From positions 1-64,000 of the forward strand of contig LVBB01000138.1 of the NCBI GenBank assembly GCA_001603075.1: 64,000 nucleotides of DNA. The letters run 5' to 3'. This DNA is from Phycisphaerales bacterium Planc_01 (GTDB lineage: Bacteria; Planctomycetota; Phycisphaerae; Sedimentisphaerales; Anaerobacaceae). The notes beneath the pieces were generated by a model, which saw only the letters and a program-made list of their open reading frames with translations, searched no databases and was not told the DNA's origin. Every line of letters starts with the position of its first letter. The stretch's first letter is position 1. Positions 1 to 64,000 of this stretch are shown one piece after another. Position numbers and translations under genes: made by a program.

Positions 1-15
1 CTCCTGGCGTTTCAC
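1..15 (-). CDS. Start of an off-edge gene (first five codons only)
   Basis: A GTG codon at 13-15 on the minus strand is preceded, six bases upstream, by a strong ribosome binding site (AAAGGAG, bases 22-28). It opens a frame reading MKRQE to the window edge. The product cannot be identified. The strength of the ribosome binding site is the only evidence that this is a real start. Confidence 0.4.
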
Positions 16-33
16 GGTCGACTCCTTTCGATA

Positions 34-63
34 GAGTTGGCAGTTGGGTCTTCTCGCCAACTC
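34..63. promoter_or_regulatory. Perfect 8-bp inverted repeat upstream of the edge gene
   Basis: GAGTTGGC (34-41) and GCCAACTC (56-63) form a perfect inverted repeat with a 14-base loop. It sits just upstream of the ribosome binding site of the gene starting at base 15. No T-run follows on either strand, so an operator or leader hairpin is more likely than a terminator. Confidence 0.3.
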
Positions 64-335
64 TCATCGTCAAAGAGCCGACCTTTTCATTGGGCCCTAC
101 CTCAAACTGGGGATGACTCAGGCCTTTGCTCGGTCCAGCAAGTGCAGTATCGGTGCAGATTCAGGGCAGGACCATTTCCGGCACAGAAAGCCCGGCGGGG
201 AGGCGGTACGGCATCTGTGACGATCGAACGATCGCTCACCATTTGGAAAGGAGATGTCCCCGGGAAAAAGAAACGCCTCGCTCTGGTCGACAGGCCGGAC
301 TCATCGAAACGGCATAAACCGCTCACGGCGCTCCT
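64..335. other. Stretch without a convincing gene
   Basis: Several short and medium open frames cross this stretch on both strands. None combines a good ribosome binding site with a recognisable or protein-like composition. I see no RNA gene or repeat here. Confidence 0.4.
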
Positions 336-536
336 TCACCGCGAGCGGGCCGCCGTCTGGAATCGCCTGCCTTCCAGCATGCATATCCCCTCGTCGCCAT
401 CCCTGGCACTCTCGACCCGCGTGCGTGCCGCCTCGGCGACCTTCGACACGAGCGGTCGAAATGCATCATCACGCAACACCCTCCCCCTCCTGCACGTCGC
501 TTCAGCCATACGACCCAAAGCCCTGCAACGGCTCAT
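336..536 (-). CDS. Small hypothetical protein, 66 residues
   Basis: This ATG-started frame begins 21 bases after the stop of the zinc-ribbon gene on the same strand. The product is basic and Arg/Ala-rich, with no cysteine pairs, membrane segment or recognisable motif. Purine-rich bases (GAGGCGG) lie upstream of the ATG, and a second in-frame ATG at 509 is possible. Its only support is position in line with the helicase and zinc-ribbon genes, so it may be a random frame in G+C-rich DNA. Confidence 0.25.
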   Translation of the reverse strand: MSRCRALGRMAEATCRRGRVLRDDAFRPLVSKVAEAARTRVESARDGDEGICMLEGRRFQTAARSR

Positions 537-557
537 CCGCCGGCACCGCCTCGGCCG

Positions 558-755
558 CTATCTGGCATTCGCAGGTCGCTTCTCAAACCAACGGTCTTCA
601 CACTCCGGGCCGCTGCATTCGTACCACAGGTACACCGAGCCCCTCTTCACCACACGGTCCACCTCGTGCAGCACGCGCCCGCATTTCGGGCACAGCGGCA
701 TGATTCGGGTCGGCGGCATGCGAACCTTGGCCGGCTCCACGTACGTCGTGCTCAT
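558..755 (-). CDS. Small zinc-ribbon protein downstream of the helicase
   Basis: The predicted product has 65 residues and contains a zinc-ribbon pattern: CPKCGRVL at residues 22-29 and a second pair in YECSGPECEDRW (Cys47, Cys52). The ATG at 755 follows GAAGGGCAGG. The frame stays open upstream to in-frame starts at 860 (ATG) and 953 (GTG), which would give 100 or 131 residues; the extra sequence has no clear motif, so the start is uncertain. It follows the helicase gene on the same strand after about 200 bases. The helicase also ends in zinc ribbons, so a shared nucleic-acid role is possible, but this is inference. No family name can be assigned. Confidence 0.5.
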   Translation of the reverse strand: MSTTYVEPAKVRMPPTRIMPLCPKCGRVLHEVDRVVKRGSVYLWYECSGPECEDRWFEKRPANAR

Positions 756-959
756 ATCCCTGCCCTTCAATCCAGCAACCTTCTTGTCGCCCTGCTCGGG
801 CCCGATTGCGTCCCATATTACCCCGCCCCCAACCCGCACAACATAGGCATTTCCCTCCATCGCCCATAAGCATTCCCCCCGCCTGTATCCACAACCAGAC
901 CTTCTTCGCTGAGCGGGCACTGTCCGGGGTTTCCTATAGGGTCTCTTCGCCACAAGAGA

Positions 960-3900
960 TCAGAATAGGAGCCGTTCCCTGCCAGCATTGTCATCTGGCC
1001 CTGGTTCGCTGTCCGCGCCTCCGCCGAAGTACTTTTGCAGCTTCCGGAGTTCATCTATTGGTATTATCGCGCGCATTCTTGGCAAGCGAAGATGCGTCTT
1101 GGCGAATCTCTGATGATGATGCCGATTCTTCGTACACCTCCATGCCGGTTTCCCACCCCATTCGCCATACTCAACAGGATGGCCACAACGAGCGCACGTG
1201 ATCATGCCGTTCTGGAGACCCGGTTGGTCTATGGCGCGGCTATAGCAGTCCTTGCATACGCAACGCCAGAAATAGGGATCGTCTCTGCCCTCGCACGCAA
1301 AGACCTCGCGCTGGCAAATAGGACATGTCGGCGGCCCACCTGCGTATCCCTGAAGCAGTTCACGAAGACGCAGTGTCTGTGCGTACTCGGCAAATACTCG
1401 CTTGCTGATTCGGCGCTCCATGTGTTCGCCAGTATCACGAAAGCTCAGAGGATTCAGCGATCCATCCCACAGTATGTCATTGTCTATGAAGATCAGCTTC
1501 TCATGCATGCGGCATTTGTGGATCACGACGACACCCCATTCCTGGAGCGTTCTTTCAAGAAAGCGGTACTGCGAAAGCTCTCTCTTGTCTCTATCGCAGT
1601 GCGGTCTCGTTACCACATAGACATGCACGCCGCGATCCATGGCAGCCTTAAGTTGTGGCTCAACCAGAGATAATCTGTTTTGTGTAAGAAACGGCGAGTA
1701 TATCACGATCTGCTCTTTGGCGCCGGCTATATCCGGTCTCAGATACCTGTCAAAGTTCTCTTGAGTCACGACCATTCGGGCCTCCGGCGACACGGTTGTT
1801 CCCCCATAGACTGTCGCCTGTGCTTGGGCTGCTCTTGCAGCCAGACCTTTCTTGACCACATCTCCCGCAGATACACTCGGATAATGCCCCCGAAGGAAAG
1901 GGACAAGCTCGCCCCCAAGAAATGCGTTCTTGGAGAGTTTCCAGATGTAGTCAAAGTCGCCAACAATGATCAGACGGCGCTTGGCGCGTGTAAGAGCCAC
2001 ATTGATCAAGCGTTTGGTGTTGTTGTCGTATTTTGGTGTGAACATCCCCACCCGCCATTGAGGCTCGTCATTGACGAGGTCAAAGATCACAAGGTCGGCT
2101 TCAGAGCCCTGAAAACTGTGTGCGGTTCCTACCCTGACCTCACCGGTCAGTTCCTCCTCACTGGCCATTATTTCAAGCAGTCTCGTGTGCGGTCTATAGG
2201 GCGACACAATCAGGATACGGGGCTCCTGCCCGTCCTGCCACCGAGGGCGGTCTTCATGCAGAAGTTGCCCCGCAATGTCGATGCAAACAGCGGCAGACAG
2301 GAAGTTTAATCGACTTGCCCCTCTCGTCCGTGGAACACTGGTCACCCAGGCATTCAGGCCCCCGGTATCAACGAGCAGTACGGGCGAATCGTATCCCCAA
2401 TCGTGGTCATACCAATCGCTGATGTTGTCCTCTTCGCACACCTTGCCAGCGTCAGTCAGTTTCCCGTCGTATATCAGAGAATTCGCAATGGTGCTTATAC
2501 TGGGATGCATTCGATATTGCTCTGTGAGATGAACGAACGAGGGATTCGCATCAGTGATTCCCGCGGCCTCAAATATGTCGCGGCCTAACCACTTGGTTGC
2601 GAGTTCTTGCGTGGAGATAACAATGGGAGGCAGTTGCTTGGGATCTCCGACCAGCACACCGTTTGATGTGGCTACGCTCGCAGCCACCCATACGGCTGGA
2701 ATTGGTGCCATTGACGCCTCGTCCACTATCACCGTGTCAAAAGTGCGATTCTGAATTGAGTCTCGAAGATATGCTCGCGTCAAGGTGGTTGCCACGACTC
2801 GGGCATCTCGAATCACCAGTTCCTCAACTCGCTTGAGGTCTTCTTCGATCGAACGCAACTCGGATTCCATTGCCTGGATCTCTGCGTTCAAATCATCTCG
2901 CTCTGCCAAGACATGATCCAATTCTACGTTCTTGGTGAGCTGCATTGCGTCTTGATAGGCAGCTTCAATGCTTGCCAGCATTTCTTCCAGAGAGTCTTCG
3001 GCGTCCTGAGCAAGCCCGAGAAATGTCAACGCGTTCAGACGACTACGCAGCAGTGTGCTCAAGTCTGCCGTATCATTCCGCAGGTTCCGCGTCAAGTCCT
3101 TGACTCGGCTATTGGTCTCCTGAGCCTCCGTCTCATGGGCTGCTGCTCGCCGTAGAACGTCCTTTGTGTCACAGGCGTAAGTGTCATAGAAGTGATCGAC
3201 TGTTTGTGCCAAATCCGCTCGATCCTGTTCAAGCAGGCGTAACTTCCCATTGAGCCCGTCAAGTGCCAAGCCCTGTTCTCCGAGAGCCTTCTCTATTTCT
3301 TGAACCTTGCTGGTTTGTTCTTCCGGACTTGGCAGGCCCTTCCATTTCCTCACCAGCCAGCCGGCCACGCATGTTTGGCCCAGAACAACCTTTGCCTGGG
3401 ACAACTCCACAGCAATCCTATCGGCCGTCGCCATACCTGCAGCGATCTCATTTGAAGCAGCCGCCAGTGACCTCTCGACCTCGGCAAGGTGTGATGCGGT
3501 CTTCTCGGTGTGCTCGGCGTCCGCCCGTGCTTTGGCATAGAAATCGACTTGTGATGTGAGTTCCTGCTGAACAGTCCGAAGTCTGCCAACCTCAGCCTCT
3601 TGCCTCCGAATAGCGTTCAATTCCTCGCGCATCCTGGGGATGTCGCCCTTGGCAAGATCCACCCATTCGCGAAGTTCAATCGTCCTGCAGAGGGCTTTCA
3701 CCTCTTCTGTCTTCATCTGCTTTGTACGTTCCAGAGTCGTCCGTCGCTCGACGAGTGCTTCGGAGCGTCGTTCGACATGGGTGCTCAAGAGCAAATCCGG
3801 TCTTTCCTTTAACTGCGCGTCTTTGGGATCACCAACTCTGACCACCAGCCCCTTCTGGCGATCACAATCGTTAAGATGCTCGTCCATCTTGAGCAGCGCT

Positions 3901-4565
3901 TGGTCAACAGCTATGTTCGTGTGTGACGCAATCAGCACAGATCTTTGCCTCTGCATCATTTCGTTGGCAATCGCGCCTATCGTCCGGCTCTTGCCTGTGC
4001 CTGGAGGGCCCTGGATGAAGGCTGCATCGAATCCCAAGCTTGTCGCGAGAGCCTGATTTTGTTCAGGGTTGAGACTGTAGGGACGTCCGTCCACGAGTGC
4101 GACCGAACCGTGTACACCCGCTCCGAGTAGCCTGTCCCCGACCACATTGGTGGAGCCAGCTTTGGCCTCGATTCGTTCGATGAGCTTCCGCATCAGGAGC
4201 GTCAAGTTGCTCTGCAGCCGAGCGGTAGCTACGAACGGACCGAGGTCTTCGGGTACACTTAGGGTGATGACCATTCCATCAACGGAGACAACGGAGACCT
4301 CAAGTGGTTTACGATCTGGCAGGTAGAGATTGCCGGGGGCATCTCCGGGAAGGTTCAGAGCGTTCTCAATCTCGAAAGAGTATTGGGTGTTTCCGCCAAT
4401 CTGCCCAATCCGCTTGCCATTGATTAACGGCACGGCTGAACTTGCCTCGCGGCTACTGGCTGCAGCTATCTCCTGCTCCAATGCCGTACGAAACTCCGCC
4501 AAGCGTGAGCTGAGGATTATCTCCTGGTTGATGTCTCTATCGGCGCAATCTCTCTGACGTCCCAC
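960..4565 (-). CDS. SF1 helicase fused to PLD nuclease and zinc ribbons (Mokosh type II-like)
   Basis: This 1201-residue protein has a full set of superfamily-1 (COG1112/UPF1-like) helicase motifs: GPPGTGKS (about 186-193), DEAS (about 615-618), GDPKQLPP (about 640), TEQYRMHPS (about 681), GTAHSFQGSE (about 813) and INVALTRAKRR (about 854). A charged coiled-coil region of roughly 300 residues (about 280-590) separates motifs I and II. After the helicase comes one PLD motif, HEKLIFID followed six residues later by GS (about 1021-1036). Two cysteine clusters follow: CPIC with CVCKDC, then CARC with a Cys/His tail. Known family context: Mokosh type II (MkoC) is a single anti-phage protein joining a COG1112-type helicase and a PLD domain. 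Assignment to it is inference. The start chosen is GTG at 4563-4565, six bases after AGGGGAG; a TTG eight codons upstream is the alternative. Confidence 0.85.
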   Translation of the reverse strand: MGRQRDCADRDINQEIILSSRLAEFRTALEQEIAAASSREASSAVPLINGKRIGQIGGNTQYSFEIENALNLPGDAPGNLYLPDRKPLEVSVVSVDGMVITLSVPEDLGPFVATARLQSNLTLLMRKLIERIEAKAGSTNVVGDRLLGAGVHGSVALVDGRPYSLNPEQNQALATSLGFDAAFIQGPPGTGKSRTIGAIANEMMQRQRSVLIASHTNIAVDQALLKMDEHLNDCDRQKGLVVRVGDPKDAQLKERPDLLLSTHVERRSEALVERRTTLERTKQMKTEEVKALCRTIELREWVDLAKGDIPRMREELNAIRRQEAEVGRLRTVQQELTSQVDFYAKARADAEHTEKTASHLAEVERSLAAASNEIAAGMATADRIAVELSQAKVVLGQTCVAGWLVRKWKGLPSPEEQTSKVQEIEKALGEQGLALDGLNGKLRLLEQDRADLAQTVDHFYDTYACDTKDVLRRAAAHETEAQETNSRVKDLTRNLRNDTADLSTLLRSRLNALTFLGLAQDAEDSLEEMLASIEAAYQDAMQLTKNVELDHVLAERDDLNAEIQAMESELRSIEEDLKRVEELVIRDARVVATTLTRAYLRDSIQNRTFDTVIVDEASMAPIPAVWVAASVATSNGVLVGDPKQLPPIVISTQELATKWLGRDIFEAAGITDANPSFVHLTEQYRMHPSISTIANSLIYDGKLTDAGKVCEEDNISDWYDHDWGYDSPVLLVDTGGLNAWVTSVPRTRGASRLNFLSAAVCIDIAGQLLHEDRPRWQDGQEPRILIVSPYRPHTRLLEIMASEEELTGEVRVGTAHSFQGSEADLVIFDLVNDEPQWRVGMFTPKYDNNTKRLINVALTRAKRRLIIVGDFDYIWKLSKNAFLGGELVPFLRGHYPSVSAGDVVKKGLAARAAQAQATVYGGTTVSPEARMVVTQENFDRYLRPDIAGAKEQIVIYSPFLTQNRLSLVEPQLKAAMDRGVHVYVVTRPHCDRDKRELSQYRFLERTLQEWGVVVIHKCRMHEKLIFIDNDILWDGSLNPLSFRDTGEHMERRISKRVFAEYAQTLRLRELLQGYAGGPPTCPICQREVFACEGRDDPYFWRCVCKDCYSRAIDQPGLQNGMITCARCGHPVEYGEWGGKPAWRCTKNRHHHQRFAKTHLRLPRMRAIIPIDELRKLQKYFGGGADSEPGPDDNAGRERLLF

Positions 4566-4726
4566 CGCCAACTCCCCTTGCAGTCGCAACCCATGCCTAC
4601 TTCTGTCTTATCGGCGCATGATAACCCAGAAATGAAGTGAATTCGAGGTCGGAGCCTGAAAAGATCGGGCGTGGGAGAGAACAAATATGGGTTTCGGAAT
4701 AGCTGGTACGAACGACAGGTGACCAG

Positions 4727-4840
4727 ATGCAAGTCACGGAAATCCTGCTACGGATCGGGGCGCTGATCCTGATGCAGCCGGAGCTGGACGGCAACTACAA
4801 GGCGGTCAAGGCCGACACATACCCCTGGCCGCAATCCTGA
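4727..4840 (+). CDS. Possible 37-residue small ORF or gene remnant
   Basis: An ATG-to-TGA frame encodes a 37-residue peptide that looks protein-like, with EILLRIGALILMQPELDGNY in the middle and an aromatic C-terminus (TYPWPQS). The upstream sequence ACAGGTGACCAG is only a weak ribosome binding site, and an in-frame stop lies eight codons upstream. It sits alone between the helicase and hemerythrin genes, next to repeat-like DNA. It could be the 3' remnant of a lost gene or a true small protein. No family is recognised. Confidence 0.25.
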   Translation: MQVTEILLRIGALILMQPELDGNYKAVKADTYPWPQS

Positions 4841-4969
4841 GGGCCCAGGATAGAGGGGTGGCAGCCTCAAGGCGCAGCGAAGCGGAGCCTTGGGGATGGC
4901 GTACGCGCGGGGCTGCTTGTTGGCCGCGCACAAGATACGGGCGACGGGCGACGCGATACGGCGTCGATC
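4841..4969. repeat. Repeat-like, hairpin-forming intergenic DNA
   Basis: This stretch carries no gene. It holds an inverted repeat, CAAGGC (4868-4873) with GCCTTG (4887-4892), around a GCAGCGAAGCGGA loop. Further on it has direct repeats of GATACGG (4934-4940 and 4955-4961) separated by two copies of GCGACG. Such short iterated words between genes resemble dispersed intergenic repeats. The window contains only one copy, so the dispersal is not shown here. Confidence 0.35.
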
Positions 4970-5374
4970 TCAGCGGACGGGGGCGGCGAGGAATTGGGCG
5001 TACTTCTTGTCCTGCTGCATGATGTGGCTGACGAGCCAGTCCTTGAGGAACCCGCCGAGACTGACGGACGGGACCATCTGGCCCGCCTGGACCTTGGCGT
5101 TCAGGTCCCGCACCTTGGCGGTGAGCTGGTCGTGCAGGGCCTTGTGGCCGGGCAGGTGCGGATAGCCGCACTCGCGCATCAGGCGCTCTTCGGCCGCGAA
5201 GTGCACCTTCGTGTACATCGCCAGCTCGCCGAGAACGTCCTTCTTCACGTCATCGCCCTGGCCCGACGACATGGCCTCGTACAGGCGGTTGATCAGCTCA
5301 ACAAGCTTCTTGTGCTGGCGATCCATCTCGACCACGCCGACGGACAGTTCTTCGCTCCATTGCATCAGGGCCAT
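4970..5374 (-). CDS. Bacteriohemerythrin
   Basis: This is a 134-residue single-domain hemerythrin that binds O2 at a carboxylate-bridged di-iron site. All seven canonical ligands are present at standard positions: His21, His58, Glu62, His77, His81, His117 and Asp122, seen in VHFAAEE, HKALH and SHIMQQD. There is no signal peptide or membrane segment, so it is cytoplasmic. The ATG at 5374 follows GGGAGAA and is preferred over an upstream TTG. In anaerobes such proteins are thought to store, scavenge or sense oxygen. It is separated from the LptC-like gene upstream by about 140 bases and need not share its function. Confidence 0.9.
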   Translation of the reverse strand: MALMQWSEELSVGVVEMDRQHKKLVELINRLYEAMSSGQGDDVKKDVLGELAMYTKVHFAAEERLMRECGYPHLPGHKALHDQLTAKVRDLNAKVQAGQMVPSVSLGGFLKDWLVSHIMQQDKKYAQFLAAPVR

Positions 5375-5514
5375 GAGGCATTCTCCCAAATCCGATTCTG
5401 CGAACGGCGTGACGATCGGCTCGCGGCCCTCATACGGACCATCCGACCGCCCCGCCGCTTCTCATCGGCCGAGTGGGTCGAGGACTTGAGCGAAATGTCG
5501 AGGCCGGGCGGCGG

Positions 5515-7686
5515 TCAGGGGCGAAGCTGGATGGTGCCGGGGCCGAGGCCTTCGGCTTTGGTGGCGCCGGTGGTGAGGTTCATGCGGATGCGATCGACGG
5601 GGGCGCCGTTGAACGAGCAGGGCTGCCGGCTGTCGCCATTGACGGTGACGAGGGTCTGCGGGTGGTCATAGAACAGGACCGCGCCGTTGAAGCGGTTGAG
5701 GGGATCCTCGTAGGCGATGCCCTGCGAGGCAGTGAGCGAGAGCAGGTCGGTGTGTCCGCGTTCGGTCTGGGTCAGGACGATCTCGATGCGTCCGGCGTCG
5801 GCCTGGACGTGCCGCTTGTCATAGCTGCCGTCGATCTGCGGGAAGTAGTCGAGCAGGATCTGGCGGTCCGTCGCGTCGGCGACGATCGTGTTGGTCTGCG
5901 CCGAATAGGTCAGCGAGTCGAAGCCGGTCAGGAAGGCGAAGCACGGCTGGCGCAGACTGAACTCGTTCGGTTCGATCGGCGTCTCGGGCGCCTGGCCGTT
6001 GTGCAGGCGGATCTCGCCCGGGCCGGTGACGGCGAAGGTCTGGGCGTCGTTCTCGAAATCGAGGCGAAGCGAGTGGAGCTCGACCCAGCCGATCAGTTCC
6101 TCGGCCTGGCGTCGCAGAGCGCGCACCGCCACGGGGCCGCCGGAGGCCTCGAACCGCGACAGACCGATCCTTCTCCTGTCCGACCTGGAGTTGGGGTCCT
6201 CGAACAGATCGACGGCCAGCATCGGCGCCGTGAGCATGTACTCATAAGCAAAATCCGTTTCTGCCTTGTGCAGCGTCACAATGCAATTGCCGTCGAGCTG
6301 GAGGCGTCTGGAAGATGCGATGAACCGAACCGAATCCTGGGCGCTGATGGTCACGGGCATCAGCTCGGCATCCGGATCGCGTCCGGTCAGATCGTTCGGA
6401 TCCAGCGCAAACGCCATGCTGACCGGACCGGCCAGCGTCAAGTCCGTCGTCGAAACGTCAAAGTCGATTCGATGAGCGACGAGCCTTTGGAGATTCGGGT
6501 CCGCAACCGCCGGCAGGTTCGCATCGGCCACCGGTGCGACCGTGTCGAGCCCCAGCGCGCCCAGATCGGGCTCCAGGCTGCGAGAGCCCTTCGGGGCAAT
6601 CACGAGTCCGCCATCGCAGGTCACGACGATATCGAAGAACGATTCGGGAATCGCATCGAGAGCCATCGCCGGCGAGGGGCGGGTGTCCATCGCCCTCGGT
6701 CCGGGATATGGCAGCTCATTGGGCTCGACCACCGGGGCAGCCGGAACCGGGTCATCGGTGGAGTCGGCCTTCGGCTCGTCCCGCCCGGACCCGGACCAGA
6801 GGATGTTGCCGATCACAAGACGGTCCTTGGCGACGACCTTCTGCTCGGGTGTGGTGATCGTCACATTCCGATGAAAGACACACTCGTAACGATCCGGCCC
6901 GGCATCGGAGGCCGCCTGCACGACCTTGCCGGGTGCGGCGGGATCAGCAACGGCCTCTGAGGAGCCCTCTCGGCCCGGGGCGGTGCCTGAAAGAGAGGCG
7001 AACTCGTCGCTTCGCAGACGCAGGCTCTCGATGTCTTTGATGCGGAACAGCTCCAGCCGGCTGCGCGATTCGTCGTAAAGCAGTTCCATGCCGCGCCCGG
7101 TGAGTTGGGCACTACGCGAGATGAACTTGACGGCGCCGGTTGTCGAGAACAACGATTGCTCGGCAATAAACGCCACGTCGTCGAGATAGATGAACAGATC
7201 TTTCGGGTCGTTCGGATCGGCCGCGAAGACGTGAATGACCACATTGCCCGAGAAGGTCGCGTCGTCCGGCGAGGGCCGATCGAAGGCGGTGTCCAGTTCG
7301 AGTTCTCCACGATCTGCCGTGACGCGGCAGTTGACCTCGCCGAGGAACAGCCTCATGTATGGATTCGTGATGACCCACTGGTTGCCCTCGGTATACAGCA
7401 GTTCTTCAAATCCGAACTCCCGGTCGATGCGGCCGGTGTGGTCCGTGTGGAACAGGCGCGTCTGTCGGATACCCCCGATTCCCACCCCGCCGATCAGGCC
7501 CATATCGCCGCTCGACTGGGACAAGCGGCTGTCTCTGGTCGAATCCACAATTCGGTCCCGCGCGTCCATGTCCATGACCGGCCCGCCCCCCGTCTGCATA
7601 TAGGCCAGGTACGCCAGAATCATGACGCCCAGGACAACGAATCCAATAGCGAATTTGCGTAGATTCACAGTATCCGCCCAATCCAC
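5515..7686 (-). CDS. LptC/LptA-like LPS export protein, very long form
   Basis: The protein has 723 residues and one N-terminal membrane segment (about residues 10-30), followed by a large periplasmic region of beta-rich OstA/LptC-like sequence. It lies directly after kdsC, in the same place as lptC in the enterobacterial kdsD-kdsC-lptC order. Known LptC proteins are about 190 residues: a membrane anchor plus one beta-jellyroll that hands LPS to LptA. The length here suggests several jellyroll repeats, or a joined LptC-LptA bridge. It has many DPND-type loops, common in this window. The start is a GTG seven bases after the kdsC stop; another GTG seven codons in is possible. Function is inferred mainly from context and fold type. 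Confidence 0.7.
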   Translation of the reverse strand: MDWADTVNLRKFAIGFVVLGVMILAYLAYMQTGGGPVMDMDARDRIVDSTRDSRLSQSSGDMGLIGGVGIGGIRQTRLFHTDHTGRIDREFGFEELLYTEGNQWVITNPYMRLFLGEVNCRVTADRGELELDTAFDRPSPDDATFSGNVVIHVFAADPNDPKDLFIYLDDVAFIAEQSLFSTTGAVKFISRSAQLTGRGMELLYDESRSRLELFRIKDIESLRLRSDEFASLSGTAPGREGSSEAVADPAAPGKVVQAASDAGPDRYECVFHRNVTITTPEQKVVAKDRLVIGNILWSGSGRDEPKADSTDDPVPAAPVVEPNELPYPGPRAMDTRPSPAMALDAIPESFFDIVVTCDGGLVIAPKGSRSLEPDLGALGLDTVAPVADANLPAVADPNLQRLVAHRIDFDVSTTDLTLAGPVSMAFALDPNDLTGRDPDAELMPVTISAQDSVRFIASSRRLQLDGNCIVTLHKAETDFAYEYMLTAPMLAVDLFEDPNSRSDRRRIGLSRFEASGGPVAVRALRRQAEELIGWVELHSLRLDFENDAQTFAVTGPGEIRLHNGQAPETPIEPNEFSLRQPCFAFLTGFDSLTYSAQTNTIVADATDRQILLDYFPQIDGSYDKRHVQADAGRIEIVLTQTERGHTDLLSLTASQGIAYEDPLNRFNGAVLFYDHPQTLVTVNGDSRQPCSFNGAPVDRIRMNLTTGATKAEGLGPGTIQLRP

Positions 7687-7692
7687 TCGCCG

Positions 7693-8205
7693 CTACGCGA
7701 GATATCGTTCCATCAGGGCCTTCCATCGGCCGGAGTTCTTGAGGATGTACTCGATCACCTCGCGCACGGCCCCCTGCCCTCCCCGGCGCGTCGTCACGTA
7801 GTCGGCCTCTTGCTTGACCTCATCGACGGCGTTGGCCGGCGCGACGCCCAGCCCGACGAAGCGGATCGCCGGCAGATCCGGCAGATCGTCACCGACGTAG
7901 GCGACGCCCTCCGGCTTCAGATGTAGCGCCTCGATCAGTTTCTGCAGCGCCGGCAGCTTGAAGTGGCAATCCTGGATGACGTGGGCGATCTCCAGTTGAT
8001 CGGCCCGCCGCTGCGTCGACTCGGAATACCGCCCGCTCAGCAGGGCCGTCTTGCCGCCGGCCCGCTGCCACATGCGAATCCCATGCCCATCGAGGGTATG
8101 GAAACACTTGCTCTCGCTGCCGTCGCCATGCACGATGAGTTGACCGTCGGTCAGCACGCCGTCCACATCGAGGACCAGCAATTCGATCGCGTCGAGGTTC
8201 GTCAT
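7693..8205 (-). CDS. kdsC: 3-deoxy-D-manno-octulosonate-8-phosphate phosphatase (KdsC)
   Basis: This 170-residue HAD-family phosphatase has no cap domain. It has the nucleophile motif LDVDGVLTDG (Asp13 and Asp15), a Lys in the middle (HFKLPALQKL) and the acidic motif YVGDDLPDLP. It releases phosphate from Kdo 8-phosphate in the cytoplasm, giving Kdo for lipid A core. The ATG at 8205 overlaps the kdsD stop by ATGA, indicating translational coupling. Length and motifs match the family. Confidence 0.93.
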   Translation of the reverse strand: MTNLDAIELLVLDVDGVLTDGQLIVHGDGSESKCFHTLDGHGIRMWQRAGGKTALLSGRYSESTQRRADQLEIAHVIQDCHFKLPALQKLIEALHLKPEGVAYVGDDLPDLPAIRFVGLGVAPANAVDEVKQEADYVTTRRGGQGAVREVIEYILKNSGRWKALMERYLA

Positions 8206-9209
8206 CCCACCACCTTGATCGTCACGATATCCTGCACATCGATCAGCCCGACGGGGCGGTCGTCGCCGTCCACCACAGGCAGTTCGTCGATGCGGTATTT
8301 GTGGAAGATGGCCGTAGCCTCCGAGGCGAGCGCGTCGGCGCGGATCCGTTTGCACCCGGCGGTCATGACATCGCCGACGTGACGCTGGAAACCGGCCGCT
8401 CCCTCCTGCGTCAGGAGCCGCCGCAGGTCGCCGTCGGTGACGATCCCGGCCAGGCGACCGTCGTCGTCCACCACCATCACCGCACCGTGCCGTTTCACGT
8501 CGCGCGTCGCCGCGAGCATCGCCTCCACGGTGTCGGCGCGTCGGGCCAGGGGAAGCCTCTCGCCCGGCTGAAACATCATCGACTGCTCGACCGTCATCAG
8601 CTTGCGGCCAAGCGACCCGCCCGGATGAAACCGAACGTAATCCTCCACGCGGAAGTTCCGCGCCTTCATCACAGTGAAGGCCAGAGCGTCGCCGATGGCA
8701 AGCATGCAGGTCGTCGAGACGCTGGGCGCGACCCCGAGCGGGCAGGCCTCGTTGACCTTGCCCATACACAGAACCACATCACTGTACCGGCTCAGCGTCG
8801 AATCCCCGTCGCTGGTGATCGCAATCAGGCGGATCTGAAGCTGTTTGACCAGATTGATCAGACGCGTAATCTCATCGGTTTCCCCGCCATAGCTGAGCAC
8901 GATTACAATATCGTTCTGTCGCAGCCGGCCCAAATCGCCATGAACGGCTTCGGCCGGGTGAAGGAAGTGGCTCGGCGTGCCCGTCGACGCCAGTGTGGCG
9001 CTGATCTTGCGACCGATGATCCCGGCCTTGCCGATTCCACTGACGATGCACGAGCCCGTGCAATGGTACATCATCTCGACGGCGCGGGCGAACGACTCGT
9101 CCACGACCGGCGTCATCGCGGTGATCGCATCGGCCTCTGCGGCGATCACCCGACGGGCGTAATCGAGATCGAATTCCACGGCACGGTTCTGAAGTTCTTC
9201 TGTTTTCAT
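8202..9209 (-). CDS. kdsD: Arabinose-5-phosphate isomerase (KdsD)
   Basis: The 335-residue protein has an N-terminal SIS sugar-isomerase domain (about 45-180), with GIGKAGIIGRKISATLASTG and a VLSYGGETDEI loop. A pair of CBS domains follows (about 215-330). This is the standard API architecture, converting ribulose 5-phosphate to arabinose 5-phosphate for Kdo synthesis. It is first in the Kdo block kdsD-kdsC-lptC-like, downstream of RNase G. KdsA and KdsB are not in the window. Confidence 0.93.
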   Translation of the reverse strand: MKTEELQNRAVEFDLDYARRVIAAEADAITAMTPVVDESFARAVEMMYHCTGSCIVSGIGKAGIIGRKISATLASTGTPSHFLHPAEAVHGDLGRLRQNDIVIVLSYGGETDEITRLINLVKQLQIRLIAITSDGDSTLSRYSDVVLCMGKVNEACPLGVAPSVSTTCMLAIGDALAFTVMKARNFRVEDYVRFHPGGSLGRKLMTVEQSMMFQPGERLPLARRADTVEAMLAATRDVKRHGAVMVVDDDGRLAGIVTDGDLRRLLTQEGAAGFQRHVGDVMTAGCKRIRADALASEATAIFHKYRIDELPVVDGDDRPVGLIDVQDIVTIKVVG

Positions 9210-9321
9210 GCTCTGCCAAATCGTTGGGACCCATCGATCGCTTGCCCCATCCCCGGCGTCATGTTGTACGCGATCGTGCCGGCCGGGTCAAGCCCCATCG
9301 GCACAGGAGGGACGCTCGGGC

Positions 9322-10848
9322 CTACAGCTTCACCTCGCCGCCCCGCTCGTTATAGCAGATGAGCTGGCGTTCTTCGCCGACGCAGTCGGGCGAGGAATGG
9401 ATGACGACCCGTTTCTCCGCAAGCTGCTCGATCTGGGCGATGGCGGCCCGTTTCTCGTTTTGCAGATAGTCGGCCACCTCCGGCGAAACGGACAGCTCGA
9501 TGCGTTTGATGTGCTCCTGCGAAACCGCCAGATTCAGCAGGCGGATGATCTCCAGGGCCAGCGATTCGTGGCTCTTGACGAATCCGGTCCCGGCGCAATG
9601 CGGACAGGCCAGATACGTGCTCAGATGCAACGACGGACGCATCCGCTGGCGCGTCATCTCGATGACGCCGAACCGGCTGATCCGAAGGATCTTGGCCCGG
9701 GCCCGGTCCGTCCGGACGGCCTCGCGAAAGGCCCGCTCGACTTCCTTGCGGTGCTTCTGGCTTCGCATGTCGATGAAGTCGCAGACGATCAGCCCGCCGA
9801 GGTCGCGCAGCCGCAGTTGCCGGGCGATCTCGACAGCCGCCTCCATGTTGCTCTCGAACGCCGTCTGCTCGGCGCCTTCCTGCTTGCGATGGCGTCCGCT
9901 GTTGACGTCGATCGAAACCAGGGCTTCGGTCTGCTCGATCACAATCGAGCCGCCACATTTCAGATCGACCGAGCGGGACTGGACCTTGGCGATCTCCCCT
10001 TCGATCTGGTACTTGTGAAACAGGGGAATCTTCCCGTCGTAGTGCATCAGTTTCGGCTTCAGACGCGGCATGGCGATCGACAGGAAGTCCCTGATCTTTC
10101 GGATGGTGTTGTCCGAGTCGCAAACGATCTTCGAGACTTTCGTGTTCAGCACGTCGCGCAGGGCCCGAATCACCAGGTCCGATTCCTGGTAGATGTCGCC
10201 CGGCGCCTTTTCGCTGTCGATGCGCGTCTGTACGGCGTGCCAGAGCCGTTTGAGATACCTCAGGTCGTTCTGGATGTCGCGTTTCGACGCTCCCTGCCCG
10301 GCGGTGCGAATGATGTAGCCCATCCCCTTGGGCGAGCCGCTCTCATCGAACACTTCCGCCAGACGCTTGCGCTCCTGCTCGTCCTCGATCTTATGCGAGA
10401 TGCCATACCCCTTCATCCACGGCATCATCACCAGATGCTTGCCCGGCAGCGCCAGATAGGTGCTCAGGGTCGGCCCTTTGGTCTTGAGGCCTTCCTTGGT
10501 CACCTGGACGACCAGTTCCTGGCCCCTTCGCAGGCAGTTCTGCATCGGGGGGCGGTCCTTGAGGGCCTGTCGCCGTCCGATGTTTTCGAGCACGTTGCTC
10601 TTCATATTGGGGAAATACCGGGGGTGCACGTCGGAGATATGGAGAAAGCCGTTTCGATCGATCCCGATGTCGATGAAGGCGGCCTGGATTCCCGACTCGA
10701 TGTTGACGACTCGTCCCTTGTAAATGTTGCCGACGTGGGCGCCGACGCTGGCGCGCTCGACGTAGAGTTCTTCGAGTGAGCCGTTTTCCACCACGGCCAC
10801 TCGGCACTCCTCTCGCTCGGCCACGTTAATCAGCATTTCTCGTGACAT
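9322..10848 (-). CDS. rng: Ribonuclease G/E
   Basis: The 508-residue protein has an N-terminal S1 domain (about residues 35-125; NIYKGRVVNIESGIQAAFID). The RNase E/G catalytic core follows, with VSIDVNSG and GLIVCDFIDM carrying the acidic metal ligands, and then the zinc-link motif CPHCAGTG. It lacks the long C-terminal scaffold of RNase E, so it fits RNase G. It cuts single-stranded RNA in the cytoplasm and takes part in rRNA maturation and mRNA decay. The DUF2344 gene lies directly upstream, a common bacterial neighbour of this family. Confidence 0.93.
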   Translation of the reverse strand: MSREMLINVAEREECRVAVVENGSLEELYVERASVGAHVGNIYKGRVVNIESGIQAAFIDIGIDRNGFLHISDVHPRYFPNMKSNVLENIGRRQALKDRPPMQNCLRRGQELVVQVTKEGLKTKGPTLSTYLALPGKHLVMMPWMKGYGISHKIEDEQERKRLAEVFDESGSPKGMGYIIRTAGQGASKRDIQNDLRYLKRLWHAVQTRIDSEKAPGDIYQESDLVIRALRDVLNTKVSKIVCDSDNTIRKIRDFLSIAMPRLKPKLMHYDGKIPLFHKYQIEGEIAKVQSRSVDLKCGGSIVIEQTEALVSIDVNSGRHRKQEGAEQTAFESNMEAAVEIARQLRLRDLGGLIVCDFIDMRSQKHRKEVERAFREAVRTDRARAKILRISRFGVIEMTRQRMRPSLHLSTYLACPHCAGTGFVKSHESLALEIIRLLNLAVSQEHIKRIELSVSPEVADYLQNEKRAAIAQIEQLAEKRVVIHSSPDCVGEERQLICYNERGGEVKL

Positions 10849-10899
10849 ATCCTACATCCTCGTCATCTGTCGCAATCCGCCGGTCGGCGGATTCCAGGG

Positions 10900-11658
10900 T
10901 CATGTGATAGTCCATACGACGTCCCTGCGTCGGACGGGCCCGTTCAGATCGTGGGGCGTCAGTTCGAGCAGGGGCATCAGCTCATCGACCCGGACGGAGC
11001 CGGCGTCGCTGATGCCGCACTCGACGATTGCCCGAGTCTCCTTCAATTCGATGGCTCGCAGATACGGCCGGATGTCCATGCGGCGTCCCTCTCGCCGCTC
11101 CGGCGTGACCCGTTCCACCACCAGGCTGTCACGGGCCATGATTTGGCGAATTCTCTCCCTCAGGGCCTCGATGCGGCCCTCACAACTACCCGCGCGATCC
11201 AGATCGAAGACATAGCGGGCCGTCTCCGGCCGGAACGACGCATTCGATTTCATCGTCGCGATCGAATGAACCGCGATGTCGCTTGGAAGCGCTCCGCTCA
11301 AGGCCTCCTTCATTCGCTCGTGCCACGCCTGCCGCGCGCCGTCCGGACCGTCCTCCACGGGGATTCCGTTTACATCGAAGAGCTTCAGAACCAGAAGCTC
11401 GTCGTCCGAGGCAACCCCTACGGATCGTGGCAGCGGCAGGGACAGCTTGGGATGCGGGTTGAATCCCTGAGAGTACTTGACGGGCACGCCCGCCCGCACG
11501 CTCGCTCGCTCGAATACGCGCAGCGTCTCCGCATGCGAAAGAAATCTCAACAGACCTCCGATCCCGAACCGCACCGCCGCCGTGGCATCCGTCACCCAGC
11601 CCGACGGCGTCCCCTCCGGACGGTCGTTTGAGTTTTCCTTTGTGGCCTCTACGCCCAT
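10900..11658 (-). CDS. TIGR03936/DUF2344 family protein
   Basis: The protein has about 252 residues with the typical DUF2344 opening, AAVRFGIGGLLRFLSHAE, followed by YSQGFNPHPKLSLPLPRSVG. In many bacteria this domain is fused to, or encoded next to, a radical-SAM (TIGR03960) protein and precedes RNase E/G. Here only the DUF2344 part exists, and it sits just before rng. Its biochemical role is not established. The ATG at 11658 (after AGAGAG) is preferred; a GTG at 11718 without a good ribosome binding site would add 20 residues. Confidence 0.85.
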   Translation of the reverse strand: MGVEATKENSNDRPEGTPSGWVTDATAAVRFGIGGLLRFLSHAETLRVFERASVRAGVPVKYSQGFNPHPKLSLPLPRSVGVASDDELLVLKLFDVNGIPVEDGPDGARQAWHERMKEALSGALPSDIAVHSIATMKSNASFRPETARYVFDLDRAGSCEGRIEALRERIRQIMARDSLVVERVTPERREGRRMDIRPYLRAIELKETRAIVECGISDAGSVRVDELMPLLELTPHDLNGPVRRRDVVWTIT

Positions 11659-11722
11659 CTGCTCTCTGATCGATCTGTTTGCGTCACTGTCTTGTCTGTC
11701 CACGCGGCACGCCGACACCGGA

Positions 11723-13462
11723 TCAGAACGCCTCGGGCAGCACCTTGCGCGCGGCGTTACGAAGGTAGTTCGAGATCTGCCGCTCGGAGTTCATCCCCAG
11801 GACCTTCCGCGTCAGAACGTGACAGTCCTCCAGCGTGACGCATCGGATCATCTGTTTGACCTCGGGAATGAGCGGGGCCGAGAGGGACAAGGTTCGCACA
11901 CCGAGCCCCAGCAGGACCATGACATACTCCGGCTCCGACGCCATCTCTCCGCAGACCGACAGGTCGATCTGGGCCTTGTAGGCGTCCTGAATCACGGTGC
12001 GCACCAGACGCAGAACGGCCGGATCCGCCGGCGAATACAGCGTCGAGACCTGTTCGTTGCCCCGGTCCACCGCCAGCGTATACTGCGTCAGATCGTTGGT
12101 TCCGATGCTGAAGAAGTCCGAGTCCCTCGCCAGCGTCGATGCCGTCAGGGCCGCCGACGGCGTCTCGACCATGATGCCCACATCGATCCGCCGATCGTAC
12201 GCGATGCCTTCCTCGTCCAGATCCTCCATGACGTCGTGCAGAATCATCTTGGCCTGCATCAACTCCTGAATGTTGGTAATCAGCGGGAACATGATTTTGA
12301 CCCGACCGAGGACCGACGCGCGAAGAATCGCCCGAAGCTGCGCTTTGAACATCGCCAGGTTCTGAAGACAGAACCGGATCGAACGCAGCCCGAGGAACGG
12401 ATTCGGCTCCGGGGCGAACCGTTTGCTCTGCGTGTACTTGTCGGCGCCGAGGTCCACGGTGCGAATCACCACGGGCCGATCCTGGCAGAGGTGCAGGGTC
12501 TGGGCGTACGCGCGGTAGTGCTCCTCTTCCGATGGTTCGGTGGGTCGGTTCAAATAGAGAAACTCGGTGCGGTACAGGCCGATCCCCTCACCGCCCTTCT
12601 CGATCACCCCTTCGGCCTCGTCGGGAAACTCGATGTTTCCCAGCAACGTGATCGTCACCCCGTCGCGCGTTTCGGCGGGTTTCTCCCGAATCGTGTCGAG
12701 CTTTTGTTCAAGCGCGACGAACTCGCGCGAGTACGCCTCGTATTGCGCAACGGTCTCGGCATCGGGATTGACGATCACCAGGCCGCGGTTGCCGTCAATG
12801 ATGACCGAATCGCCCCCGCTGGCGATCTCTGTCAGGTCCTCCAGGGCCACGACGGCCGGAATGCCCAGCGAGCGGGCCACGATGGCCGCGTGGCTGGTGC
12901 GGCCCCCGGCGTCCGAGGCGATGCCCTTCACGAACGCCTTGTTGAACCCGGCCGTCTGCGTCGGACTCAGTTCCCTCGCCACGACGATGACCTCTTCCCG
13001 CAACCGACCGAGGTCCTCGCGCTTGTCGCCGAGCAGATGCCGCAGCAAACGCCGCTCGATATCGTACACGTCCGCCGCACGCTCGCTGATGTAGCTGTCC
13101 TTGACCTCGGTGAACCGCGCGGCGAACCGCCGAAGGACCGAGGCAACGGCGTATTCGGCCGTGACGGACTCCTCGTGAATGAGATCGGTGATCTGACGTC
13201 GCAGACTCCGGTCTCGAAGAAAACGCAGATGCACCGCAAAGATGTCCTTGATCCGTCCGCCGCCCAACTGCTCCTGCGCCTGCTCCAGTCCGCTGAGCTC
13301 GCGCACCGCGTCGGCAAAGGCGTTCCGCGCACGCTGGACCTCAAGCATCCGCTGCGACGACGCGATCTGGCGCCGGGGAATTCGGTAGTCCTCCGAATCG
13401 AGGATCAGACATCGCCCGATCGAGACACCCGGCGAAACGGCAATTCCCTTCTTGATCTCCAT
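11723..13462 (-). CDS. ptsI: Phosphoenolpyruvate-protein phosphotransferase (PTS enzyme I)
   Basis: The 579-residue protein matches PTS enzyme I in length and layout. It has the phosphorylated histidine in GGRTSHAAIVARSLGIPAVV (about 185-205), PEP-binding residues in GIGLYRTEFLYL, the signature DFFSIGTNDLTQYTLAVDR, and the active cysteine in SVCGEMASEPE. It moves phosphate from PEP to HPr. No GAF domain is present, so it is PtsI rather than PtsP. It lies between the HPr gene and DUF2344. No sugar permease (EIIBC) is encoded in the window, so a regulatory role is likely. Confidence 0.95.
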   Translation of the reverse strand: MEIKKGIAVSPGVSIGRCLILDSEDYRIPRRQIASSQRMLEVQRARNAFADAVRELSGLEQAQEQLGGGRIKDIFAVHLRFLRDRSLRRQITDLIHEESVTAEYAVASVLRRFAARFTEVKDSYISERAADVYDIERRLLRHLLGDKREDLGRLREEVIVVARELSPTQTAGFNKAFVKGIASDAGGRTSHAAIVARSLGIPAVVALEDLTEIASGGDSVIIDGNRGLVIVNPDAETVAQYEAYSREFVALEQKLDTIREKPAETRDGVTITLLGNIEFPDEAEGVIEKGGEGIGLYRTEFLYLNRPTEPSEEEHYRAYAQTLHLCQDRPVVIRTVDLGADKYTQSKRFAPEPNPFLGLRSIRFCLQNLAMFKAQLRAILRASVLGRVKIMFPLITNIQELMQAKMILHDVMEDLDEEGIAYDRRIDVGIMVETPSAALTASTLARDSDFFSIGTNDLTQYTLAVDRGNEQVSTLYSPADPAVLRLVRTVIQDAYKAQIDLSVCGEMASEPEYVMVLLGLGVRTLSLSAPLIPEVKQMIRCVTLEDCHVLTRKVLGMNSERQISNYLRNAARKVLPEAF

Positions 13463-13482
13463 GTCAAAGCCTGCGGGACCGA

Positions 13483-13782
13483 TCAGTCTCCGTCCTTGGG
13501 CGGTACCTCATCAAACGTCTGCCGCTCCATGAAGGCGCGCAGGACCTCCACGGCCTCTTCCGCATCCGGCCCCGTGGCCCGGATGTCCAATCGCGTCCCC
13601 GCCGTAGCAGCCAGTCCGATGACGTGCATGATGCTCTTGGCATCACCTCGCTCTTTTTCGGTGCCAATCGTGATGTCACAATTGTACCGATTCGCCAGAT
13701 CGACGAACTGCATGGCAGGGCGCATGTGAAGGCCGTTTTGGCTCTTGATCTGGACGGTTGTCTGACAAACCGGATGGTCCAA
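13483..13782 (-). CDS. HPr phosphocarrier protein
   Basis: The product is a 99-residue HPr with the phosphorylation site His19 in QNGLHMRPAMQFV and the regulatory serine Ser50 in AKSIMHVIGLAA, at the same spacing as His15/Ser46 in classic HPr. The start is a TTG at 13782, placed after AGGAGAAGGAACG. The longer upstream frame has no HPr character and overlaps the EIIA gene, so the TTG is chosen. The retained serine suggests possible control by HPr kinase, which is not in the window. It carries phosphate from enzyme I to the EIIA protein encoded upstream. Confidence 0.92.
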   Translation of the reverse strand: MDHPVCQTTVQIKSQNGLHMRPAMQFVDLANRYNCDITIGTEKERGDAKSIMHVIGLAATAGTRLDIRATGPDAEEAVEVLRAFMERQTFDEVPPKDGD

Positions 13783-13835
13783 CGTTCCTTCTCCTGCCCA
13801 TAAGCGACGCTCCTCGCGTTCGCCCGCGATACGGG

Positions 13836-14318
13836 TTACCACGACGGGTTCTCGTCGGCTTCTCTGAGCAAGTCCTCGCATGCCTCCGGCGTCCGGCACT
13901 GTCGCAGAAACTTGCGGAACTTCTCTTTTTGCAGGTGACGGAACAGATTCTCCATCGCCTGCAGGTGCCGATCGGCGTTGTCCACCGGACTGACCAGCAG
14001 GATAACCGAATACACCGGCTGCTCGTCCAGCGCCGCGAAATCGATCCCCGCATCGGTCTGCCCGATCACCGCGATCACATCCTTGGCCGCCGCGTGCTTG
14101 ACGTGCGGAACCGCCACGCCCTTGCCCATCCCGGTGCTGGCCTCGTCTTCCCTCTTGATCACCGCCTTGGTGATCTCGGCGGCCGACTTGGCCGGCAGCT
14201 TCCCTGCCTGGACCAGCGACGCCACCATCTCGGCGATGGCCCCATTTCGATCCTGCGCCTGCAAGGTAGGGATCGTTGCCTCAAAACACACAAAATCTGC
14301 AAACTTCATTCTTCGCAT
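13836..14318 (-). CDS. PTS EIIA-like protein (PtsN/fructose type)
   Basis: This 160-residue single-domain PTS_EIIA_2 protein has the phosphorylated histidine in GVAVPHVKHA (His72). No EIIB or EIIC is fused or adjacent. Together with HPr and enzyme I downstream and the hibernation factor upstream, this matches the nitrogen-PTS arrangement found near rpoN/hpf in many Gram-negative bacteria, where EIIA acts by binding regulators. The ATG at 14318 follows TAGGACTGG; an ATG three codons later is possible. The regulatory target cannot be told from sequence. Confidence 0.88.
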   Translation of the reverse strand: MRRMKFADFVCFEATIPTLQAQDRNGAIAEMVASLVQAGKLPAKSAAEITKAVIKREDEASTGMGKGVAVPHVKHAAAKDVIAVIGQTDAGIDFAALDEQPVYSVILLVSPVDNADRHLQAMENLFRHLQKEKFRKFLRQCRTPEACEDLLREADENPSW

Positions 14319-14390
14319 CCAGTCCTATCTGTAGCCGTCAACTGTTAGAGGCCCACGCAGAAACATAACACGCTCCTCCGGCGTCGCCGT

Positions 14391-14723
14391 TCAGGCCGAC
14401 TCGTATCCTCCCCCCGTCCCCGTGTGCTTGTTGTTTCGTTCCTTGGTCTTCTTGCGTCGCAGTTGCTCCTCCAGTTTGCGCACGGCGGCGTCGATGCCCT
14501 TGTACGCGTCGTCGGCCGCCTCCGTGGCGACGAATACGTTGCTGTGCTCGCCTCGGGCAATGATCTCAATGCCGATCTTGCCTGCGGTCTGCTCGCCGTC
14601 CACAACCACCTCGACCTGACTGACCGTGTTGTAGAACCTCGGCAACCTGCTCGTCTTCTCCTCGGCGTACTCCTTCATGGCGTCCGTGATCGTGATGTGC
14701 TTGCCCGTGATTGTGAAATCCAA
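14391..14723 (-). CDS. hpf: Ribosome hibernation-promoting factor (HPF/RaiA, short form)
   Basis: The 110-residue protein opens with MDFTITGKHITITDAMKEYA, the typical HPF/YfiA start, and continues with the beta-alpha-beta-beta-beta-alpha core ending in YKGIDAAVRKLEEQL. A basic tail follows (RRKKTKERNNKH). It lacks the C-terminal dimerisation domain of long HPF. It binds the ribosomal A/P-site region in resting cells. It is the first of the hpf-ptsN-HPr-ptsI run, as next to rpoN in other bacteria, but no rpoN is seen here. Confidence 0.92.
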   Translation of the reverse strand: MDFTITGKHITITDAMKEYAEEKTSRLPRFYNTVSQVEVVVDGEQTAGKIGIEIIARGEHSNVFVATEAADDAYKGIDAAVRKLEEQLRRKKTKERNNKHTGTGGGYESA

Positions 14724-14745
14724 TGCGCATCTCCTTAATCAGCAA

Positions 14746-15480
14746 TCATCCCCATTTCTGTGGTTCCTGCGGCCGCTCCGTATACGCGCGGGGCAACGCC
14801 ATCGCCTCCTGACGATCCGGGACGATCACCCCGGCGCTGATGGCGAAACGGAACGCCTCCTCGATGGTCATATCCAAGGCGATCGTCTGCTCCTTCGGCA
14901 CGACAATGACGTAGCCGGTCACCGGGGTCGGCGAGTTCGGCACCAGTACCGTCAAAAATTCCTTCTGCACGCTCTGCGTGATCTTCGTCAGACCCGAGCC
15001 TGTCACGAACCCGATCGACCAGATGCCCTTGCGAGGGTATTCCACAGCCACCACGCGCGAGAACATCTTTTGCTTCTCTTCCTGCGTCAGTACGAAATCG
15101 GTCACCTGCTTGACATACGGGTACACCCGTCGCAGAACCGGCGTGTTCATAATGAACGCCTCGACCAGGCGCCACAGGGCCCGGCCCACCACGCTGGCCA
15201 GCAGCGCCCCCACGACGAAGACCAGCAGCAACGCGATGAAGAACCCCATCGCCGAGCCGGCCGCCCCATCGACGAAGATCCTCGTCAGATCCTCGCGCGT
15301 CAGGCCATGATCCCCCTGAAACTGCAGGATCAGCCACACCAGACCACGGTTGATGTAGATGCTGACGTTGGCCTTGATGACGCCATAGCCCCACACAAGA
15401 ATCCAAATCGTCAGCAACGCCGGCAGCAAGACCGCCAACCCGCGGAGGAAGTAGCTCTTGAATCGTTTGGTTATGCCCAT
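14746..15480 (-). CDS. DUF502 family membrane protein
   Basis: The 244-residue protein starts MGITKRFKSYFLRGLAVLLP. It has two strong membrane segments (about residues 13-35 and 75-100) and the DUF502 signature NTPVLRRVYPYVKQVTDF, followed by a soluble C-terminal domain. The ATG at 15480 is preferred to an upstream start because the added N-terminus is unlike the family. Function is unknown; some members are linked to membrane trafficking in plants (LCV/COV), but nothing here shows this. It is 22 bases upstream of hpf on the same strand. Confidence 0.85.
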   Translation of the reverse strand: MGITKRFKSYFLRGLAVLLPALLTIWILVWGYGVIKANVSIYINRGLVWLILQFQGDHGLTREDLTRIFVDGAAGSAMGFFIALLLVFVVGALLASVVGRALWRLVEAFIMNTPVLRRVYPYVKQVTDFVLTQEEKQKMFSRVVAVEYPRKGIWSIGFVTGSGLTKITQSVQKEFLTVLVPNSPTPVTGYVIVVPKEQTIALDMTIEEAFRFAISAGVIVPDRQEAMALPRAYTERPQEPQKWG

Positions 15481-15567
15481 TCCACTGCAACAGCTCTTCA
15501 CCGCCGAAAACGGCCCTGTCGCAGACGTCCCGCGACGCGGAAACCGCATCTATCCAACGTCGATAGC

Positions 15568-16614
15568 TTAATTTGCGCCATTTTCATCGTCAACTAAAAA
15601 CTGACGCGGCAGATGGCCTCCCAGCAGGTGAACCATGCCGCCGGGCAGCGAGGCCACCACCCAGACGAACCGCTGACAAAACGCCAGCGCCAAGGCGCTT
15701 TCGCCTGTCGCGGCGGTCAGGGAGGTGAACATCGCCACGACACCGGCCTCCAGCACGCCTAAGCCAGCGATACTGATCGGGATCGCCGCAACAACCCATG
15801 TGACGGGGAATATCACGAAGTAGTACCTGGCCCCGGCCTCGATGCCCAGATTCCGGCCCAACAGCCAGAATGCCGCCACCACGATGCCCTGGCCCGCTAC
15901 CGTCAGCAGCAGCGCCGCCAGCATTGTCAGCGGTTTGGACAGATAGACCGCCAAGGCCGTTCGGACCCGACCGAGAAGCTCGGCACCCCGGCCCCAAAGC
16001 CGCCCAACCGTGCTCCTTAGCCGAAGGCGAACGCCCCGATGGAGAAGTGAAACCGCCACAATGGCCGCCAGAACCACAAGAAGCCACAGGGCCGCCCCCT
16101 TGTACGTCGCAACGCCCTGCCGCATCTCTTCGCCCTGGGTCGCCTCTGCCTCAATCGCCCGGCCGCGAAGAAACAAGAGGTAGGCCACAACCGCCATCAG
16201 TACCATGCCCGCCAGACCGACGACGCGGTCCACGAACACGCTGAGCACCCCTTCCAGCCTCCGGTGCGTGTGTTTGGTCACATAATATGCCTTCAGAAGG
16301 TCGCCCCCGACCGAGCTGGGCATCAGGTTGTTGTAGAACAGCCCGACAAAATACAGCCTCACGGCTGCAGTCATCGCAATATGGATCGATTGGGCCCGAA
16401 GCAGCAGCCACCAGCGAAACGCCACCACGACCTGACCGACCACATAGGCCGCCAGGCTCAGGACGAAGCACCCCCAGCTCAGACGGCCGAACACTTCCCG
16501 CAATTTTTCCCAGTCCTGGCCGTGGAATACCCACACAATCGCCGCCGTCGCAACGACAATCCGCGCGAGCAGCGATCCGTGCCGGATCTTCCTGGCGTCC
16601 TGTGCCTCTGGCAA
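15568..16614 (-). CDS. UPF0104/AglD-like flippase-domain membrane protein
   Basis: The 348-residue polytopic protein has about eight membrane segments. Characteristic motifs are FYNNLMPSSVGGDLLKAYYV and PISIAGLGVLEAGVVAMF. These match the lysylphosphatidylglycerol-synthase membrane region (UPF0104), without the soluble synthase domain. Such proteins often accompany glycolipid and surface-glycan genes. The start is TTG at 16612-16614, with GGAGG seven bases before it. A second family member is encoded at 33870-34874. Confidence 0.85.
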   Translation of the reverse strand: MPEAQDARKIRHGSLLARIVVATAAIVWVFHGQDWEKLREVFGRLSWGCFVLSLAAYVVGQVVVAFRWWLLLRAQSIHIAMTAAVRLYFVGLFYNNLMPSSVGGDLLKAYYVTKHTHRRLEGVLSVFVDRVVGLAGMVLMAVVAYLLFLRGRAIEAEATQGEEMRQGVATYKGAALWLLVVLAAIVAVSLLHRGVRLRLRSTVGRLWGRGAELLGRVRTALAVYLSKPLTMLAALLLTVAGQGIVVAAFWLLGRNLGIEAGARYYFVIFPVTWVVAAIPISIAGLGVLEAGVVAMFTSLTAATGESALALAFCQRFVWVVASLPGGMVHLLGGHLPRQFLVDDENGAN

Positions 16615-16880
16615 TGGTTGCCTCCAAAAAGCGAGCGTTCCATCAAATCATACCGACTAAACGGGAACGTGACAAGACGTTGGGGTGCGCGAATTTGGCC
16701 GCTCCAGCTCCCATTTCCCCCCCGCACGGCACCCCAGATGAACACACCACCACCCCGCGGGCGAGCCAGGACCGCTGCCGCAGGAATCTTGCGGCTCTCT
16801 CGGGTTTTTCGTGGAAGTCGCGTCACATCGGTCCGCCTCGGCTCACTTTAGAGTAAGGCACCGTCAACAGGAGGCATGGC

Positions 16881-17816
16881 ATGGAGACCGAGAGCACAGG
16901 ATGCCAGGGCAAGCAGGCAATGGAGAACCGGATGCGCGATCCTCGTGTGCTCTCCTCACGCGCGCTCACCGATCGGCCGAACCCAATCATCAATCGTCAA
17001 CCATCAATAATCAACTCCCGCGCCTTCACCCTGATCGAACTGCTGGTGGTCATCGCGATTCTGGCCATGCTGATGACCCTGCTGTTTCCGGCCCTCCAGG
17101 GCGTCCGCAAGCGGGCCAACGCCGTGGTCTGCCAGGCGAGACTGCGCGAGGTCGGCCTGGTCCTGGCCCTGTACGCTCAGGAGAACAACGGAATACTGCC
17201 CCACTACTACGGTTCCGCCGTTGATCCCACACAGATCACGTCAAGACCACCCTTCGACAACAACCCCAAGCTCGCCCTCTGCCCGTCGGCCGCTCGCCCC
17301 TTGCCCGGCAAGCAGGTGCCCTGGGGCGGGCCGTTCGCGGCGTACCCTGCCGAAGTCAGCATTGGAGACTACCAGGTCGGATACACATGGCCCGAGTCCC
17401 TCCTTCACTGGCGCAGCTATGGCCTGAACCGCTGGACGGCGAGTATTCCATCGTCCAAAGGTATGGCGGTCTCTTCGAGAGCTCCGGCTTGGGGTACCCA
17501 GGATGTCAGAGGAGGATCGAACATACCGGTGATCCTGGACTGCACGTGGGAAGTTGTCCATCCCTACAACCATGACGGTCCTCCGCCCTATGAGGGCCAC
17601 ATCGTCGAGCACCAGATGTCGACGGTCTGCATCGACCGCCACCAAGGCGGAATCAACGCCGCCTTTCTGGACTGGTCCGTTCGCAAGGTCGACCTCAAGG
17701 AACTCTGGACTCTCAAGTGGGGTTCTGCATTCGACACCGCCGGACCGTGGACCAGGGCTGGAGGTGTTCTGCCCGAGGATTGGCCGCAATGGATGCGAAA
17801 GTACAAGGACTACTGA
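16881..17816 (+). CDS. Type II secretion-like pseudopilin with DUF1559-type body
   Basis: The 311-residue protein has a prepilin N-terminal methylation motif, FTLIELLVVIAILAMLMTLL (from about residue 50), then a globular body ending in a short DRHQGGINAAFLDWSV motif. The ATG at 16881 is well supported by AGGAGG six bases upstream. The leader before the cleavage site is therefore about 48 residues, far longer than the usual 6-25. Its last part has the repeated word PIINRQ/PSIINS. Such proteins are numerous in Planctomycetota. It probably enters a type II/IV pilus-like system, but its partners are not in the window. Confidence 0.85.
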   Translation: METESTGCQGKQAMENRMRDPRVLSSRALTDRPNPIINRQPSIINSRAFTLIELLVVIAILAMLMTLLFPALQGVRKRANAVVCQARLREVGLVLALYAQENNGILPHYYGSAVDPTQITSRPPFDNNPKLALCPSAARPLPGKQVPWGGPFAAYPAEVSIGDYQVGYTWPESLLHWRSYGLNRWTASIPSSKGMAVSSRAPAWGTQDVRGGSNIPVILDCTWEVVHPYNHDGPPPYEGHIVEHQMSTVCIDRHQGGINAAFLDWSVRKVDLKELWTLKWGSAFDTAGPWTRAGGVLPEDWPQWMRKYKDY

Positions 17817-17942
17817 TCATCATCTGCCCCGAGATATGAGATACTTCTTGCCGATCGGCAACCGGCGCGGTACAGGTATATGCCGCGTGGGGATCTGCGT
17901 CAGCCGTGCATCGCAGCTACACAGTGAATAGGGGTATTGCCA

Positions 17943-18353
17943 TTGGAATCGAAGCAGATTGAAGAAGGATTGCAGTTCACGCCGAAGTTCAACGCCGAGG
18001 GTCTGATCCCGGCCATCGCCCAGGATGCCGAGACCGGCCAGATCCTGATGGTGGCCTGGATGAACCGCGAGGCGCTCGACTACACCATCGCCACCGGGCG
18101 GGGCACATATTTCAGCCGCAGTCGCAAGAAGCTCTGGAAGAAGGGCGAAGAGTCCGGCCACGTCCAGCAGGTCCAGCAGATTCTCGTCGATTGCGACCAG
18201 GACTGCCTGATCCTCAAGGTCGCCGTGGACGCCGGCCAGTGCCACGTGGGCTACCAGTCGTGCTTCTACCGCGCCCTCAAACCCGGCTCGGACAAGGACC
18301 TGGAGCTGATCGCCGAGAAGACCTACGACCCCGAGGCCGCCTACAAGAAGTAG
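17943..18353 (+). CDS. hisI: Phosphoribosyl-AMP cyclohydrolase (HisI)
   Basis: The protein has 136 residues with the family core: GLIPAIAQDAETGQILMVAW, TYFSRSRKKLWKKGEESGH and the metal-binding DCDQDCLILKV / GQCHVGYQSCFYR. It opens the purine ring of phosphoribosyl-AMP in histidine synthesis. No HisE domain is fused. The start is probably the TTG at 17943, eight bases after AGGGG; a TTG at 17937 is too close to it. No other his gene is nearby. Confidence 0.93.
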   Translation: MESKQIEEGLQFTPKFNAEGLIPAIAQDAETGQILMVAWMNREALDYTIATGRGTYFSRSRKKLWKKGEESGHVQQVQQILVDCDQDCLILKVAVDAGQCHVGYQSCFYRALKPGSDKDLELIAEKTYDPEAAYKK

Positions 18354-18385
18354 CTCGCTGCCCCGTGGTCGAGAGCATCTGAAGG

Positions 18386-18414
18386 TTGCCGGGACCCCGG
18401 TTGTGCCCTATACT
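18386..18414 (+). promoter_or_regulatory. Sigma70-type promoter very close to a start codon
   Basis: TTGCCG (18386-18391) and TATACT (18409-18414) are separated by exactly 17 bases. The ATG of the next gene begins only eight bases after the -10 box, so the transcript would begin at or within a few bases of the ATG and be leaderless. The spacer contains an inverted repeat, CCGGG-AC-CCCGG, that could be an operator. The promoter is predicted from sequence only. Confidence 0.45.
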
Positions 18415-18422
18415 TGCCCGGC

Positions 18423-19448
18423 ATGTTGCGCAGAGCGCTGACGTTTTATACGAGATACTTTGCCGTATGGGTGGTCCTGTGCGGCCTGGTCGCCTTCCTC
18501 TGGAAGGACACGCCGGAGCATCCCAACTGGTTCCGCGTCATCGGCACCTATAGTCTGGCCGAAATCATCCCCGAGAGCATCCGGTCGAACCTGTCGCCGA
18601 CGGCGGCCGGGAACCTTTCCGCTTGCCTGTCGGTGAACACGCTGTTCTTCGCACTGACGATGTTCGGCATCGGTGTGGCCCTCAAGCCGGAAGATTTCGA
18701 GCGGATTCTTAAGACGCCGTCGGTCGTTGCCCTGGGCAGTGCGGCCCAGTTTCTCGTGATGCCGCTGGGGGCCTATGCGCTGTCGCGGCTGTTCCGACTA
18801 CCACCGACTCTGGCCGTCGGCCTCGTCCTGACCGGGGCGGCCCCCGGCGCGATGGCCAGCAACACCATGAGCTACGTCGCCAAGGCCGACGCAGCCTATT
18901 CCGTCTCGCTGACCACCGTCTCGACGCTGCTGTGCCCCATCCTGACCCCGCTGCTGACGAAGGTGCTGGCCGGCTCGCAACTGCCGGTCTCGTTCTGGTC
19001 GATGTTCCTTCAGATCATGGTCATGGTCGTTCTGCCGCTGCTGGCCGGTTTCTGGATTCGATCTCGCTTTCGTAGTCCCGTCGAGCGGGTCCTGCCACTC
19101 TTCCCGGCGATCTCCGCGACGTTCATCGTCTTCATCTGCTCGGTCGTCATCGCGCGCAATCAGTCGAGGCTGCCCCAGGTGACCGGCCCGGTCCTGGCGG
19201 TGGTGCTGATCCTGAACCTCTATGGCATGGCCGCAGGGTATGGAATCGGCTCATTGTTCGGCCTCGACATGCTCAAGCGACGGGCGCTGACGATCGAGAT
19301 CGGCATGCAAAACGCCGGGCTCGGCAGCGCCCTGGCCCTGGAGCACCTCGGCGAGGAGGCCGCCATCCCGGCCGCGATCTTCGTCTTCGTCTGCATCATC
19401 ACCGCCTCGGCCCTGGCCTCTTTCTGGCAGCGCCGCCCCGGTCATTAG
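18423..19448 (+). CDS. BASS-family sodium-dependent transporter
   Basis: The 341-residue polytopic membrane protein has about nine or ten segments. It has typical BASS/SBF motifs: LTGAAPGAMASNTMSYVAKA (Na-binding region) and TIEIGMQNAGLGSALALEHL. The substrate could be bile-acid-like organic anions, pyruvate or pantoate; it cannot be told from sequence. There is no ribosome binding site before the ATG at 18423, in line with a possible leaderless mRNA from the promoter at 18386-18414. It is followed by asd with about 160 bases between. Confidence 0.88.
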   Translation: MLRRALTFYTRYFAVWVVLCGLVAFLWKDTPEHPNWFRVIGTYSLAEIIPESIRSNLSPTAAGNLSACLSVNTLFFALTMFGIGVALKPEDFERILKTPSVVALGSAAQFLVMPLGAYALSRLFRLPPTLAVGLVLTGAAPGAMASNTMSYVAKADAAYSVSLTTVSTLLCPILTPLLTKVLAGSQLPVSFWSMFLQIMVMVVLPLLAGFWIRSRFRSPVERVLPLFPAISATFIVFICSVVIARNQSRLPQVTGPVLAVVLILNLYGMAAGYGIGSLFGLDMLKRRALTIEIGMQNAGLGSALALEHLGEEAAIPAAIFVFVCIITASALASFWQRRPGH

Positions 19449-19481
19449 CCGGGCAAATGCAAGATATTCGCAGACTGCACG

Positions 19482-19510
19482 TTGTATTTCCCGGCAAGAA
19501 CGGGTATCCT
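19482..19510 (+). promoter_or_regulatory. Possible promoter for asd
   Basis: TTGTAT (19482-19487) and TATCCT (19505-19510) are 17 bases apart, upstream of asd. A hairpin formed by GGACGG and CCGTCC lies in the leader before the asd ribosome binding site. Both boxes are imperfect, so this is tentative. Confidence 0.3.
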
Positions 19511-19607
19511 GACGATTCTATCGTCTTTTTCAAACCAGCCCTATGGACGGTCAATCGTTGGCCGTCCTTCAGTGAAACTGCACAGTCAATAGAAGGAGTA
19601 TGTGAGC

Positions 19608-20615
<1,008 letters not shown>

Positions 20616-20690
20616 TCCCCACGACGACCGGACGCAGCCACAGGACCCCAATGTGCCGTGGCTGCGACGGCCGTCCTTGTCTGTCCCCGG

Positions 20691-21443
20691 ATGGCACCGC
20701 GCAACGTCAAACTGACCATCGCCTATGACGGCAGTGAGTACCACGGCTGGCAGATTCAGCCGGGTTTCACCACCGTTCAGCAAGCCGTCCAGGATGCCGC
20801 CCGCAGCCTGCTGGGCCCGAACGTGCGTGTCTGCGGGGCCAGCCGGACGGACGCGGGCGTCCACGCCCTCGGCCAGGTCGGCCTGATCCAGATCGATTCG
20901 CCCGTTCCAACGGAGAATCTTGCCAGGGCTCTCACCGACCGACTCCCGGACGATATCGCCATCGTCAGGGCCGAAGAGGTTCGAATGGGCTTCGACGTGA
21001 TCGGCGAGGTCACGAGGAAGCTCTATCGCTACACCATCTTCTGCGGCCCGACCCGGCCCGTCCTGTACCGACGGTATTGCTGGCACGTGCCGTCGAACCC
21101 GGACGTGGCCGCGATGAACGCCGGGGCCAGGCTCCTCGTGGGCAGGAATGATTTCAAGTCCTTCGCATCGGCCGCCGACAGCCGCACCGATTCGGTTCGC
21201 ACGATCTTCCGCTGCGATGTCACCGAGGCGAGGAACGACGGAGATCGTTGGATCTACGTCGAGGTCGAGGGGGACGGATTCCTTTACAACATGGTGCGCA
21301 ATATCGTTGGGTCGCTGATGGAAGTGGGTCTCAGGCGGTGGGAACCACAGAGAATCGGCCGGGTCCTGGAAGCACGCGATCGCACCGCCGCCGGGCCCAT
21401 CGCACCGCCGAATGGACTGTGTCTGATGTGGATTGAATACTGA
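20691..21443 (+). CDS. truA: tRNA pseudouridine(38-40) synthase TruA
   Basis: The 250-residue protein has the catalytic aspartate Asp54 in GASRTDAGVHALGQV. Other family motifs are IAYDGSEYHGWQIQPG and the C-terminal FLYNMVRNIVGSL. It isomerises uridines 38-40 in the tRNA anticodon arm. The ATG at 20691 gives the family's usual start; a GTG 11 codons upstream is possible. Its stop overlaps the first base of the hydF start. Confidence 0.94.
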   Translation: MAPRNVKLTIAYDGSEYHGWQIQPGFTTVQQAVQDAARSLLGPNVRVCGASRTDAGVHALGQVGLIQIDSPVPTENLARALTDRLPDDIAIVRAEEVRMGFDVIGEVTRKLYRYTIFCGPTRPVLYRRYCWHVPSNPDVAAMNAGARLLVGRNDFKSFASAADSRTDSVRTIFRCDVTEARNDGDRWIYVEVEGDGFLYNMVRNIVGSLMEVGLRRWEPQRIGRVLEARDRTAAGPIAPPNGLCLMWIEY

Positions 21444-22735
21444 TGCTCATCGAAAGAGATCATATCGGCATCTTCGGCAAGATGAACTCGGGCAAGAGCA
21501 GCGTCATGAACCTGCTCACCCAGCAGGTCACCTCGATTGTCGATGCGACCCCTGGGACGACCGCCGACACCAAGATCGCACTGCAGGAAATCCACGGGAT
21601 GGGCCCGGTCAAGTTGTTCGACACCGCCGGGCTCGACGAAGCCTCCGGGCTGGGGCAGAAGAAACGGGCCAAGGTCTTCGCCGATTTGAAGGAGTGCGAC
21701 CTGGTTCTGCTCGTGATCGATCCGGAGACCGACGATTTCGCCACAGAGAACGAGATCGTGGACAAGGCCCGCGAATTGGACAAGCAGATCCTGGTGATCT
21801 ACAATCTGTTCCGGCCGGAAGCGGCCGGACGGATCGCCCTCGTGGAGCAGCAGGTGCCGCTTTTGCGATTCCACCAGAAGACTCGTATCGTGGCCGTCGA
21901 TGGGCAGTGCCGTCCGGCGCTGCTGCAATTCGTCCTGGACCATTTTGTCTCGAAGAACACCCGGATGGAACTGCTGCCGTTCGTCGAACGCGACGCGTTC
22001 TACGTGCTGAATATCCCGATGGATGATGAGACCCCGCCCGGTCGGTACCTGCGCCCCCAGGCGATGGCCGAGGAATACATCACGCGTCACTGGGCCTGGC
22101 CGGTTTCTTATCGTATGGATCTGGGTAAGGCCAGAGCAGGCGATGCGAGCGAGCGGAAGCGATTCGACAGCTTTCTGTCCGGTTTCGGCAGACGGCCCAA
22201 GGCGATCGTCACCGACTCGCAGGCGATGGACCTGATGCACGCCTGGACACCCGACGATGTCCTGCTGACGACGTTCTCGATCATGATGATCAACTACGTC
22301 AGCCGAGGCCGACTGGCTGCTTTCGCCGCAGGGATAGAGGCGGCCGCGACCCTCCGGCCCGGCGACAAGGTGCTCATCGCCGAGGCCTGCAACCACTCGC
22401 GGATCGCCGAGGACATCGGCACGGTCCAGATCCCGAACTTCATCCGGAAGCGATGGCCTGACGTCCAGATCGACCACAACTTCGGCCGTGAGTTCCAGGA
22501 GAACGAGCAACTCCAGTCCTACAAGCTCGTTATCCACTGCGGCGGCTGCATGATCACAGCCCAGAAGCTGCTCGCTCGCATCCGCGACCTCGAATCCATC
22601 GGCGTGCCGTATACAAACTATGGTATCTTCCTGTCGTACATGCAGGGCCCCGAAGCCCTGCGCAAGGTCTTGCGGCCCTGGGACATCGAAGGCATGGGAC
22701 ATGTGGGACCGTTGACTGCGGAGGCGAAATCTTGA
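21443..22735 (+). CDS. hydF: [FeFe]-hydrogenase maturation GTPase HydF
   Basis: The 430-residue protein has an N-terminal GTPase domain (GKMNSGKSS, residues 12-20; DTAGLDE, 60-66) and a C-terminal iron-sulfur scaffold. The cluster ligands are Cys316-x-His318 and His365-Cys366-x2-Cys369 (IHCGGC), with 46 residues between His318 and His365, as in HydF. HydF receives the di-iron subcluster and passes it to HydA. The G4 motif NKxD is replaced by NLFRPE (121-126), which is unusual. HydE, HydG and a hydrogenase are not in the window. It is coupled to the next gene by a stop/start overlap. Confidence 0.92.
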   Translation: MLIERDHIGIFGKMNSGKSSVMNLLTQQVTSIVDATPGTTADTKIALQEIHGMGPVKLFDTAGLDEASGLGQKKRAKVFADLKECDLVLLVIDPETDDFATENEIVDKARELDKQILVIYNLFRPEAAGRIALVEQQVPLLRFHQKTRIVAVDGQCRPALLQFVLDHFVSKNTRMELLPFVERDAFYVLNIPMDDETPPGRYLRPQAMAEEYITRHWAWPVSYRMDLGKARAGDASERKRFDSFLSGFGRRPKAIVTDSQAMDLMHAWTPDDVLLTTFSIMMINYVSRGRLAAFAAGIEAAATLRPGDKVLIAEACNHSRIAEDIGTVQIPNFIRKRWPDVQIDHNFGREFQENEQLQSYKLVIHCGGCMITAQKLLARIRDLESIGVPYTNYGIFLSYMQGPEALRKVLRPWDIEGMGHVGPLTAEAKS

Positions 22736-23904
22736 GAATCGTGCACATCATCACGCGGCTTATCCTGGGCGGGGCGCAGGAGAACACGCTGATCACCTGC
22801 AAGCTGCTCGCCGAGCGGGGCCACGATGTCACGCTGATCACCGGACCGGCGCTGGGACCTGAGGGAGAGCTGTTCGACCAGACGAAGGGGCAAAGATACG
22901 AGACGATCGTCATTGACGAGATGCGCCGAGCCATCGAGCCGGTCAAAGACTTCGTCAGCTACCGCAAGATCAAGAAGCTGCTGCGCCAATTGCAGCCCGA
23001 CATCGTCCACACGCATTCCGCCAAAGCGGGCATTCTCGGCCGCTACGCAGGCAGTGCCCTGAAGGGCGTCTCGGCCCCCAGGAGGCCGGCGATCGTCCAC
23101 GGCATCCACGGCCTGGCCTTTCATCCCTACCAGGGCCCGTGGGTCAATCGCATCTATATTGCCATCGAAAAGGCGGCGGCAAAACACACGGACTACTTCG
23201 TCAGCGTCGCCGACGCGATGACCGACCAGTGCAGGGCCGCCGGCATCGGTGTGGACAAGCCCTATGTCACCGCATATTCGGCCATCGACGAAGAGCAGTT
23301 TCTCGAACCGATTCCCCCTGAGCGGACGCGGGCATTTCGCCGCCAATACGGAATCGCCGACGATGCGGTCGTGCTCGTAACCATCGCACGCCTCTTCATG
23401 CTCAAGGGCCATGATTACATCATCGCATCGGCGCCGGAGTTGGCGAAGCGGTTCGACAACGTGGTCTGGCTCTTCGTCGGCGACGGCAACCTCGCCGAGC
23501 AATACAGGCAGCAGGTCCGCGATCTGGGCCTGGCCGAGAGGTTCCGTTTCACCGGCCTGATGCCCCCGAGCGAGATTCCGCTGGCCATCCAGTCCTCCGA
23601 TATCCTGGTTCATTGCTCTCTTCGGGAGGGCCTGGCCCGCACGCTGCCCCAGGCGATGCTGTGCGGCCGGCCGGCCATCAGCTTCGACGTTGACGGCGCC
23701 CGCGAGGTCGTCAACGAACGCACGGGCCGGCTCATCGAACCGAAGAACGTTCCGCAGTTGATCGACGCCTGCGCCGAACTGATCGCCGACCCATCGCTTC
23801 GCGAAACCCTCGGCCGGACCGGCCGCGAGTCGGTCAAGACCAGGTTCGCCCCCGAAACCATGGTCGATACCATCGAGCGGGTCTACGAACAGCTTCTGGA
23901 ATAG
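22732..23904 (+). CDS. GT4-family glycosyltransferase
   Basis: The 390-residue protein has a GT-B fold. The N-terminal domain has RLILGGAQENTLITCKLLAE. The C-terminal donor domain has FRFTGLMPPSEIPLAIQSSD and the E-x7-E type motif REGLARTLPQAMLCGRPAIS. The start is TTG at 22732, overlapping the hydF stop, with GGAGG seven bases before it. It transfers a nucleotide-sugar residue to an unknown acceptor. Coupling to hydF is odd functionally and may only reflect compact packing. Confidence 0.88.
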   Translation: MRIVHIITRLILGGAQENTLITCKLLAERGHDVTLITGPALGPEGELFDQTKGQRYETIVIDEMRRAIEPVKDFVSYRKIKKLLRQLQPDIVHTHSAKAGILGRYAGSALKGVSAPRRPAIVHGIHGLAFHPYQGPWVNRIYIAIEKAAAKHTDYFVSVADAMTDQCRAAGIGVDKPYVTAYSAIDEEQFLEPIPPERTRAFRRQYGIADDAVVLVTIARLFMLKGHDYIIASAPELAKRFDNVVWLFVGDGNLAEQYRQQVRDLGLAERFRFTGLMPPSEIPLAIQSSDILVHCSLREGLARTLPQAMLCGRPAISFDVDGAREVVNERTGRLIEPKNVPQLIDACAELIADPSLRETLGRTGRESVKTRFAPETMVDTIERVYEQLLE

Positions 23905-23929
23905 GTCCTATTGGTCGTATAGGACCGAT
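23901..23929. terminator. Hairpin between converging genes
   Basis: GGTCCTAT (23904-23911) and ATAGGACC (23919-23926) form a perfect 8-bp stem with a 7-base loop, extended by AAT/ATT outside. It begins in the stop codon of the GT4 gene and lies between two converging genes. It lacks a T-run, so it may pause or protect transcripts rather than act as a strong intrinsic terminator. Confidence 0.5.
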
Positions 23930-23943
23930 TCCCCCCGTGGGCG

Positions 23944-25224
23944 TCAGACGCCCGGAAGACCGACGAATTCCACCGGATAGCTCGCGGGCTTGCGGATGGC
24001 CTTGACCTGCTCCGGCATAGCAGCGATCTGACTTCGCATTCGCTCCTGGACGGTCTCGATGGGCTCGATAGACTGGAACGAACGCAGCATGTCGTCCGCA
24101 CTTGGGTCGAGCGGACAGACCGTATCTTTCTCGAATTGACGACTGCCGGTGCGAAGGAGCGTCTTGCGGCCCGGCAGCGTCGCCTTGTCCGGCGAGGTCT
24201 TGTGCGAGGGACGATCGTCGTACTGGGCGAGCTTGTAGACGATGCTGATGGAGGGAGCGTGTCGGGACACGGCGAAGTGGGTACCGACGCCGAAACCGTC
24301 GAACTGCCCCCCTGCCGCAAGCAAGTCGTGAATCTTGAACTCGTCGAGGTCGCCGCTGGCGAAGATCCTCAGGAAGTCCAGTCCCTGCTGTCGGAAGTGA
24401 TCACGCGCGAATCGGCTGTCGGCCACGAGGTTGCCGCTATCAAGGCGAATGCCGCGCAACCGGACGCCACGTCCAAGGAATTCATGGGCCACTCGGGCGG
24501 CAGTCTTCACGCCCTCGATGGTATCGTACGTATCGACGAGCAGTATGGTCTTGTCTCGGTAGATCGCGGCGAACTCGCGGAAGGCTTGCCCCTGTGAGGT
24601 GTGGGCCTGGATGAACGAGTGTGCCATGGTGCCCGAGGGCGGCATGCCGAGACATCGGGCGGCAAAGACGTTGCTCGTCGCCTTCCAGCCGGCCATCTGC
24701 GCGGCGCGGGCGGCGCGAATCGAGGCCACCGGCCCCTGCGCCCGCCTCATGCCGAATTCCAGCAGCGGCACGTCGCCGGCCGCAAGCACCATCCTCGTCG
24801 CCAGACTGGCCTCGATGATCGAGAAACCCAGGATGTTCAGGATATAGCTTTCAAGCAGTTGTGTGGCCAGAATCGGGCCGCCCACCTCCAGGATCGGCTC
24901 GCCGGGGAAGAACACGGTTCCTTCGGGCAGCGCCCGGACCGTCACATCGGGCCGGAAATCACTGAGATAGGCCAGGAAGTCCGGCTCGAACAGCTTCGTC
25001 GAACGCAGATAGGCAAGATCGTCGTCGGAGAATCGAAACCGGTCCAGATAGGACCGCAATTCCGGCAGGCCGGCCATGACGAAGAACCCCCAGTTCTCCG
25101 GAAGATGCCGCACCGTGACCTCGAAGTACGCCGAGCCTGTCATCCCCTTCTTATAGTAGACCTGAGCCATCGTCAGCTCGTACAGGTCCGTGAACAGAGC
25201 GGGCGTCCCCTCGATCAGCCACAT
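23944..25224 (-). CDS. pncB: Nicotinate phosphoribosyltransferase
   Basis: The 426-residue protein matches the NAPRTase family. It has the N-terminal ALFTDLYELTMAQVYYKKGM, FEFGMRRAQG-like LLEFGMRRAQGP, GTMAHSFIQAH and the phosphate-binding part RLDSGNLVADSRFARDHF, and then GVGTHFAVSRHAPS. It joins nicotinate and PRPP in NAD salvage. Its ATG lies inside the end of the nicotinamidase-like gene (10-base overlap), so the two are co-translated and catalyse successive steps. Confidence 0.94.
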   Translation of the reverse strand: MWLIEGTPALFTDLYELTMAQVYYKKGMTGSAYFEVTVRHLPENWGFFVMAGLPELRSYLDRFRFSDDDLAYLRSTKLFEPDFLAYLSDFRPDVTVRALPEGTVFFPGEPILEVGGPILATQLLESYILNILGFSIIEASLATRMVLAAGDVPLLEFGMRRAQGPVASIRAARAAQMAGWKATSNVFAARCLGMPPSGTMAHSFIQAHTSQGQAFREFAAIYRDKTILLVDTYDTIEGVKTAARVAHEFLGRGVRLRGIRLDSGNLVADSRFARDHFRQQGLDFLRIFASGDLDEFKIHDLLAAGGQFDGFGVGTHFAVSRHAPSISIVYKLAQYDDRPSHKTSPDKATLPGRKTLLRTGSRQFEKDTVCPLDPSADDMLRSFQSIEPIETVQERMRSQIAAMPEQVKAIRKPASYPVEFVGLPGV

Positions 25225-25859
25225 GCCGGTCGCCTCTTGAACTCGTCAAACGTCACGATCGCTACTCCCATCCGGCGAAACTCATCGTAGATGTCGTCGT
25301 CGGGTCTCGACTGCAACCCTCTAACCGCATCCCGGAGCAACGTCAACCCCATTCCGGACCGCTTCGCCAAGGCCTTCACGACATAGGACACGCAGAAGTC
25401 GAGCGCCACCCCAAACACGACGACCTTCTCGGGCCGGATTATGTCCACAAGGCGATCCGTATTCGGGTTGTCGAAGACACTGAGACTCTGCTTGCGAATC
25501 ACGATATGAAACGGCTCCTCTTCGGCCAGCCTGCGCAGGTCCGCCACGTCCATTTCTTCGACGGGTACGAAGTCAATCGGCCGTGTCCCAATATATCCGA
25601 CGCGCTCGCTGCCTGCTTCGCCGGCCATGCAGTGGGGCGGAAACGTCGTCTTGTAGTCAGGATGGTCCGAGATTTCAGGGTCGTCCGGCGTGTGCCAGTC
25701 GACGTCCGCGAGAATCGAGTAGCCGTTGTCGAGGGCGAATCGCCTCACCTGGCTGACCGTGTCGATGATGGTCTCGGCCCCCGGCACGTACAAGCGCCCT
25801 TCCGGCCGCATGAAGTCGAATTGCGTATCGACATCCCAGAATAATGGGTTCTGCTTCAT
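25215..25859 (-). CDS. pncA: Nicotinamidase-like cysteine hydrolase
   Basis: The 214-residue isochorismatase-fold protein has the catalytic triad parts Asp in WDVDTQFDFM, Lys in VIRKQSLSVF and Cys in VALDFCVSYVVKAL. The metal-site motif DWHTPDDPEISDHPDY is also present. It converts nicotinamide to nicotinate. The ATG at 25859 follows AGGGGGGGCC; an earlier in-frame ATG adds an N-terminus unlike the family. Overlap with pncB strongly supports the NAD-salvage role, although the family also includes other amidases. Confidence 0.88.
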   Translation of the reverse strand: MKQNPLFWDVDTQFDFMRPEGRLYVPGAETIIDTVSQVRRFALDNGYSILADVDWHTPDDPEISDHPDYKTTFPPHCMAGEAGSERVGYIGTRPIDFVPVEEMDVADLRRLAEEEPFHIVIRKQSLSVFDNPNTDRLVDIIRPEKVVVFGVALDFCVSYVVKALAKRSGMGLTLLRDAVRGLQSRPDDDIYDEFRRMGVAIVTFDEFKRRPACG

Positions 25860-26017
25860 GATCGGCCCCCCCTGTCGCCACCGCCGTGCCTGGAATCCAA
25901 AGGCATCGGCAGGATACTCTTTCTTCACACACGCAAAGACGCTACAATCTCTGCTTCCTTATGTACGGTGGGGTTTCGACACCGTTCAGCCCATTTGTGC
26001 ATGACGAAAGGCCGGTC

Positions 26018-26434
26018 ATGATCAGTTACAGGAAAGAACTGTGGTTCGACATCACGCGGCGCAGGGAGTTCATTAACATCACGCCCGAGATCGAGCGCTG
26101 CCTGGCCGAAAGCGGCATCCGCGAGGGCCTGCTGCTGTGCAACGCCATGCACATCACCGCCAGCGTGTTTATCAATGACGATGAATCGGGTCTGCACCAG
26201 GATTTCGAGGTCTGGCTCGAGAAACTGGCGCCGGAGAAGCCCTATGCCCAGTACAAACACAACGGCTACGAGGACAACGCCGACGCGCATCTCAAACGCA
26301 GCGTGATGGGCCGGGAGGTCGTCGTCGCTGTCACCGGCGGCAAGCTGGATTTCGGCCCGTGGGAGCAGATCTTCTACGGGGAATTCGACGGCAAACGCCG
26401 CAAACGTGTCCTCGTCAAGATCATCGGCGAATAG
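26018..26434 (+). CDS. YjbQ/UPF0047 family protein
   Basis: The 138-residue protein has the family pattern [37 protein letters not shown] and the histidine-rich metal-binding region, ending with [20 protein letters not shown]. Some members have weak thiamin-phosphate synthase activity; the main role is not settled. The ATG at 26018 gives the usual family start. It is divergent from pncA and 15 bases upstream of the LysE gene. Confidence 0.9.
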
Positions 26435-26449
26435 GCAGTCGGAGGCTTC

Positions 26450-27076
26450 GTGGGATTGACGAGTTTTCTTCTCAAGGCGATAATCATCTCTCTATCCGGG
26501 GTCATGGCACCGGGGGCGGTGACGACGGCGGCCATTGCCCAGGGGGCGCGACGCCGGTGGGCGGGCGTGCTGATGGCGGTCGGTCACGGCATCGTCGAAA
26601 TCCCTTTGATCTTCTTCATCATGTTCGGTCTGGGCGTTTTGTTTCAGGCCGGCTGGTTCCGGATCGTCGTGGGCCTGTTCGGTGGGGCGTTCCTCATCTG
26701 GATGGGCGTCGGCATGCTGCGCGACAAGGGCGGCGACGGCTCGTCGTCAAGCCGGACCGCTGACGCCGGACCGCTGATGACCGGGCTGATTCTGTCGATC
26801 GGCAATCCGTATTTTCTGCTGTGGTGGGCCACTGTCGGGCTCAACCTCGCCCTGGAGGCCCGTCATCTGGGCTGGCTCGCCTTCGTCCTCTTCGCGCTGG
26901 TTCACTGGCTCTGCGATCTCATCTGGCTGACGATCCTGTCGTTCGGCAGCTTCCACGGGACGAGCGTCCTCGGGCCGCGCAGCCAGCGAATCGTCCTTCA
27001 GGTCTGCGGCATCGCCTTGGCCCTGTTCGGCGTCCACTTCATCTATCGAGCCATCGAGGTCCTGCGCGCCGCATAG
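26450..27076 (+). CDS. LysE-type amino-acid exporter
   Basis: The 208-residue protein has six hydrophobic segments. The LysE/RhtB N-terminal motif is present (KAIIISLSGVMAPGAVTTAA), as is the central SIGNPYFLLWWATVG. The start is GTG at 26450, with GGAGG four bases before it. It probably exports amino acids or similar small molecules across the inner membrane. It is likely co-transcribed with yjbQ. Confidence 0.88.
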   Translation: MGLTSFLLKAIIISLSGVMAPGAVTTAAIAQGARRRWAGVLMAVGHGIVEIPLIFFIMFGLGVLFQAGWFRIVVGLFGGAFLIWMGVGMLRDKGGDGSSSSRTADAGPLMTGLILSIGNPYFLLWWATVGLNLALEARHLGWLAFVLFALVHWLCDLIWLTILSFGSFHGTSVLGPRSQRIVLQVCGIALALFGVHFIYRAIEVLRAA

Positions 27077-27106
27077 CGCCGCAAGAAGTCAAAAACCATC
27101 ATCTTT

Positions 27107-27136
27107 TGGACAACAATTGTCATGCGCCCGTACAAT
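27107..27136 (+). promoter_or_regulatory. Putative promoter with overlapping palindrome
   Basis: TGGACA (27107-27112) and TACAAT (27131-27136) are 18 bases apart, upstream of the fucosidase gene. The palindrome GACAA-CAA-TTGTC (27109-27121) overlaps the -35 box and could be a repressor site. A second -10-like TATACT lies at 27145-27150, without a matching -35. Confidence 0.4.
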
Positions 27137-27224
27137 CCGATCGCTATACTGGCGTATCAATGCCTCGCGCCACACTACGAGGCCACCGTAACCTCGCTCA
27201 CGTTATGTCGTAGGGAGACGCATC

Positions 27225-28745
27225 ATGGACCACACGCACTTCCGTTTCGTAGCCCCCCTGCCCCTGCTCCTGACACTGATGCTGGCCGTCGGTTGTGCAA
27301 CCTCGCATCGCACGCCGGCTGCCAAGCCGTACGAGCCGACGTGGGAGTCGCTGGAGAAGGTCAACGAAGCGCCCGACTGGTTTCGAGACGCCAAGTTCGG
27401 CATCTACTTTCACTGGGGTGTCTATTCGGTGCCGGCCTTCGGGGATGAGTGGTACCCGCGCAACATGTACAACCCCAAGAGTCGCGAGTATCGTCATCAT
27501 GTCGAGAGCTGGGGCGACCCGAATGCGTTCGGCTATCCCGATTTCGTCCCGATGTTCCAGGCCGAAAGGTTCGACGCCGAGGCGTGGGCAGAGTTGTTCG
27601 AGCGGGCCGGAGCGCGATTCGCCGGCCCCGTCGCCGAGCATCACGATGGATGGGCGATGTGGGACAGCAACAAGACGCCCTGGAACGTCGTGAACAAGGG
27701 CCCCAAACGCGACATCACCGGCGAGCTGGAGAAGGCCATCCGCAAACGCGGCATGAAGTTCGTCACGACGTTCCATCACGCCCGGAACAACCTCTGGCAG
27801 AAGCCCGGTCGCGACGGGCAGCTCGCCTGGACCGGACACTACCAGTTCGTCAAAGAGCACTTCCCCGCCCTTCTCGAAGACTCCGAGCGGGCGATCCTGT
27901 ACGGCTATATGCCGCGAGAAGAATTCCTCACTATGTGGCTGGGCAAGCTCACCGAGGTGATCGACAAGTATCGTCCCGACCTGATGTGGTTCGACTCCTG
28001 GCTCGACGAAATCCCTGAGAGTCTCCGGCAGGAGTACCTGGCCTACTACTACAACCGAGCGCAGGAGTGGAACAAGGAGGTCGTCGTCACGCGCAAGCAG
28101 GACGATCTGCCGCTGACTGTCAGCGTGCAGGATATCGAGAAGGGACGCGCCGACCGTCTGACCGAGAACTTCTGGCTGACCGACGATACGATCAGCATGG
28201 GCAGTTGGTGCTATACCAAGGACCTGCGGATCAAGCCAACCTCGGTCGTGCTGCACAGCCTGATCGATACCGTCAGCAAGAACGGCGCCCTGCTGCTGAA
28301 CATCTCGCCGATGGCCAACGGCACCATTCCACAGAACCAGCGTGACGTGCTGCTGGAGATGGGCCGATGGCTGGCGGTCAACGGCGAGGCAATCTACGGC
28401 ACGCGGCCTTGGACGATCTACGGCGAGGGTTCCACGCAGGGCCAGGCGGGGCACTTCGGCGGGGTCACTGATCCGAAAGAGGGCTATCAGCCGGAGGATA
28501 TCCGTTTCACCACGAAGGGCCGTATACTCTACGCCATCAGCCTGGGCTGGGCCGAGGAGTCCCTGACGATCCGATCGTTGAAGTCCGGATCGGAGCTCTT
28601 CATCGGCGAGATTGCCTCGGTTACGTTGCTCGGGAGCAAGGCCAGGATTCCGTGGTCCCGAACGCCCGATGGTCTGGTCATCACCATGCCGAAGGAAAGA
28701 CCGTGTGATTACGCCGTCACATTCAAGATCACACCCAGGAGGTAA
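27225..28745 (+). CDS. Alpha-L-fucosidase (GH29), lipoprotein
   Basis: The 506-residue protein has a signal peptide ending in the lipobox-like LMLAVGCAT (Cys at about 26), so it is probably lipid-anchored. The GH29 catalytic domain has FGIYFHWGVYSVPAFGDEWY, a HHDGWAMWDS motif and the nucleophile region RPDLMWFDSWLDE. It continues to GALLLNISPMANGTIPQNQ and a small beta domain. It removes terminal fucose from glycans such as fucoidan or mucin. No transport or other hydrolase gene is next to it. Confidence 0.92.
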   Translation: MDHTHFRFVAPLPLLLTLMLAVGCATSHRTPAAKPYEPTWESLEKVNEAPDWFRDAKFGIYFHWGVYSVPAFGDEWYPRNMYNPKSREYRHHVESWGDPNAFGYPDFVPMFQAERFDAEAWAELFERAGARFAGPVAEHHDGWAMWDSNKTPWNVVNKGPKRDITGELEKAIRKRGMKFVTTFHHARNNLWQKPGRDGQLAWTGHYQFVKEHFPALLEDSERAILYGYMPREEFLTMWLGKLTEVIDKYRPDLMWFDSWLDEIPESLRQEYLAYYYNRAQEWNKEVVVTRKQDDLPLTVSVQDIEKGRADRLTENFWLTDDTISMGSWCYTKDLRIKPTSVVLHSLIDTVSKNGALLLNISPMANGTIPQNQRDVLLEMGRWLAVNGEAIYGTRPWTIYGEGSTQGQAGHFGGVTDPKEGYQPEDIRFTTKGRILYAISLGWAEESLTIRSLKSGSELFIGEIASVTLLGSKARIPWSRTPDGLVITMPKERPCDYAVTFKITPRR

Positions 28746-28793
28746 TCGCGAAGAGCCGGGGTCGCCCGTCGCGCGACATCGGCCTTGACAGGA

Positions 28794-29621
28794 TCACCGA
28801 GCGGATGGCAGCTTCGCCTGTGCGTAATAGCGATCCACGTCGCGCCCCCGCTTCTCCAGCGTCTGTGCGTTGCGCCGGATGCATCGCATCAGGTGATCCA
28901 AATCGATCCGGCTGTTCTCCATGTACGCCGATATCAGCCGATCCTTCAGACCGTCGTCGAAGTATCGCGAGGACATGCTCCAATGCAGGCGGGAAACGCT
29001 TCGGAACCGGTCGAATGCGGTCCGCGCGTTCGGGATCATGCGGTGAAGGTCGATCACGCTCAGTGCGTAGCCGCCGCCACCCGGATCGGGCTGAATAAAG
29101 ACGTGCCAGATGTACAGATCGGGCAGGGACACGTTGGCATCGTACAGCCGGCGGGCCAGCCTCGCCAGTTCCACCACGACCCGCTCCTTCTCCGTCCGGT
29201 TGAGGTCTCCCCACTGCCGGTCGAGAAAGTCCACCATGCAGACACCCTCGACCTTTTCGGTAACCAGAAACGATCGCCGCTCGAAACCCGCCACCATCTG
29301 CTCTCCGCAGCAAACAGGGTTGCCGGTTTGAATCCCGTGGCTCTGAAGATGCCGTGCGTTGGTCCACTCGATGGCCGCCTGAGACATGGGCCGGCCGAAC
29401 CGCCATACCGCACCGATCGTATCCTTGATCTGCGCGCGGTAGAACCGCTTGAGAAAGAACGTCCTGATGGGCATGTCCTCGACGGTGAACCGGAAGACAT
29501 TTCGCTTCGAATTCTCGTTGACACAGGATCCCTGCACGTCGTCGAAGAAGTGGCTGAAGGTCTCCATGCGGTGCCGGCTGAAGAAGCCCTGCCATGCGTC
29601 AGCGAACACGAGTCTTTCCAT
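28794..29621 (-). CDS. InaA/WaaP-like lipopolysaccharide kinase family protein
   Basis: The 275-residue protein has a kinase-like fold typical of the Kdo/Rdo kinase group. It has FFLKRFYRAQIKD in the N-lobe (ATP-binding lysine), SFLVTEKVEGVCMVDFL, then LPDLYIWHVFI and SVIDLHRM in place of the HxD and DFG segments. The usual histidine of the HRD-like motif is absent (LPD), so catalysis may be altered. The ATG at 29621 has GGAAGGA six bases upstream. It may phosphorylate lipid A core heptose or Kdo, which fits the Kdo genes at 7693-9209, but this is inference. Confidence 0.75.
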   Translation of the reverse strand: MERLVFADAWQGFFSRHRMETFSHFFDDVQGSCVNENSKRNVFRFTVEDMPIRTFFLKRFYRAQIKDTIGAVWRFGRPMSQAAIEWTNARHLQSHGIQTGNPVCCGEQMVAGFERRSFLVTEKVEGVCMVDFLDRQWGDLNRTEKERVVVELARLARRLYDANVSLPDLYIWHVFIQPDPGGGGYALSVIDLHRMIPNARTAFDRFRSVSRLHWSMSSRYFDDGLKDRLISAYMENSRIDLDHLMRCIRRNAQTLEKRGRDVDRYYAQAKLPSAR

Positions 29622-29695
29622 GGCGCATCCTTCCGAAAGGTCGCAGCGGTCCGGTTCGGGCCATGATAGCAGCCGACACGGCACCCGGCAATTCG

Positions 29696-30493
29696 TTACC
29701 GGCTGTGGTCGGCGCCCTGCCACCGCAGAACGGCCAGGACGGGATCGTGATCGGAGACGACAGGCTCGTCGACGATGGCCACTTCCTCGATCTGCCACGG
29801 GTCCGATGGACGAACGAGGATGTAATCAATCTTCGAACGGGGTGCCACGACGTCGGTCCAGCCGGCATCGAACAACACATTCATCGGCTCGCTGCCCGGC
29901 CGTGCGTTGAAATCGCCCGCCAAGATGATGGGAGGACCGTCTTCCACAGGGAACAGTTGGCCGAGTCGAGTCGTCTGCTGTGTCCGGACCTCGTTGTCCA
30001 GATGGCACAGGTGCGTGCCGACGAAGCGAAGCGGGGCGATTCGCTCGGGCTCGATCCAGACCTCCAGCGCCGCACGCGGTTCGCGACCGGGCCGGTACGG
30101 CAGCGGGTGCACCGCCGTCTTCAGTATGGGAAATCGCGAGAGGATGGCATGACCATAGCGGCCGCCCTGATACGGCATGGCCTGCCCGAATACGTGGTGC
30201 ATCTTGCACAGCCGGCCCAACAGCGCCGCCTGGTCGATGCCCGAGGCACGTTCGGTGCGATCGTCCACCTCCTGCAACGCGACAATGTCCGGCGACAGAT
30301 CGTTGATCACCTTCGCCAGACGTTCGTAGTCGAACTTGCCGTCCATCGCCTCGCCGTGATGGATGTTGTAGGTCAGCACGCGCAGTGTCCTGGGGCCCTG
30401 CGGCCCGGCCGGCCGCGATTGACATCCGCCCAGCGCCGTCACCGATAAAAAACCGGCGACGAATGCGATGAACACCCTTCTGGTCTGTCTCAT
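29696..30493 (-). CDS. Endonuclease/exonuclease/phosphatase-family lipoprotein
   Basis: The 265-residue protein has a signal sequence with lipobox SVTALGGC. The EEP fold motifs are in order: VLTYNIHHGE, IVALQEVDD, GHAILSRFPI, GTHLCHLD, GDFNARPGSEP, SKIDYILV and SDHDPVLAV. These are the metal-dependent phosphodiesterase/phosphatase residues. The substrate (DNA, lipid or sugar phosphate) is unknown. The ATG at 30493 follows AGGGGG. It lies beyond the outer face of the inner membrane. Confidence 0.88.
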   Translation of the reverse strand: MRQTRRVFIAFVAGFLSVTALGGCQSRPAGPQGPRTLRVLTYNIHHGEAMDGKFDYERLAKVINDLSPDIVALQEVDDRTERASGIDQAALLGRLCKMHHVFGQAMPYQGGRYGHAILSRFPILKTAVHPLPYRPGREPRAALEVWIEPERIAPLRFVGTHLCHLDNEVRTQQTTRLGQLFPVEDGPPIILAGDFNARPGSEPMNVLFDAGWTDVVAPRSKIDYILVRPSDPWQIEEVAIVDEPVVSDHDPVLAVLRWQGADHSR

Positions 30494-30566
30494 ACGGCCC
30501 CCTGTCACTCGTTGTCCGATTTCTGAATGCAACGCTGAATCACAAGAGAAGATCGAAGCGCCCGCA

Positions 30567-30740
30567 TTATGCCTCGGTTGCGGCTTTCTCGCGGTGCCTT
30601 CTGGCCCGCAGCGCCGATTCCATCTCGGTCAGCAGCTTCTCACGGTTCCATTGCCCGTAGCGACAGGTCCAGTCGGCGCTGAGGTGTCGCAGATGTTCGT
30701 TGATAAGCTGGTTCCGTCGTTCCGGGGTAAGACGCTTCAT
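30567..30740 (-). CDS. Unrecognised 57-residue basic small protein
   Basis: A short ATG frame has a good ribosome binding site, GAAAGGACAGC, and begins 52 bases after the tyrS stop on the same strand. The product starts MKRLTPERRNQLINEHLRHL, is highly charged and helical in character, and includes DWTCRYGQWNREKLLTEME before a basic tail. No family is recognised. The ribosome binding site, strand and protein-like pattern of charged and hydrophobic residues favour a real gene. It is too short for many gene-calling cut-offs. Confidence 0.6.
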   Translation of the reverse strand: MKRLTPERRNQLINEHLRHLSADWTCRYGQWNREKLLTEMESALRARRHREKAATEA

Positions 30741-30792
30741 GCTGTCCTTTCACGTGGATTGTATGTTCGGCCTTCTGTGATGGGCCAGATCG

Positions 30793-31998
30793 TCAGACGC
30801 GGATCTTGGCGAAGCGGCGTTTGCCGACCTGAACGACCATGCCGTCGACCGGCGTGGTGGTGGCGTTCGGATCCGCAACCTTCTGCCCGTCGATGCTGAC
30901 GCCGCCCTGCATGACCATGCGTTTGGCCTCGCCGCCGGTGTCGACCAGCTTGCAGGCCGTAAGGAGTTGCTTGACCGAAATCGGCTCGGCTGGCAAGCAG
31001 AACTCAGGCATCTCGTCGGGCAATTGGCCTTGGGCAAAGACCTTGTCGAACTCGGCCGCCGCCAGTTCGGCCAGCTCGGGGCCGTAGAACTGCGTGACAA
31101 TCGCCTTTCCCAGCGTGACCTTGGCTTCCTTTGGATGGGTCCGGCTGGGGTCCGTCAGCGTCGCGATCTGCTCACGAGGCAGATCGGTCAGCAACGTGTA
31201 GTAGTTGGCCATCATCGCATCCGAGATGCTCATGATCTTGCCGAACATGTCGTTCGGGGCATCCGTGACGCCAACGTAGTTGCCCTTGGACTTGCTCATC
31301 TTCTCTTTGCCGTCAAGGCCGACGAGGATGGGCATGGTGATGACGATCTGCGGCGGCTGGTCGTGCATCCGCTGCAGATCGCGGCCGACGAGGTTGTTGA
31401 AGGTCTGGTCGGTGCCGCCCAGCTCGACGTCGCTGCGAATCATCACGGAGTCGTAGCCTTGCATGAGCGGATACAGGAACTCGTGAATTCCGATCGGATC
31501 GCCGGCCTTGTAGCGCAGCTCGAATGTGTCGCGTTCGAGCATGCGGGCGACCGTCATGCTGCTGGCCAGCTTGATCAGGTCGGCCAGATTGAGCTTGGCG
31601 AGCCACTCGCTGTTGTAGCGGACCTCGAGCTTGTCGGGCGAGGTATTGAGGATGTGTCCGGCCTGATTGAAATAGGTGCGGGCGTTTCGCTCGATCTGCT
31701 CGGGCGAGAGCATGGGCCGGGTCGCATTCTGGCCCGTCGGATCGCCCACCCGGGCGGTGTAGTCGCCGATGATCAGGACCGCCTTGTGCCCCATGTCCTG
31801 AAACTGGCGCATCTTGCGGAGCACAACCGTATGGCCCAGATGGATGTCCGGGCTGGTCGGGTCCAGTCCCAGCTTGATCCGCATCTGCCGGCCTGCCTTG
31901 CCAGCATCCACCAGCCGCTGGGCCAGGTCGGTCTCCGTATAGACCTCCACCGTGCCACGTTTCAACGCCTCTACGGTCTGTACCACATTGTCCGACAT
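30793..31998 (-). CDS. tyrS: Tyrosyl-tRNA synthetase
   Basis: The 401-residue class I synthetase has the HIGH-type motif HLGHT, the KMSKS motif EKMSKSKGNYVG, GGTDQTFN for substrate binding, and a C-terminal S4 RNA-binding domain (ISVKQLLTACKLVDTGGEAK). It charges tRNA-Tyr. The domain order and length match the long, eubacterial TyrZ-type group. The ATG at 31998 has GGGAGGCAGG upstream; the longer frame from 32217 is not protein-like. Confidence 0.96.
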   Translation of the reverse strand: MSDNVVQTVEALKRGTVEVYTETDLAQRLVDAGKAGRQMRIKLGLDPTSPDIHLGHTVVLRKMRQFQDMGHKAVLIIGDYTARVGDPTGQNATRPMLSPEQIERNARTYFNQAGHILNTSPDKLEVRYNSEWLAKLNLADLIKLASSMTVARMLERDTFELRYKAGDPIGIHEFLYPLMQGYDSVMIRSDVELGGTDQTFNNLVGRDLQRMHDQPPQIVITMPILVGLDGKEKMSKSKGNYVGVTDAPNDMFGKIMSISDAMMANYYTLLTDLPREQIATLTDPSRTHPKEAKVTLGKAIVTQFYGPELAELAAAEFDKVFAQGQLPDEMPEFCLPAEPISVKQLLTACKLVDTGGEAKRMVMQGGVSIDGQKVADPNATTTPVDGMVVQVGKRRFAKIRV

Positions 31999-32195
31999 AA
32001 ACCTGCCTCCCGATCTTGCCTGCCGTTCAAAAGGAAGCGACGATATTAGCCAGAGCGACCGTGTAATGCAACCGAGAAATCCACCCCGTACGCCCGCGCG
32101 GAAGGCGGGGCCTGCCGCTTGCCCATCGGCCGCGAGGCGAGTATAGTCGCTGCCTCGTTCGAAGCGTCCCAAATCGGATGGCCACGAGGAGTTGA

Positions 32196-32696
32196 ATGGA
32201 ACAGCGGCGCATGCCAAGCGTTGAAATCGTTGAGGCGGACCTGGATTGTGTCACCCATCAGCAGGCGGTGGTCGAATTGATCAATGCATACGCCGCCGAC
32301 CCGATGGGCAATGGCCGGCCGCTTCGGCCGCAGGTACGAGCCAACCTGATCGACGGGTTGCGGCGGCACCCCACGACGCTCATCCTCCTCGCCTGGCAGG
32401 ATGATCGGGCGGTCGGGATCGCCGTCTGCTTTCGCGGGTTTTCCACGTTTCACGCCCGGCCCCTGCTCAACATTCACGACCTGGCGGTGCTGCCGGACTG
32501 TCGTGGAGGGGGAATCGGGCGACGACTACTGGACGCCGTGGCAGAAAAGGCCGCACAGTTGGATTGCTGCAAGCTCACGCTGGAGGTGCTGGAGAACAAC
32601 CATCGCGCCAGACGTCTGTACGAGGCCGCCGGATTCGCACAGGCCCGATACCACCAGAGCGCCGGCGGCTCATTGTTCTACGCCAAACCCCTCTGA
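32196..32696 (+). CDS. GNAT-family N-acetyltransferase
   Basis: The 166-residue protein has the GNAT core: LLNIHDLAVLPDCRGGGIGR (motif A acetyl-CoA loop), then KLTLEVLENNHRARRLYEAAGF. Substrate is unknown. The ATG at 32196 follows GAGGAG. It diverges from tyrS and converges on dus, whose end is 20 bases away. Confidence 0.9.
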   Translation: MEQRRMPSVEIVEADLDCVTHQQAVVELINAYAADPMGNGRPLRPQVRANLIDGLRRHPTTLILLAWQDDRAVGIAVCFRGFSTFHARPLLNIHDLAVLPDCRGGGIGRRLLDAVAEKAAQLDCCKLTLEVLENNHRARRLYEAAGFAQARYHQSAGGSLFYAKPL

Positions 32697-32715
32697 TCCG
32701 AGCTGCCGGCAGGCA

Positions 32716-33717
32716 TCACCGGGCCGCGTTACCGCCGTACAGGGCGTCGATCCCGGCCTCGACGGCGGCTCGCGTCTCTGCCGCCATCAGGGTGATCGTC
32801 ACCTGCTTGCGATTGGGATGAAGCCGGGCATAACGAACCACGAACTTGCGGAAGTAGCCGATCGCTCGCTTTTCCGGATAGCCGTTCAGCACGCGATGGA
32901 AGTGCTCGAGCATGATCTCACGCTGCTCAGCCAGGTCCGGCGGAGGCGGAACCGGGCGATTCTCCCACACGCAGCGCAGATCGCGGAAGATCCACGGATT
33001 GCCGATCGCGCCACGGGCAACGACAAACCCGTCGAGCCCGGTCCGCTTCAGGAGATCGACCGTTGCCTGGGGATCGAAGATGTCGCCGCTGCCGATGACG
33101 GTGGCCGACGGAAATCGGGCCTTGACCCTGGCCAGGGCGTCCCAGTCGGCCTTACCACGGTAGCGCTGCGAGACGGTGCGTCCGTGGATGACCAGGGCAT
33201 CGACCCCCTCGTCGACCGACCGCGTTACGATCTCCCAGAAGTCGTCCTGGGACTTGGGCCGGTGATCGGTGCCGATGCGGAGCTTGATCAGCAGCGGACA
33301 GGTGACGGACTCGCGGACCGCCTTGACGATGTCGATGACCGTCTTGGGATGGGCCATCAGGGCGCCGCCGCGTCCGCGCCGCAGGACCTTGGGCACCGGA
33401 CAGGCGAAGTTCAGGTCGATCACATCGTATCCGACCGCCACCAGGTCGCGGGCGGCCTTGGCCATGACGGCTGGGGTCTCGCCCATGATCTGAGCGCCCA
33501 CCGGATGCTCGTCGATACCGGGCCGGAAACAGGCCTTGCGCAGGACGCGCGGCTCGGCCATGCTCTTGGCCAGCATCACATCGGTCAGCGCAAAGGGACA
33601 GCCATAGCGGCGGGCAAACAGGCGCATCGTGTAATCGCTGTAACCGCTCAGGGACGCCTGGAAGAAGGGAACATCCAGCGTCAGGCTGCCGAGTTTCAGA
33701 TGGATCGGATCGTGCAT
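32716..33717 (-). CDS. dus: tRNA-dihydrouridine synthase
   Basis: The 333-residue TIM-barrel flavoprotein has the catalytic cysteine in DLNFACPVPKVLRRGRGG, an FMN-phosphate loop (VIGSGDIFDP, FVVARGAIGNPWIF) and LVIHGRTVSQRY. It reduces uridines in tRNA D-loops. It is DusB-like in general layout, but the subtype is not certain. The ATG at 33717 follows AAGGAGAAT. It lies downstream of the glycan cluster on the same strand. Confidence 0.93.
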   Translation of the reverse strand: MHDPIHLKLGSLTLDVPFFQASLSGYSDYTMRLFARRYGCPFALTDVMLAKSMAEPRVLRKACFRPGIDEHPVGAQIMGETPAVMAKAARDLVAVGYDVIDLNFACPVPKVLRRGRGGALMAHPKTVIDIVKAVRESVTCPLLIKLRIGTDHRPKSQDDFWEIVTRSVDEGVDALVIHGRTVSQRYRGKADWDALARVKARFPSATVIGSGDIFDPQATVDLLKRTGLDGFVVARGAIGNPWIFRDLRCVWENRPVPPPPDLAEQREIMLEHFHRVLNGYPEKRAIGYFRKFVVRYARLHPNRKQVTITLMAAETRAAVEAGIDALYGGNAAR

Positions 33718-33869
33718 ATTCTCCTTGAGGCGTTCCTGCGGCTTTTCGGTCGGCCCAAGCCGTGTCCGGTTGTCTTCAACGGGACGACGAGCGACAGAGA
33801 GGGTATCCGGGCGCTGGCATTCTGTCAACCGGAGCCGCCCGTCGTTCGGAGCCGAGGCACGCGTGGGTC

Positions 33870-34874
33870 TCAGGCCGATTCAAGCGGCTTCGATTGGATC
33901 GCCCAGACAAGCTGGTAGCCCAAACCGAGGACCGCCAGGAAGAGCTGCGAACTGAACAGGATCATCGACATCAGCAAGGCGTGGGGCTGTGCGACGCCAT
34001 AGGCCGTCAGCAGACCGACGACCGTCACCTCGCGCACACCCAGATTGCCCACGGTAATGGGCACCTTGCTGAGAAGGAACACGGTGGCCCATAGCCAAAT
34101 CAGGACGCTGAGTCCGACGGTCACGTGGGCAGCGCGGGCCGCACAGAAATGGATCGCCAGACCGACGAGGAGTCCGTCGAGGGCGTTCACAGCAGCAATG
34201 GTCAGATGGAACCGCAGTCCGGCGTTCTGAAAGACCGCCAATTGCGAAAGGATGTCATGTCCTCGCTGTTGCATGCGGCCAGGCAGAAACCTCAACGGGA
34301 CGGCCAGCGAGCGCGTCACTACCTGTCCGGTAAGACCGTTCAGAAGCAGAACACACAGCAGCACAACGCCTGCGAGAAGCGCCGCGCACACCACCGGCAA
34401 GACCCAATCGTGTCGTGCTTGCGGAAAGAGCACATGGGTCGGGTTCGTCGCGATCAGGGTCGCCAGGCCCACCACCGTCATCGCGAACAACAGCATGAAC
34501 TGGTTGTAGAGCATGCTGCTCAGGACATGGGTGCCCTTGCCGGTGTGCTTCTTGAGGATGTACCACTTGACGCCGGTGCTCAGGATGCCGGGAAGGATGA
34601 GGCTGTAGAGGGCCGTCACCGAACTGGCGCCGAAGAGAACGGCGAGTGGGACGTCACAACCCTGCCGGCGCAGGATCAGGCGGAGCGCAACCGACTGGAC
34701 GCCGTAGAACACAGCGGCGAAGAACCACACACCAAGCAGGTAGGTCCATCGTGCGGTCCGCGCCACCTGCCAGAAGTGTTGCATGTCCACCTGCCGGAAC
34801 ACGTAGCAGAGCAACCCGACGGTAATCGTCAGTCGCAAAAGAAGTTTCGCAATGGCCCTGGTCCGCTCGGTCAT
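33870..34874 (-). CDS. UPF0104/AglD-like flippase-domain membrane protein
   Basis: The 334-residue protein has about eight membrane segments and the family motifs LYSLILPGILSTGVKWYILK and KVPITVGNLGVREVTVVGLL. The ATG at 34874 has GGTGGAAG upstream. It closes the surface-glycan cluster and is a distant paralogue of the protein encoded at 15568-16614. Known relatives act with polyprenyl-linked glycan pathways or in lipid aminoacylation; neither is shown here. Confidence 0.82.
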   Translation of the reverse strand: MTERTRAIAKLLLRLTITVGLLCYVFRQVDMQHFWQVARTARWTYLLGVWFFAAVFYGVQSVALRLILRRQGCDVPLAVLFGASSVTALYSLILPGILSTGVKWYILKKHTGKGTHVLSSMLYNQFMLLFAMTVVGLATLIATNPTHVLFPQARHDWVLPVVCAALLAGVVLLCVLLLNGLTGQVVTRSLAVPLRFLPGRMQQRGHDILSQLAVFQNAGLRFHLTIAAVNALDGLLVGLAIHFCAARAAHVTVGLSVLIWLWATVFLLSKVPITVGNLGVREVTVVGLLTAYGVAQPHALLMSMILFSSQLFLAVLGLGYQLVWAIQSKPLESA

Positions 34875-34914
34875 ACGCTTCCACCGGCTCGTCGTGGTTG
34901 AATCGTCCTGGGCA

Positions 34915-35625
34915 TCACGATCCGCTCGCTCCGGCGATCAGGACCTTGCGCGAGAAGGTCAGTTGAATCTTGTAGAGCTTCATGAGCAATCGGCTTTTGG
35001 GGAACCACGCATGGAGCGTCCCGAACGGCAAACGGCCCGCGACCGCCGACGCCAGCAGCCCGCCCAGCCCTGCCAGCGGTCCCGACAGATACGTACTTCG
35101 GCAGGTGTCGTAACCGGCGCTGACCAGCAACTGCGAAAGGCGACGTTGGGTCGTGACGTAACCGTGTGAGAAATCGCTGTTGAAAAAATGCCATCGCAGA
35201 TTGAGGTAATCGGGCGAGCAGACCACGAACCGGCCCTTCGGCGTAAGGCATCTTCGTATCTGCTCGGCAATCGCCAGGGCCTCCTTTACGTCGCTCATGT
35301 GCTCCAGAACATTGATCATCACCGCACAGTCAAATCTCTCTTCCATCTCAGGCAACGGCGGAACCAGTGCACGAACCACCCGAGCCCCCCGCTTCTCCAG
35401 CGCTTCGGCCAGATGGGGGTTGGGCTCGATCGCCGTATACGAAATCGATCGCTCCAGGCAGAGGTCGGCGAACGCCCCTCGTCCCGGGCCGATCTCAAGG
35501 ACCTTGTTCCCGGCTTTCAACTCAGCGAATTCCAGGATGCGCCGGCAGAAGCGCGAAGCCACCCACGCGCCGACACCGGTGGGCCGATCCTGATGAAAAT
35601 GGTCGTAGAACGTTGTCTGATTCAT
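34915..35625 (-). CDS. SAM-dependent class I methyltransferase
   Basis: The 236-residue protein has the SAM motif KVLEIGPGRGAFADLCLE and the post-I acidic residue in YTAIEPNPHL, then CAVMINVLEHMSDVKEAL. A C-terminal segment is hydrophobic. Its ATG overlaps the stop of the upstream methyltransferase gene (ATGA). It probably methylates a sugar or lipid-linked glycan in this cluster; the acceptor is not known. Confidence 0.85.
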   Translation of the reverse strand: MNQTTFYDHFHQDRPTGVGAWVASRFCRRILEFAELKAGNKVLEIGPGRGAFADLCLERSISYTAIEPNPHLAEALEKRGARVVRALVPPLPEMEERFDCAVMINVLEHMSDVKEALAIAEQIRRCLTPKGRFVVCSPDYLNLRWHFFNSDFSHGYVTTQRRLSQLLVSAGYDTCRSTYLSGPLAGLGGLLASAVAGRLPFGTLHAWFPKSRLLMKLYKIQLTFSRKVLIAGASGS

Positions 35626-36644
35626 ATCGAAGGTCCATCTTTCCCGTCACGGCCTGCGCCCTCGCGGGCGCCGGCCGTTCGTTTCTGTGCGTAGACGACG
35701 ATGATATCCGAGCGGCGCAGCAAGGACACGACGATCGTGGCCGGCAGCAGCAGGAGCCAGAGCAGCGCCGACTGTCGGATGCGGTTGCGGTGCTTCGGGT
35801 CGATATTGTCCCCGTACCGCCGGTATTGCAGCGACCCGACCAGGCCCCAGGGCGACCGGTCGTGGAAGATGCGCGTCACGGTCAGACCGTGTGATTCCAG
35901 CAGTCGGCGCATCGTCACAGGGCTCCAGATGCACAAGTGGCGGGGACAGTCCAGATGATACCATCGGTTCTGGAACCGCCGGGCGAAGGTGCTGTCAAAG
36001 TTGGGAACGCCGAGAACGCACGTACCCCCTTCCTTCAGCAGCCGGCCCATGGCCGCCACGGCTTCATTCGGATTGGCGATGTGCTCCAGATACCACCACG
36101 CCGTGATCGCGTCAAAGGAGTCGGCCGCAAACAGGGCTTCTGTGATCGGGCCCTCGAACACATCGACGCCATACCGCGTCCTCGCAGTTCGGACCGCATG
36201 GGGCGAGATATCGACGCCCTGGACCTCGCAGCCGGTGGCGGCACGTGCCGCAGCAAGGAACGCCCCACCGCCGCAACCGACATCCAGCAGACGCCGGCCC
36301 ACGTTCAACCGGCAAAACAGAGGCGCCATCACCCGGGCGTCCGTCCAACGTTTCAATTCTGTGCCCACCAGCGGTATCCTGTGCAAACCGTCGCGCACGG
36401 CCATCAATGCCTTGCGCGACGTCTGCGACTTGTCGGCATGCGGTGCGTACGACTCCGGGTACAACTGCCCAACATTCTCGGGCGCGACCTGCGGGTTCAT
36501 ATACACCAGCTCGCACGACCGGCAACGCACGTAACGAAAACGACCCTCGATCCCGTGCAGACGATCGACGGCCTCGAACAGATGCATCGCATCGTCGCTG
36601 CCACACAGCGGGCAAGAAACCTCGATGGTCCGAATCGTAGTCAT
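35622..36644 (-). CDS. SAM-dependent methyltransferase with N-terminal zinc-binding head
   Basis: The 340-residue protein begins with a CPLCGSD / CRSCELVYMNP zinc-ribbon head, as in sugar C/O-methyltransferases of glycan clusters. The SAM domain follows (RLLDVGCGGGAFLAAAR, AWWYLEHIANPNEAV). A C-terminal hydrophobic segment near residues 300-325 suggests membrane association. The ATG at 36644 follows GGAAGG. Confidence 0.87.
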   Translation of the reverse strand: MTTIRTIEVSCPLCGSDDAMHLFEAVDRLHGIEGRFRYVRCRSCELVYMNPQVAPENVGQLYPESYAPHADKSQTSRKALMAVRDGLHRIPLVGTELKRWTDARVMAPLFCRLNVGRRLLDVGCGGGAFLAAARAATGCEVQGVDISPHAVRTARTRYGVDVFEGPITEALFAADSFDAITAWWYLEHIANPNEAVAAMGRLLKEGGTCVLGVPNFDSTFARRFQNRWYHLDCPRHLCIWSPVTMRRLLESHGLTVTRIFHDRSPWGLVGSLQYRRYGDNIDPKHRNRIRQSALLWLLLLPATIVVSLLRRSDIIVVYAQKRTAGAREGAGRDGKDGPSI

Positions 36645-36667
36645 GCACCTTCCATTGTTCTGGACAT

Positions 36668-37609
36668 TCACCAGGGCAGCTTTCGGGCCCGAACGCAGCG
36701 ATGCAGCGCCGCGACAAGTCGCTGGGCCGGCACAAGGGTCAGAAGATATCCGCCCCAGCTGGCCACAGAAGCCGGGTAGAGTTTGATCGCCTTAGCATAG
36801 TACCTTCGAGCGCGCGGCACATCGCCGTCAGCGGCCAGCCAGAAACCGGTCAAGAAGTACGACCGCGCATACCGACGCATAATCCGTTTGCCAAGCTTCC
36901 TGGCCAGATCAGGATACTTGCGCAGGGTGCGCTTCAATGCGGCTCGCGTCTTGGCGTAGCTCTTGACCTTGTTGGCCCGTTTCGACGTGCTGCGCGGGTG
37001 TCGTCGCCAGCAGCCCAGAGGCTCAGGATCATAGTGGGCGCCGCTGAGATGGGCGACCTCGATCCATTTGATGTAATCGCTGATCGGTCCGGGTCGCTCG
37101 AACGGTCCGGCCTTCTTCAGGACGTCAGCCCGGACCATCGCTGTAATCATCGGAACGAAACAGTAATGCAGAGCCAGCATCTCGGCGGTGTCGCCGGGCT
37201 TGACCGGATAGACGTCGCTCAGGCGGCCCAGCCCATGGCCTTCGGCATCGATAATCAGCGCCTCGGCATAAACGAGCCCGATCTCGGGATGGGCGTCCAG
37301 GAACGCCACCTGCCGCTCGAAACGCTGGGGCAGGACGAGGTCGTCGCTGTCGACAAAGCAGAGGTACTTTCCGCGGGCCAACTCCACACCGCGGTTGCGC
37401 GCGGCGACGACGCCCTGATTCCGCTGGGTGTGGATCCGGGCGCGCGATTCGGTCTTGCGGGCGACCTCGACGGTATGGTCCGAACTGCCGTCGTCGATCA
37501 GAATGATTTCGAAATCCCCGAACGTCTGTTCTTCGATGCTGCGCAGGGTCTGGGCGATGTAGTCCTGATGGTTGTACGAAGCGATGATGACGGACAGCTT
37601 GGGAGTCAC
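36668..37609 (-). CDS. GT2-family glycosyltransferase
   Basis: The 313-residue protein has the GT-A opening LSVIIASYNHQDYIAQTLRS, the nucleotide site LIDDGSSDHT and the metal-binding CFVDSDDLVLPQRF. It is soluble, with a short hydrophobic stretch near the C-terminus. The start is GTG, overlapping the stop of the GT4 gene upstream. It adds a sugar to a surface glycan; donor and acceptor are unknown. Confidence 0.9.
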   Translation of the reverse strand: MTPKLSVIIASYNHQDYIAQTLRSIEEQTFGDFEIILIDDGSSDHTVEVARKTESRARIHTQRNQGVVAARNRGVELARGKYLCFVDSDDLVLPQRFERQVAFLDAHPEIGLVYAEALIIDAEGHGLGRLSDVYPVKPGDTAEMLALHYCFVPMITAMVRADVLKKAGPFERPGPISDYIKWIEVAHLSGAHYDPEPLGCWRRHPRSTSKRANKVKSYAKTRAALKRTLRKYPDLARKLGKRIMRRYARSYFLTGFWLAADGDVPRARRYYAKAIKLYPASVASWGGYLLTLVPAQRLVAALHRCVRARKLPW

Positions 37610-38760
37610 CGATTGCCCCCTCTGTGCCTCACGATCCGTTTGTAGAGGTCAAGGTACCGCTCGGCAACGGACCGCCAAGTGAAACGCTCAGCCCGCTTCC
37701 GCGCCGCAATCGACATGGCCCGCAGCTTCTGTCGGTCCTCCACAAGTCCCGCGAGCGCCTCCGCCAGAGTCCTGGGCGACGCCTCATCGACCACAAGGCC
37801 GTTGTCGGCGATCAGCTCATCGACGCCCTCGCAGCGCGTGGTGACGATGGGCAGTCCCGAGGCCATCGCTTCAAGCATGGCGTTGCTCATGCCTTCCTGG
37901 GCGCTGGCGCTGATATAGAGATCGTGCCGACGATAGATTTCGGGCATTCGGTCGGCGTCTTGTCGCCCGGTCATCGTTACCATACCACGGAAACCTTCGG
38001 CGGAGATCCTTCCCCGAAGCTCGTTTTCAAGAGCGCCCCCGCCGACGATGGTCAGTTGCACATCGCAGCCTTCCTCGCGGAGCGATTCGACCATCTCAAT
38101 CAGCACAGGCAGTCGTTTCGTTGCAGACAGCCGGCCGACGGTGATCAGCCGCAGGGGTCGCGGCCCGCCGGAGAGTTCTTCGGCCGGTGCGAACCGATCC
38201 AGGTCCACGCCGTTGGGGACCACGTCAATCTGCGCCGACGGCAGGAATCGCAAGGCCCGCTGTCGCAGCCCCTCGCTGCACGCGACCAGGGCCGACGCCT
38301 GTTGCCAGATCGGTTTGAACACCAGCGGTCCGAGCAGCTTATAGTCCCATTGCAGACGGGCGTTGCCGCCGGGCACATCGGAGCCGCGAAGCGAGATCAC
38401 ATAGGGCAGTCGGCCGGCCGTGCGGTAACACAACCAACCCGTGGGAAAGGCGAAGAACGCGTGTGCCAGATCATAGGCGGTTTCGCAGACGAGCCTGCGG
38501 TGATGAGAGCGGGCCTTGAGGAGCCAGGCGAGCACTTCGGAACGCCGCCAGAAATGCAAATGCCCCTTGCGGATGCCCACTTTATGAATCCGGATGTTGT
38601 CGCCGAACGACTCGGTGGAGAAGCCCGGCTTCGGCGCCGACGTCAGCACATCGACGGCAAGGTCGCGACGGCCCGCGAACTCCTTCAGAAGCGAGCGATG
38701 CGCCTGCCCTCCCCCGCCGCCGATGGGTGGAAACTCGTAATTAAGCATGAGCAGCTTCAT
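37606..38760 (-). CDS. GT4-family glycosyltransferase
   Basis: The 384-residue GT-B protein has EFPPIGGGGGQAHRSLLKEF at the N-terminus. The C-terminal domain has LRLITVGRLSATKRLPVLIE and the donor-binding SAQEGMSNAMLEAMASGLPI. It is co-translated with the GT2 gene (GTGA overlap). Confidence 0.92.
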   Translation of the reverse strand: MKLLMLNYEFPPIGGGGGQAHRSLLKEFAGRRDLAVDVLTSAPKPGFSTESFGDNIRIHKVGIRKGHLHFWRRSEVLAWLLKARSHHRRLVCETAYDLAHAFFAFPTGWLCYRTAGRLPYVISLRGSDVPGGNARLQWDYKLLGPLVFKPIWQQASALVACSEGLRQRALRFLPSAQIDVVPNGVDLDRFAPAEELSGGPRPLRLITVGRLSATKRLPVLIEMVESLREEGCDVQLTIVGGGALENELRGRISAEGFRGMVTMTGRQDADRMPEIYRRHDLYISASAQEGMSNAMLEAMASGLPIVTTRCEGVDELIADNGLVVDEASPRTLAEALAGLVEDRQKLRAMSIAARKRAERFTWRSVAERYLDLYKRIVRHRGGNR

Positions 38761-38808
38761 CGCCTTGTCACCATAACGTCGATCACCTGGAGCACCCTGG
38801 CCGCCCTG

Positions 38809-38911
38809 TTGTCATGCTGAGCGGAGCGCAGCGTAGTCGAAGCATCTGGCCAGGGACCGGGCACGTACTCCATTCGCGGCCAGATTCCTCGACTGCGATT
38901 GGAATGACAAG
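38809..38911. repeat. REP/MITE-like palindromic element
   Basis: The left arm starts TTGTCATGCTGAGC and runs to GTCGAAGCATCTGGCC. The right arm reads, on the opposite strand, TTGTCATTCC then GTCGAGGAATCTGGCC. The arms are imperfect inverted copies around a short centre. The TTGTCAT..CTGAGC..AGCATCT words match a palindromic element I recognise as widely dispersed in bacterial genomes. It lies between the GT4 gene and the next methyltransferase gene. Only one copy is in the window. Confidence 0.6.
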
Positions 38912-38952
38912 GTTGTTGCAGCGTCGTTGTCGGTGTACGCGGGCACATGGAT

Positions 38953-39675
38953 TCAACCCCTCTTTCGGGCGATCACGTAGAGGTTTGTCTGGAGGCTCAG
39001 CGGCAGCTTCTCGAAATCGATCCGCGCGATCAGGGAGCCGAGGGACCCGAACTTCTTGAGTTTCGCACACGTGAACTCATTGATCGAGTTCACCTTCATG
39101 AAGCTCACCTCGAACCCGTGCCGGGCCAGCCGGCGGCGGAGCTGTCCGGGCGTGTGCAGCGATGGATGGTACCGCCGCCACTTGAGCGACCTGTGCGAAA
39201 GCGTCTCGAAGGTGGCATTGCTGAGCTTGTTGGGCGTCTGGAACAGATAGTAGCCCTGGGGCTTGAGTACCCGATGCACCTCGCCGACGTGTCGGTCGAT
39301 CCGAGCGATATGCTCGAACAGATCGAAGCTCAGAACGACGTCGAACGTTTCATCGGCGAAGGCCAATTCCTCGGCCGCCTGCACCTGCAAGTCGAGCCCT
39401 GGATACTTGGATCGGCCGTATTCGATGGCGACGCGGGAGATGTCGGTCCCCGTGACGCAACAGCCCTGCCGCGCCAGTTCGCTGACCACGGCGCCGATCC
39501 CACAGCCGATCTCCAGAATCCGGTCGCCCGGCCGGAGCAACCCGGTTCGCGAAAGGAACTCCAGGTTGGTCTGGAGATTGCCCCGCTGCTCCTTGCCGCA
39601 TTCGAGCCCGCCGGTCCAGGTGCTGTCGTACAAATCCTGCTGGTCTTTGAGCTGCTGGTCCATATCGCGATTCAC
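38953..39675 (-). CDS. SAM-dependent class I methyltransferase
   Basis: The 240-residue protein has RILEIGCGIGAVVSELARQG, a VTGTDISRVAIEY acidic loop and VVLSFDLFEHIARIDRHVGE, typical of UbiG/COQ3-like methyltransferases in glycan clusters. It starts with GTG directly after the GT39 gene stop. A start four codons later (ATG) is possible. It is the third methyltransferase gene in this cluster. Confidence 0.87.
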   Translation of the reverse strand: MNRDMDQQLKDQQDLYDSTWTGGLECGKEQRGNLQTNLEFLSRTGLLRPGDRILEIGCGIGAVVSELARQGCCVTGTDISRVAIEYGRSKYPGLDLQVQAAEELAFADETFDVVLSFDLFEHIARIDRHVGEVHRVLKPQGYYLFQTPNKLSNATFETLSHRSLKWRRYHPSLHTPGQLRRRLARHGFEVSFMKVNSINEFTCAKLKKFGSLGSLIARIDFEKLPLSLQTNLYVIARKRG

Positions 39676-39681
39676 GAAAAA

Positions 39682-41631
39682 TCAGGGTTTGCGCTGGAAC
39701 AGCACCTGTTCGCCGAACAGGCCCACGATCGTGTAATTCCTCATCACGTAGTCACGCAGAGGCTTCATCACCTGGAACCGCAGCGCCTCATCCGCTTCGA
39801 TGACCTCACGCAACTGCTGCACGTAAGCGGCTTCATACTGCTTGACCGTCGCCTCATCGCCGGGCAGGAACTGCCCTCTCAGCAACGGCCAAAGCTCCAG
39901 CGGCGGTCGGTCCCAGGGGAAATGCCGCTTACGCGTATCGACGATGAACTTGGGCGCATCCTTCGCAAAGGCGTCGAGCAGTTCGCGAACGCGCTCCGCC
40001 AGCTCCGCCGGCGGAAGGGTGTGCATCGTCCCTTCGAAGGCCTTCGGGGCCGAACTGAGCCGCTGAGCCTCGACGTAGATGCCGGGGACCCAACCCCAGA
40101 CGTAGATGGTGTCGCTCGGTTCGGTGCGCTCGCGGATGTACTGACCCACCTGCTCCCACGAGCCGCGATTGCCCTTCTGGCGGGCTGCGACTTCCTCCCA
40201 CTTCTGCACATAGCCTCTCGTAAGAATCTGGCGGCCCTGAGAATCCTGATACGCTGCGCCGCTATGCGGGCTCGTCTTGATGCCGAAGAAGATATGCCAG
40301 GACAAGATCATCATCACCAGGACAGACAGCAGCCCCAGGACGACCCACCGGGCACGATTCGGATCCAAATACAGTCGGCGGCTATAAGGATAGATGAGAT
40401 AGCCGCCCAGCATGGCGGCCGAGGCGTTCAGCGGCAGGTAGTATTGCTCATATGAGCGCGGACTGATCCAGATGAATGCCATGTCGAGGAACCACCAGAT
40501 CGCCCAAAGCGGTACGAACCGCCCCGGATCGTCCTGTTCCGCTTGCTTCTTGGCGCCCCGCTTGCTCCGCAGCAGTACCGCCAGACGAGCCGCGATAGCA
40601 CCTAATGCCAGGACGATCGGCAGGATCAGCAAACGATAGTAGCGCAGCACGCGCAGAAACGCGTCCTTTCGCGCCGCCGGACCGAGGGCTTCCCAACTGT
40701 GGCGGACATATCCCGGCAGGAACCGCAAGACCAGACCGCTCGCGGGCTTCGCGACCGGGGTTGCCTCTGGCTCGGCCTCTGACGCCGGTGCCTCTGGTTC
40801 CGAAGAACTCGCCGCCGGAAGCAGCGGCCCGTAGAGGAACGAATAGGGCCAGAACGCCACGGGCGATCTCATGCTCGCGTACCAACCGAGGATCGGAACC
40901 AGCACCACCAGGGCGCCGGCCGTCATCAGCAGAAGGTCTCTGCCCGCCTTCCTCCAACTCTCGCGGCGCAGCACGGGCTGAATCAGGACAAACAGTCCCG
41001 TCGCGGCGATGGCCGACAGGCCCGTCTGTTTGAACATGGGACCCCAGACCAGCGTCGCGCCCGCCAGAAGCAGCCACCACCATCTGCCTGTCAGGCGATA
41101 GAAGACAAAGCAGCAGACGCCGGCGATCATGAAGGCGATCATGAACTGCTCTTTGACGTTGCCGTATTTGGCGATCAGCGGCGCCGAGAGGTAGACGGAA
41201 GCGACGATGACCCCGATGGCGGCCGCCAGCGTTCCGAAGAGTCGGCGCATCGTGACGAACATGAAGACCAGGGCCGCGGCCTGAAAGACCATCTGGAGGA
41301 CCTTGGGTCCGATATCCTTGAAGCCCCAAAGCCGTACCGCGAGCATGTTCACCAGGAGCGTTCCCGCCTGGGCGCTGGGCTTCTCGTCCGCGCCGATTCG
41401 CGCCCCGGACAGAACGCGCTGGGCCGAATACAGATAGGCCCCGCCGTCGAACGGTTCAGGGCTGTTGAACTCGAAGTACTTGCCCAGACCGAACGGCACG
41501 CCCGCCAGAACGAGGATCAGAGCGGCCGTCAGAACGTACTTCATCCGACTGTCGCCGAGAAGGCGTGGCTTGTCCTTCACATGGACCGAGCGTCCGTGGA
41601 GAGGTTTGCTTCGCTTGGAAATCTTGCTCAT
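39682..41631 (-). CDS. GT39/ArnT-like membrane glycosyltransferase
   Basis: The 649-residue protein has about ten to twelve membrane segments. An early periplasmic loop carries the acidic pair in NSPEPFDGGAYLYSAQRV. It ends in a soluble C-terminal domain (from about 470). Such GT-C enzymes take sugar from a polyprenyl-phosphate donor and act on the outer face of the inner membrane. The gene overlaps the DPMS-type GT2 gene upstream by ATGA; that enzyme would make the polyprenyl-phosphate sugar. The pairing is inference. Confidence 0.87.
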   Translation of the reverse strand: MSKISKRSKPLHGRSVHVKDKPRLLGDSRMKYVLTAALILVLAGVPFGLGKYFEFNSPEPFDGGAYLYSAQRVLSGARIGADEKPSAQAGTLLVNMLAVRLWGFKDIGPKVLQMVFQAAALVFMFVTMRRLFGTLAAAIGVIVASVYLSAPLIAKYGNVKEQFMIAFMIAGVCCFVFYRLTGRWWWLLLAGATLVWGPMFKQTGLSAIAATGLFVLIQPVLRRESWRKAGRDLLLMTAGALVVLVPILGWYASMRSPVAFWPYSFLYGPLLPAASSSEPEAPASEAEPEATPVAKPASGLVLRFLPGYVRHSWEALGPAARKDAFLRVLRYYRLLILPIVLALGAIAARLAVLLRSKRGAKKQAEQDDPGRFVPLWAIWWFLDMAFIWISPRSYEQYYLPLNASAAMLGGYLIYPYSRRLYLDPNRARWVVLGLLSVLVMMILSWHIFFGIKTSPHSGAAYQDSQGRQILTRGYVQKWEEVAARQKGNRGSWEQVGQYIRERTEPSDTIYVWGWVPGIYVEAQRLSSAPKAFEGTMHTLPPAELAERVRELLDAFAKDAPKFIVDTRKRHFPWDRPPLELWPLLRGQFLPGDEATVKQYEAAYVQQLREVIEADEALRFQVMKPLRDYVMRNYTIVGLFGEQVLFQRKP

Positions 41632-42617
41632 TCACTTTTCTCCACAGCACCCGATGCATCGAGGACCTCTCGGATGACATACGTCGGTCGGCCCTGAGAC
41701 TCATGGTACGTTCGCACGAGCAGTTCGGCGAGCAGGCCCATCAGAATGAACTGGATCGTCGCCGTGATCAACATGGCCGTCAGGACCAGGAGCGGGTTTC
41801 GATTCATCGCCAGATGGTATGACGCGATGAACTTCTGATACAGGACCATCAGGCCGGAGAGGATTGCTCCCACCGTCGTCAGGGCGCCCAGACCGCCGAA
41901 GATGTAGATCGGTTTCGTTGAGAAAGATCCCAGGAACTTGACCGTGATCAGATCGAGAATGACCTTCCACGTGCGGGCCAGTCCGTACTTGGCCACCCCG
42001 GCCGTTCGAGGCCGGTGATTGACCACGCATTCCGTGATTTGCGCCCCGCTCCAACTGGCCAGGGCCGGGATGAACCGGTGCATCTCGCCATAGAGCTTCG
42101 TCTCGGCTAAAACCTCCCGCCGGTATGCCTTGAGCGTGCAGCCGTAGTCGTGCAGCTTGACCCCGGTAATTGCGGAGATCAGCCAGTTCGCCATGCGCGA
42201 CGGCAGTCGCCTCGTCAGGGCTCTGTCATGCCGCTCCTTGCGCCAGCCGCTGACGACGTCGTAGCCTTCGTGGAGCCTGGCGACGAGCATGGGGATGTCG
42301 GCCGGGTCGTTCTGCAGATCGGCGTCCATCGCGACGATCACACCGCCCCTGGCGTGGGCGAATCCGGCGCTGAGGGCGGCCGTCTGCCCGAAGTTCTTGC
42401 GAAAGCGAATGACCCGCACGTGGGGATCCGCGCGGTGGAACTCCGCCAGGATATCGAAGCTGCCGTCGGTGCTGCCGTCATCGACGAAGAGGACCTCGTA
42501 TGCGTAGCGCCCGTCCAGGGCTCGCCTGATCTGGTCGTACAGCGGGCGAAGGTTCTCCTGCTCGTCGAGCAGCGGCACCACCACCGACAGTTCCGTTTGA
42601 CCTCTGTCTTGTGTCAC
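41628..42617 (-). CDS. DPMS/ArnC-type GT2 glycosyltransferase with two membrane segments
   Basis: The 329-residue protein has LSVVVPLLDEQENLRPLYDQ, LFVDDGSTDGSFDIL, VAMDADLQNDPADIPMLV and SGWRKERHDRALTRRLPSRM, all typical of polyprenyl-phosphate glycosyltransferases. Two C-terminal membrane segments (about 225-250 and 265-290) follow. It probably loads a sugar on undecaprenyl phosphate for the next gene's GT39 enzyme. It is the first gene of the glycan cluster. Confidence 0.9.
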   Translation of the reverse strand: MTQDRGQTELSVVVPLLDEQENLRPLYDQIRRALDGRYAYEVLFVDDGSTDGSFDILAEFHRADPHVRVIRFRKNFGQTAALSAGFAHARGGVIVAMDADLQNDPADIPMLVARLHEGYDVVSGWRKERHDRALTRRLPSRMANWLISAITGVKLHDYGCTLKAYRREVLAETKLYGEMHRFIPALASWSGAQITECVVNHRPRTAGVAKYGLARTWKVILDLITVKFLGSFSTKPIYIFGGLGALTTVGAILSGLMVLYQKFIASYHLAMNRNPLLVLTAMLITATIQFILMGLLAELLVRTYHESQGRPTYVIREVLDASGAVEKSE

Positions 42618-42774
42618 TTCATCGCTATCCTATTGCACAGGCATTGGGTTGTTATGGGCCCCTATCGTAATGGGAGGGCCCCGCTTTTGCAGACCACCGC
42701 AAAATCAGTGCAGCCAACGGATTATCGGCAATAGGACCGCGTCATCTGAGCAAAAAAGCCTCCGACCTTGGCTT

Positions 42775-45159
42775 CTACAGGCCATTCACCCCATACGGAC
42801 CGATCTCATCGACGGGGATCGGCTCGAAAAGGACCGACCGCAACAGACCCGAAGTGGCGGGCGCCTTGCCGCCGGAGACGATCTGATCCGCCAAAGCCCC
42901 GTCGGCAATCGCATTGAGGGCCGTCACCTGGATGCCGCCATCGCGCTGGAGAACGCCCCCCTCGCACCGGACGAAGAGGTTTCGGGCGATCCTGTTGACA
43001 TCCGCGTCGCTTTTGAGGTCGGCCAGTTCGGGATAGCGGCTCGCATAGGCTGACTCGCCGGCCTGGGGCAGAAATCGCTCGACCGCTTCGAGCCAGCGGG
43101 ACTGGCCCCAGCGGCTGAAGGTCAGTCCGGCCAGACAATCCACGAAGAGGTTGCCCTCGACGAGGTTCTCCTTGCCGCCGTGGATCTGGACACCGCCGAA
43201 GTGGACGGCGCCGCATCGCTCGAAGAGGTTGCCGTAGATGGCGACGCCGGAGATCATATCGTCCAGGCGAACCCCGGCGGCGCCGTGCTGCGTGCCCCCG
43301 CGAATATCACTCCAGCGGTTCCAGCGGATCACGACGCCGCGATAGAGCGGATTGCCGAACATGTCGAGCCCGCCCTGGTCGTCCGATTCCCGCACGACGT
43401 TGCGGATCCAGTTCAACTCGATAAGGTGGTCGTTGCCCTCGATTCGCATCGCCGACGATGGAATGTCCTCGAAGAGGTTGTGGGCGATGCGGTTGCCGCA
43501 GCCGTCGAGATGAACGGCCGGCGCGTAGGTGCGCTTCAGACGGGAGATGTCGGAGACAATGCAGTTCTCGACGAAATGCCCCCCCGCCGTCAGCGTCGCG
43601 CGGTCGCCGCCGGCCACACGCGTTCCGCCGCAGCCGAGTGTGCGCATCGTGCAATTGAAGATGCCATGACGGGAGCCCCCCTCAACGACGATCGCGTCGC
43701 CTCCGAACCGCTGGAGCGTGCAGTCGGCAATCAGGCAGTCAGCCCCGCCACGGACGTGGATGCCGTCGCCGCGCCCTTCCTGAAGCGTCAGCCCGCGAAC
43801 CACCACGTGCTCGACGTCGGTCAGCGTGACGAAGGGTCGCTCGAATACGCTCAGAACGATCTCGGCCTTCGACACGTCGAGTCCCTGCGGCGGCAGCCAG
43901 TAGACGATCCTCGCCTGGCGATCAAGGTACCATTCGCCTTCGGCGTCCAGTTCGCGAAAGACGTTCAACGCGAAGTATCGCTGGTCCTTGCGATAGCCGT
44001 AGTTGGAATAGGGCCGGGCCAGCGTGAACGTCTTCTCGTCGGCATCGATCGAGGTGACCGTCTGGTACTCCTCGAACCAGTCCCAGAACCAGTAGCCATA
44101 GAGCCGCACATCGGGCTCGTCGAGCCAGCGGCTCGGGCGGTCCTCGACATAGCGAAACTTCCCATCGCGGCAGCCTTCGATCGTGTTCCAGACCTTGAAG
44201 GTGTCGGTGCCGAGGATTTCGCCGGTCTTGACAAAGCCCTCATTCGGCCAGCGGGCGAGCGTCTGCGGCCTGCCGTCAACAAACAACTCCGGCCGACGAC
44301 GCAACGCCGTGGCGTCGCCCCAATCGCTGGCGATCAAGGCCTTGAGGTCGGCCTGCAGCACCCGATCACGAACCACCGCATCCAGCTTGTCGCGCACGGC
44401 GGCATCCAAGATCGGCTTCCACCCCGTCACCCGCACGCCGCCGCGAAGAACGGCCGTCCCGCCGGCCGGCGTCTCATAAACCACAGGCGCCTCGGCGGTG
44501 CCCGAGTCGCTGCCGGTCAGTTCCAGCGTCCTGTCCCACGGATAGTCTCCGGCGCCGACCACAACCTTCGCGCCGCCGGTGGGCAACTCTCCGCCACCGG
44601 ACCGCTTCAGGGACCGCACCGCATCCCTCGCCCTTTCCAGACTGCGAAATGGCGTCTCCTGCGACCCATCAGCGGCATCATCGCCCCTCGGTGCGACATA
44701 GAACACCTTGCCGGGGGCGGGCAGCACACGCTGCGGCTCTCGATAGGCTGCCGGATCGCGAGCAGGCAATCCCTGCCGGAGGCGCTTCGCCTCGGCGATC
44801 CGCCGCTTGGCCGTGTCACGATGGAACCGCAGCAAGGTCACATCGGCCGCCAGACGTTCCCACGCTGCGACGGCCGCGAGTACATCCTGTTGCGCCATCG
44901 CCACCTCGGCCAATCCGAACAAAGCCAAACCGCGAATGAACGATGCAGCCGAGACGTCGCGTGCCACCGTCTCGAACCCCTTGGCCGCTTCATCCAACCG
45001 CCCCTGGGCAAAGGCCCCAGCCGCCCCATCGAGCGCCGCCGAAGAGGTCGGGGGCGTCTCCTTCGAAGCGCCCGACCCAGGAATCGCCAACATCAGAACC
45101 ACAGCCGGAACCATCAAAGCTCGCAACCACATCGCAGGTGACAATCGCCGTTGGCTCAT
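42775..45159 (-). CDS. Secreted right-handed parallel beta-helix protein
   Basis: The 794-residue protein has a signal peptide (ALMVPAVVLMLAIPGSGAS, cleavage near residue 32). A helical, TPR-like region follows (about 40-130), then a parallel beta-helix starting at VFYVAPRGDDAADGSQETPF. The helix coils recur as LTLQEGRGDGIHVRG, NCTMRTLGCGG and NRIAHNLFEDIPSSAMRIEG. Such folds are common in polysaccharide lyases and hydrolases. No catalytic residue set is clear. The ATG at 45159 is chosen because it leads directly into the signal peptide. Confidence 0.85.
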   Translation of the reverse strand: MSQRRLSPAMWLRALMVPAVVLMLAIPGSGASKETPPTSSAALDGAAGAFAQGRLDEAAKGFETVARDVSAASFIRGLALFGLAEVAMAQQDVLAAVAAWERLAADVTLLRFHRDTAKRRIAEAKRLRQGLPARDPAAYREPQRVLPAPGKVFYVAPRGDDAADGSQETPFRSLERARDAVRSLKRSGGGELPTGGAKVVVGAGDYPWDRTLELTGSDSGTAEAPVVYETPAGGTAVLRGGVRVTGWKPILDAAVRDKLDAVVRDRVLQADLKALIASDWGDATALRRRPELFVDGRPQTLARWPNEGFVKTGEILGTDTFKVWNTIEGCRDGKFRYVEDRPSRWLDEPDVRLYGYWFWDWFEEYQTVTSIDADEKTFTLARPYSNYGYRKDQRYFALNVFRELDAEGEWYLDRQARIVYWLPPQGLDVSKAEIVLSVFERPFVTLTDVEHVVVRGLTLQEGRGDGIHVRGGADCLIADCTLQRFGGDAIVVEGGSRHGIFNCTMRTLGCGGTRVAGGDRATLTAGGHFVENCIVSDISRLKRTYAPAVHLDGCGNRIAHNLFEDIPSSAMRIEGNDHLIELNWIRNVVRESDDQGGLDMFGNPLYRGVVIRWNRWSDIRGGTQHGAAGVRLDDMISGVAIYGNLFERCGAVHFGGVQIHGGKENLVEGNLFVDCLAGLTFSRWGQSRWLEAVERFLPQAGESAYASRYPELADLKSDADVNRIARNLFVRCEGGVLQRDGGIQVTALNAIADGALADQIVSGGKAPATSGLLRSVLFEPIPVDEIGPYGVNGL

Positions 45160-45344
45160 ATGTGTCCATCCCAAATCACGCATCCGTTCCGGTTCGGTCC
45201 TGCCCAGACCAAGAACATTCATGTGGCAGTATACGGAACAATCTGTGATGAATCAAACCCCAGCGGCATGTTCTTGCACCGCACCGAAACGACGCATCGC
45301 ACCTGCCGGGGGCCATCGCTGTCCGAGGAGCAATGTCGGCGCCG

Positions 45345-46634
45345 CTACGAGGTCCGGCAATCCATGGTAACAGTCGGTACCAGGGCCAGGTCGCCTTGCG
45401 TCGCCGCGTACAGGACGGGGCCCATATAATCGTCCACCATCTCGGCCGTCAGAGGAATCGGCATGTTCTGGAGCTTCATCCGCAACTCGGGGGTTTTGGC
45501 CGCCGCCAGAGCCCGGTCTCTATGGGCCGGCGTGAAGCCCTCCACATCTGCCAAGCGAGTCGGCAAGCCCACCTCCCGGGCAAAGGCCAGCATGGCCTCG
45601 GCGACGGCGATGCCCAGTTCGCGCCCTGCCAGGGCCTGGAAATCAGTGGTCGTCAAGCCGGTCTGCCGCCAAACCTGCCCGACGTGGCGGAGAGGTCCTT
45701 CGATCGCCTGTGCAAAGAAGACAGTGTAGTACGGATTCATCAGCGCACAGGCCCGACCGTGCGGCAGGACATCGACCAGCGAGAAACTCGTCAGGTGCGC
45801 CGCGTTGGTGCCTCCGATCATAATGGAATATCCGCCCAGGTCGGTCGCCAGGGCCAGGGCTTCTCGCCCCCTGCAATCGCTCGGGGTATTCAACACGCCG
45901 GACAGGTGTTCGAGAATCAACGGCAGGCCCGCCTGGGCGATCTCGGCGGCCAGAGTATAGTGCGGCTTGCCCACCGCCCCGTAGAGGACCTCCAGCATGT
46001 GGGACATCCCGTCGAAGGCCCCGTCGGCGGTCAGGGCCTTCGGTTCGCTGAAAGTCGTCTCGTAGTCGAACGCCGGACACGGCGGGACGATGGCGTCATC
46101 CACGATCAGCTTCTTCTGCCCCGTGGACAGGTCGGTGACATTCGAGTACTTCGTCAGGTGCGCGGCCGAACCGGCCACGGTCTGGATGGCCACGTATCTG
46201 GGCAGCGACCGACCCGATCGATGGAGAACCTGCGATACGAGATTCGTACCGAAGTAGTCGTCGAGTCGCCCACCCGCTGCCCCAAGCACCAGGGCCGCCT
46301 TGACGGCGTCAATCGTGCTGCCTCCCCCGAAACCGACCACGGCATCCGCCTCGGCCCGGGCCAGTTCGTCCCGGATACGAAGGACATCTTCACACGGGGC
46401 GTTGGGGCGGGCTCCTCGGACCTCGACCACCCGTTTGACTCCGGCGTCCGCCAAAGCCAGGCGGATCCGCCGCACATACGCGTCGCTGCCGGCAAAAGTG
46501 CCGCGAACCAGAGCAACCCTGCTGCCGGCTTGTCGGACCCAAGGTCCGATCTTGTCGAGCGCCCCGGAGCCGCACAAATATGCATCGCCCTTGAACCGAT
46601 ACAGAAGCTCTCTTGCCTTGTCGAACGAATCCAT
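45345..46634 (-). CDS. Iron-containing alcohol dehydrogenase family protein
   Basis: The 429-residue protein has the NAD(P)-binding loop VVGFGGGSTIDAVKAA and VAIQTVAGSAAHLTKYSN. Its metal-site residues are in DGAFDGMSHMLEV (Asp and His) and AAHLTSFSLVDVLPHGRACA (two His). This is the group III ADH / glycerol dehydrogenase-like fold. The substrate is unknown. The ATG at 46634 has GGGAAGAAAGC upstream. Confidence 0.88.
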   Translation of the reverse strand: MDSFDKARELLYRFKGDAYLCGSGALDKIGPWVRQAGSRVALVRGTFAGSDAYVRRIRLALADAGVKRVVEVRGARPNAPCEDVLRIRDELARAEADAVVGFGGGSTIDAVKAALVLGAAGGRLDDYFGTNLVSQVLHRSGRSLPRYVAIQTVAGSAAHLTKYSNVTDLSTGQKKLIVDDAIVPPCPAFDYETTFSEPKALTADGAFDGMSHMLEVLYGAVGKPHYTLAAEIAQAGLPLILEHLSGVLNTPSDCRGREALALATDLGGYSIMIGGTNAAHLTSFSLVDVLPHGRACALMNPYYTVFFAQAIEGPLRHVGQVWRQTGLTTTDFQALAGRELGIAVAEAMLAFAREVGLPTRLADVEGFTPAHRDRALAAAKTPELRMKLQNMPIPLTAEMVDDYMGPVLYAATQGDLALVPTVTMDCRTS

Positions 46635-46738
46635 GCTTTCTTCCCGGCCTTCCGGCGTTGGACGAACATCCACCTGTCTTCAGGATACCATCGCATCAAC
46701 CGATCCACAATGGGCCCGCGTATTCGTGATGTACGGGA

Positions 46739-46748
46739 GAATACGTAT
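46739..46748. promoter_or_regulatory. Perfect palindrome upstream of the CBS gene
   Basis: AATACGTATT is a perfect 10-base palindrome in the gap between the divergent alcohol dehydrogenase and CBS-domain genes. It could bind a dimeric regulator, but at this length it may be chance. Confidence 0.2.
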
Positions 46749-46894
46749 TTTCGCAGGCAATCCCCTCACCGCACGCGGCTTTTTCGAAGTCTCGCCCGGA
46801 ATCGGTCGAAACAGACCCAGGTACGGAGGCTGGCGTTTCATCCGCAAGCCTATGCGTGGAGACATGCAACAGGCCTTTTTTCGGGAGCGAATCG

Positions 46895-47884
46895 ATGGAG
46901 TTATTGGCAGAGACACTGGCGACGACCGAACCTCGGGAAGCAATCATCCCTCAGGGGCTTGGAGCCAGCCGCGAGCAACTTCGAGTCGGCGATATCATGG
47001 GCAGGGAGATTGTCACGGCAAGCTCCGACGACACCGTCTTCGCCGCAGCGAAGCGAATGTCTGAAAACAACATTTCCTGTGTGGTCGTCACCGAAGAAGA
47101 GAGAGTGGTCGGTATCCTCACCGACAAGGACATCCTCAAGGGAATTGCCGCCAACGATACGGACTTCCACCGACTGCGGATCGGCCAGCGGATGTCCAGT
47201 CCGGTCGAGGTGGTGTCCCCGGACGAGCGTGTGATGATCGCAGGCCGCACGATGGAGGCCAAGGGCATCAAGAGGCTGCCGGTGGTGGATGCGGGCGCCC
47301 TGGTGGGCATCATTACCCAGACCGACGTCATGCGAGGACTCATCTCGATCAGTCCGTTGAACGCGGTTTCCGATGTCATGAGCACAAAGGTCACTACCAT
47401 CGAGACCGGGGCCACCGCCGCCGAGGCTGCCCGGGCCATGGCGGCCAACGGGATCTCCTGTCTGGTCGCGATCCATCGCCAGGAAGTCGCGGGCATCGTT
47501 ACCGAGAAGGACCTGCTTCGACGCGTTGTGGCCCTGCACAAAGATCCGGCGACGACGCAGGTTGTGGACATCATGTCGTTTCCGATCACCGCGATCCCCC
47601 CAACCTACTCGGTCCTCAGTGCGGGCAGGAAGATGGACACGATGCGGCTGCACCGACTGGTGGTCATGGACCGCACTCGAAAGGTCTGCGGCATCATCAC
47701 CCAGACGGACATCATGCGGGCCGTTCGCAGAGAGAACGAACGGATCGAGCAGCCGCGCTCCGTCCTCGACGCCGAACTGGACGCCCTGATAGGATATGCC
47801 ATGGACGAGCCACAGAGACTGCGCGATCTGCTTCGTCAGATGCCCGGCGCCCCCGCCGCAACCGATCGACCGGACGGAGTATGA
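46895..47884 (+). CDS. Protein with four CBS domains
   Basis: The 329-residue protein consists almost wholly of four CBS domains in tandem: VGDIMGREIVTASSDD, IGQRMSSPVEVVSPDE, VSDVMSTKVTTIETGA and VVDIMSFPITAIPPTY mark their starts. Two Bateman modules would bind adenine nucleotides or similar ligands. A short helical tail follows (LDALIGYAMDEPQRLRDLL). There is no effector domain, so it is probably a sensor that binds a partner. The ATG at 46895 has GGGAG seven bases before it. Confidence 0.88.
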   Translation: MELLAETLATTEPREAIIPQGLGASREQLRVGDIMGREIVTASSDDTVFAAAKRMSENNISCVVVTEEERVVGILTDKDILKGIAANDTDFHRLRIGQRMSSPVEVVSPDERVMIAGRTMEAKGIKRLPVVDAGALVGIITQTDVMRGLISISPLNAVSDVMSTKVTTIETGATAAEAARAMAANGISCLVAIHRQEVAGIVTEKDLLRRVVALHKDPATTQVVDIMSFPITAIPPTYSVLSAGRKMDTMRLHRLVVMDRTRKVCGIITQTDIMRAVRRENERIEQPRSVLDAELDALIGYAMDEPQRLRDLLRQMPGAPAATDRPDGV

Positions 47885-47967
47885 CTTAGCACACCTGCGG
47901 CAGAAGGCCTCACAGCATGAAAGAGACCCCCGTCGCCGGCGCGCCGCGAGAGACGTACAGACCCGAT

Positions 47968-47996
47968 TTGCCTGTTGCCCTGCGGATTGTTATGGT
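47968..47996 (+). promoter_or_regulatory. Putative promoter for the small membrane protein
   Basis: TTGCCT (47968-47973) and TATGGT (47991-47996) are 17 bases apart, about 110 bases upstream of the next start codon. The boxes are imperfect and no operator is seen. Confidence 0.3.
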
Positions 47997-48106
47997 TTAC
48001 ATGGACCCGATGGAAGCAAGTCGCCTCGGGCAGCCATGGTGACTTGCATCGGTTCCAAGCACGCCCCCCCGCGGAAGAACGATTCGGCTTTTTCGGGAGA
48101 CGCACA

Positions 48107-48514
48107 ATGTCTGCAACACACGATAACAAGAAGCGACGCACCCGAAGTCTCGTACTGGTCCTGCTGGCATGGGTCTTTATCGGCGGGCAGGCCCTGCTGG
48201 CGGCGGGAAGCATCTACAACTACAACACCATCAGCAACGATGGGGGCAATAAAGAGGTAGCGGAAGGCAGCCTGCCATGGGGCCTGATCGGCCAGGGCGC
48301 CAACCGCGTGCGTCTGATCGCCACACAGGCCCAGCCGGATGTCATAGGGAACATCGCCGTGTTCCTGGCTGTGGCCAATGCCCTCGGCCTGGCAGGCCTG
48401 GTCCTGGGCTTTCTGTCCTGGTCGAGGTCAAACCACACCAGCGGCAAGCTGACCATTGCGGTTTCCGTGGCAGTGGTCCTCGCCAATTCAATCCTCAATC
48501 TTGCCTATGCGTGA
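48107..48514 (+). CDS. Small membrane protein of unknown function
   Basis: The 135-residue protein has three likely membrane segments: SLVLVLLAWVFIGGQALLAA, NIAVFLAVANALGLAGLVLG and LTIAVSVAVVLANSILNLAY. A periplasmic or outer loop of about 45 residues lies between the first two. The N-terminus is basic (DNKKRRTR), so it faces the cytoplasm. The ATG at 48107 has GGGAGA seven bases upstream. No family is recognised. Confidence 0.75.
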   Translation: MSATHDNKKRRTRSLVLVLLAWVFIGGQALLAAGSIYNYNTISNDGGNKEVAEGSLPWGLIGQGANRVRLIATQAQPDVIGNIAVFLAVANALGLAGLVLGFLSWSRSNHTSGKLTIAVSVAVVLANSILNLAYA

Positions 48515-48550
48515 CCGGTCTTCCCGTTTCATCGGCACAGAGAAGACCGG
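48515..48550 (+). terminator. Hairpin directly after the membrane protein gene
   Basis: CCGGTCTTC (48515-48523) and GAAGACCGG (48542-48550) form a perfect 9-bp stem with an 18-base loop, immediately after the stop codon. It lacks a T-run, so it may protect the 3' end or act with Rho. Confidence 0.4.
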
Positions 48551-48606
48551 CAAGCGCCGCGCGGCTGACGCCGACATCGACGGGCCGCCGAACACACTGC
48601 ACCGGA

Positions 48607-48642
48607 CAAAAGACTCAGCCCCGACCACTGACGGCCGGGGCT
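48607..48642 (-). terminator. Intrinsic terminator of the giant gene
   Basis: AGCCCCG (48617-48623) pairs with CGGGGCT (48636-48642). Read on the minus strand, the stem is followed by GAGTCTTTTG, giving a short T-run. It lies about 38 bases past the stop of the giant gene. Confidence 0.6.
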
Positions 48643-48679
48643 AAGCGGAATCCTCATTGTTGGACCTTCGGACCGGGGG

Positions 48680-51600
48680 CTACTGCACAGCACCTCCGCC
48701 GGCCGCGTCGTCGGCTCCCAAGGCCGGCTGATTTGGCCTGGCGATCGCCATTACCCAATCCGACCAGCCCGTCATGTTGCCCTCGGCGTCGCGGGCCCGG
48801 ACGCGGAACTGGAGTCCCTGGTTCTGTCTGCCGATCTGGACACGGTAGATCGGATCGGCCTGCCAGCTACTACTCAACCCGGATGGCTCGCGACACTGGA
48901 AGTAGTACTCGACCCCGCCACTGTCGTCCGTCGCGGTCACCGCCATCATCTCGACCCAGTAGTCATTCCAGACACCGGTGTCGCTGTACTCGCGCGGCAG
49001 ACCGTTCGGGTCGAACGCCATCGGATTCGGCGTCGGCGGCGTGGGATCGGCCGGAATCGCCGTGGTAAAACAGCTCCAGGCGGAGTACGGGGTCTCGTTC
49101 TGGTTGGCCGACATATCCCTTGCCCTGACGCGATAGCAGTAGGTCACACCCGGCGCCAGGTTGGCATCGGTATAGGTGTTCGTATTGATCCAGCCGCTGT
49201 CGTTGGCGCCCGGCGTGTTCGTATCGAAGAAGTACTGCACGCCGTTGTCGTCGAAGGCCTCCGTCGCGATCAGCGTGATCGTCTGCGACGTCACCACAGC
49301 GTTGGGCAGGATGTACGGCTCGGGAACCGGTGGCATCCTGTCAACTGTCCCGGCGTAGCGGACGGCCGAGAACTTCGTCTCGTTGCCCAAGGCATCTCGC
49401 GCCTTGACGCGGTAGCCGTACTGCCGACCGCTCGACAGGCCCGTGTCGTTGTAGACCCGGCTACTCTGCCAGCCACTGTCATGGCCGCCGCCGCTGACGT
49501 TCTCGAAGTAGTACTCGACCGGCCAGCCCCATGCATCGACCGCCTCTTTGGCGACCATCCGCGCGGTGCTGCCGTCCAGCCGAGGCAGGGTTTCCCACTC
49601 GGCCGGGTCCGGCGCCGGAGGCGTCGTATCCTGAACCAGCCAGCAGTCGGCCAGCACCGTCAGGTCGCGGACGTTCACACGCGAATCGAACGTCACATCC
49701 GCCTGGTCGCACCATCCATTCGACTCGGAGCAGCCCTCGTCGAGCCACTTGCCGGCAAATGCGGCGAAGTCCTTGAAGTCGATGATCCCGTCGAACACCA
49801 AGTCGCAGAACTTGCACGGCTCGAGGAACGGATAGTGGTACCCCATGTCCACCCGACCCGTGTCCGGAACGTGATCGGTCCGCGTGGTGGAACGCGCCAT
49901 GCCGACATTGCCGGCCAGGTCGCTGCCCGCATCGACCGCCGGACTCGTTCGCGACTGACCTGCGCTGCGATTGCTCAGATAGAAGTCGCCCAGCATCCCG
50001 CTGACGAACATCGGGTCGGCGTTGATCATGCCTTCGCCGTAAGCCAGCGTGCAGCCGGTATCGACCCAGACGTCGTTGGGCCCGACGCGAATGTTGCTGT
50101 AGGAGACGCGGAGCGTGCCGCAGAGCGGATCGAGATCGTATCCGCTGCCAACGGCCAACTCGCCGCCCAGCCGAGCGCCGTTGCCCCAGAGGACCGAGTC
50201 GATCACCGTCGCCTCGCTGAGGTAGCCGCAGAAAATGGCGCCGCCGAACCCGGTGTTGTTCGGATCGCCAGGTGTGCCCGGCGCCGCGTTGGTGACGAAC
50301 GTACAGTTGCGAATCGTCGGTTCCGCGTACCAATTCGTCGAGATGCCGCCGCCGTCGCGGTAGGCCCGGTTGTTGCGGATCAGGCAGTTGACGATCTGCG
50401 TGGCGTTCTGGCCTCGCAGATAGATCCCGGCGCCGGAGCCGTCCGAGATGTTGCCGGCGATGTCGCAGTCCTCGACCAGAGCGTCGGCCGACGAGAAGAG
50501 CAAACCGCCGCCGATCGGTGCGATGTCATTGTCGTTGGGATCGTCCTGGTCCGTGATCGCCCAGTTGTTCCAGATGCGACTTCCGGCGACCCCGATCGAA
50601 CCGCCCATGCCGGCCAGACCCGCGCCGCGCAGGGCCGTATTCTGCGTCACGTTGCAGTCGATGACGCTGACGCCGGCATTGATGACATAGATGCCGCCGC
50701 CGGTGTCGGCGCTGTTGTCGACGAAGTTGCAGTCGACGAACGTCAGGTTGGCGGTGCCTTCCGCCGCGATGCCGCCGCCGAAGCCGATGTACGGATCGAG
50801 GCGGAAGTTCGGGTCCTGTCCGGCCGCCGTCGGGGAGGCAATGTTGTCCTCGAAGGTACAGCCGGTGAAGATCACGGTCGTCTCGGCCGCGCAGTAGACG
50901 CCGCCGCCGTAGGACGGCATCTGGAACGGAATCAGCGGTTCGGTGAACCGGCCGGCCGCCGAGGCCTGGCCGCCCTGGCCGCTCATGCCGCCGTAGCTGC
51001 GGTTGCCGCGAATGACGCAGGAGACGAACTCAGCACTGCTGCGCTGGTCGATATAGACGCCGCCGCCGTAGCCGGAGTACCAGCGATAGTCGCCGAAGTA
51101 CGATCCGCCGCTGCCAATGATGCCTGTGGCCGGCGAGTAGGGCTGCGTCCCAAAGGCCGCCTCGACATCGGCCGCAAAATCCCACAGCCAGGTCCGCCAC
51201 AGCTCCTGCATGGCCGTCTCGGCCCCCAGGCTGTTCGGATTGATGTCGATCATCACGGGCGGCGTGTAGTTGCCGCCGTAGTTGGCCAGACCGCCGCCGT
51301 CGGAGTAGTTGCCGCCGTTGCCGCCGTTGCCGCCCTGCACGAAGTTGTTCTCGATAATGCAGTTGACGAACCTCGGATTCGTGCCGACGGCACAGTAGAT
51401 CGCGCCGCCGCGTGCCCAGCCACCCCAGCCGCCGCGACCGGCGTTGGTCGTGTCATCGGCGTCCACGCCGGCGCCGCCGTCGCCGGCGATCACCGCGTTG
51501 TTGCGGAAGATGCAGTTCTTGATCACCGGAGCCGCGCCCGGCAGCAGGATCATGGCCGCGCCTTCGATCGGCGCGCCGTCCCCGCCATTGGGATGTCCGA

Positions 51601-54600
51601 TGTCGCGATCGCCGTCGTCCCCGTCGGCCGCGTTTCCGCCGCAATTCTGGATGGTGAACCCGTTGAACACGGTATTGCGGTCGGCGCCCGGTCCGAACAG
51701 CACGCCGATATTGTTCCACGCATTGCCCGGCACCGCGCCAAGGCCGTCGATGATCGTCGAAGCCACGACGGTCGGATCGTCCGGATTCCTCGATGTGATC
51801 GTCACGGGCTTGTCGATGATCAGGGCAAAGGCCTCGTAGCCGCTGTAGTAGGTGCCTGGATCGACCACGATCGTGTCGCCTTCGCCGGCGGCGGTCACGG
51901 CGCCCTGAATCGTCGAGTAGTCGCCCGGTACGGTAACGACGCGCGACCGGCGTTTCTCGAACGTCACCGTCACCTGGCGATCCTGCGTCAAGGTAACGGT
52001 ATTGGCCAGGCCCGTCAGCGTGTCGTCGTCGGTGCCCGACCACCGGCTGACTCGCCAGCCCTGCTCGGGCGTGGCGACGAGTCGCACGACGTTGTCGGCG
52101 GCCCCTTCATAGGCCACGGCAAACGCCGGACTGACCGAGCCGTGAGGCAGCCCGTCGTCGGCGTTGGGCAGCACCTCGGCCGTCAGGGTGAACAACGTCA
52201 CGCCCTGGACATAGTGGTAACCCATATCCACCGTATTGGCGTCGGGTACCCCGTCGGTTCGCGTCGTACGACCGGCCAGATCAATCCCCACGGCACTGGC
52301 CGGACCACTTCCCGCATCGACCGCCGGGCTCTGTCGTCCCTGGCCCGATGCCGTCTGGCCCAGGTAGTACCCCGCGATAAACAACGGGTCTTCATCGATA
52401 TTGCCGGTCGCTTCGTCCCAGGTCGCCGCTGCGGCGTCCCAACCGGGCAGCCGTGATTGATCGGAGACGTAGATCGACGGCGCCACGTGCGTGATCAGTT
52501 CGATGCTCTGCGTCACCGCCGCCGCCAGACCGAGGGCGTTGGGCGCACGCGTCAGCGCACCGCCCGTGCCACCGGCCAAAGAGGTGTAGTACACCGAGGT
52601 CAGCGGGTCCTGGCCGATTTGCACCGCGAAGATGCGTTTGCTCGGCGACTGCGAAGCCGCGTTGACCACCGTCGAGAGCGTGTAGCCCGTCGGCGGCTCC
52701 GGATCGTGTGGTGGACCATCCCCGATAAGCAGGATGATGCGGTTGACCTGCCCGCCGCGCCATCCGCCCAGAGCGGTCCCATCGATCGTGTCGATCAACG
52801 CCGAGTACACCGACTCGGCGTCGGTGTCACCGCCGGCGCCTGCGGGCGTGCCGAGAGTGTTGATCCCGTTGATCACCCGCGTCGGGTCCTCAGTGAACGG
52901 TACGACCGCCCGGAACGTGTAGTCCGTCCCCGCCCCCAGACCCGTGTCGTTGAAGTCTTTGAAATCCACCACCGCCATGCGGTAGTCGGGCGACTGCATC
53001 GCCACCGCAGCCACCAGTTGGGCGGCAGCGGCCCGCAGGGCCAGGACGTTGTTCGTCATGCTGTCCGTGGTATCGATGACGAAGACCAGGTCCAACGCTG
53101 TGCCTGCAACGGCCGCTGGATCGAGGCTTGGCTGGATGTTGCTGTGGCGAACGTGCAGCGTGGACGGTCGGACTCCGTACTGGAAGCCGTTGGCCACCGC
53201 GACCTGCGAGCCGTTCTTATTGCTGGAATTGCCCCAGACGATCGAGTCGGTCAGGACGGCATTCGAGTCGTACGCGACGAACAGACCGCCGCCGAAAGCC
53301 GAGCCCAGCGCCCCGGTCACCACGTTGTCGGCGATGGTCGAACTGCTGATGATCGGCTCGGATTTCCAGATGGAGATGCCGCCACCGTCGCGTCCGGCCG
53401 TGTTGCTGGTAATCAGGGAGTTGTGCACCCGCGGCGCGGTCGTGATGTCCTGGTCGGAGCCACCGAGATAGATGCCGCCGCCGGACGACAGCGAGCGGTT
53501 GCCGGTGAAGACACTGTTGTAGATGTCGATCGGCGAGTTGATGCCGCAGAAGCCGCCGCCCCAACTCATGACGCCGCCGAACCCGACGTTCGGATCGGTC
53601 ACGAGGTTGGCGTCCACGTTGGACAGGAACGCCAGGTTCCGCTGGATGAGCGAGCCGTCGATCACGCCGACCGAATCGACCGCGTACATGCCGCCGCCGT
53701 GGTAGGCGCTGTTGCCGGCGAAGTTGCAGTCGACGATCGTCGCCGAGGCGTTCGACCACCACATGCCGCCGCCGACGCAGGAGGTGTTGTTCTCCAGGAT
53801 GCAGCGGATGAACGTCGGCGTACTGCCGTCCTCGAAGGCGATCGCACCGCCGTAGCTGACGTAGATGTCGTCGGGCACGGCCACGGTGTTCGTATCGGCG
53901 ACGTTGTCCCGGAAGACGCAACCTTCAAACACCGGGCTGCTGTTGGAGCCGATATACACGGCGCCGCCGAAGTTCTCGATGTTCTGGTTCGTTTGCGGCG
54001 GGGGCACGGGGTTTCCACCAACGCCGCAGACACCGCCGGCCGTGTAGTTGTTCTCGAATGTACAGTCGACAAACTTCGGCGAGCTGTAGTACTCGATGTA
54101 CACGGCGCCGCCGAAACCACTGTACTTCCAGTAGTCCAGATAGGGCCCGTACATCCAGCCATCCCAGCCGGACAGGATCATCTGATTCTCGATGGTCTGG
54201 GCCCATTCCCAGTTACCGCCTCGACCGCCCTGAGCGCCCTGGACGCCGCCGCCTCCGTCGCCGCCGTTGCCGCCTTGGGCATAGTTGCCGCGGAAGGTGC
54301 AGTTTTCGAACGTCGGGCTGCTGAGATAGCCGATGTAGACCGCGCCGCCGTAGGCGTAACCGGCCCATCCGCCGTCGAAGCCCATCGGATGCTCCTCCGT
54401 CCCGCCGTCGCCGGGCGCCCCGTTGCCGCCGGTCACAGAGCAATCGACGAAGTTGCAGTTGCGGATCGTTGGCGAGGCGTTGGTCATGTACACGGCGCTG
54501 CCGGAAACGCTGATTCCGTCCGGTCCATCATCCGCGGCTTGGGATACGTTGCCCGGACTTGAGCCGACGATGTTCGTGTCGCGGAATGTGATACCCTCGA

Positions 54601-57600
54601 TGATCGTCTCGGGACCGACGTTCGAGATCAAGAACTGGTACTGCCGCATGATGGTGCTGGCGACGACGTTGGGATCGTCGGGATTGGAGCCCATCAGGGT
54701 AATGTTCTTGTTGCTGATTTCGATGTACGGCCACGGGAAGACCGGGGCATAGGTGCCGGCCGGCACGACGACGACATCGCCTTCACCGGCGGCGTCGATC
54801 GCATGCTGAACGGACGTATACTCCGGCGCACTGCCGACGATGATGGTTCGCGGCTGGTCGAATTCGACCGTCACGGTCCGGTCCGGACCCATGACGACCA
54901 GGTTGTTGACGCTCTTGGAGGCGTCGTCGGTGGTTCCGGCCCACTGGGCCACCCGCCAACCCGACTCCGGCCGGGCCGTCAAGGGCACCGCCGTTCCGGC
55001 GTAGTACTGCCCTGTGGTCGGTTCGAGCGTTCCATGACCGCCGACCACACGCGTGGTCAGCGTGAACTGCTCCAGCGTCGTGTGATCGCGGAAGTGGAAC
55101 CCGAGGTCCACCGCCCCTTCGTCGCCGCTGCCGTCGGTCCGCGTCGTAAGCTCCGACAGACCGAGGCTCTCGGCCAGACGACTACCCGCGTCGACAGCCG
55201 GACTGGTCGCCTCCTGCCCCGAGGCCGTCTGGCTCAGATAGACCTTGCCCAGCGGACCCTCGACGAACAGCGGATCGGCGCCGATGTTCGTCACATCCAG
55301 CTCGGCGCCCACCATCGTCTGAACGGTAGCGGTCGTCGCGTCATAGACGCCGAAATCGCCGTCCGGATTCTCATGGAACAGACTGTGCGTCAAGGTCGAA
55401 TTGGCGAACTCGACCTCGACCACCGCGACCTTGCTGTTGTCCTGGAAGATGCAGTCGGTCATCGTCACGTCGCCGTCCCAGTCACAGAAGACCGCGCCGC
55501 CGAGTCGCTTGGCGTCGTTGCCGACGAACGTGCTGTTGGTGATGCTCGGCGTGGCAAACAGACCCGCCCAGACGGCGCCGCCGTGACGGTTGGCGTTGTT
55601 GTCGAGGAACAGACAGTTCTTGACGACGTGATCGACGTAGCCGCCGTAGAAGGTGATCGCGCCGCCGGAACCCTTGGCGCCGCCGGCGGTGTTGTTCTCG
55701 AAGGTGTAATCTTCGATCGTGACGCTGGTGGCCGCGCAGACCAGGCCGCCGCCGATGTCGACGCCCGCGCCCTGCTCGGCCGCAATGGCGCCCAACTGAG
55801 CGGTCTGGGTGTCGATGCCGCTGCCACCGGTCGATTCGTTGTTGCTGATGATGCCGCCGATGAACTTCGCGTTGCCGGCCGTCAGATACAGGGCGCCGCC
55901 GTTCTTGGCCCGGTTGCCCAGGAAGTAACAATCGGCAAAGACGGCCTCGAAGTCCTCGAAGTGAATCGCGCCGCCCTGGCCGTAGAAGCCGTCGATGGCC
56001 GAATTGCCGCCGAAGCTGCACGATTGCAGGGTGAAATTGAGGGTCGCCGGCTGCTGCGGGTTGCCCGAGTCGAGGTAGCCCTCGAGGGCGCCGCCGTTGT
56101 CGCCGGCCTTGTTGCCCGAGAACGAGCAGCCGACGATGTCGGCGTCGCTCATCAGGCGCACGGCGCCGCCGCTGGCGCTGGCGCTGTTGCTGTAGAACTG
56201 ACAGTTGCGCAGCGTCACCTCAGGACAGAGCGGCCCGACAAACAAGGCGCCGCCGGAGTAATCGACCAGAACGTTGCTGAGGTTGAAGTCCTGACGGAAG
56301 ATGATGACGCCGTCGACCATGATCGTATAGGAACCCACGCCGGCGCTCTGCCCGTTGGCCTGGTTGTGGCTGAACACGCAGTCGTTGAAGTCCACGATGC
56401 AACTGGCGTCCACGTAAACGGCGCTGCTGATGTTCCTCGAGAACTCGCACCGCTCGAGCTTGACTGTGTTGCCTGGACCCGAGTAGATGCCGCCACCGGG
56501 CATATAGGTGTACAGTTCCTCCTGCTCGAGACCGAGCAGAGCGAGCGTCGGATCGAGCGAGATCGCGTTGTAGGCCATGTTGCCTGTGAAGGTGCAGTCG
56601 ACGAACGTGGGACTGGCGCCGTTCTGGTAGACGGCGCCGCCGACGATCGTGCCGTTCGTGCTGACCATCCCACTGGCGCCGGGGCCGGCCGGGTTGGGAT
56701 ACGGATCGCTCAGATCGGAGCCGGGCCCTGCCGCACCGGGCAGACCCGCGACACCGCTGGTCGCATGGTTGTTGGCGAACACACAATTCTGGAACACCGC
56801 GTCGCTGCCGGCCTCACAGTAGACCGCGCCGCCGTGGCCGTCGCCCGAGGCACTGCCCGCGTTGCCGCCCCAGCTTGCCCAACCGCTGCCCTGGTTGGGA
56901 TTGCTGCCGCTGCCGCCGTCGCCGCCCATGCCGCCACGGGCCATGCAGTTGCGGATCGTCACATTGATGAAAGTCGGCTTGCTGCCGCCCAGACAGGCGA
57001 TCGCACCGCCGAAGCTGTTGCCGCTGCCGCTGCCGGCGTGGCCGCCCCAGTCGCCCTTGCGATCCGAGTTCGCGTTGGTGATCGGGGTACCGTCAATACC
57101 GTTGCCGCCCTGGGCCGCGACCACCATACTGTCCTCGATGACGACGTTCCGGAAGGTCGGCGAGCTGCCGTTCTCGCACAGGATCGCTCCGCCGTAACCG
57201 GTGCCGCTGACGCTGGTGCCCGAAGCCATCAGTATGGGCGGATCATCCTCATCCGGGTTGTACTCCAGAATCGGCCGGGCCGGTATGCCGCCGGTGACAC
57301 CCACCGCGCCGATCCAGTAGCCGTTGCGGATCGTCACGCCGGTGATCAACGTGTCGGGACCTTCCCCTCGTTGGAAGTGGAAGGCGCGCCGGCGGACGAA
57401 CCGCGAACCGTTACAGTCGATGATCGTGGTGGCAATGATGTTCGGATCATTCGGATCGGTGGACATGATCCGGACGGCCTTGCGCTGCAGGTCGATGCCC
57501 GTAGCGGTGCTGACGTAGTGGACCCCCTCTTTGAGGATGATGTTGGTGTCGCCCGGACTGGCGGCCAGCACCGCCTCTTCGATCGTGCGGAACTCGTCCG

Positions 57601-60600
57601 GCACGATAATGTTGCGGGTGACATCGCGTTCGAACTGGACGGTGACGAACTTGTCGCCCGGGTCCATCGTCACGACGTTGGTGTTCCGGTTCCACGAGGG
57701 GTCGTCGTCGGTGCCGATCCACTGGCGGACGCGATAGCCCGGCTGTGGAGTCGCGACGAGAGTGACCTGCGCGAACTCATGGTAGTATCCGCTCGTCGGC
57801 ACCACGGTCCCATGTCCGCCGACGACGGTAACCTCCAGACGATAGCGTCCCTGTCCGGCGTAGTGGAAGCCCATGTCCACCGTTCCGACATCGCCCACAC
57901 CGTCGGTCCGTGTGGTCGCATCGGCCAGACCGAGCTGTGTCGCCATGGCGCTGCCGGCGTTGACCGACGGGCTGTCCTGACTCTGTCCGGCCGCCATCTG
58001 GCTGAGGAAGTAGGAATCGACGAACAGCGGATCGGATTCGATGTTGCCGGCGAGCCAATTGAGGGTCCGGCCCGACTCGATGTGCAGACCGAGCCGCCCG
58101 TACTGAACGTTGCTGTAGGAGACCGTCAGCGTCGCAGGTCGCTGGATGTAGACCGGATCGCTGTCGCTGCCGATCGAGATCTGCGAACCCTGCTGCGCTT
58201 CGTTGTTCCAGAGAATGCTGTTGATCAGCACCGTATTGCTGCTGTGCGAGCAGACCAGGCCGCCGCCCTTGCCGCGGTTCGGCACGTCGGTGTCGAATGC
58301 CCGGTTCTCGACGATCGTACAGTTCTCGATCGTCGGTGCGGCGTACCAGTGTGAGGCGATGCCGCCGCCGTCCACGGTCGCCGTATTGGCCTTGATCAGA
58401 CAGTTCTTCAGCCTGGGTGTGTACGGATCGCCGCCGAAGTAGACGCCGCCGCCGGAACCCAGCGTGGTGTTCTCGCTGATGAAGCAGTCCTGGATCAACG
58501 CGTTGGACGACCAGCAGACCAGACCGCCGCCGAGACCGAGACCGGTGCTCCTGGACTCGGGCACATCCGGCGGCGTGAACGGACTGTTCGGATCGAACAT
58601 CGAATTCGGGTCGTTCGGATCGGGCCACGTGTTCGAAGGAGGCCACGTGCTCGGATCGTTCGGGTCCAGAGCGGGCGCCGGGACGTACACGGTGTACTGC
58701 GGCCCGGTCGCTTCGTTGCCGCGAATGCTGCAATTCTCAATCCTCGGTGCGCCGCGGCTCCAATACAGACCGCCGCCTTCAATGGCGGTGTTGCCGCGAA
58801 TCACACCGTTGGAGACGCGGACGTCGGCGCCCTGGCCGTACCAGTACAGACCACCGCCGTAGCCGGCCTCGTTGCCCGAGAACTGGCTGCCGCGAATGCT
58901 CAGCGTACTTCCATTGTAGTAGTCCAGACGGTCCTCATCCCAGATACCGCCACCGAAGAGACCGCCGCCGTAACCGTTGTCGTCGGCGGTGCGGTTGCCG
59001 GAGAACGTGCTGTCGTTGACGTCAAGACGGCATTCATAGCTCAGGAACAGACCGCCACCGTTGGTGCCGGCCTCGTTGTCGAAGTAGCTGCAGCCGTTGG
59101 CCGTAATCGCGCAGCCCACCTCGAACGCCTGACCGCCGCCATACAGACCGGATGTGTTGCCTTCAATCGTGCAGCGGGTCAGTTCGACCTCGCAGTCGTT
59201 GGCGTAATACTCGCCGCCGCCGCTGTCGGCTTCCACAAGGTTGGAGCTGATCGTGGTGTCGGTCAGCTTGACCACACAGTTCGACAGATAGGCATTGGCG
59301 CCGCCGAAGTTGCTGGTGAAGCTGCGGAGGACCACACCTCCGGCACCGGCCCCGCCGGCCGAACCATCGGTCCCCCCGGCACCACCGGCACCACCGGCCC
59401 CCGGCGCTTCGCCGTTGCCGCCGGGACCACCGGCACCACCGTTGCCGCCCGGGCTGCCGCCGGCGCCACCGGCGCCACCGTTACCGCCGGCGTACGAAAT
59501 CGTCGGCACCGTCCACAGAGCGGAGTTGCCGCTGATCGCCGTGTCGTAGATCTGCACATCGCAGTCCTCGGCGAAGAAGATCGCCCCGGCCCACGAACGC
59601 AGGCCGTTGATACCCATCTCGCCACCAGCCCCGCCGGAGCCACCATCGGCACCAATCCCGTCGGTCCCTGCCTGGCCGTCCTGACCGTCGTTCTCGCCGG
59701 AACCGGCCGCGCCGCCTTCGGCCGCCACGCCGCCATTCCCACCGGCGCCGCCGGCACCACCGGCGCCACCGGGGCTCCCAAGGCCTTGCAGCGTCTCGCA
59801 GTCAGCGATAGTCACATATCGAATGATCGGTCGGCAATTGGCGCCGAAGTACATCGCGCCGCCCAAGGCCTCGCCGCCATCGCCGCCCTTGCCGCCGGCG
59901 CCGCCGGCACCACCGGGGCCACCGCTGCCGCCATTGCCGCCGTTGCCGCCGTTGCCGCCATTGCCGTCGGGGCCGTCATTGAGGCCCGGGCCACCGTTCT
60001 GGCCGTCCTGCCCGGCTTGGCCGTCGCCACCATCCTGGCCGTCCTGGCCGTCCTGGCCGGTGCCGCCGAAGCCACCGGTGCCGCCGAGGGCCCGGCAGTT
60101 GCGAATCGTCACATGCAGGATCGTCGGAGCACAGTTCGGATCGAAATAGAACGCGCCGCCGTACCCGTTGCCGCCGCGACCGCCGTCGAAGCCGGGCGCA
60201 CCATCGGCGCCGGGCGCACCGTCGGCGCCGTTGGCGCCGTCGGCGCCGTCGCGGCCGGGCGTGCCGTCGACCGGCGCGTTCGGATCGCGGGGATTGGGCG
60301 CAGGCTCAGCCGGATCGTCCAGCGGGTCGGCCGGGTCGGCCGGATCGGCCGGCGCATCGGGCGCTGCCGGAGGCGTCGGAGGAGCGCTGGCGTCCTCGCC
60401 GTTGCGGCCCCGCGCGATACAGTCTTCGATGATCAGATTGGACAAGGTCGGACTGCTGCCGTTGAAGCAGGCGATGGCGCCGCCGAAGGCGTCCTCGCCG
60501 GGCGCACCGTTTCCGCCGCTGTCGTTGGGCGTCTCGGGATCGTACACGGCCGAACCATTGCGGAGCGTGAAGCCGTCCACCACCGCATCGGGCCCTTCGC

Positions 60601-63600
60601 CGCTCTGGAAGACGAACAGACGGCCCAACTGGGCGGCATCGAGGATCGTCGTCGCGACGCAATTGGGATCATCCGGATGCTCGCTGGCCAACGTAATGGC
60701 CTTGCCCCCGAAGTCGATCGAATGGACGCGATGAATGCCGGCGCCGACGATGATCTTGTCGCCGTGTGTACTGGCCGCACGGACCGCCTCGCCGATCGAG
60801 CGATACTGGCCCGGCACGTGCAGACTCTTGGGCTGGCGGAAGCTGACGCGAACCTCTTTGTTCGAATCGACTGTCACCGTGTTGGCGTTGGTCCACAGCG
60901 CATCGTTGTCCGTCCCCGTCCAGGCGTCCACAATATAGCCCGAGGCCGGCGAGGCAACCAGATCGATCACCGTGCCGTCGGGATAGACCTGGCCGCGACG
61001 GTGTTCCGGACTTACGGTCCCGTTGCCGCCCGCCACGGTAATCCTCAATTCGTACATCGGGATTTGCTCGAAGACCGCGATCATGTTGATCGGTCCGAGC
61101 ACCGGCAGCGCGATCGTCGTGTCGGGATCGATCATCTGCCCGGTCGTCAGAAGCCACTGTTTGAGACGATATCCCTCGGCCGGCTGAGAGGTCAGTTCGA
61201 GCACGGAGAACTCGCGGAACAGGCCGCCGTTCGGATCGACCGTGCCGCCGACCTCGCCATCGACGGGTGCGCCGTCGGCGTCCACCGTCATCAGTGTGAG
61301 ATTCAACGGGAACAGGTTCGCCGACGTAATGTCATAGTGGGCCCCCATGTCGATCCGGCCGGCGTCTTCGACACCGTCGGTTCGGGTCGTTCGAGACGCC
61401 AGCGAGGCGCCGACGTTGGGATCCCCCGCGTCGATGCACGGGCTGTCGGTCAACTGCCCGGCTGCCATCTGGCTGAGATAGTATCGGCCGAGCGGCCCGG
61501 CGATCAGAAGCGGATCGCCGGCGATGTTGCCCTCGCCGGCATCGCCATCTTCGATGCAGGAGTACGAAGCAAAGCAATTGACCAGATCGTCTCCGTTGCC
61601 CCAGAGAATGCAGTTGACGATTGTCGGATCGGACTGCCCCGAGCAGACGATGCCGCCCTTGCCGGGCGCGTTTTCATCGACGACGATCGTGCAGTTGGTG
61701 ATGGCGGGCGAGGAATCTTCCAGGTCGAACTGTGCGCTTCCGCTGACCGCCGAGTTGTTGATCACGAAGCAGTTAAACAGCGTCGGCGAGGCGTTGTAGC
61801 AGGCCATGCCGCCGCCGAGATTCATGGAGCTATTATTGCGGATGGTGGAATGCGTGATCGTGGGCGAGCCGTCTTCACAGTTGATGCCGCCGCCCAGGCC
61901 GTCCTCGGCCAATACCGCGTTGTTGCTGATAACGCAGTTGATGATCTCCGGAGAGCCGGCGAAGCAATCGATGCCGCCGCCGTAGTATTGCGCCTGGTTG
62001 TCGGTGATGATGCACCGGTCGATGGTCGGGGAGGCCTCCTCGATGCGCACACCACCGCCGTATTCGGCGACGCCCCAGCCGATCGTCAATCCCCTCAGAA
62101 CACTGTCGCGGCCCTCGCCGTTGGCGAAGGTCACGATCGAACCTTCCTGACCGGTCAGACCGACGAGGAACGTCGTCTCGGGATAGACGTTCGGATCGTT
62201 CGGATCGTCGACGCTCCCGCTGCGAAGCGTGATGGCCTTGCCTTTGAAGTCGATCCGTTCGCTGTAAACCGTATTGCCGCTGGCCAGCGTCTCGGCGATG
62301 ATCACATCGCCGTTGTTGGCGTCGTCGATCGCCGCCTGGATCGAGGAATAGACGTTATCCCGATCGCGCGTGTTGACCACGCGTCCGGCCTGTCCCGTCG
62401 GCACCGCCGTCAGCACGGCCATGAGATTCAGGCGCCCCTGCGAAGCCGCCAACCCCGGCAGCACCCTGTCGGCGGTCTGCATCAGAACATGCTTAACCTG
62501 AATCACAGACAACGACGGGTTCTGCGAAAGCAGCAGAGCACTGGCGCCGGCCACGCGCGGAGCTGCCAGAGATGAGCCGCTGATCACACCGTACTGGGCG
62601 GGCAGGCCCGCCTCGCGCATAGCTGCCGTCGGCTGCATCGGCAGCGTGCTGAGCACGTCCTGTCCCGACTCACCGAGATCGACCGACGTGCGTCCGTAGT
62701 TGGACGACCAGGCCAGCGCGCCGTCGTTGTCGGTGGCCAGAACGCTGATGATGTTGCGGGAACTGTAACCGGCCGGATACACCGGCGTCACATCGATGTT
62801 TTTCGATTCGTTGCCGGCCGCCGCCACGAACAGCACGCCCTTCTCGCCGGCGGCTTCGATGGCGTTCCTCAGGCTCTCGCTGTAGTCCGAGCCGGCCCAC
62901 GAGATGTTGACCACCCTGGCGCCGGCGGCCACGGCGTACTCGATCGCGGCGACCGCCGCGTCCAGATCCACGCCGGCCGGGCCGACCACCTTCAAAGGCA
63001 TCAACCGGACGTTGCCGCCCACACCCAGTTCCTCTCCGATCGCCGCAATGATGCCCGCGACGTGCGAACCGTGATACACCTCGTCGGTCGGATCGGCCGT
63101 GTTGTTGATGAAGTCGTAACCGTGAATGTCATCCACATAGCCGTTGCCGTCATCGTCGACGCCGGCCTGACCGCTTGCCTCCGCCTCGTTGACCCACAGA
63201 CGGCCCGCCAACGCAGGATGGGTCAGATCCATGCCGGTATCGAGGATCGCCACAACGACCTCGGCGCCGTCGGTCGCAACGGTGTTCGCAATCAAACCGT
63301 CGATCTCCGCCTCATCCAGCGTTGTCTGGACGGCCGAGACGCGACAAAGGGAATAGCGATAGTTGGGTTCGGCATACAGCACGTCGCCGCTGCCGGCAAA
63401 CCGTACCATTGCATCGACTGCGGCCACATGATCGGGCAGCGAGACCACGGCCAAGCCGGAGACGGCGCCGTCGAAGTCGCTCCGAACGGACGCACCTTCC
63501 ACCACCGCATCGCAGATCGCGTTGCGTACGGCCCGTTTCGTCCGCGGCCCGAACAATCCCGAGCAGGTCAAAGGCGGTCCATCCCGATCGACGAACCGGA

Positions 63601-63766
63601 CCAGCAGTTCCTGCCGTCCGTCCGCCGCCCGACCGCCGTCAATCGCGTCCGACAATGAAAATGACAAGTCGTTTGCTGTCGCCAACCCCATCCCGGCGCA
63701 AAGAATCAGCACCGAGCCAATCAGCAACCGCCAGGTGCCCGGTCGCTCCTGCATCTGCTTTCTCAT
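48680..63766 (-). CDS. Giant secreted subtilisin/beta-helix/VWA/dockerin-like protein
   Basis: One open frame of 5028 residues. A signal peptide (LLIGSVLILCAGMGLATA) leads to an S8 protease domain with Asp176 in AILDTGMD, His232 in YHGSHVAGI and Ser399 in ISGSSLAAPRVAG. Five parallel beta-helix units follow. Each opens with a SIQAAIDDA-type coil and closes with a TTRTDG...VDMGYHY-like motif. InlB-like repeats (GGHGTV..GYRV..W.GTDDD) lie between units. Unit 2 carries collagen-like and GGN/GGA-rich loops, and unit 4 contains a VWA domain. The end has two dockerin-like EF loops and three FN3-like repeats. It is probably extracellular or surface-bound. Function is unknown; adhesion, glycan binding or self-processing are possible. 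The ATG at 63766 is chosen because it gives a clean signal peptide; an in-frame start at 63868 exists. Confidence 0.9.
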   Translation of the reverse strand: MRKQMQERPGTWRLLIGSVLILCAGMGLATANDLSFSLSDAIDGGRAADGRQELLVRFVDRDGPPLTCSGLFGPRTKRAVRNAICDAVVEGASVRSDFDGAVSGLAVVSLPDHVAAVDAMVRFAGSGDVLYAEPNYRYSLCRVSAVQTTLDEAEIDGLIANTVATDGAEVVVAILDTGMDLTHPALAGRLWVNEAEASGQAGVDDDGNGYVDDIHGYDFINNTADPTDEVYHGSHVAGIIAAIGEELGVGGNVRLMPLKVVGPAGVDLDAAVAAIEYAVAAGARVVNISWAGSDYSESLRNAIEAAGEKGVLFVAAAGNESKNIDVTPVYPAGYSSRNIISVLATDNDGALAWSSNYGRTSVDLGESGQDVLSTLPMQPTAAMREAGLPAQYGVISGSSLAAPRVAGASALLLSQNPSLSVIQVKHVLMQTADRVLPGLAASQGRLNLMAVLTAVPTGQAGRVVNTRDRDNVYSSIQAAIDDANNGDVIIAETLASGNTVYSERIDFKGKAITLRSGSVDDPNDPNVYPETTFLVGLTGQEGSIVTFANGEGRDSVLRGLTIGWGVAEYGGGVRIEEASPTIDRCIITDNQAQYYGGGIDCFAGSPEIINCVISNNAVLAEDGLGGGINCEDGSPTITHSTIRNNSSMNLGGGMACYNASPTLFNCFVINNSAVSGSAQFDLEDSSPAITNCTIVVDENAPGKGGIVCSGQSDPTIVNCILWGNGDDLVNCFASYSCIEDGDAGEGNIAGDPLLIAGPLGRYYLSQMAAGQLTDSPCIDAGDPNVGASLASRTTRTDGVEDAGRIDMGAHYDITSANLFPLNLTLMTVDADGAPVDGEVGGTVDPNGGLFREFSVLELTSQPAEGYRLKQWLLTTGQMIDPDTTIALPVLGPINMIAVFEQIPMYELRITVAGGNGTVSPEHRRGQVYPDGTVIDLVASPASGYIVDAWTGTDNDALWTNANTVTVDSNKEVRVSFRQPKSLHVPGQYRSIGEAVRAASTHGDKIIVGAGIHRVHSIDFGGKAITLASEHPDDPNCVATTILDAAQLGRLFVFQSGEGPDAVVDGFTLRNGSAVYDPETPNDSGGNGAPGEDAFGGAIACFNGSSPTLSNLIIEDCIARGRNGEDASAPPTPPAAPDAPADPADPADPLDDPAEPAPNPRDPNAPVDGTPGRDGADGANGADGAPGADGAPGFDGGRGGNGYGGAFYFDPNCAPTILHVTIRNCRALGGTGGFGGTGQDGQDGQDGGDGQAGQDGQNGGPGLNDGPDGNGGNGGNGGNGGSGGPGGAGGAGGKGGDGGEALGGAMYFGANCRPIIRYVTIADCETLQGLGSPGGAGGAGGAGGNGGVAAEGGAAGSGENDGQDGQAGTDGIGADGGSGGAGGEMGINGLRSWAGAIFFAEDCDVQIYDTAISGNSALWTVPTISYAGGNGGAGGAGGSPGGNGGAGGPGGNGEAPGAGGAGGAGGTDGSAGGAGAGGVVLRSFTSNFGGANAYLSNCVVKLTDTTISSNLVEADSGGGEYYANDCEVELTRCTIEGNTSGLYGGGQAFEVGCAITANGCSYFDNEAGTNGGGLFLSYECRLDVNDSTFSGNRTADDNGYGGGLFGGGIWDEDRLDYYNGSTLSIRGSQFSGNEAGYGGGLYWYGQGADVRVSNGVIRGNTAIEGGGLYWSRGAPRIENCSIRGNEATGPQYTVYVPAPALDPNDPSTWPPSNTWPDPNDPNSMFDPNSPFTPPDVPESRSTGLGLGGGLVCWSSNALIQDCFISENTTLGSGGGVYFGGDPYTPRLKNCLIKANTATVDGGGIASHWYAAPTIENCTIVENRAFDTDVPNRGKGGGLVCSHSSNTVLINSILWNNEAQQGSQISIGSDSDPVYIQRPATLTVSYSNVQYGRLGLHIESGRTLNWLAGNIESDPLFVDSYFLSQMAAGQSQDSPSVNAGSAMATQLGLADATTRTDGVGDVGTVDMGFHYAGQGRYRLEVTVVGGHGTVVPTSGYYHEFAQVTLVATPQPGYRVRQWIGTDDDPSWNRNTNVVTMDPGDKFVTVQFERDVTRNIIVPDEFRTIEEAVLAASPGDTNIILKEGVHYVSTATGIDLQRKAVRIMSTDPNDPNIIATTIIDCNGSRFVRRRAFHFQRGEGPDTLITGVTIRNGYWIGAVGVTGGIPARPILEYNPDEDDPPILMASGTSVSGTGYGGAILCENGSSPTFRNVVIEDSMVVAAQGGNGIDGTPITNANSDRKGDWGGHAGSGSGNSFGGAIACLGGSKPTFINVTIRNCMARGGMGGDGGSGSNPNQGSGWASWGGNAGSASGDGHGGAVYCEAGSDAVFQNCVFANNHATSGVAGLPGAAGPGSDLSDPYPNPAGPGASGMVSTNGTIVGGAVYQNGASPTFVDCTFTGNMAYNAISLDPTLALLGLEQEELYTYMPGGGIYSGPGNTVKLERCEFSRNISSAVYVDASCIVDFNDCVFSHNQANGQSAGVGSYTIMVDGVIIFRQDFNLSNVLVDYSGGALFVGPLCPEVTLRNCQFYSNSASASGGAVRLMSDADIVGCSFSGNKAGDNGGALEGYLDSGNPQQPATLNFTLQSCSFGGNSAIDGFYGQGGAIHFEDFEAVFADCYFLGNRAKNGGALYLTAGNAKFIGGIISNNESTGGSGIDTQTAQLGAIAAEQGAGVDIGGGLVCAATSVTIEDYTFENNTAGGAKGSGGAITFYGGYVDHVVKNCLFLDNNANRHGGAVWAGLFATPSITNSTFVGNDAKRLGGAVFCDWDGDVTMTDCIFQDNSKVAVVEVEFANSTLTHSLFHENPDGDFGVYDATTATVQTMVGAELDVTNIGADPLFVEGPLGKVYLSQTASGQEATSPAVDAGSRLAESLGLSELTTRTDGSGDEGAVDLGFHFRDHTTLEQFTLTTRVVGGHGTLEPTTGQYYAGTAVPLTARPESGWRVAQWAGTTDDASKSVNNLVVMGPDRTVTVEFDQPRTIIVGSAPEYTSVQHAIDAAGEGDVVVVPAGTYAPVFPWPYIEISNKNITLMGSNPDDPNVVASTIMRQYQFLISNVGPETIIEGITFRDTNIVGSSPGNVSQAADDGPDGISVSGSAVYMTNASPTIRNCNFVDCSVTGGNGAPGDGGTEEHPMGFDGGWAGYAYGGAVYIGYLSSPTFENCTFRGNYAQGGNGGDGGGGVQGAQGGRGGNWEWAQTIENQMILSGWDGWMYGPYLDYWKYSGFGGAVYIEYYSSPKFVDCTFENNYTAGGVCGVGGNPVPPPQTNQNIENFGGAVYIGSNSSPVFEGCVFRDNVADTNTVAVPDDIYVSYGGAIAFEDGSTPTFIRCILENNTSCVGGGMWWSNASATIVDCNFAGNSAYHGGGMYAVDSVGVIDGSLIQRNLAFLSNVDANLVTDPNVGFGGVMSWGGGFCGINSPIDIYNSVFTGNRSLSSGGGIYLGGSDQDITTAPRVHNSLITSNTAGRDGGGISIWKSEPIISSSTIADNVVTGALGSAFGGGLFVAYDSNAVLTDSIVWGNSSNKNGSQVAVANGFQYGVRPSTLHVRHSNIQPSLDPAAVAGTALDLVFVIDTTDSMTNNVLALRAAAAQLVAAVAMQSPDYRMAVVDFKDFNDTGLGAGTDYTFRAVVPFTEDPTRVINGINTLGTPAGAGGDTDAESVYSALIDTIDGTALGGWRGGQVNRIILLIGDGPPHDPEPPTGYTLSTVVNAASQSPSKRIFAVQIGQDPLTSVYYTSLAGGTGGALTRAPNALGLAAAVTQSIELITHVAPSIYVSDQSRLPGWDAAAATWDEATGNIDEDPLFIAGYYLGQTASGQGRQSPAVDAGSGPASAVGIDLAGRTTRTDGVPDANTVDMGYHYVQGVTLFTLTAEVLPNADDGLPHGSVSPAFAVAYEGAADNVVRLVATPEQGWRVSRWSGTDDDTLTGLANTVTLTQDRQVTVTFEKRRSRVVTVPGDYSTIQGAVTAAGEGDTIVVDPGTYYSGYEAFALIIDKPVTITSRNPDDPTVVASTIIDGLGAVPGNAWNNIGVLFGPGADRNTVFNGFTIQNCGGNAADGDDGDRDIGHPNGGDGAPIEGAAMILLPGAAPVIKNCIFRNNAVIAGDGGAGVDADDTTNAGRGGWGGWARGGAIYCAVGTNPRFVNCIIENNFVQGGNGGNGGNYSDGGGLANYGGNYTPPVMIDINPNSLGAETAMQELWRTWLWDFAADVEAAFGTQPYSPATGIIGSGGSYFGDYRWYSGYGGGVYIDQRSSAEFVSCVIRGNRSYGGMSGQGGQASAAGRFTEPLIPFQMPSYGGGVYCAAETTVIFTGCTFEDNIASPTAAGQDPNFRLDPYIGFGGGIAAEGTANLTFVDCNFVDNSADTGGGIYVINAGVSVIDCNVTQNTALRGAGLAGMGGSIGVAGSRIWNNWAITDQDDPNDNDIAPIGGGLLFSSADALVEDCDIAGNISDGSGAGIYLRGQNATQIVNCLIRNNRAYRDGGGISTNWYAEPTIRNCTFVTNAAPGTPGDPNNTGFGGAIFCGYLSEATVIDSVLWGNGARLGGELAVGSGYDLDPLCGTLRVSYSNIRVGPNDVWVDTGCTLAYGEGMINADPMFVSGMLGDFYLSNRSAGQSRTSPAVDAGSDLAGNVGMARSTTRTDHVPDTGRVDMGYHYPFLEPCKFCDLVFDGIIDFKDFAAFAGKWLDEGCSESNGWCDQADVTFDSRVNVRDLTVLADCWLVQDTTPPAPDPAEWETLPRLDGSTARMVAKEAVDAWGWPVEYYFENVSGGGHDSGWQSSRVYNDTGLSSGRQYGYRVKARDALGNETKFSAVRYAGTVDRMPPVPEPYILPNAVVTSQTITLIATEAFDDNGVQYFFDTNTPGANDSGWINTNTYTDANLAPGVTYCYRVRARDMSANQNETPYSAWSCFTTAIPADPTPPTPNPMAFDPNGLPREYSDTGVWNDYWVEMMAVTATDDSGGVEYYFQCREPSGLSSSWQADPIYRVQIGRQNQGLQFRVRARDAEGNMTGWSDWVMAIARPNQPALGADDAAGGGAVQ
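48760..49620 (-). repeat. Three FN3-like repeats at the giant protein's C-terminus
   Basis: Three similar segments share the pattern VEYYFE..DSGWQ..Y.D..L..G..Y.YRVRARD..GN. Examples are YGYRVKARDALGNETKFS and YCYRVRARDMSANQNETPYS. This is the look of fibronectin type III-like domains often found at the ends of secreted planctomycete proteins. They probably act as spacers or binding modules. Confidence 0.6.
49640..49820 (-). other. Dockerin-like EF-loop pair
   Basis: Two loops, CDLVFDGIIDFKDFAAFAGK and ADVTFDSRVNVRDLTVLADC, each end in a helix and carry Asp at positions 1, 5 and 12 of a calcium-loop pattern. This is the paired arrangement of type I dockerins. A cohesin partner is not encoded in the window, so the binding role is inference. 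Confidence 0.6.
52490..53100 (-). other. VWA domain inside beta-helix unit 4
   Basis: About 205 residues form a von Willebrand A domain: LDLVFVIDTTDSMTNNVL holds a DxTxS MIDAS motif, followed by YRMAVVDFKDFNDTGLG and VNRIILLIGDGPPHDPEP. The flanks, VRHSNIQPS and GNIDEDPLFIAG, match the last coil and closing strand of the other units (SYSNVQYG / GNIESDPLF). The domain therefore sits within the unit rather than between units. Confidence 0.75.
59325..60270 (-). repeat. Collagen-like and glycine-rich loops in beta-helix unit 2
   Basis: Four low-complexity segments lie in the loops of unit 2: a collagen-like GADGANGADGAPGADGAPG run (about 60160-60270), and three Gly/Asn/Ala-rich runs such as GGNGGNGGNGGSGGPGG (about 59860-60095, 59600-59790 and 59325-59495). 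The DNA is an array of imperfect GCCGCC-type units. They lie just before beta-helix strands of the form GGAMYFG, so they are loop insertions. Confidence 0.7.
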
Positions 63767-63875
63767 ATGTCCACTTCCGTCTTTGCTGTGCCTGAATCCG
63801 TAGAACTTGATCGTGTAGGGAATCACCCGCGCAATGCAGACCCCACGGTCAACCGCATACCGCCGCAAGAAATCA

Positions 63876-64000
63876 TCAGTACTGGAACTCGTTGCCGATA
63901 CCGGCTTCCAGCGCGGCCAGCGCGTCTTCCTCGCGTTCCTCCTGCAGGATGATGGTCGGCTTGACCAGGATCAGCAGGATCTTGTTGTCCCGGATCTTGC
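63876..64000 (-). CDS. C-terminal end of a secretin-like protein (partial)
   Basis: The last 40 residues of a frame that enters from the right edge read KIRDNKILLILVKPTIILQ, then an acidic tail ending GNEFQY. The LLILVKPTIIL part resembles the last strand of type II/III secretion secretins (GspD-like). Only the C-terminus is seen, so the assignment is tentative. It lies upstream of the giant gene on the same strand, about 110 bases away. Confidence 0.5.
   Translation of the reverse strand, partial: KIRDNKILLILVKPTIILQEEREEDALAALEAGIGNEFQY

Follow-up and report, generated by a model that had tools for sequence, protein, structure and literature searches.

The window, by which we mean the whole stretch of 64,000 nucleotides that was analysed, ends in two genes on the minus strand, a giant gene and the adjoining end of a gene for a secretin. 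The giant frame starts with an ATG at 63766, stops at 48680 and specifies a protein of 5,028 residues (518.6 kDa, pI 4.25), and the same interval read in register on the plus strand contains stops. In the product a signal peptide, a prodomain and an S8 protease precede beta-helix units and InlB repeats, five of each, with a single VWA domain among them, and the C-terminal part consists of a dockerin-like pair and three FN3-like repeats. The arrangement is as follows.

63879..64000, minus strand: end of the secretin gene adjoining the giant gene; the gene continues to base 65153, the contig end
48680..63766, minus strand: giant gene, 5,028 aa
63674..63766, minus strand: signal peptide, residues ~1-31, assigned by eye
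63353..63613, minus strand: S8 prodomain region, residues ~52-138, preceding the S8 domain and conserved among relatives
62387..63313, minus strand: S8 protease domain, residues ~152-460, with Asp176, His232, Asn319 and Ser399
61313..62386, minus strand: beta-helix unit 1, residues 461-818
60827..61312, minus strand: InlB-like repeats 1 and 2, residues 819-980
57848..60826, minus strand: beta-helix unit 2, residues 981-1973
59567..60259, minus strand: Gly-rich, collagen-like stretch within unit 2, residues ~1170-1400
57617..57844, minus strand: InlB-like repeat 3, residues 1975-2050
55073..57613, minus strand: beta-helix unit 3, residues 2052-2898
54848..55069, minus strand: InlB-like repeat 4, residues 2900-2973
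52199..54847, minus strand: beta-helix unit 4, residues 2974-3856, the slot of which holds a guest
52481..53110, minus strand: VWA domain, residues ~3553-3762, guest of the unit 4 slot, motif DTTDS
51947..52195, minus strand: InlB-like repeat 5, residues 3858-3940
49832..51946, minus strand: beta-helix unit 5, residues 3941-4645
49631..49831, minus strand: dockerin-like pair, residues ~4646-4712
48737..49630, minus strand: three FN3-like repeats, residues ~4713-5010

In Pfam searches of the giant protein, Peptidase_S8, Beta_helix, Flg_new_2 (InlB-like) and VWA exceeded the curated cut-offs, Beta_helix and Flg_new_2 doing so in both halves, and profiles derived from the window found unit heads, end caps and InlB repeats five times each. 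A preliminary description of this DNA had listed an S8 domain with intact triad, five beta-helix units, InlB, VWA, dockerin-like and FN3-like parts in one frame, and this list was right. An assembly join of separate genes, the doubt raised there, is excluded, as a congener (G002, frame of 5,001 aa) and a member of another genus (G108, frame of 5,172 aa) show the identical string of modules in one frame. Between the window and G002 the dN/dS, obtained like all such values here by a simple count method without significance test, was 0.24 over 4,874 codons.

The three C-terminal repeats matched Ig_Rha78A_N with 35.9 bits (cut-off 27.4) and fn3 with 21.9 bits (cut-off 25). The dockerin-like pair of the window protein scored 14.0 bits against PF00404 (Dockerin_1), below the cut-off of 22.9, and does not count as a type I dockerin where PF00404 has to exceed its cut-off in the protein itself; the orthologue in G006 passed with 23.7 bits. 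A profile of 21 orthologous tails matched solved dockerins (E 1.5e-4 to 9.5e-4) as well as FN3 chains. Elsewhere in the window's genome (97.4% complete, 5.65 Mb) there were seven Dockerin_1 matches and no match to cohesin PF00963, and a cellulosome-like docking was rejected on the latter ground. The tail as a general sorting signal was likewise rejected, with only three other similar places in the genome. Within the giant protein, no T9SS, PEP-CTERM, LPXTG or similar sorting or anchor domain was found with NCBIfam, no C-terminal autotransporter beta-barrel family with Pfam (both E 0.01), the C-terminus being FN3-like, and no carbohydrate-binding module with either collection (E 0.01).

Two further genes of the window, both on the minus strand, are mentioned in passing. 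The one at 963-4589, in the window's lowest-GC stretch, encodes a protein of 1,209 aa in which parts of a superfamily-1 helicase (AAA_11, AAA_12) occur together with a PLD-like domain; the PADLOC profiles MkoA (236 bits) and MkoC (148 bits) matched it, and it is possibly an acquired defence gene. The one at 42778-45222 encodes 815 aa with a right-handed beta-helix region.

The adjacent secretin gene and the family of giant partners

The giant gene lies directly downstream of the gene whose secretin domain matched PF00263 with 92.8 bits. In relatives this secretin gene has ~1,000-1,200 codons and encodes, besides the secretin domain at the C-terminus, TPR-like repeats (below cut-offs) and a Gly/Met-rich stretch. 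The window's contig 138 ends (65153) inside the Gly/Met-rich repeat, and the remainder of the gene is probably found at the start of contig 24. The secretin gene of the congener G001 is likewise split across two contigs. On the strand opposite the secretin, a conserved gene of ~250-290 aa adjoins it in eight relatives (e.g. L086 4028-4867). The start of this gene presumably resembles TsaB.

The secretin was matched in 74 of the 89 genomes of the host's family and in 31 of the 32 of high quality. Linkage was assessed in the 52 genomes with the secretin end in the fetched stretch, a set which left out genomes with a nearby contig end or an unmatched secretin end, and in which 32 genomes had been picked by giant-gene probes and 20 by the secretin alone. 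A frame with giant-protein modules was located downstream of the secretin in 51 of the 52, many of these partners being broken by contig ends and G087 being counted by an S8 match in a frame of 458 aa. The fair figure, from the genomes picked by the secretin alone, was 19 of 20, with G016 as the exception. In the window's own genome there were 14 secretin-domain matches, and 12 other secretin neighbourhoods of 16-18 kb each contained no giant-protein module in frames >200 aa.

The survey of the order also covered 20 of 24 genomes from six further families. One family had a partner in 5/5 genomes, all without S8, and for G052 the evidence was a single unit-head match on a truncated frame. The other five families displayed the secretin without a giant partner in all 15 genomes examined; the secretin must therefore have another or older role. 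Among the partner-less genomes, G038, G042, G046, G050, G054 and G057 had S8-headed long frames elsewhere. Those of G042, G046, G050 and G054 (L039, L041, L043 and L044; another family of the order) encode S8-headed proteins of ~4,000 aa with InlB-like, dockerin-like and FN3-like parts, not beside the secretin.

A probe made from unit 1 matched in 33 of the 89 host-family genomes, in open frames of up to 12,792 aa. The closest named records are MAGs, among them JAAYBA010000273.1 with 92% identity across the N-terminal 820 residues. In the plan common to the relatives an N-terminal S8 domain often comes first, a beta-helix unit with its end cap and an InlB repeat then recurs along the chain, and most complete relatives are closed by the dockerin-like pair and the FN3-like tail. 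The 56 linked partners had from 1 to 13 unit heads, none being found in the truncated G087. The window protein is one member of a family widespread in the host's clade.

Guests in the beta-helix units

Each beta-helix unit has one slot, situated between the last coil and the end cap. Inserts of >200 residues occupied this slot in 35 of 168 parsed units, two gaps of 91 and 122 residues which look like helix coils having been excluded from the count. In the window the slot of unit 4 holds the VWA domain (27.9 bits against PF00092, cut-off 23.8) with the DxSxS-type metal-site motif DTTDS. The DxSxS-type motif was present in 12 of 13 VWA guests, the remaining one showing DSTDT. A phmmer search of the PDB gave no close solved relative of the window VWA guest. 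Structure models of a decayed S8 domain and of the unit 4 VWA were of low confidence (mean pLDDT 53.2 and 46.7); with the latter, a VWA domain ranked at the top in Foldseek, and the Foldseek matches only agree with the sequence results.

The window VWA as sole query detected 12 VWA domains, its own included, with ends 13-21 residues before an end cap, and the N-terminal S8 profile detected 8 internal S8 domains with ends 38-43 residues before an end cap. Guests were named by scanning 10 representatives with Pfam and 6 with NCBIfam, and the others by self-made profiles. Among the ten representative inserts, Pfam gave matches above the cut-offs to NIDO in four, S8 in one and VWA in one, and a near-threshold match to SMP-30 in another (25.2 vs 26.3 bits); of the three without Pfam match, two were choice_anch_L by NCBIfam and one was left unnamed. 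With the five-kind profiles, 35 guests were counted in the 56 partners: VWA (n = 13), S8 (n = 10), NIDO (n = 8), choice_anch_L (n = 2) and propeller-like (n = 2). All 35 were located shortly before an end cap, a distance partly built in by the origin of the profiles, and the only other matches were N-terminal S8 domains; built from slot inserts, the profiles exclude only those five kinds outside the slot, in relatives. Two of the 35 (in G044 and G048) had no nearby unit head and were flagged as outside a unit, although a cap follows 19 residues after their end; the 33-unit comparison below does not include them. The S8 guests come with a prodomain, and in a motif scan (n = 10) the His, Asn and Ser motifs were present in 10/10 and the Asp motif in 6/10.

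When 33 guest-bearing units were compared outside the slot, the best match in another genome held the same kind of guest in 19 cases, another kind in 6 and an empty slot in 8, the latter 14 matches having only 35-59% identity. Guest and scaffold thus appear often to travel together (19/33 units were closest to a scaffold with the same guest). The clearest example of a possible exchange is unit 9 of G068. Its coils ahead of the slot are similar to those of unit 9 in the congener G067, which holds an S8 guest, and the end cap is nearer to unit 10 of G067, as is, by eye, the next InlB repeat. The VWA guest of unit 9 in G068 shares 41% identity with the VWA of G067 and 52-55% with those of G002, G015 and G062 (39-55% overall). 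This single chimeric unit is compatible with recombination switching at the slot.

Intact, absent and decayed N-terminal proteases

The S8 domain of the window scored 156.9 bits against PF00082 (cut-off 21.8), and its closest solved relative was deseasin MCP-01 (PDB 3vv3, E 3.2e-55). The Asp, His and Ser of the triad and the oxyanion Asn can all be aligned, and the protease is predicted to be intact. An N-terminal S8 signal was found in 39 of the 56 linked partners, with all four catalytic letters in 32 of the 39. Among the S8-headed remainder, two had an Asp in place of the oxyanion Asn (alignment unsure), three were split, cut or partly aligned (G102, G087 and G032) and two, in the congeners G002 and G005, were decayed. 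The S8 domain of G102 (L064) is spread over two frames by decay or sequencing error. The N-terminal S8 was missing in 17 of 56 partners (12/51 of the host's family and 5/5 of the other family). Two of these 17 (G035 and G086) contained an S8 domain in the slot, and in 15 of 56 partners no S8 was found anywhere with the self-made profiles. Mapping the S8 label on a tree built from the secretin end required at least nine changes.

In G002 and G005, an in-frame deletion has removed about a hundred residues including the Asp and the His, the loop preceding the serine is gone, and the Asn and Ser are substituted. Between these two the dN/dS was 0.25 for the whole giant gene (3,000 codons) and 0.23 for the S8 remnant (182 codons). 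The prodomain is the exception to this constraint, with 0.40 between the decayed copies of G002 and G005 vs 0.15 in the comparison of the window with G001. Site patterns in the giant gene grouped G002 with G005, at 51 nucleotide sites vs 4 and 2 in the remnant, and the tree of the short secretin end instead grouped G005 with the window. The site patterns seem to favour one decay event, and decay as two separate events was rejected, a single event being the simpler. Judged by its absence in 17 of 56 partners and its decay in two congeners with the gene under purifying selection, the N-terminal protease is optional.

Proposed function and comparison with known systems

The best explanation as a whole, on balance a probable one, is a secretin-coupled, extendable protein for surface display or adhesion with guest slots, and may be depicted as follows: The giant protein would be the exported cargo, possibly the ligand, of the neighbouring secretin. 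It would cross the inner membrane via its Sec signal and then leave through the secretin or be held there; the adjacency of the two genes, which makes it a candidate type II secretion substrate, does not by itself prove export. On the cell surface it would form a long chain of beta-helix units with InlB-like spacers, closed by the dockerin-like pair and the FN3-like tail. The slot before each end cap would display a guest, VWA in the window and a protease, nidogen-like, choice-of-anchor-L or propeller-like domain in relatives. Lineages would extend the chain by added units and re-equip it by change of guest. The N-terminal subtilisin would be an accessory that can be lost and that, where present, works on substrates at the surface or trims the chain. 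A surface adhesin or scaffold is plausible from the signal peptide (seen by eye), the beta-helix, the VWA, the FN3-like tail and the adjacent secretin. Adhesion is favoured because most VWA, nidogen-like and FN3-like domains serve in binding, and the S8 guests and head would contribute local proteolysis.

It is unlikely that the two neighbours have no common task, with the secretin working in a type II or pilus machinery of general use and the giant gene simply kept at its side. Such independence would suit the 15 of 20 genomes of other families, and G016, in which the secretin has no partner, as well as the 14 secretin-domain matches in the window's genome, but the pair is kept in 19 of 20 secretin-picked genomes although the frame varies from ~1,700 to 12,800 aa, and nothing alike was found around 12 other secretin genes of the window's genome. 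A scaffold for protein degradation or glycan harvesting, similar to a cellulosome or planctosome and docked by the dockerin-like pair, appears improbable. The lack of a cohesin match in a 97.4% complete genome and the score of the window pair below its cut-off (14.0 bits) argue against it, even though the pair is related by profile to solved dockerins, exceeds the cut-off in G006 and has seven Dockerin_1 counterparts elsewhere in the genome.

The preliminary description had suggested glycan capture or self-processing. With neither a carbohydrate-binding module in the giant protein nor a cohesin in the genome, there was no direct sign of the former. Self-processing, in which the S8 head would cut the chain into surface pieces and maturation would be the main function, is quite improbable and is not supported as the main idea. 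It would agree with the intact triad of the window, with the four catalytic letters in 32 of 39 S8-headed partners and with the S8 guests (His, Asn and Ser motifs 10/10, Asp 6/10). Yet 17 of 56 partners lack the N-terminal S8 and 15 any S8 found by profile, the S8 label changes at least nine times on the secretin tree, and two congeners devoid of the Asp, His, Asn and Ser keep the giant gene at a dN/dS of 0.25 (3,000 codons).

Extending the secretin-coupled display protein, we propose, tentatively and as less than probable, a two-gene export-and-display system: a dedicated secretin together with an extendable beta-helix chain bearing a standard port, at which unrelated domains would be swapped by recombination to re-equip one and the same surface fibre. 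If true, a class of planctomycetal giant genes would be explained by a grammar of unit, spacer, slot, guest and tail, and a candidate exporter would be named for them. Two questions would also become testable: can a beta-helix protein of at least half a megadalton be exported or held by a secretin, and does a single structural port permit the exchange of unrelated folds in a surface fibre? Such a port would be useful for protein engineering as well.

Giant genes of Planctomycetes have been reported before. One study, which cites Reva and Tuemmler (2008), describes giant genes as encoding mostly surface proteins or synthetases (PMC5177795); the likeness to the present gene lies in the very long planctomycetal frames, and its available part mentions neither a unit plan nor a guest slot or a partner secretin. 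The planctosome, a cohesin/dockerin peptidase complex of the surface, has been proposed for the freshwater group Nemodlikiaceae (PMC6461901). Planctomycetes, peptidases, dockerins and a proposed surface complex are shared features, but the planctosome needs cohesins and metallopeptidases on separate proteins, whereas here no cohesin was found and the protease forms part of the chain itself. A study that compares polysaccharide degradation across the phylum has neither "dockerin" nor "giant" in its available main text (PMC11131199). The open-licence literature gave no description of the pair of secretin and giant gene or of the slot, which is weak evidence of absence. The whole combination, for which the preliminary description knew of no described system, is one member of a widespread clade family.

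Deseasin MCP-01 and other S8A subtilases are not known to have beta-helix units, and the likeness is confined to the catalytic domain (E 3.2e-55). Autotransporters and other beta-helix adhesins have a beta-helix stalk with inserted domains. The giant protein differs from these in its separate secretin gene, in the lack of a match to a C-terminal barrel family, and in consisting of several short units with a standard slot rather than of one long helix.
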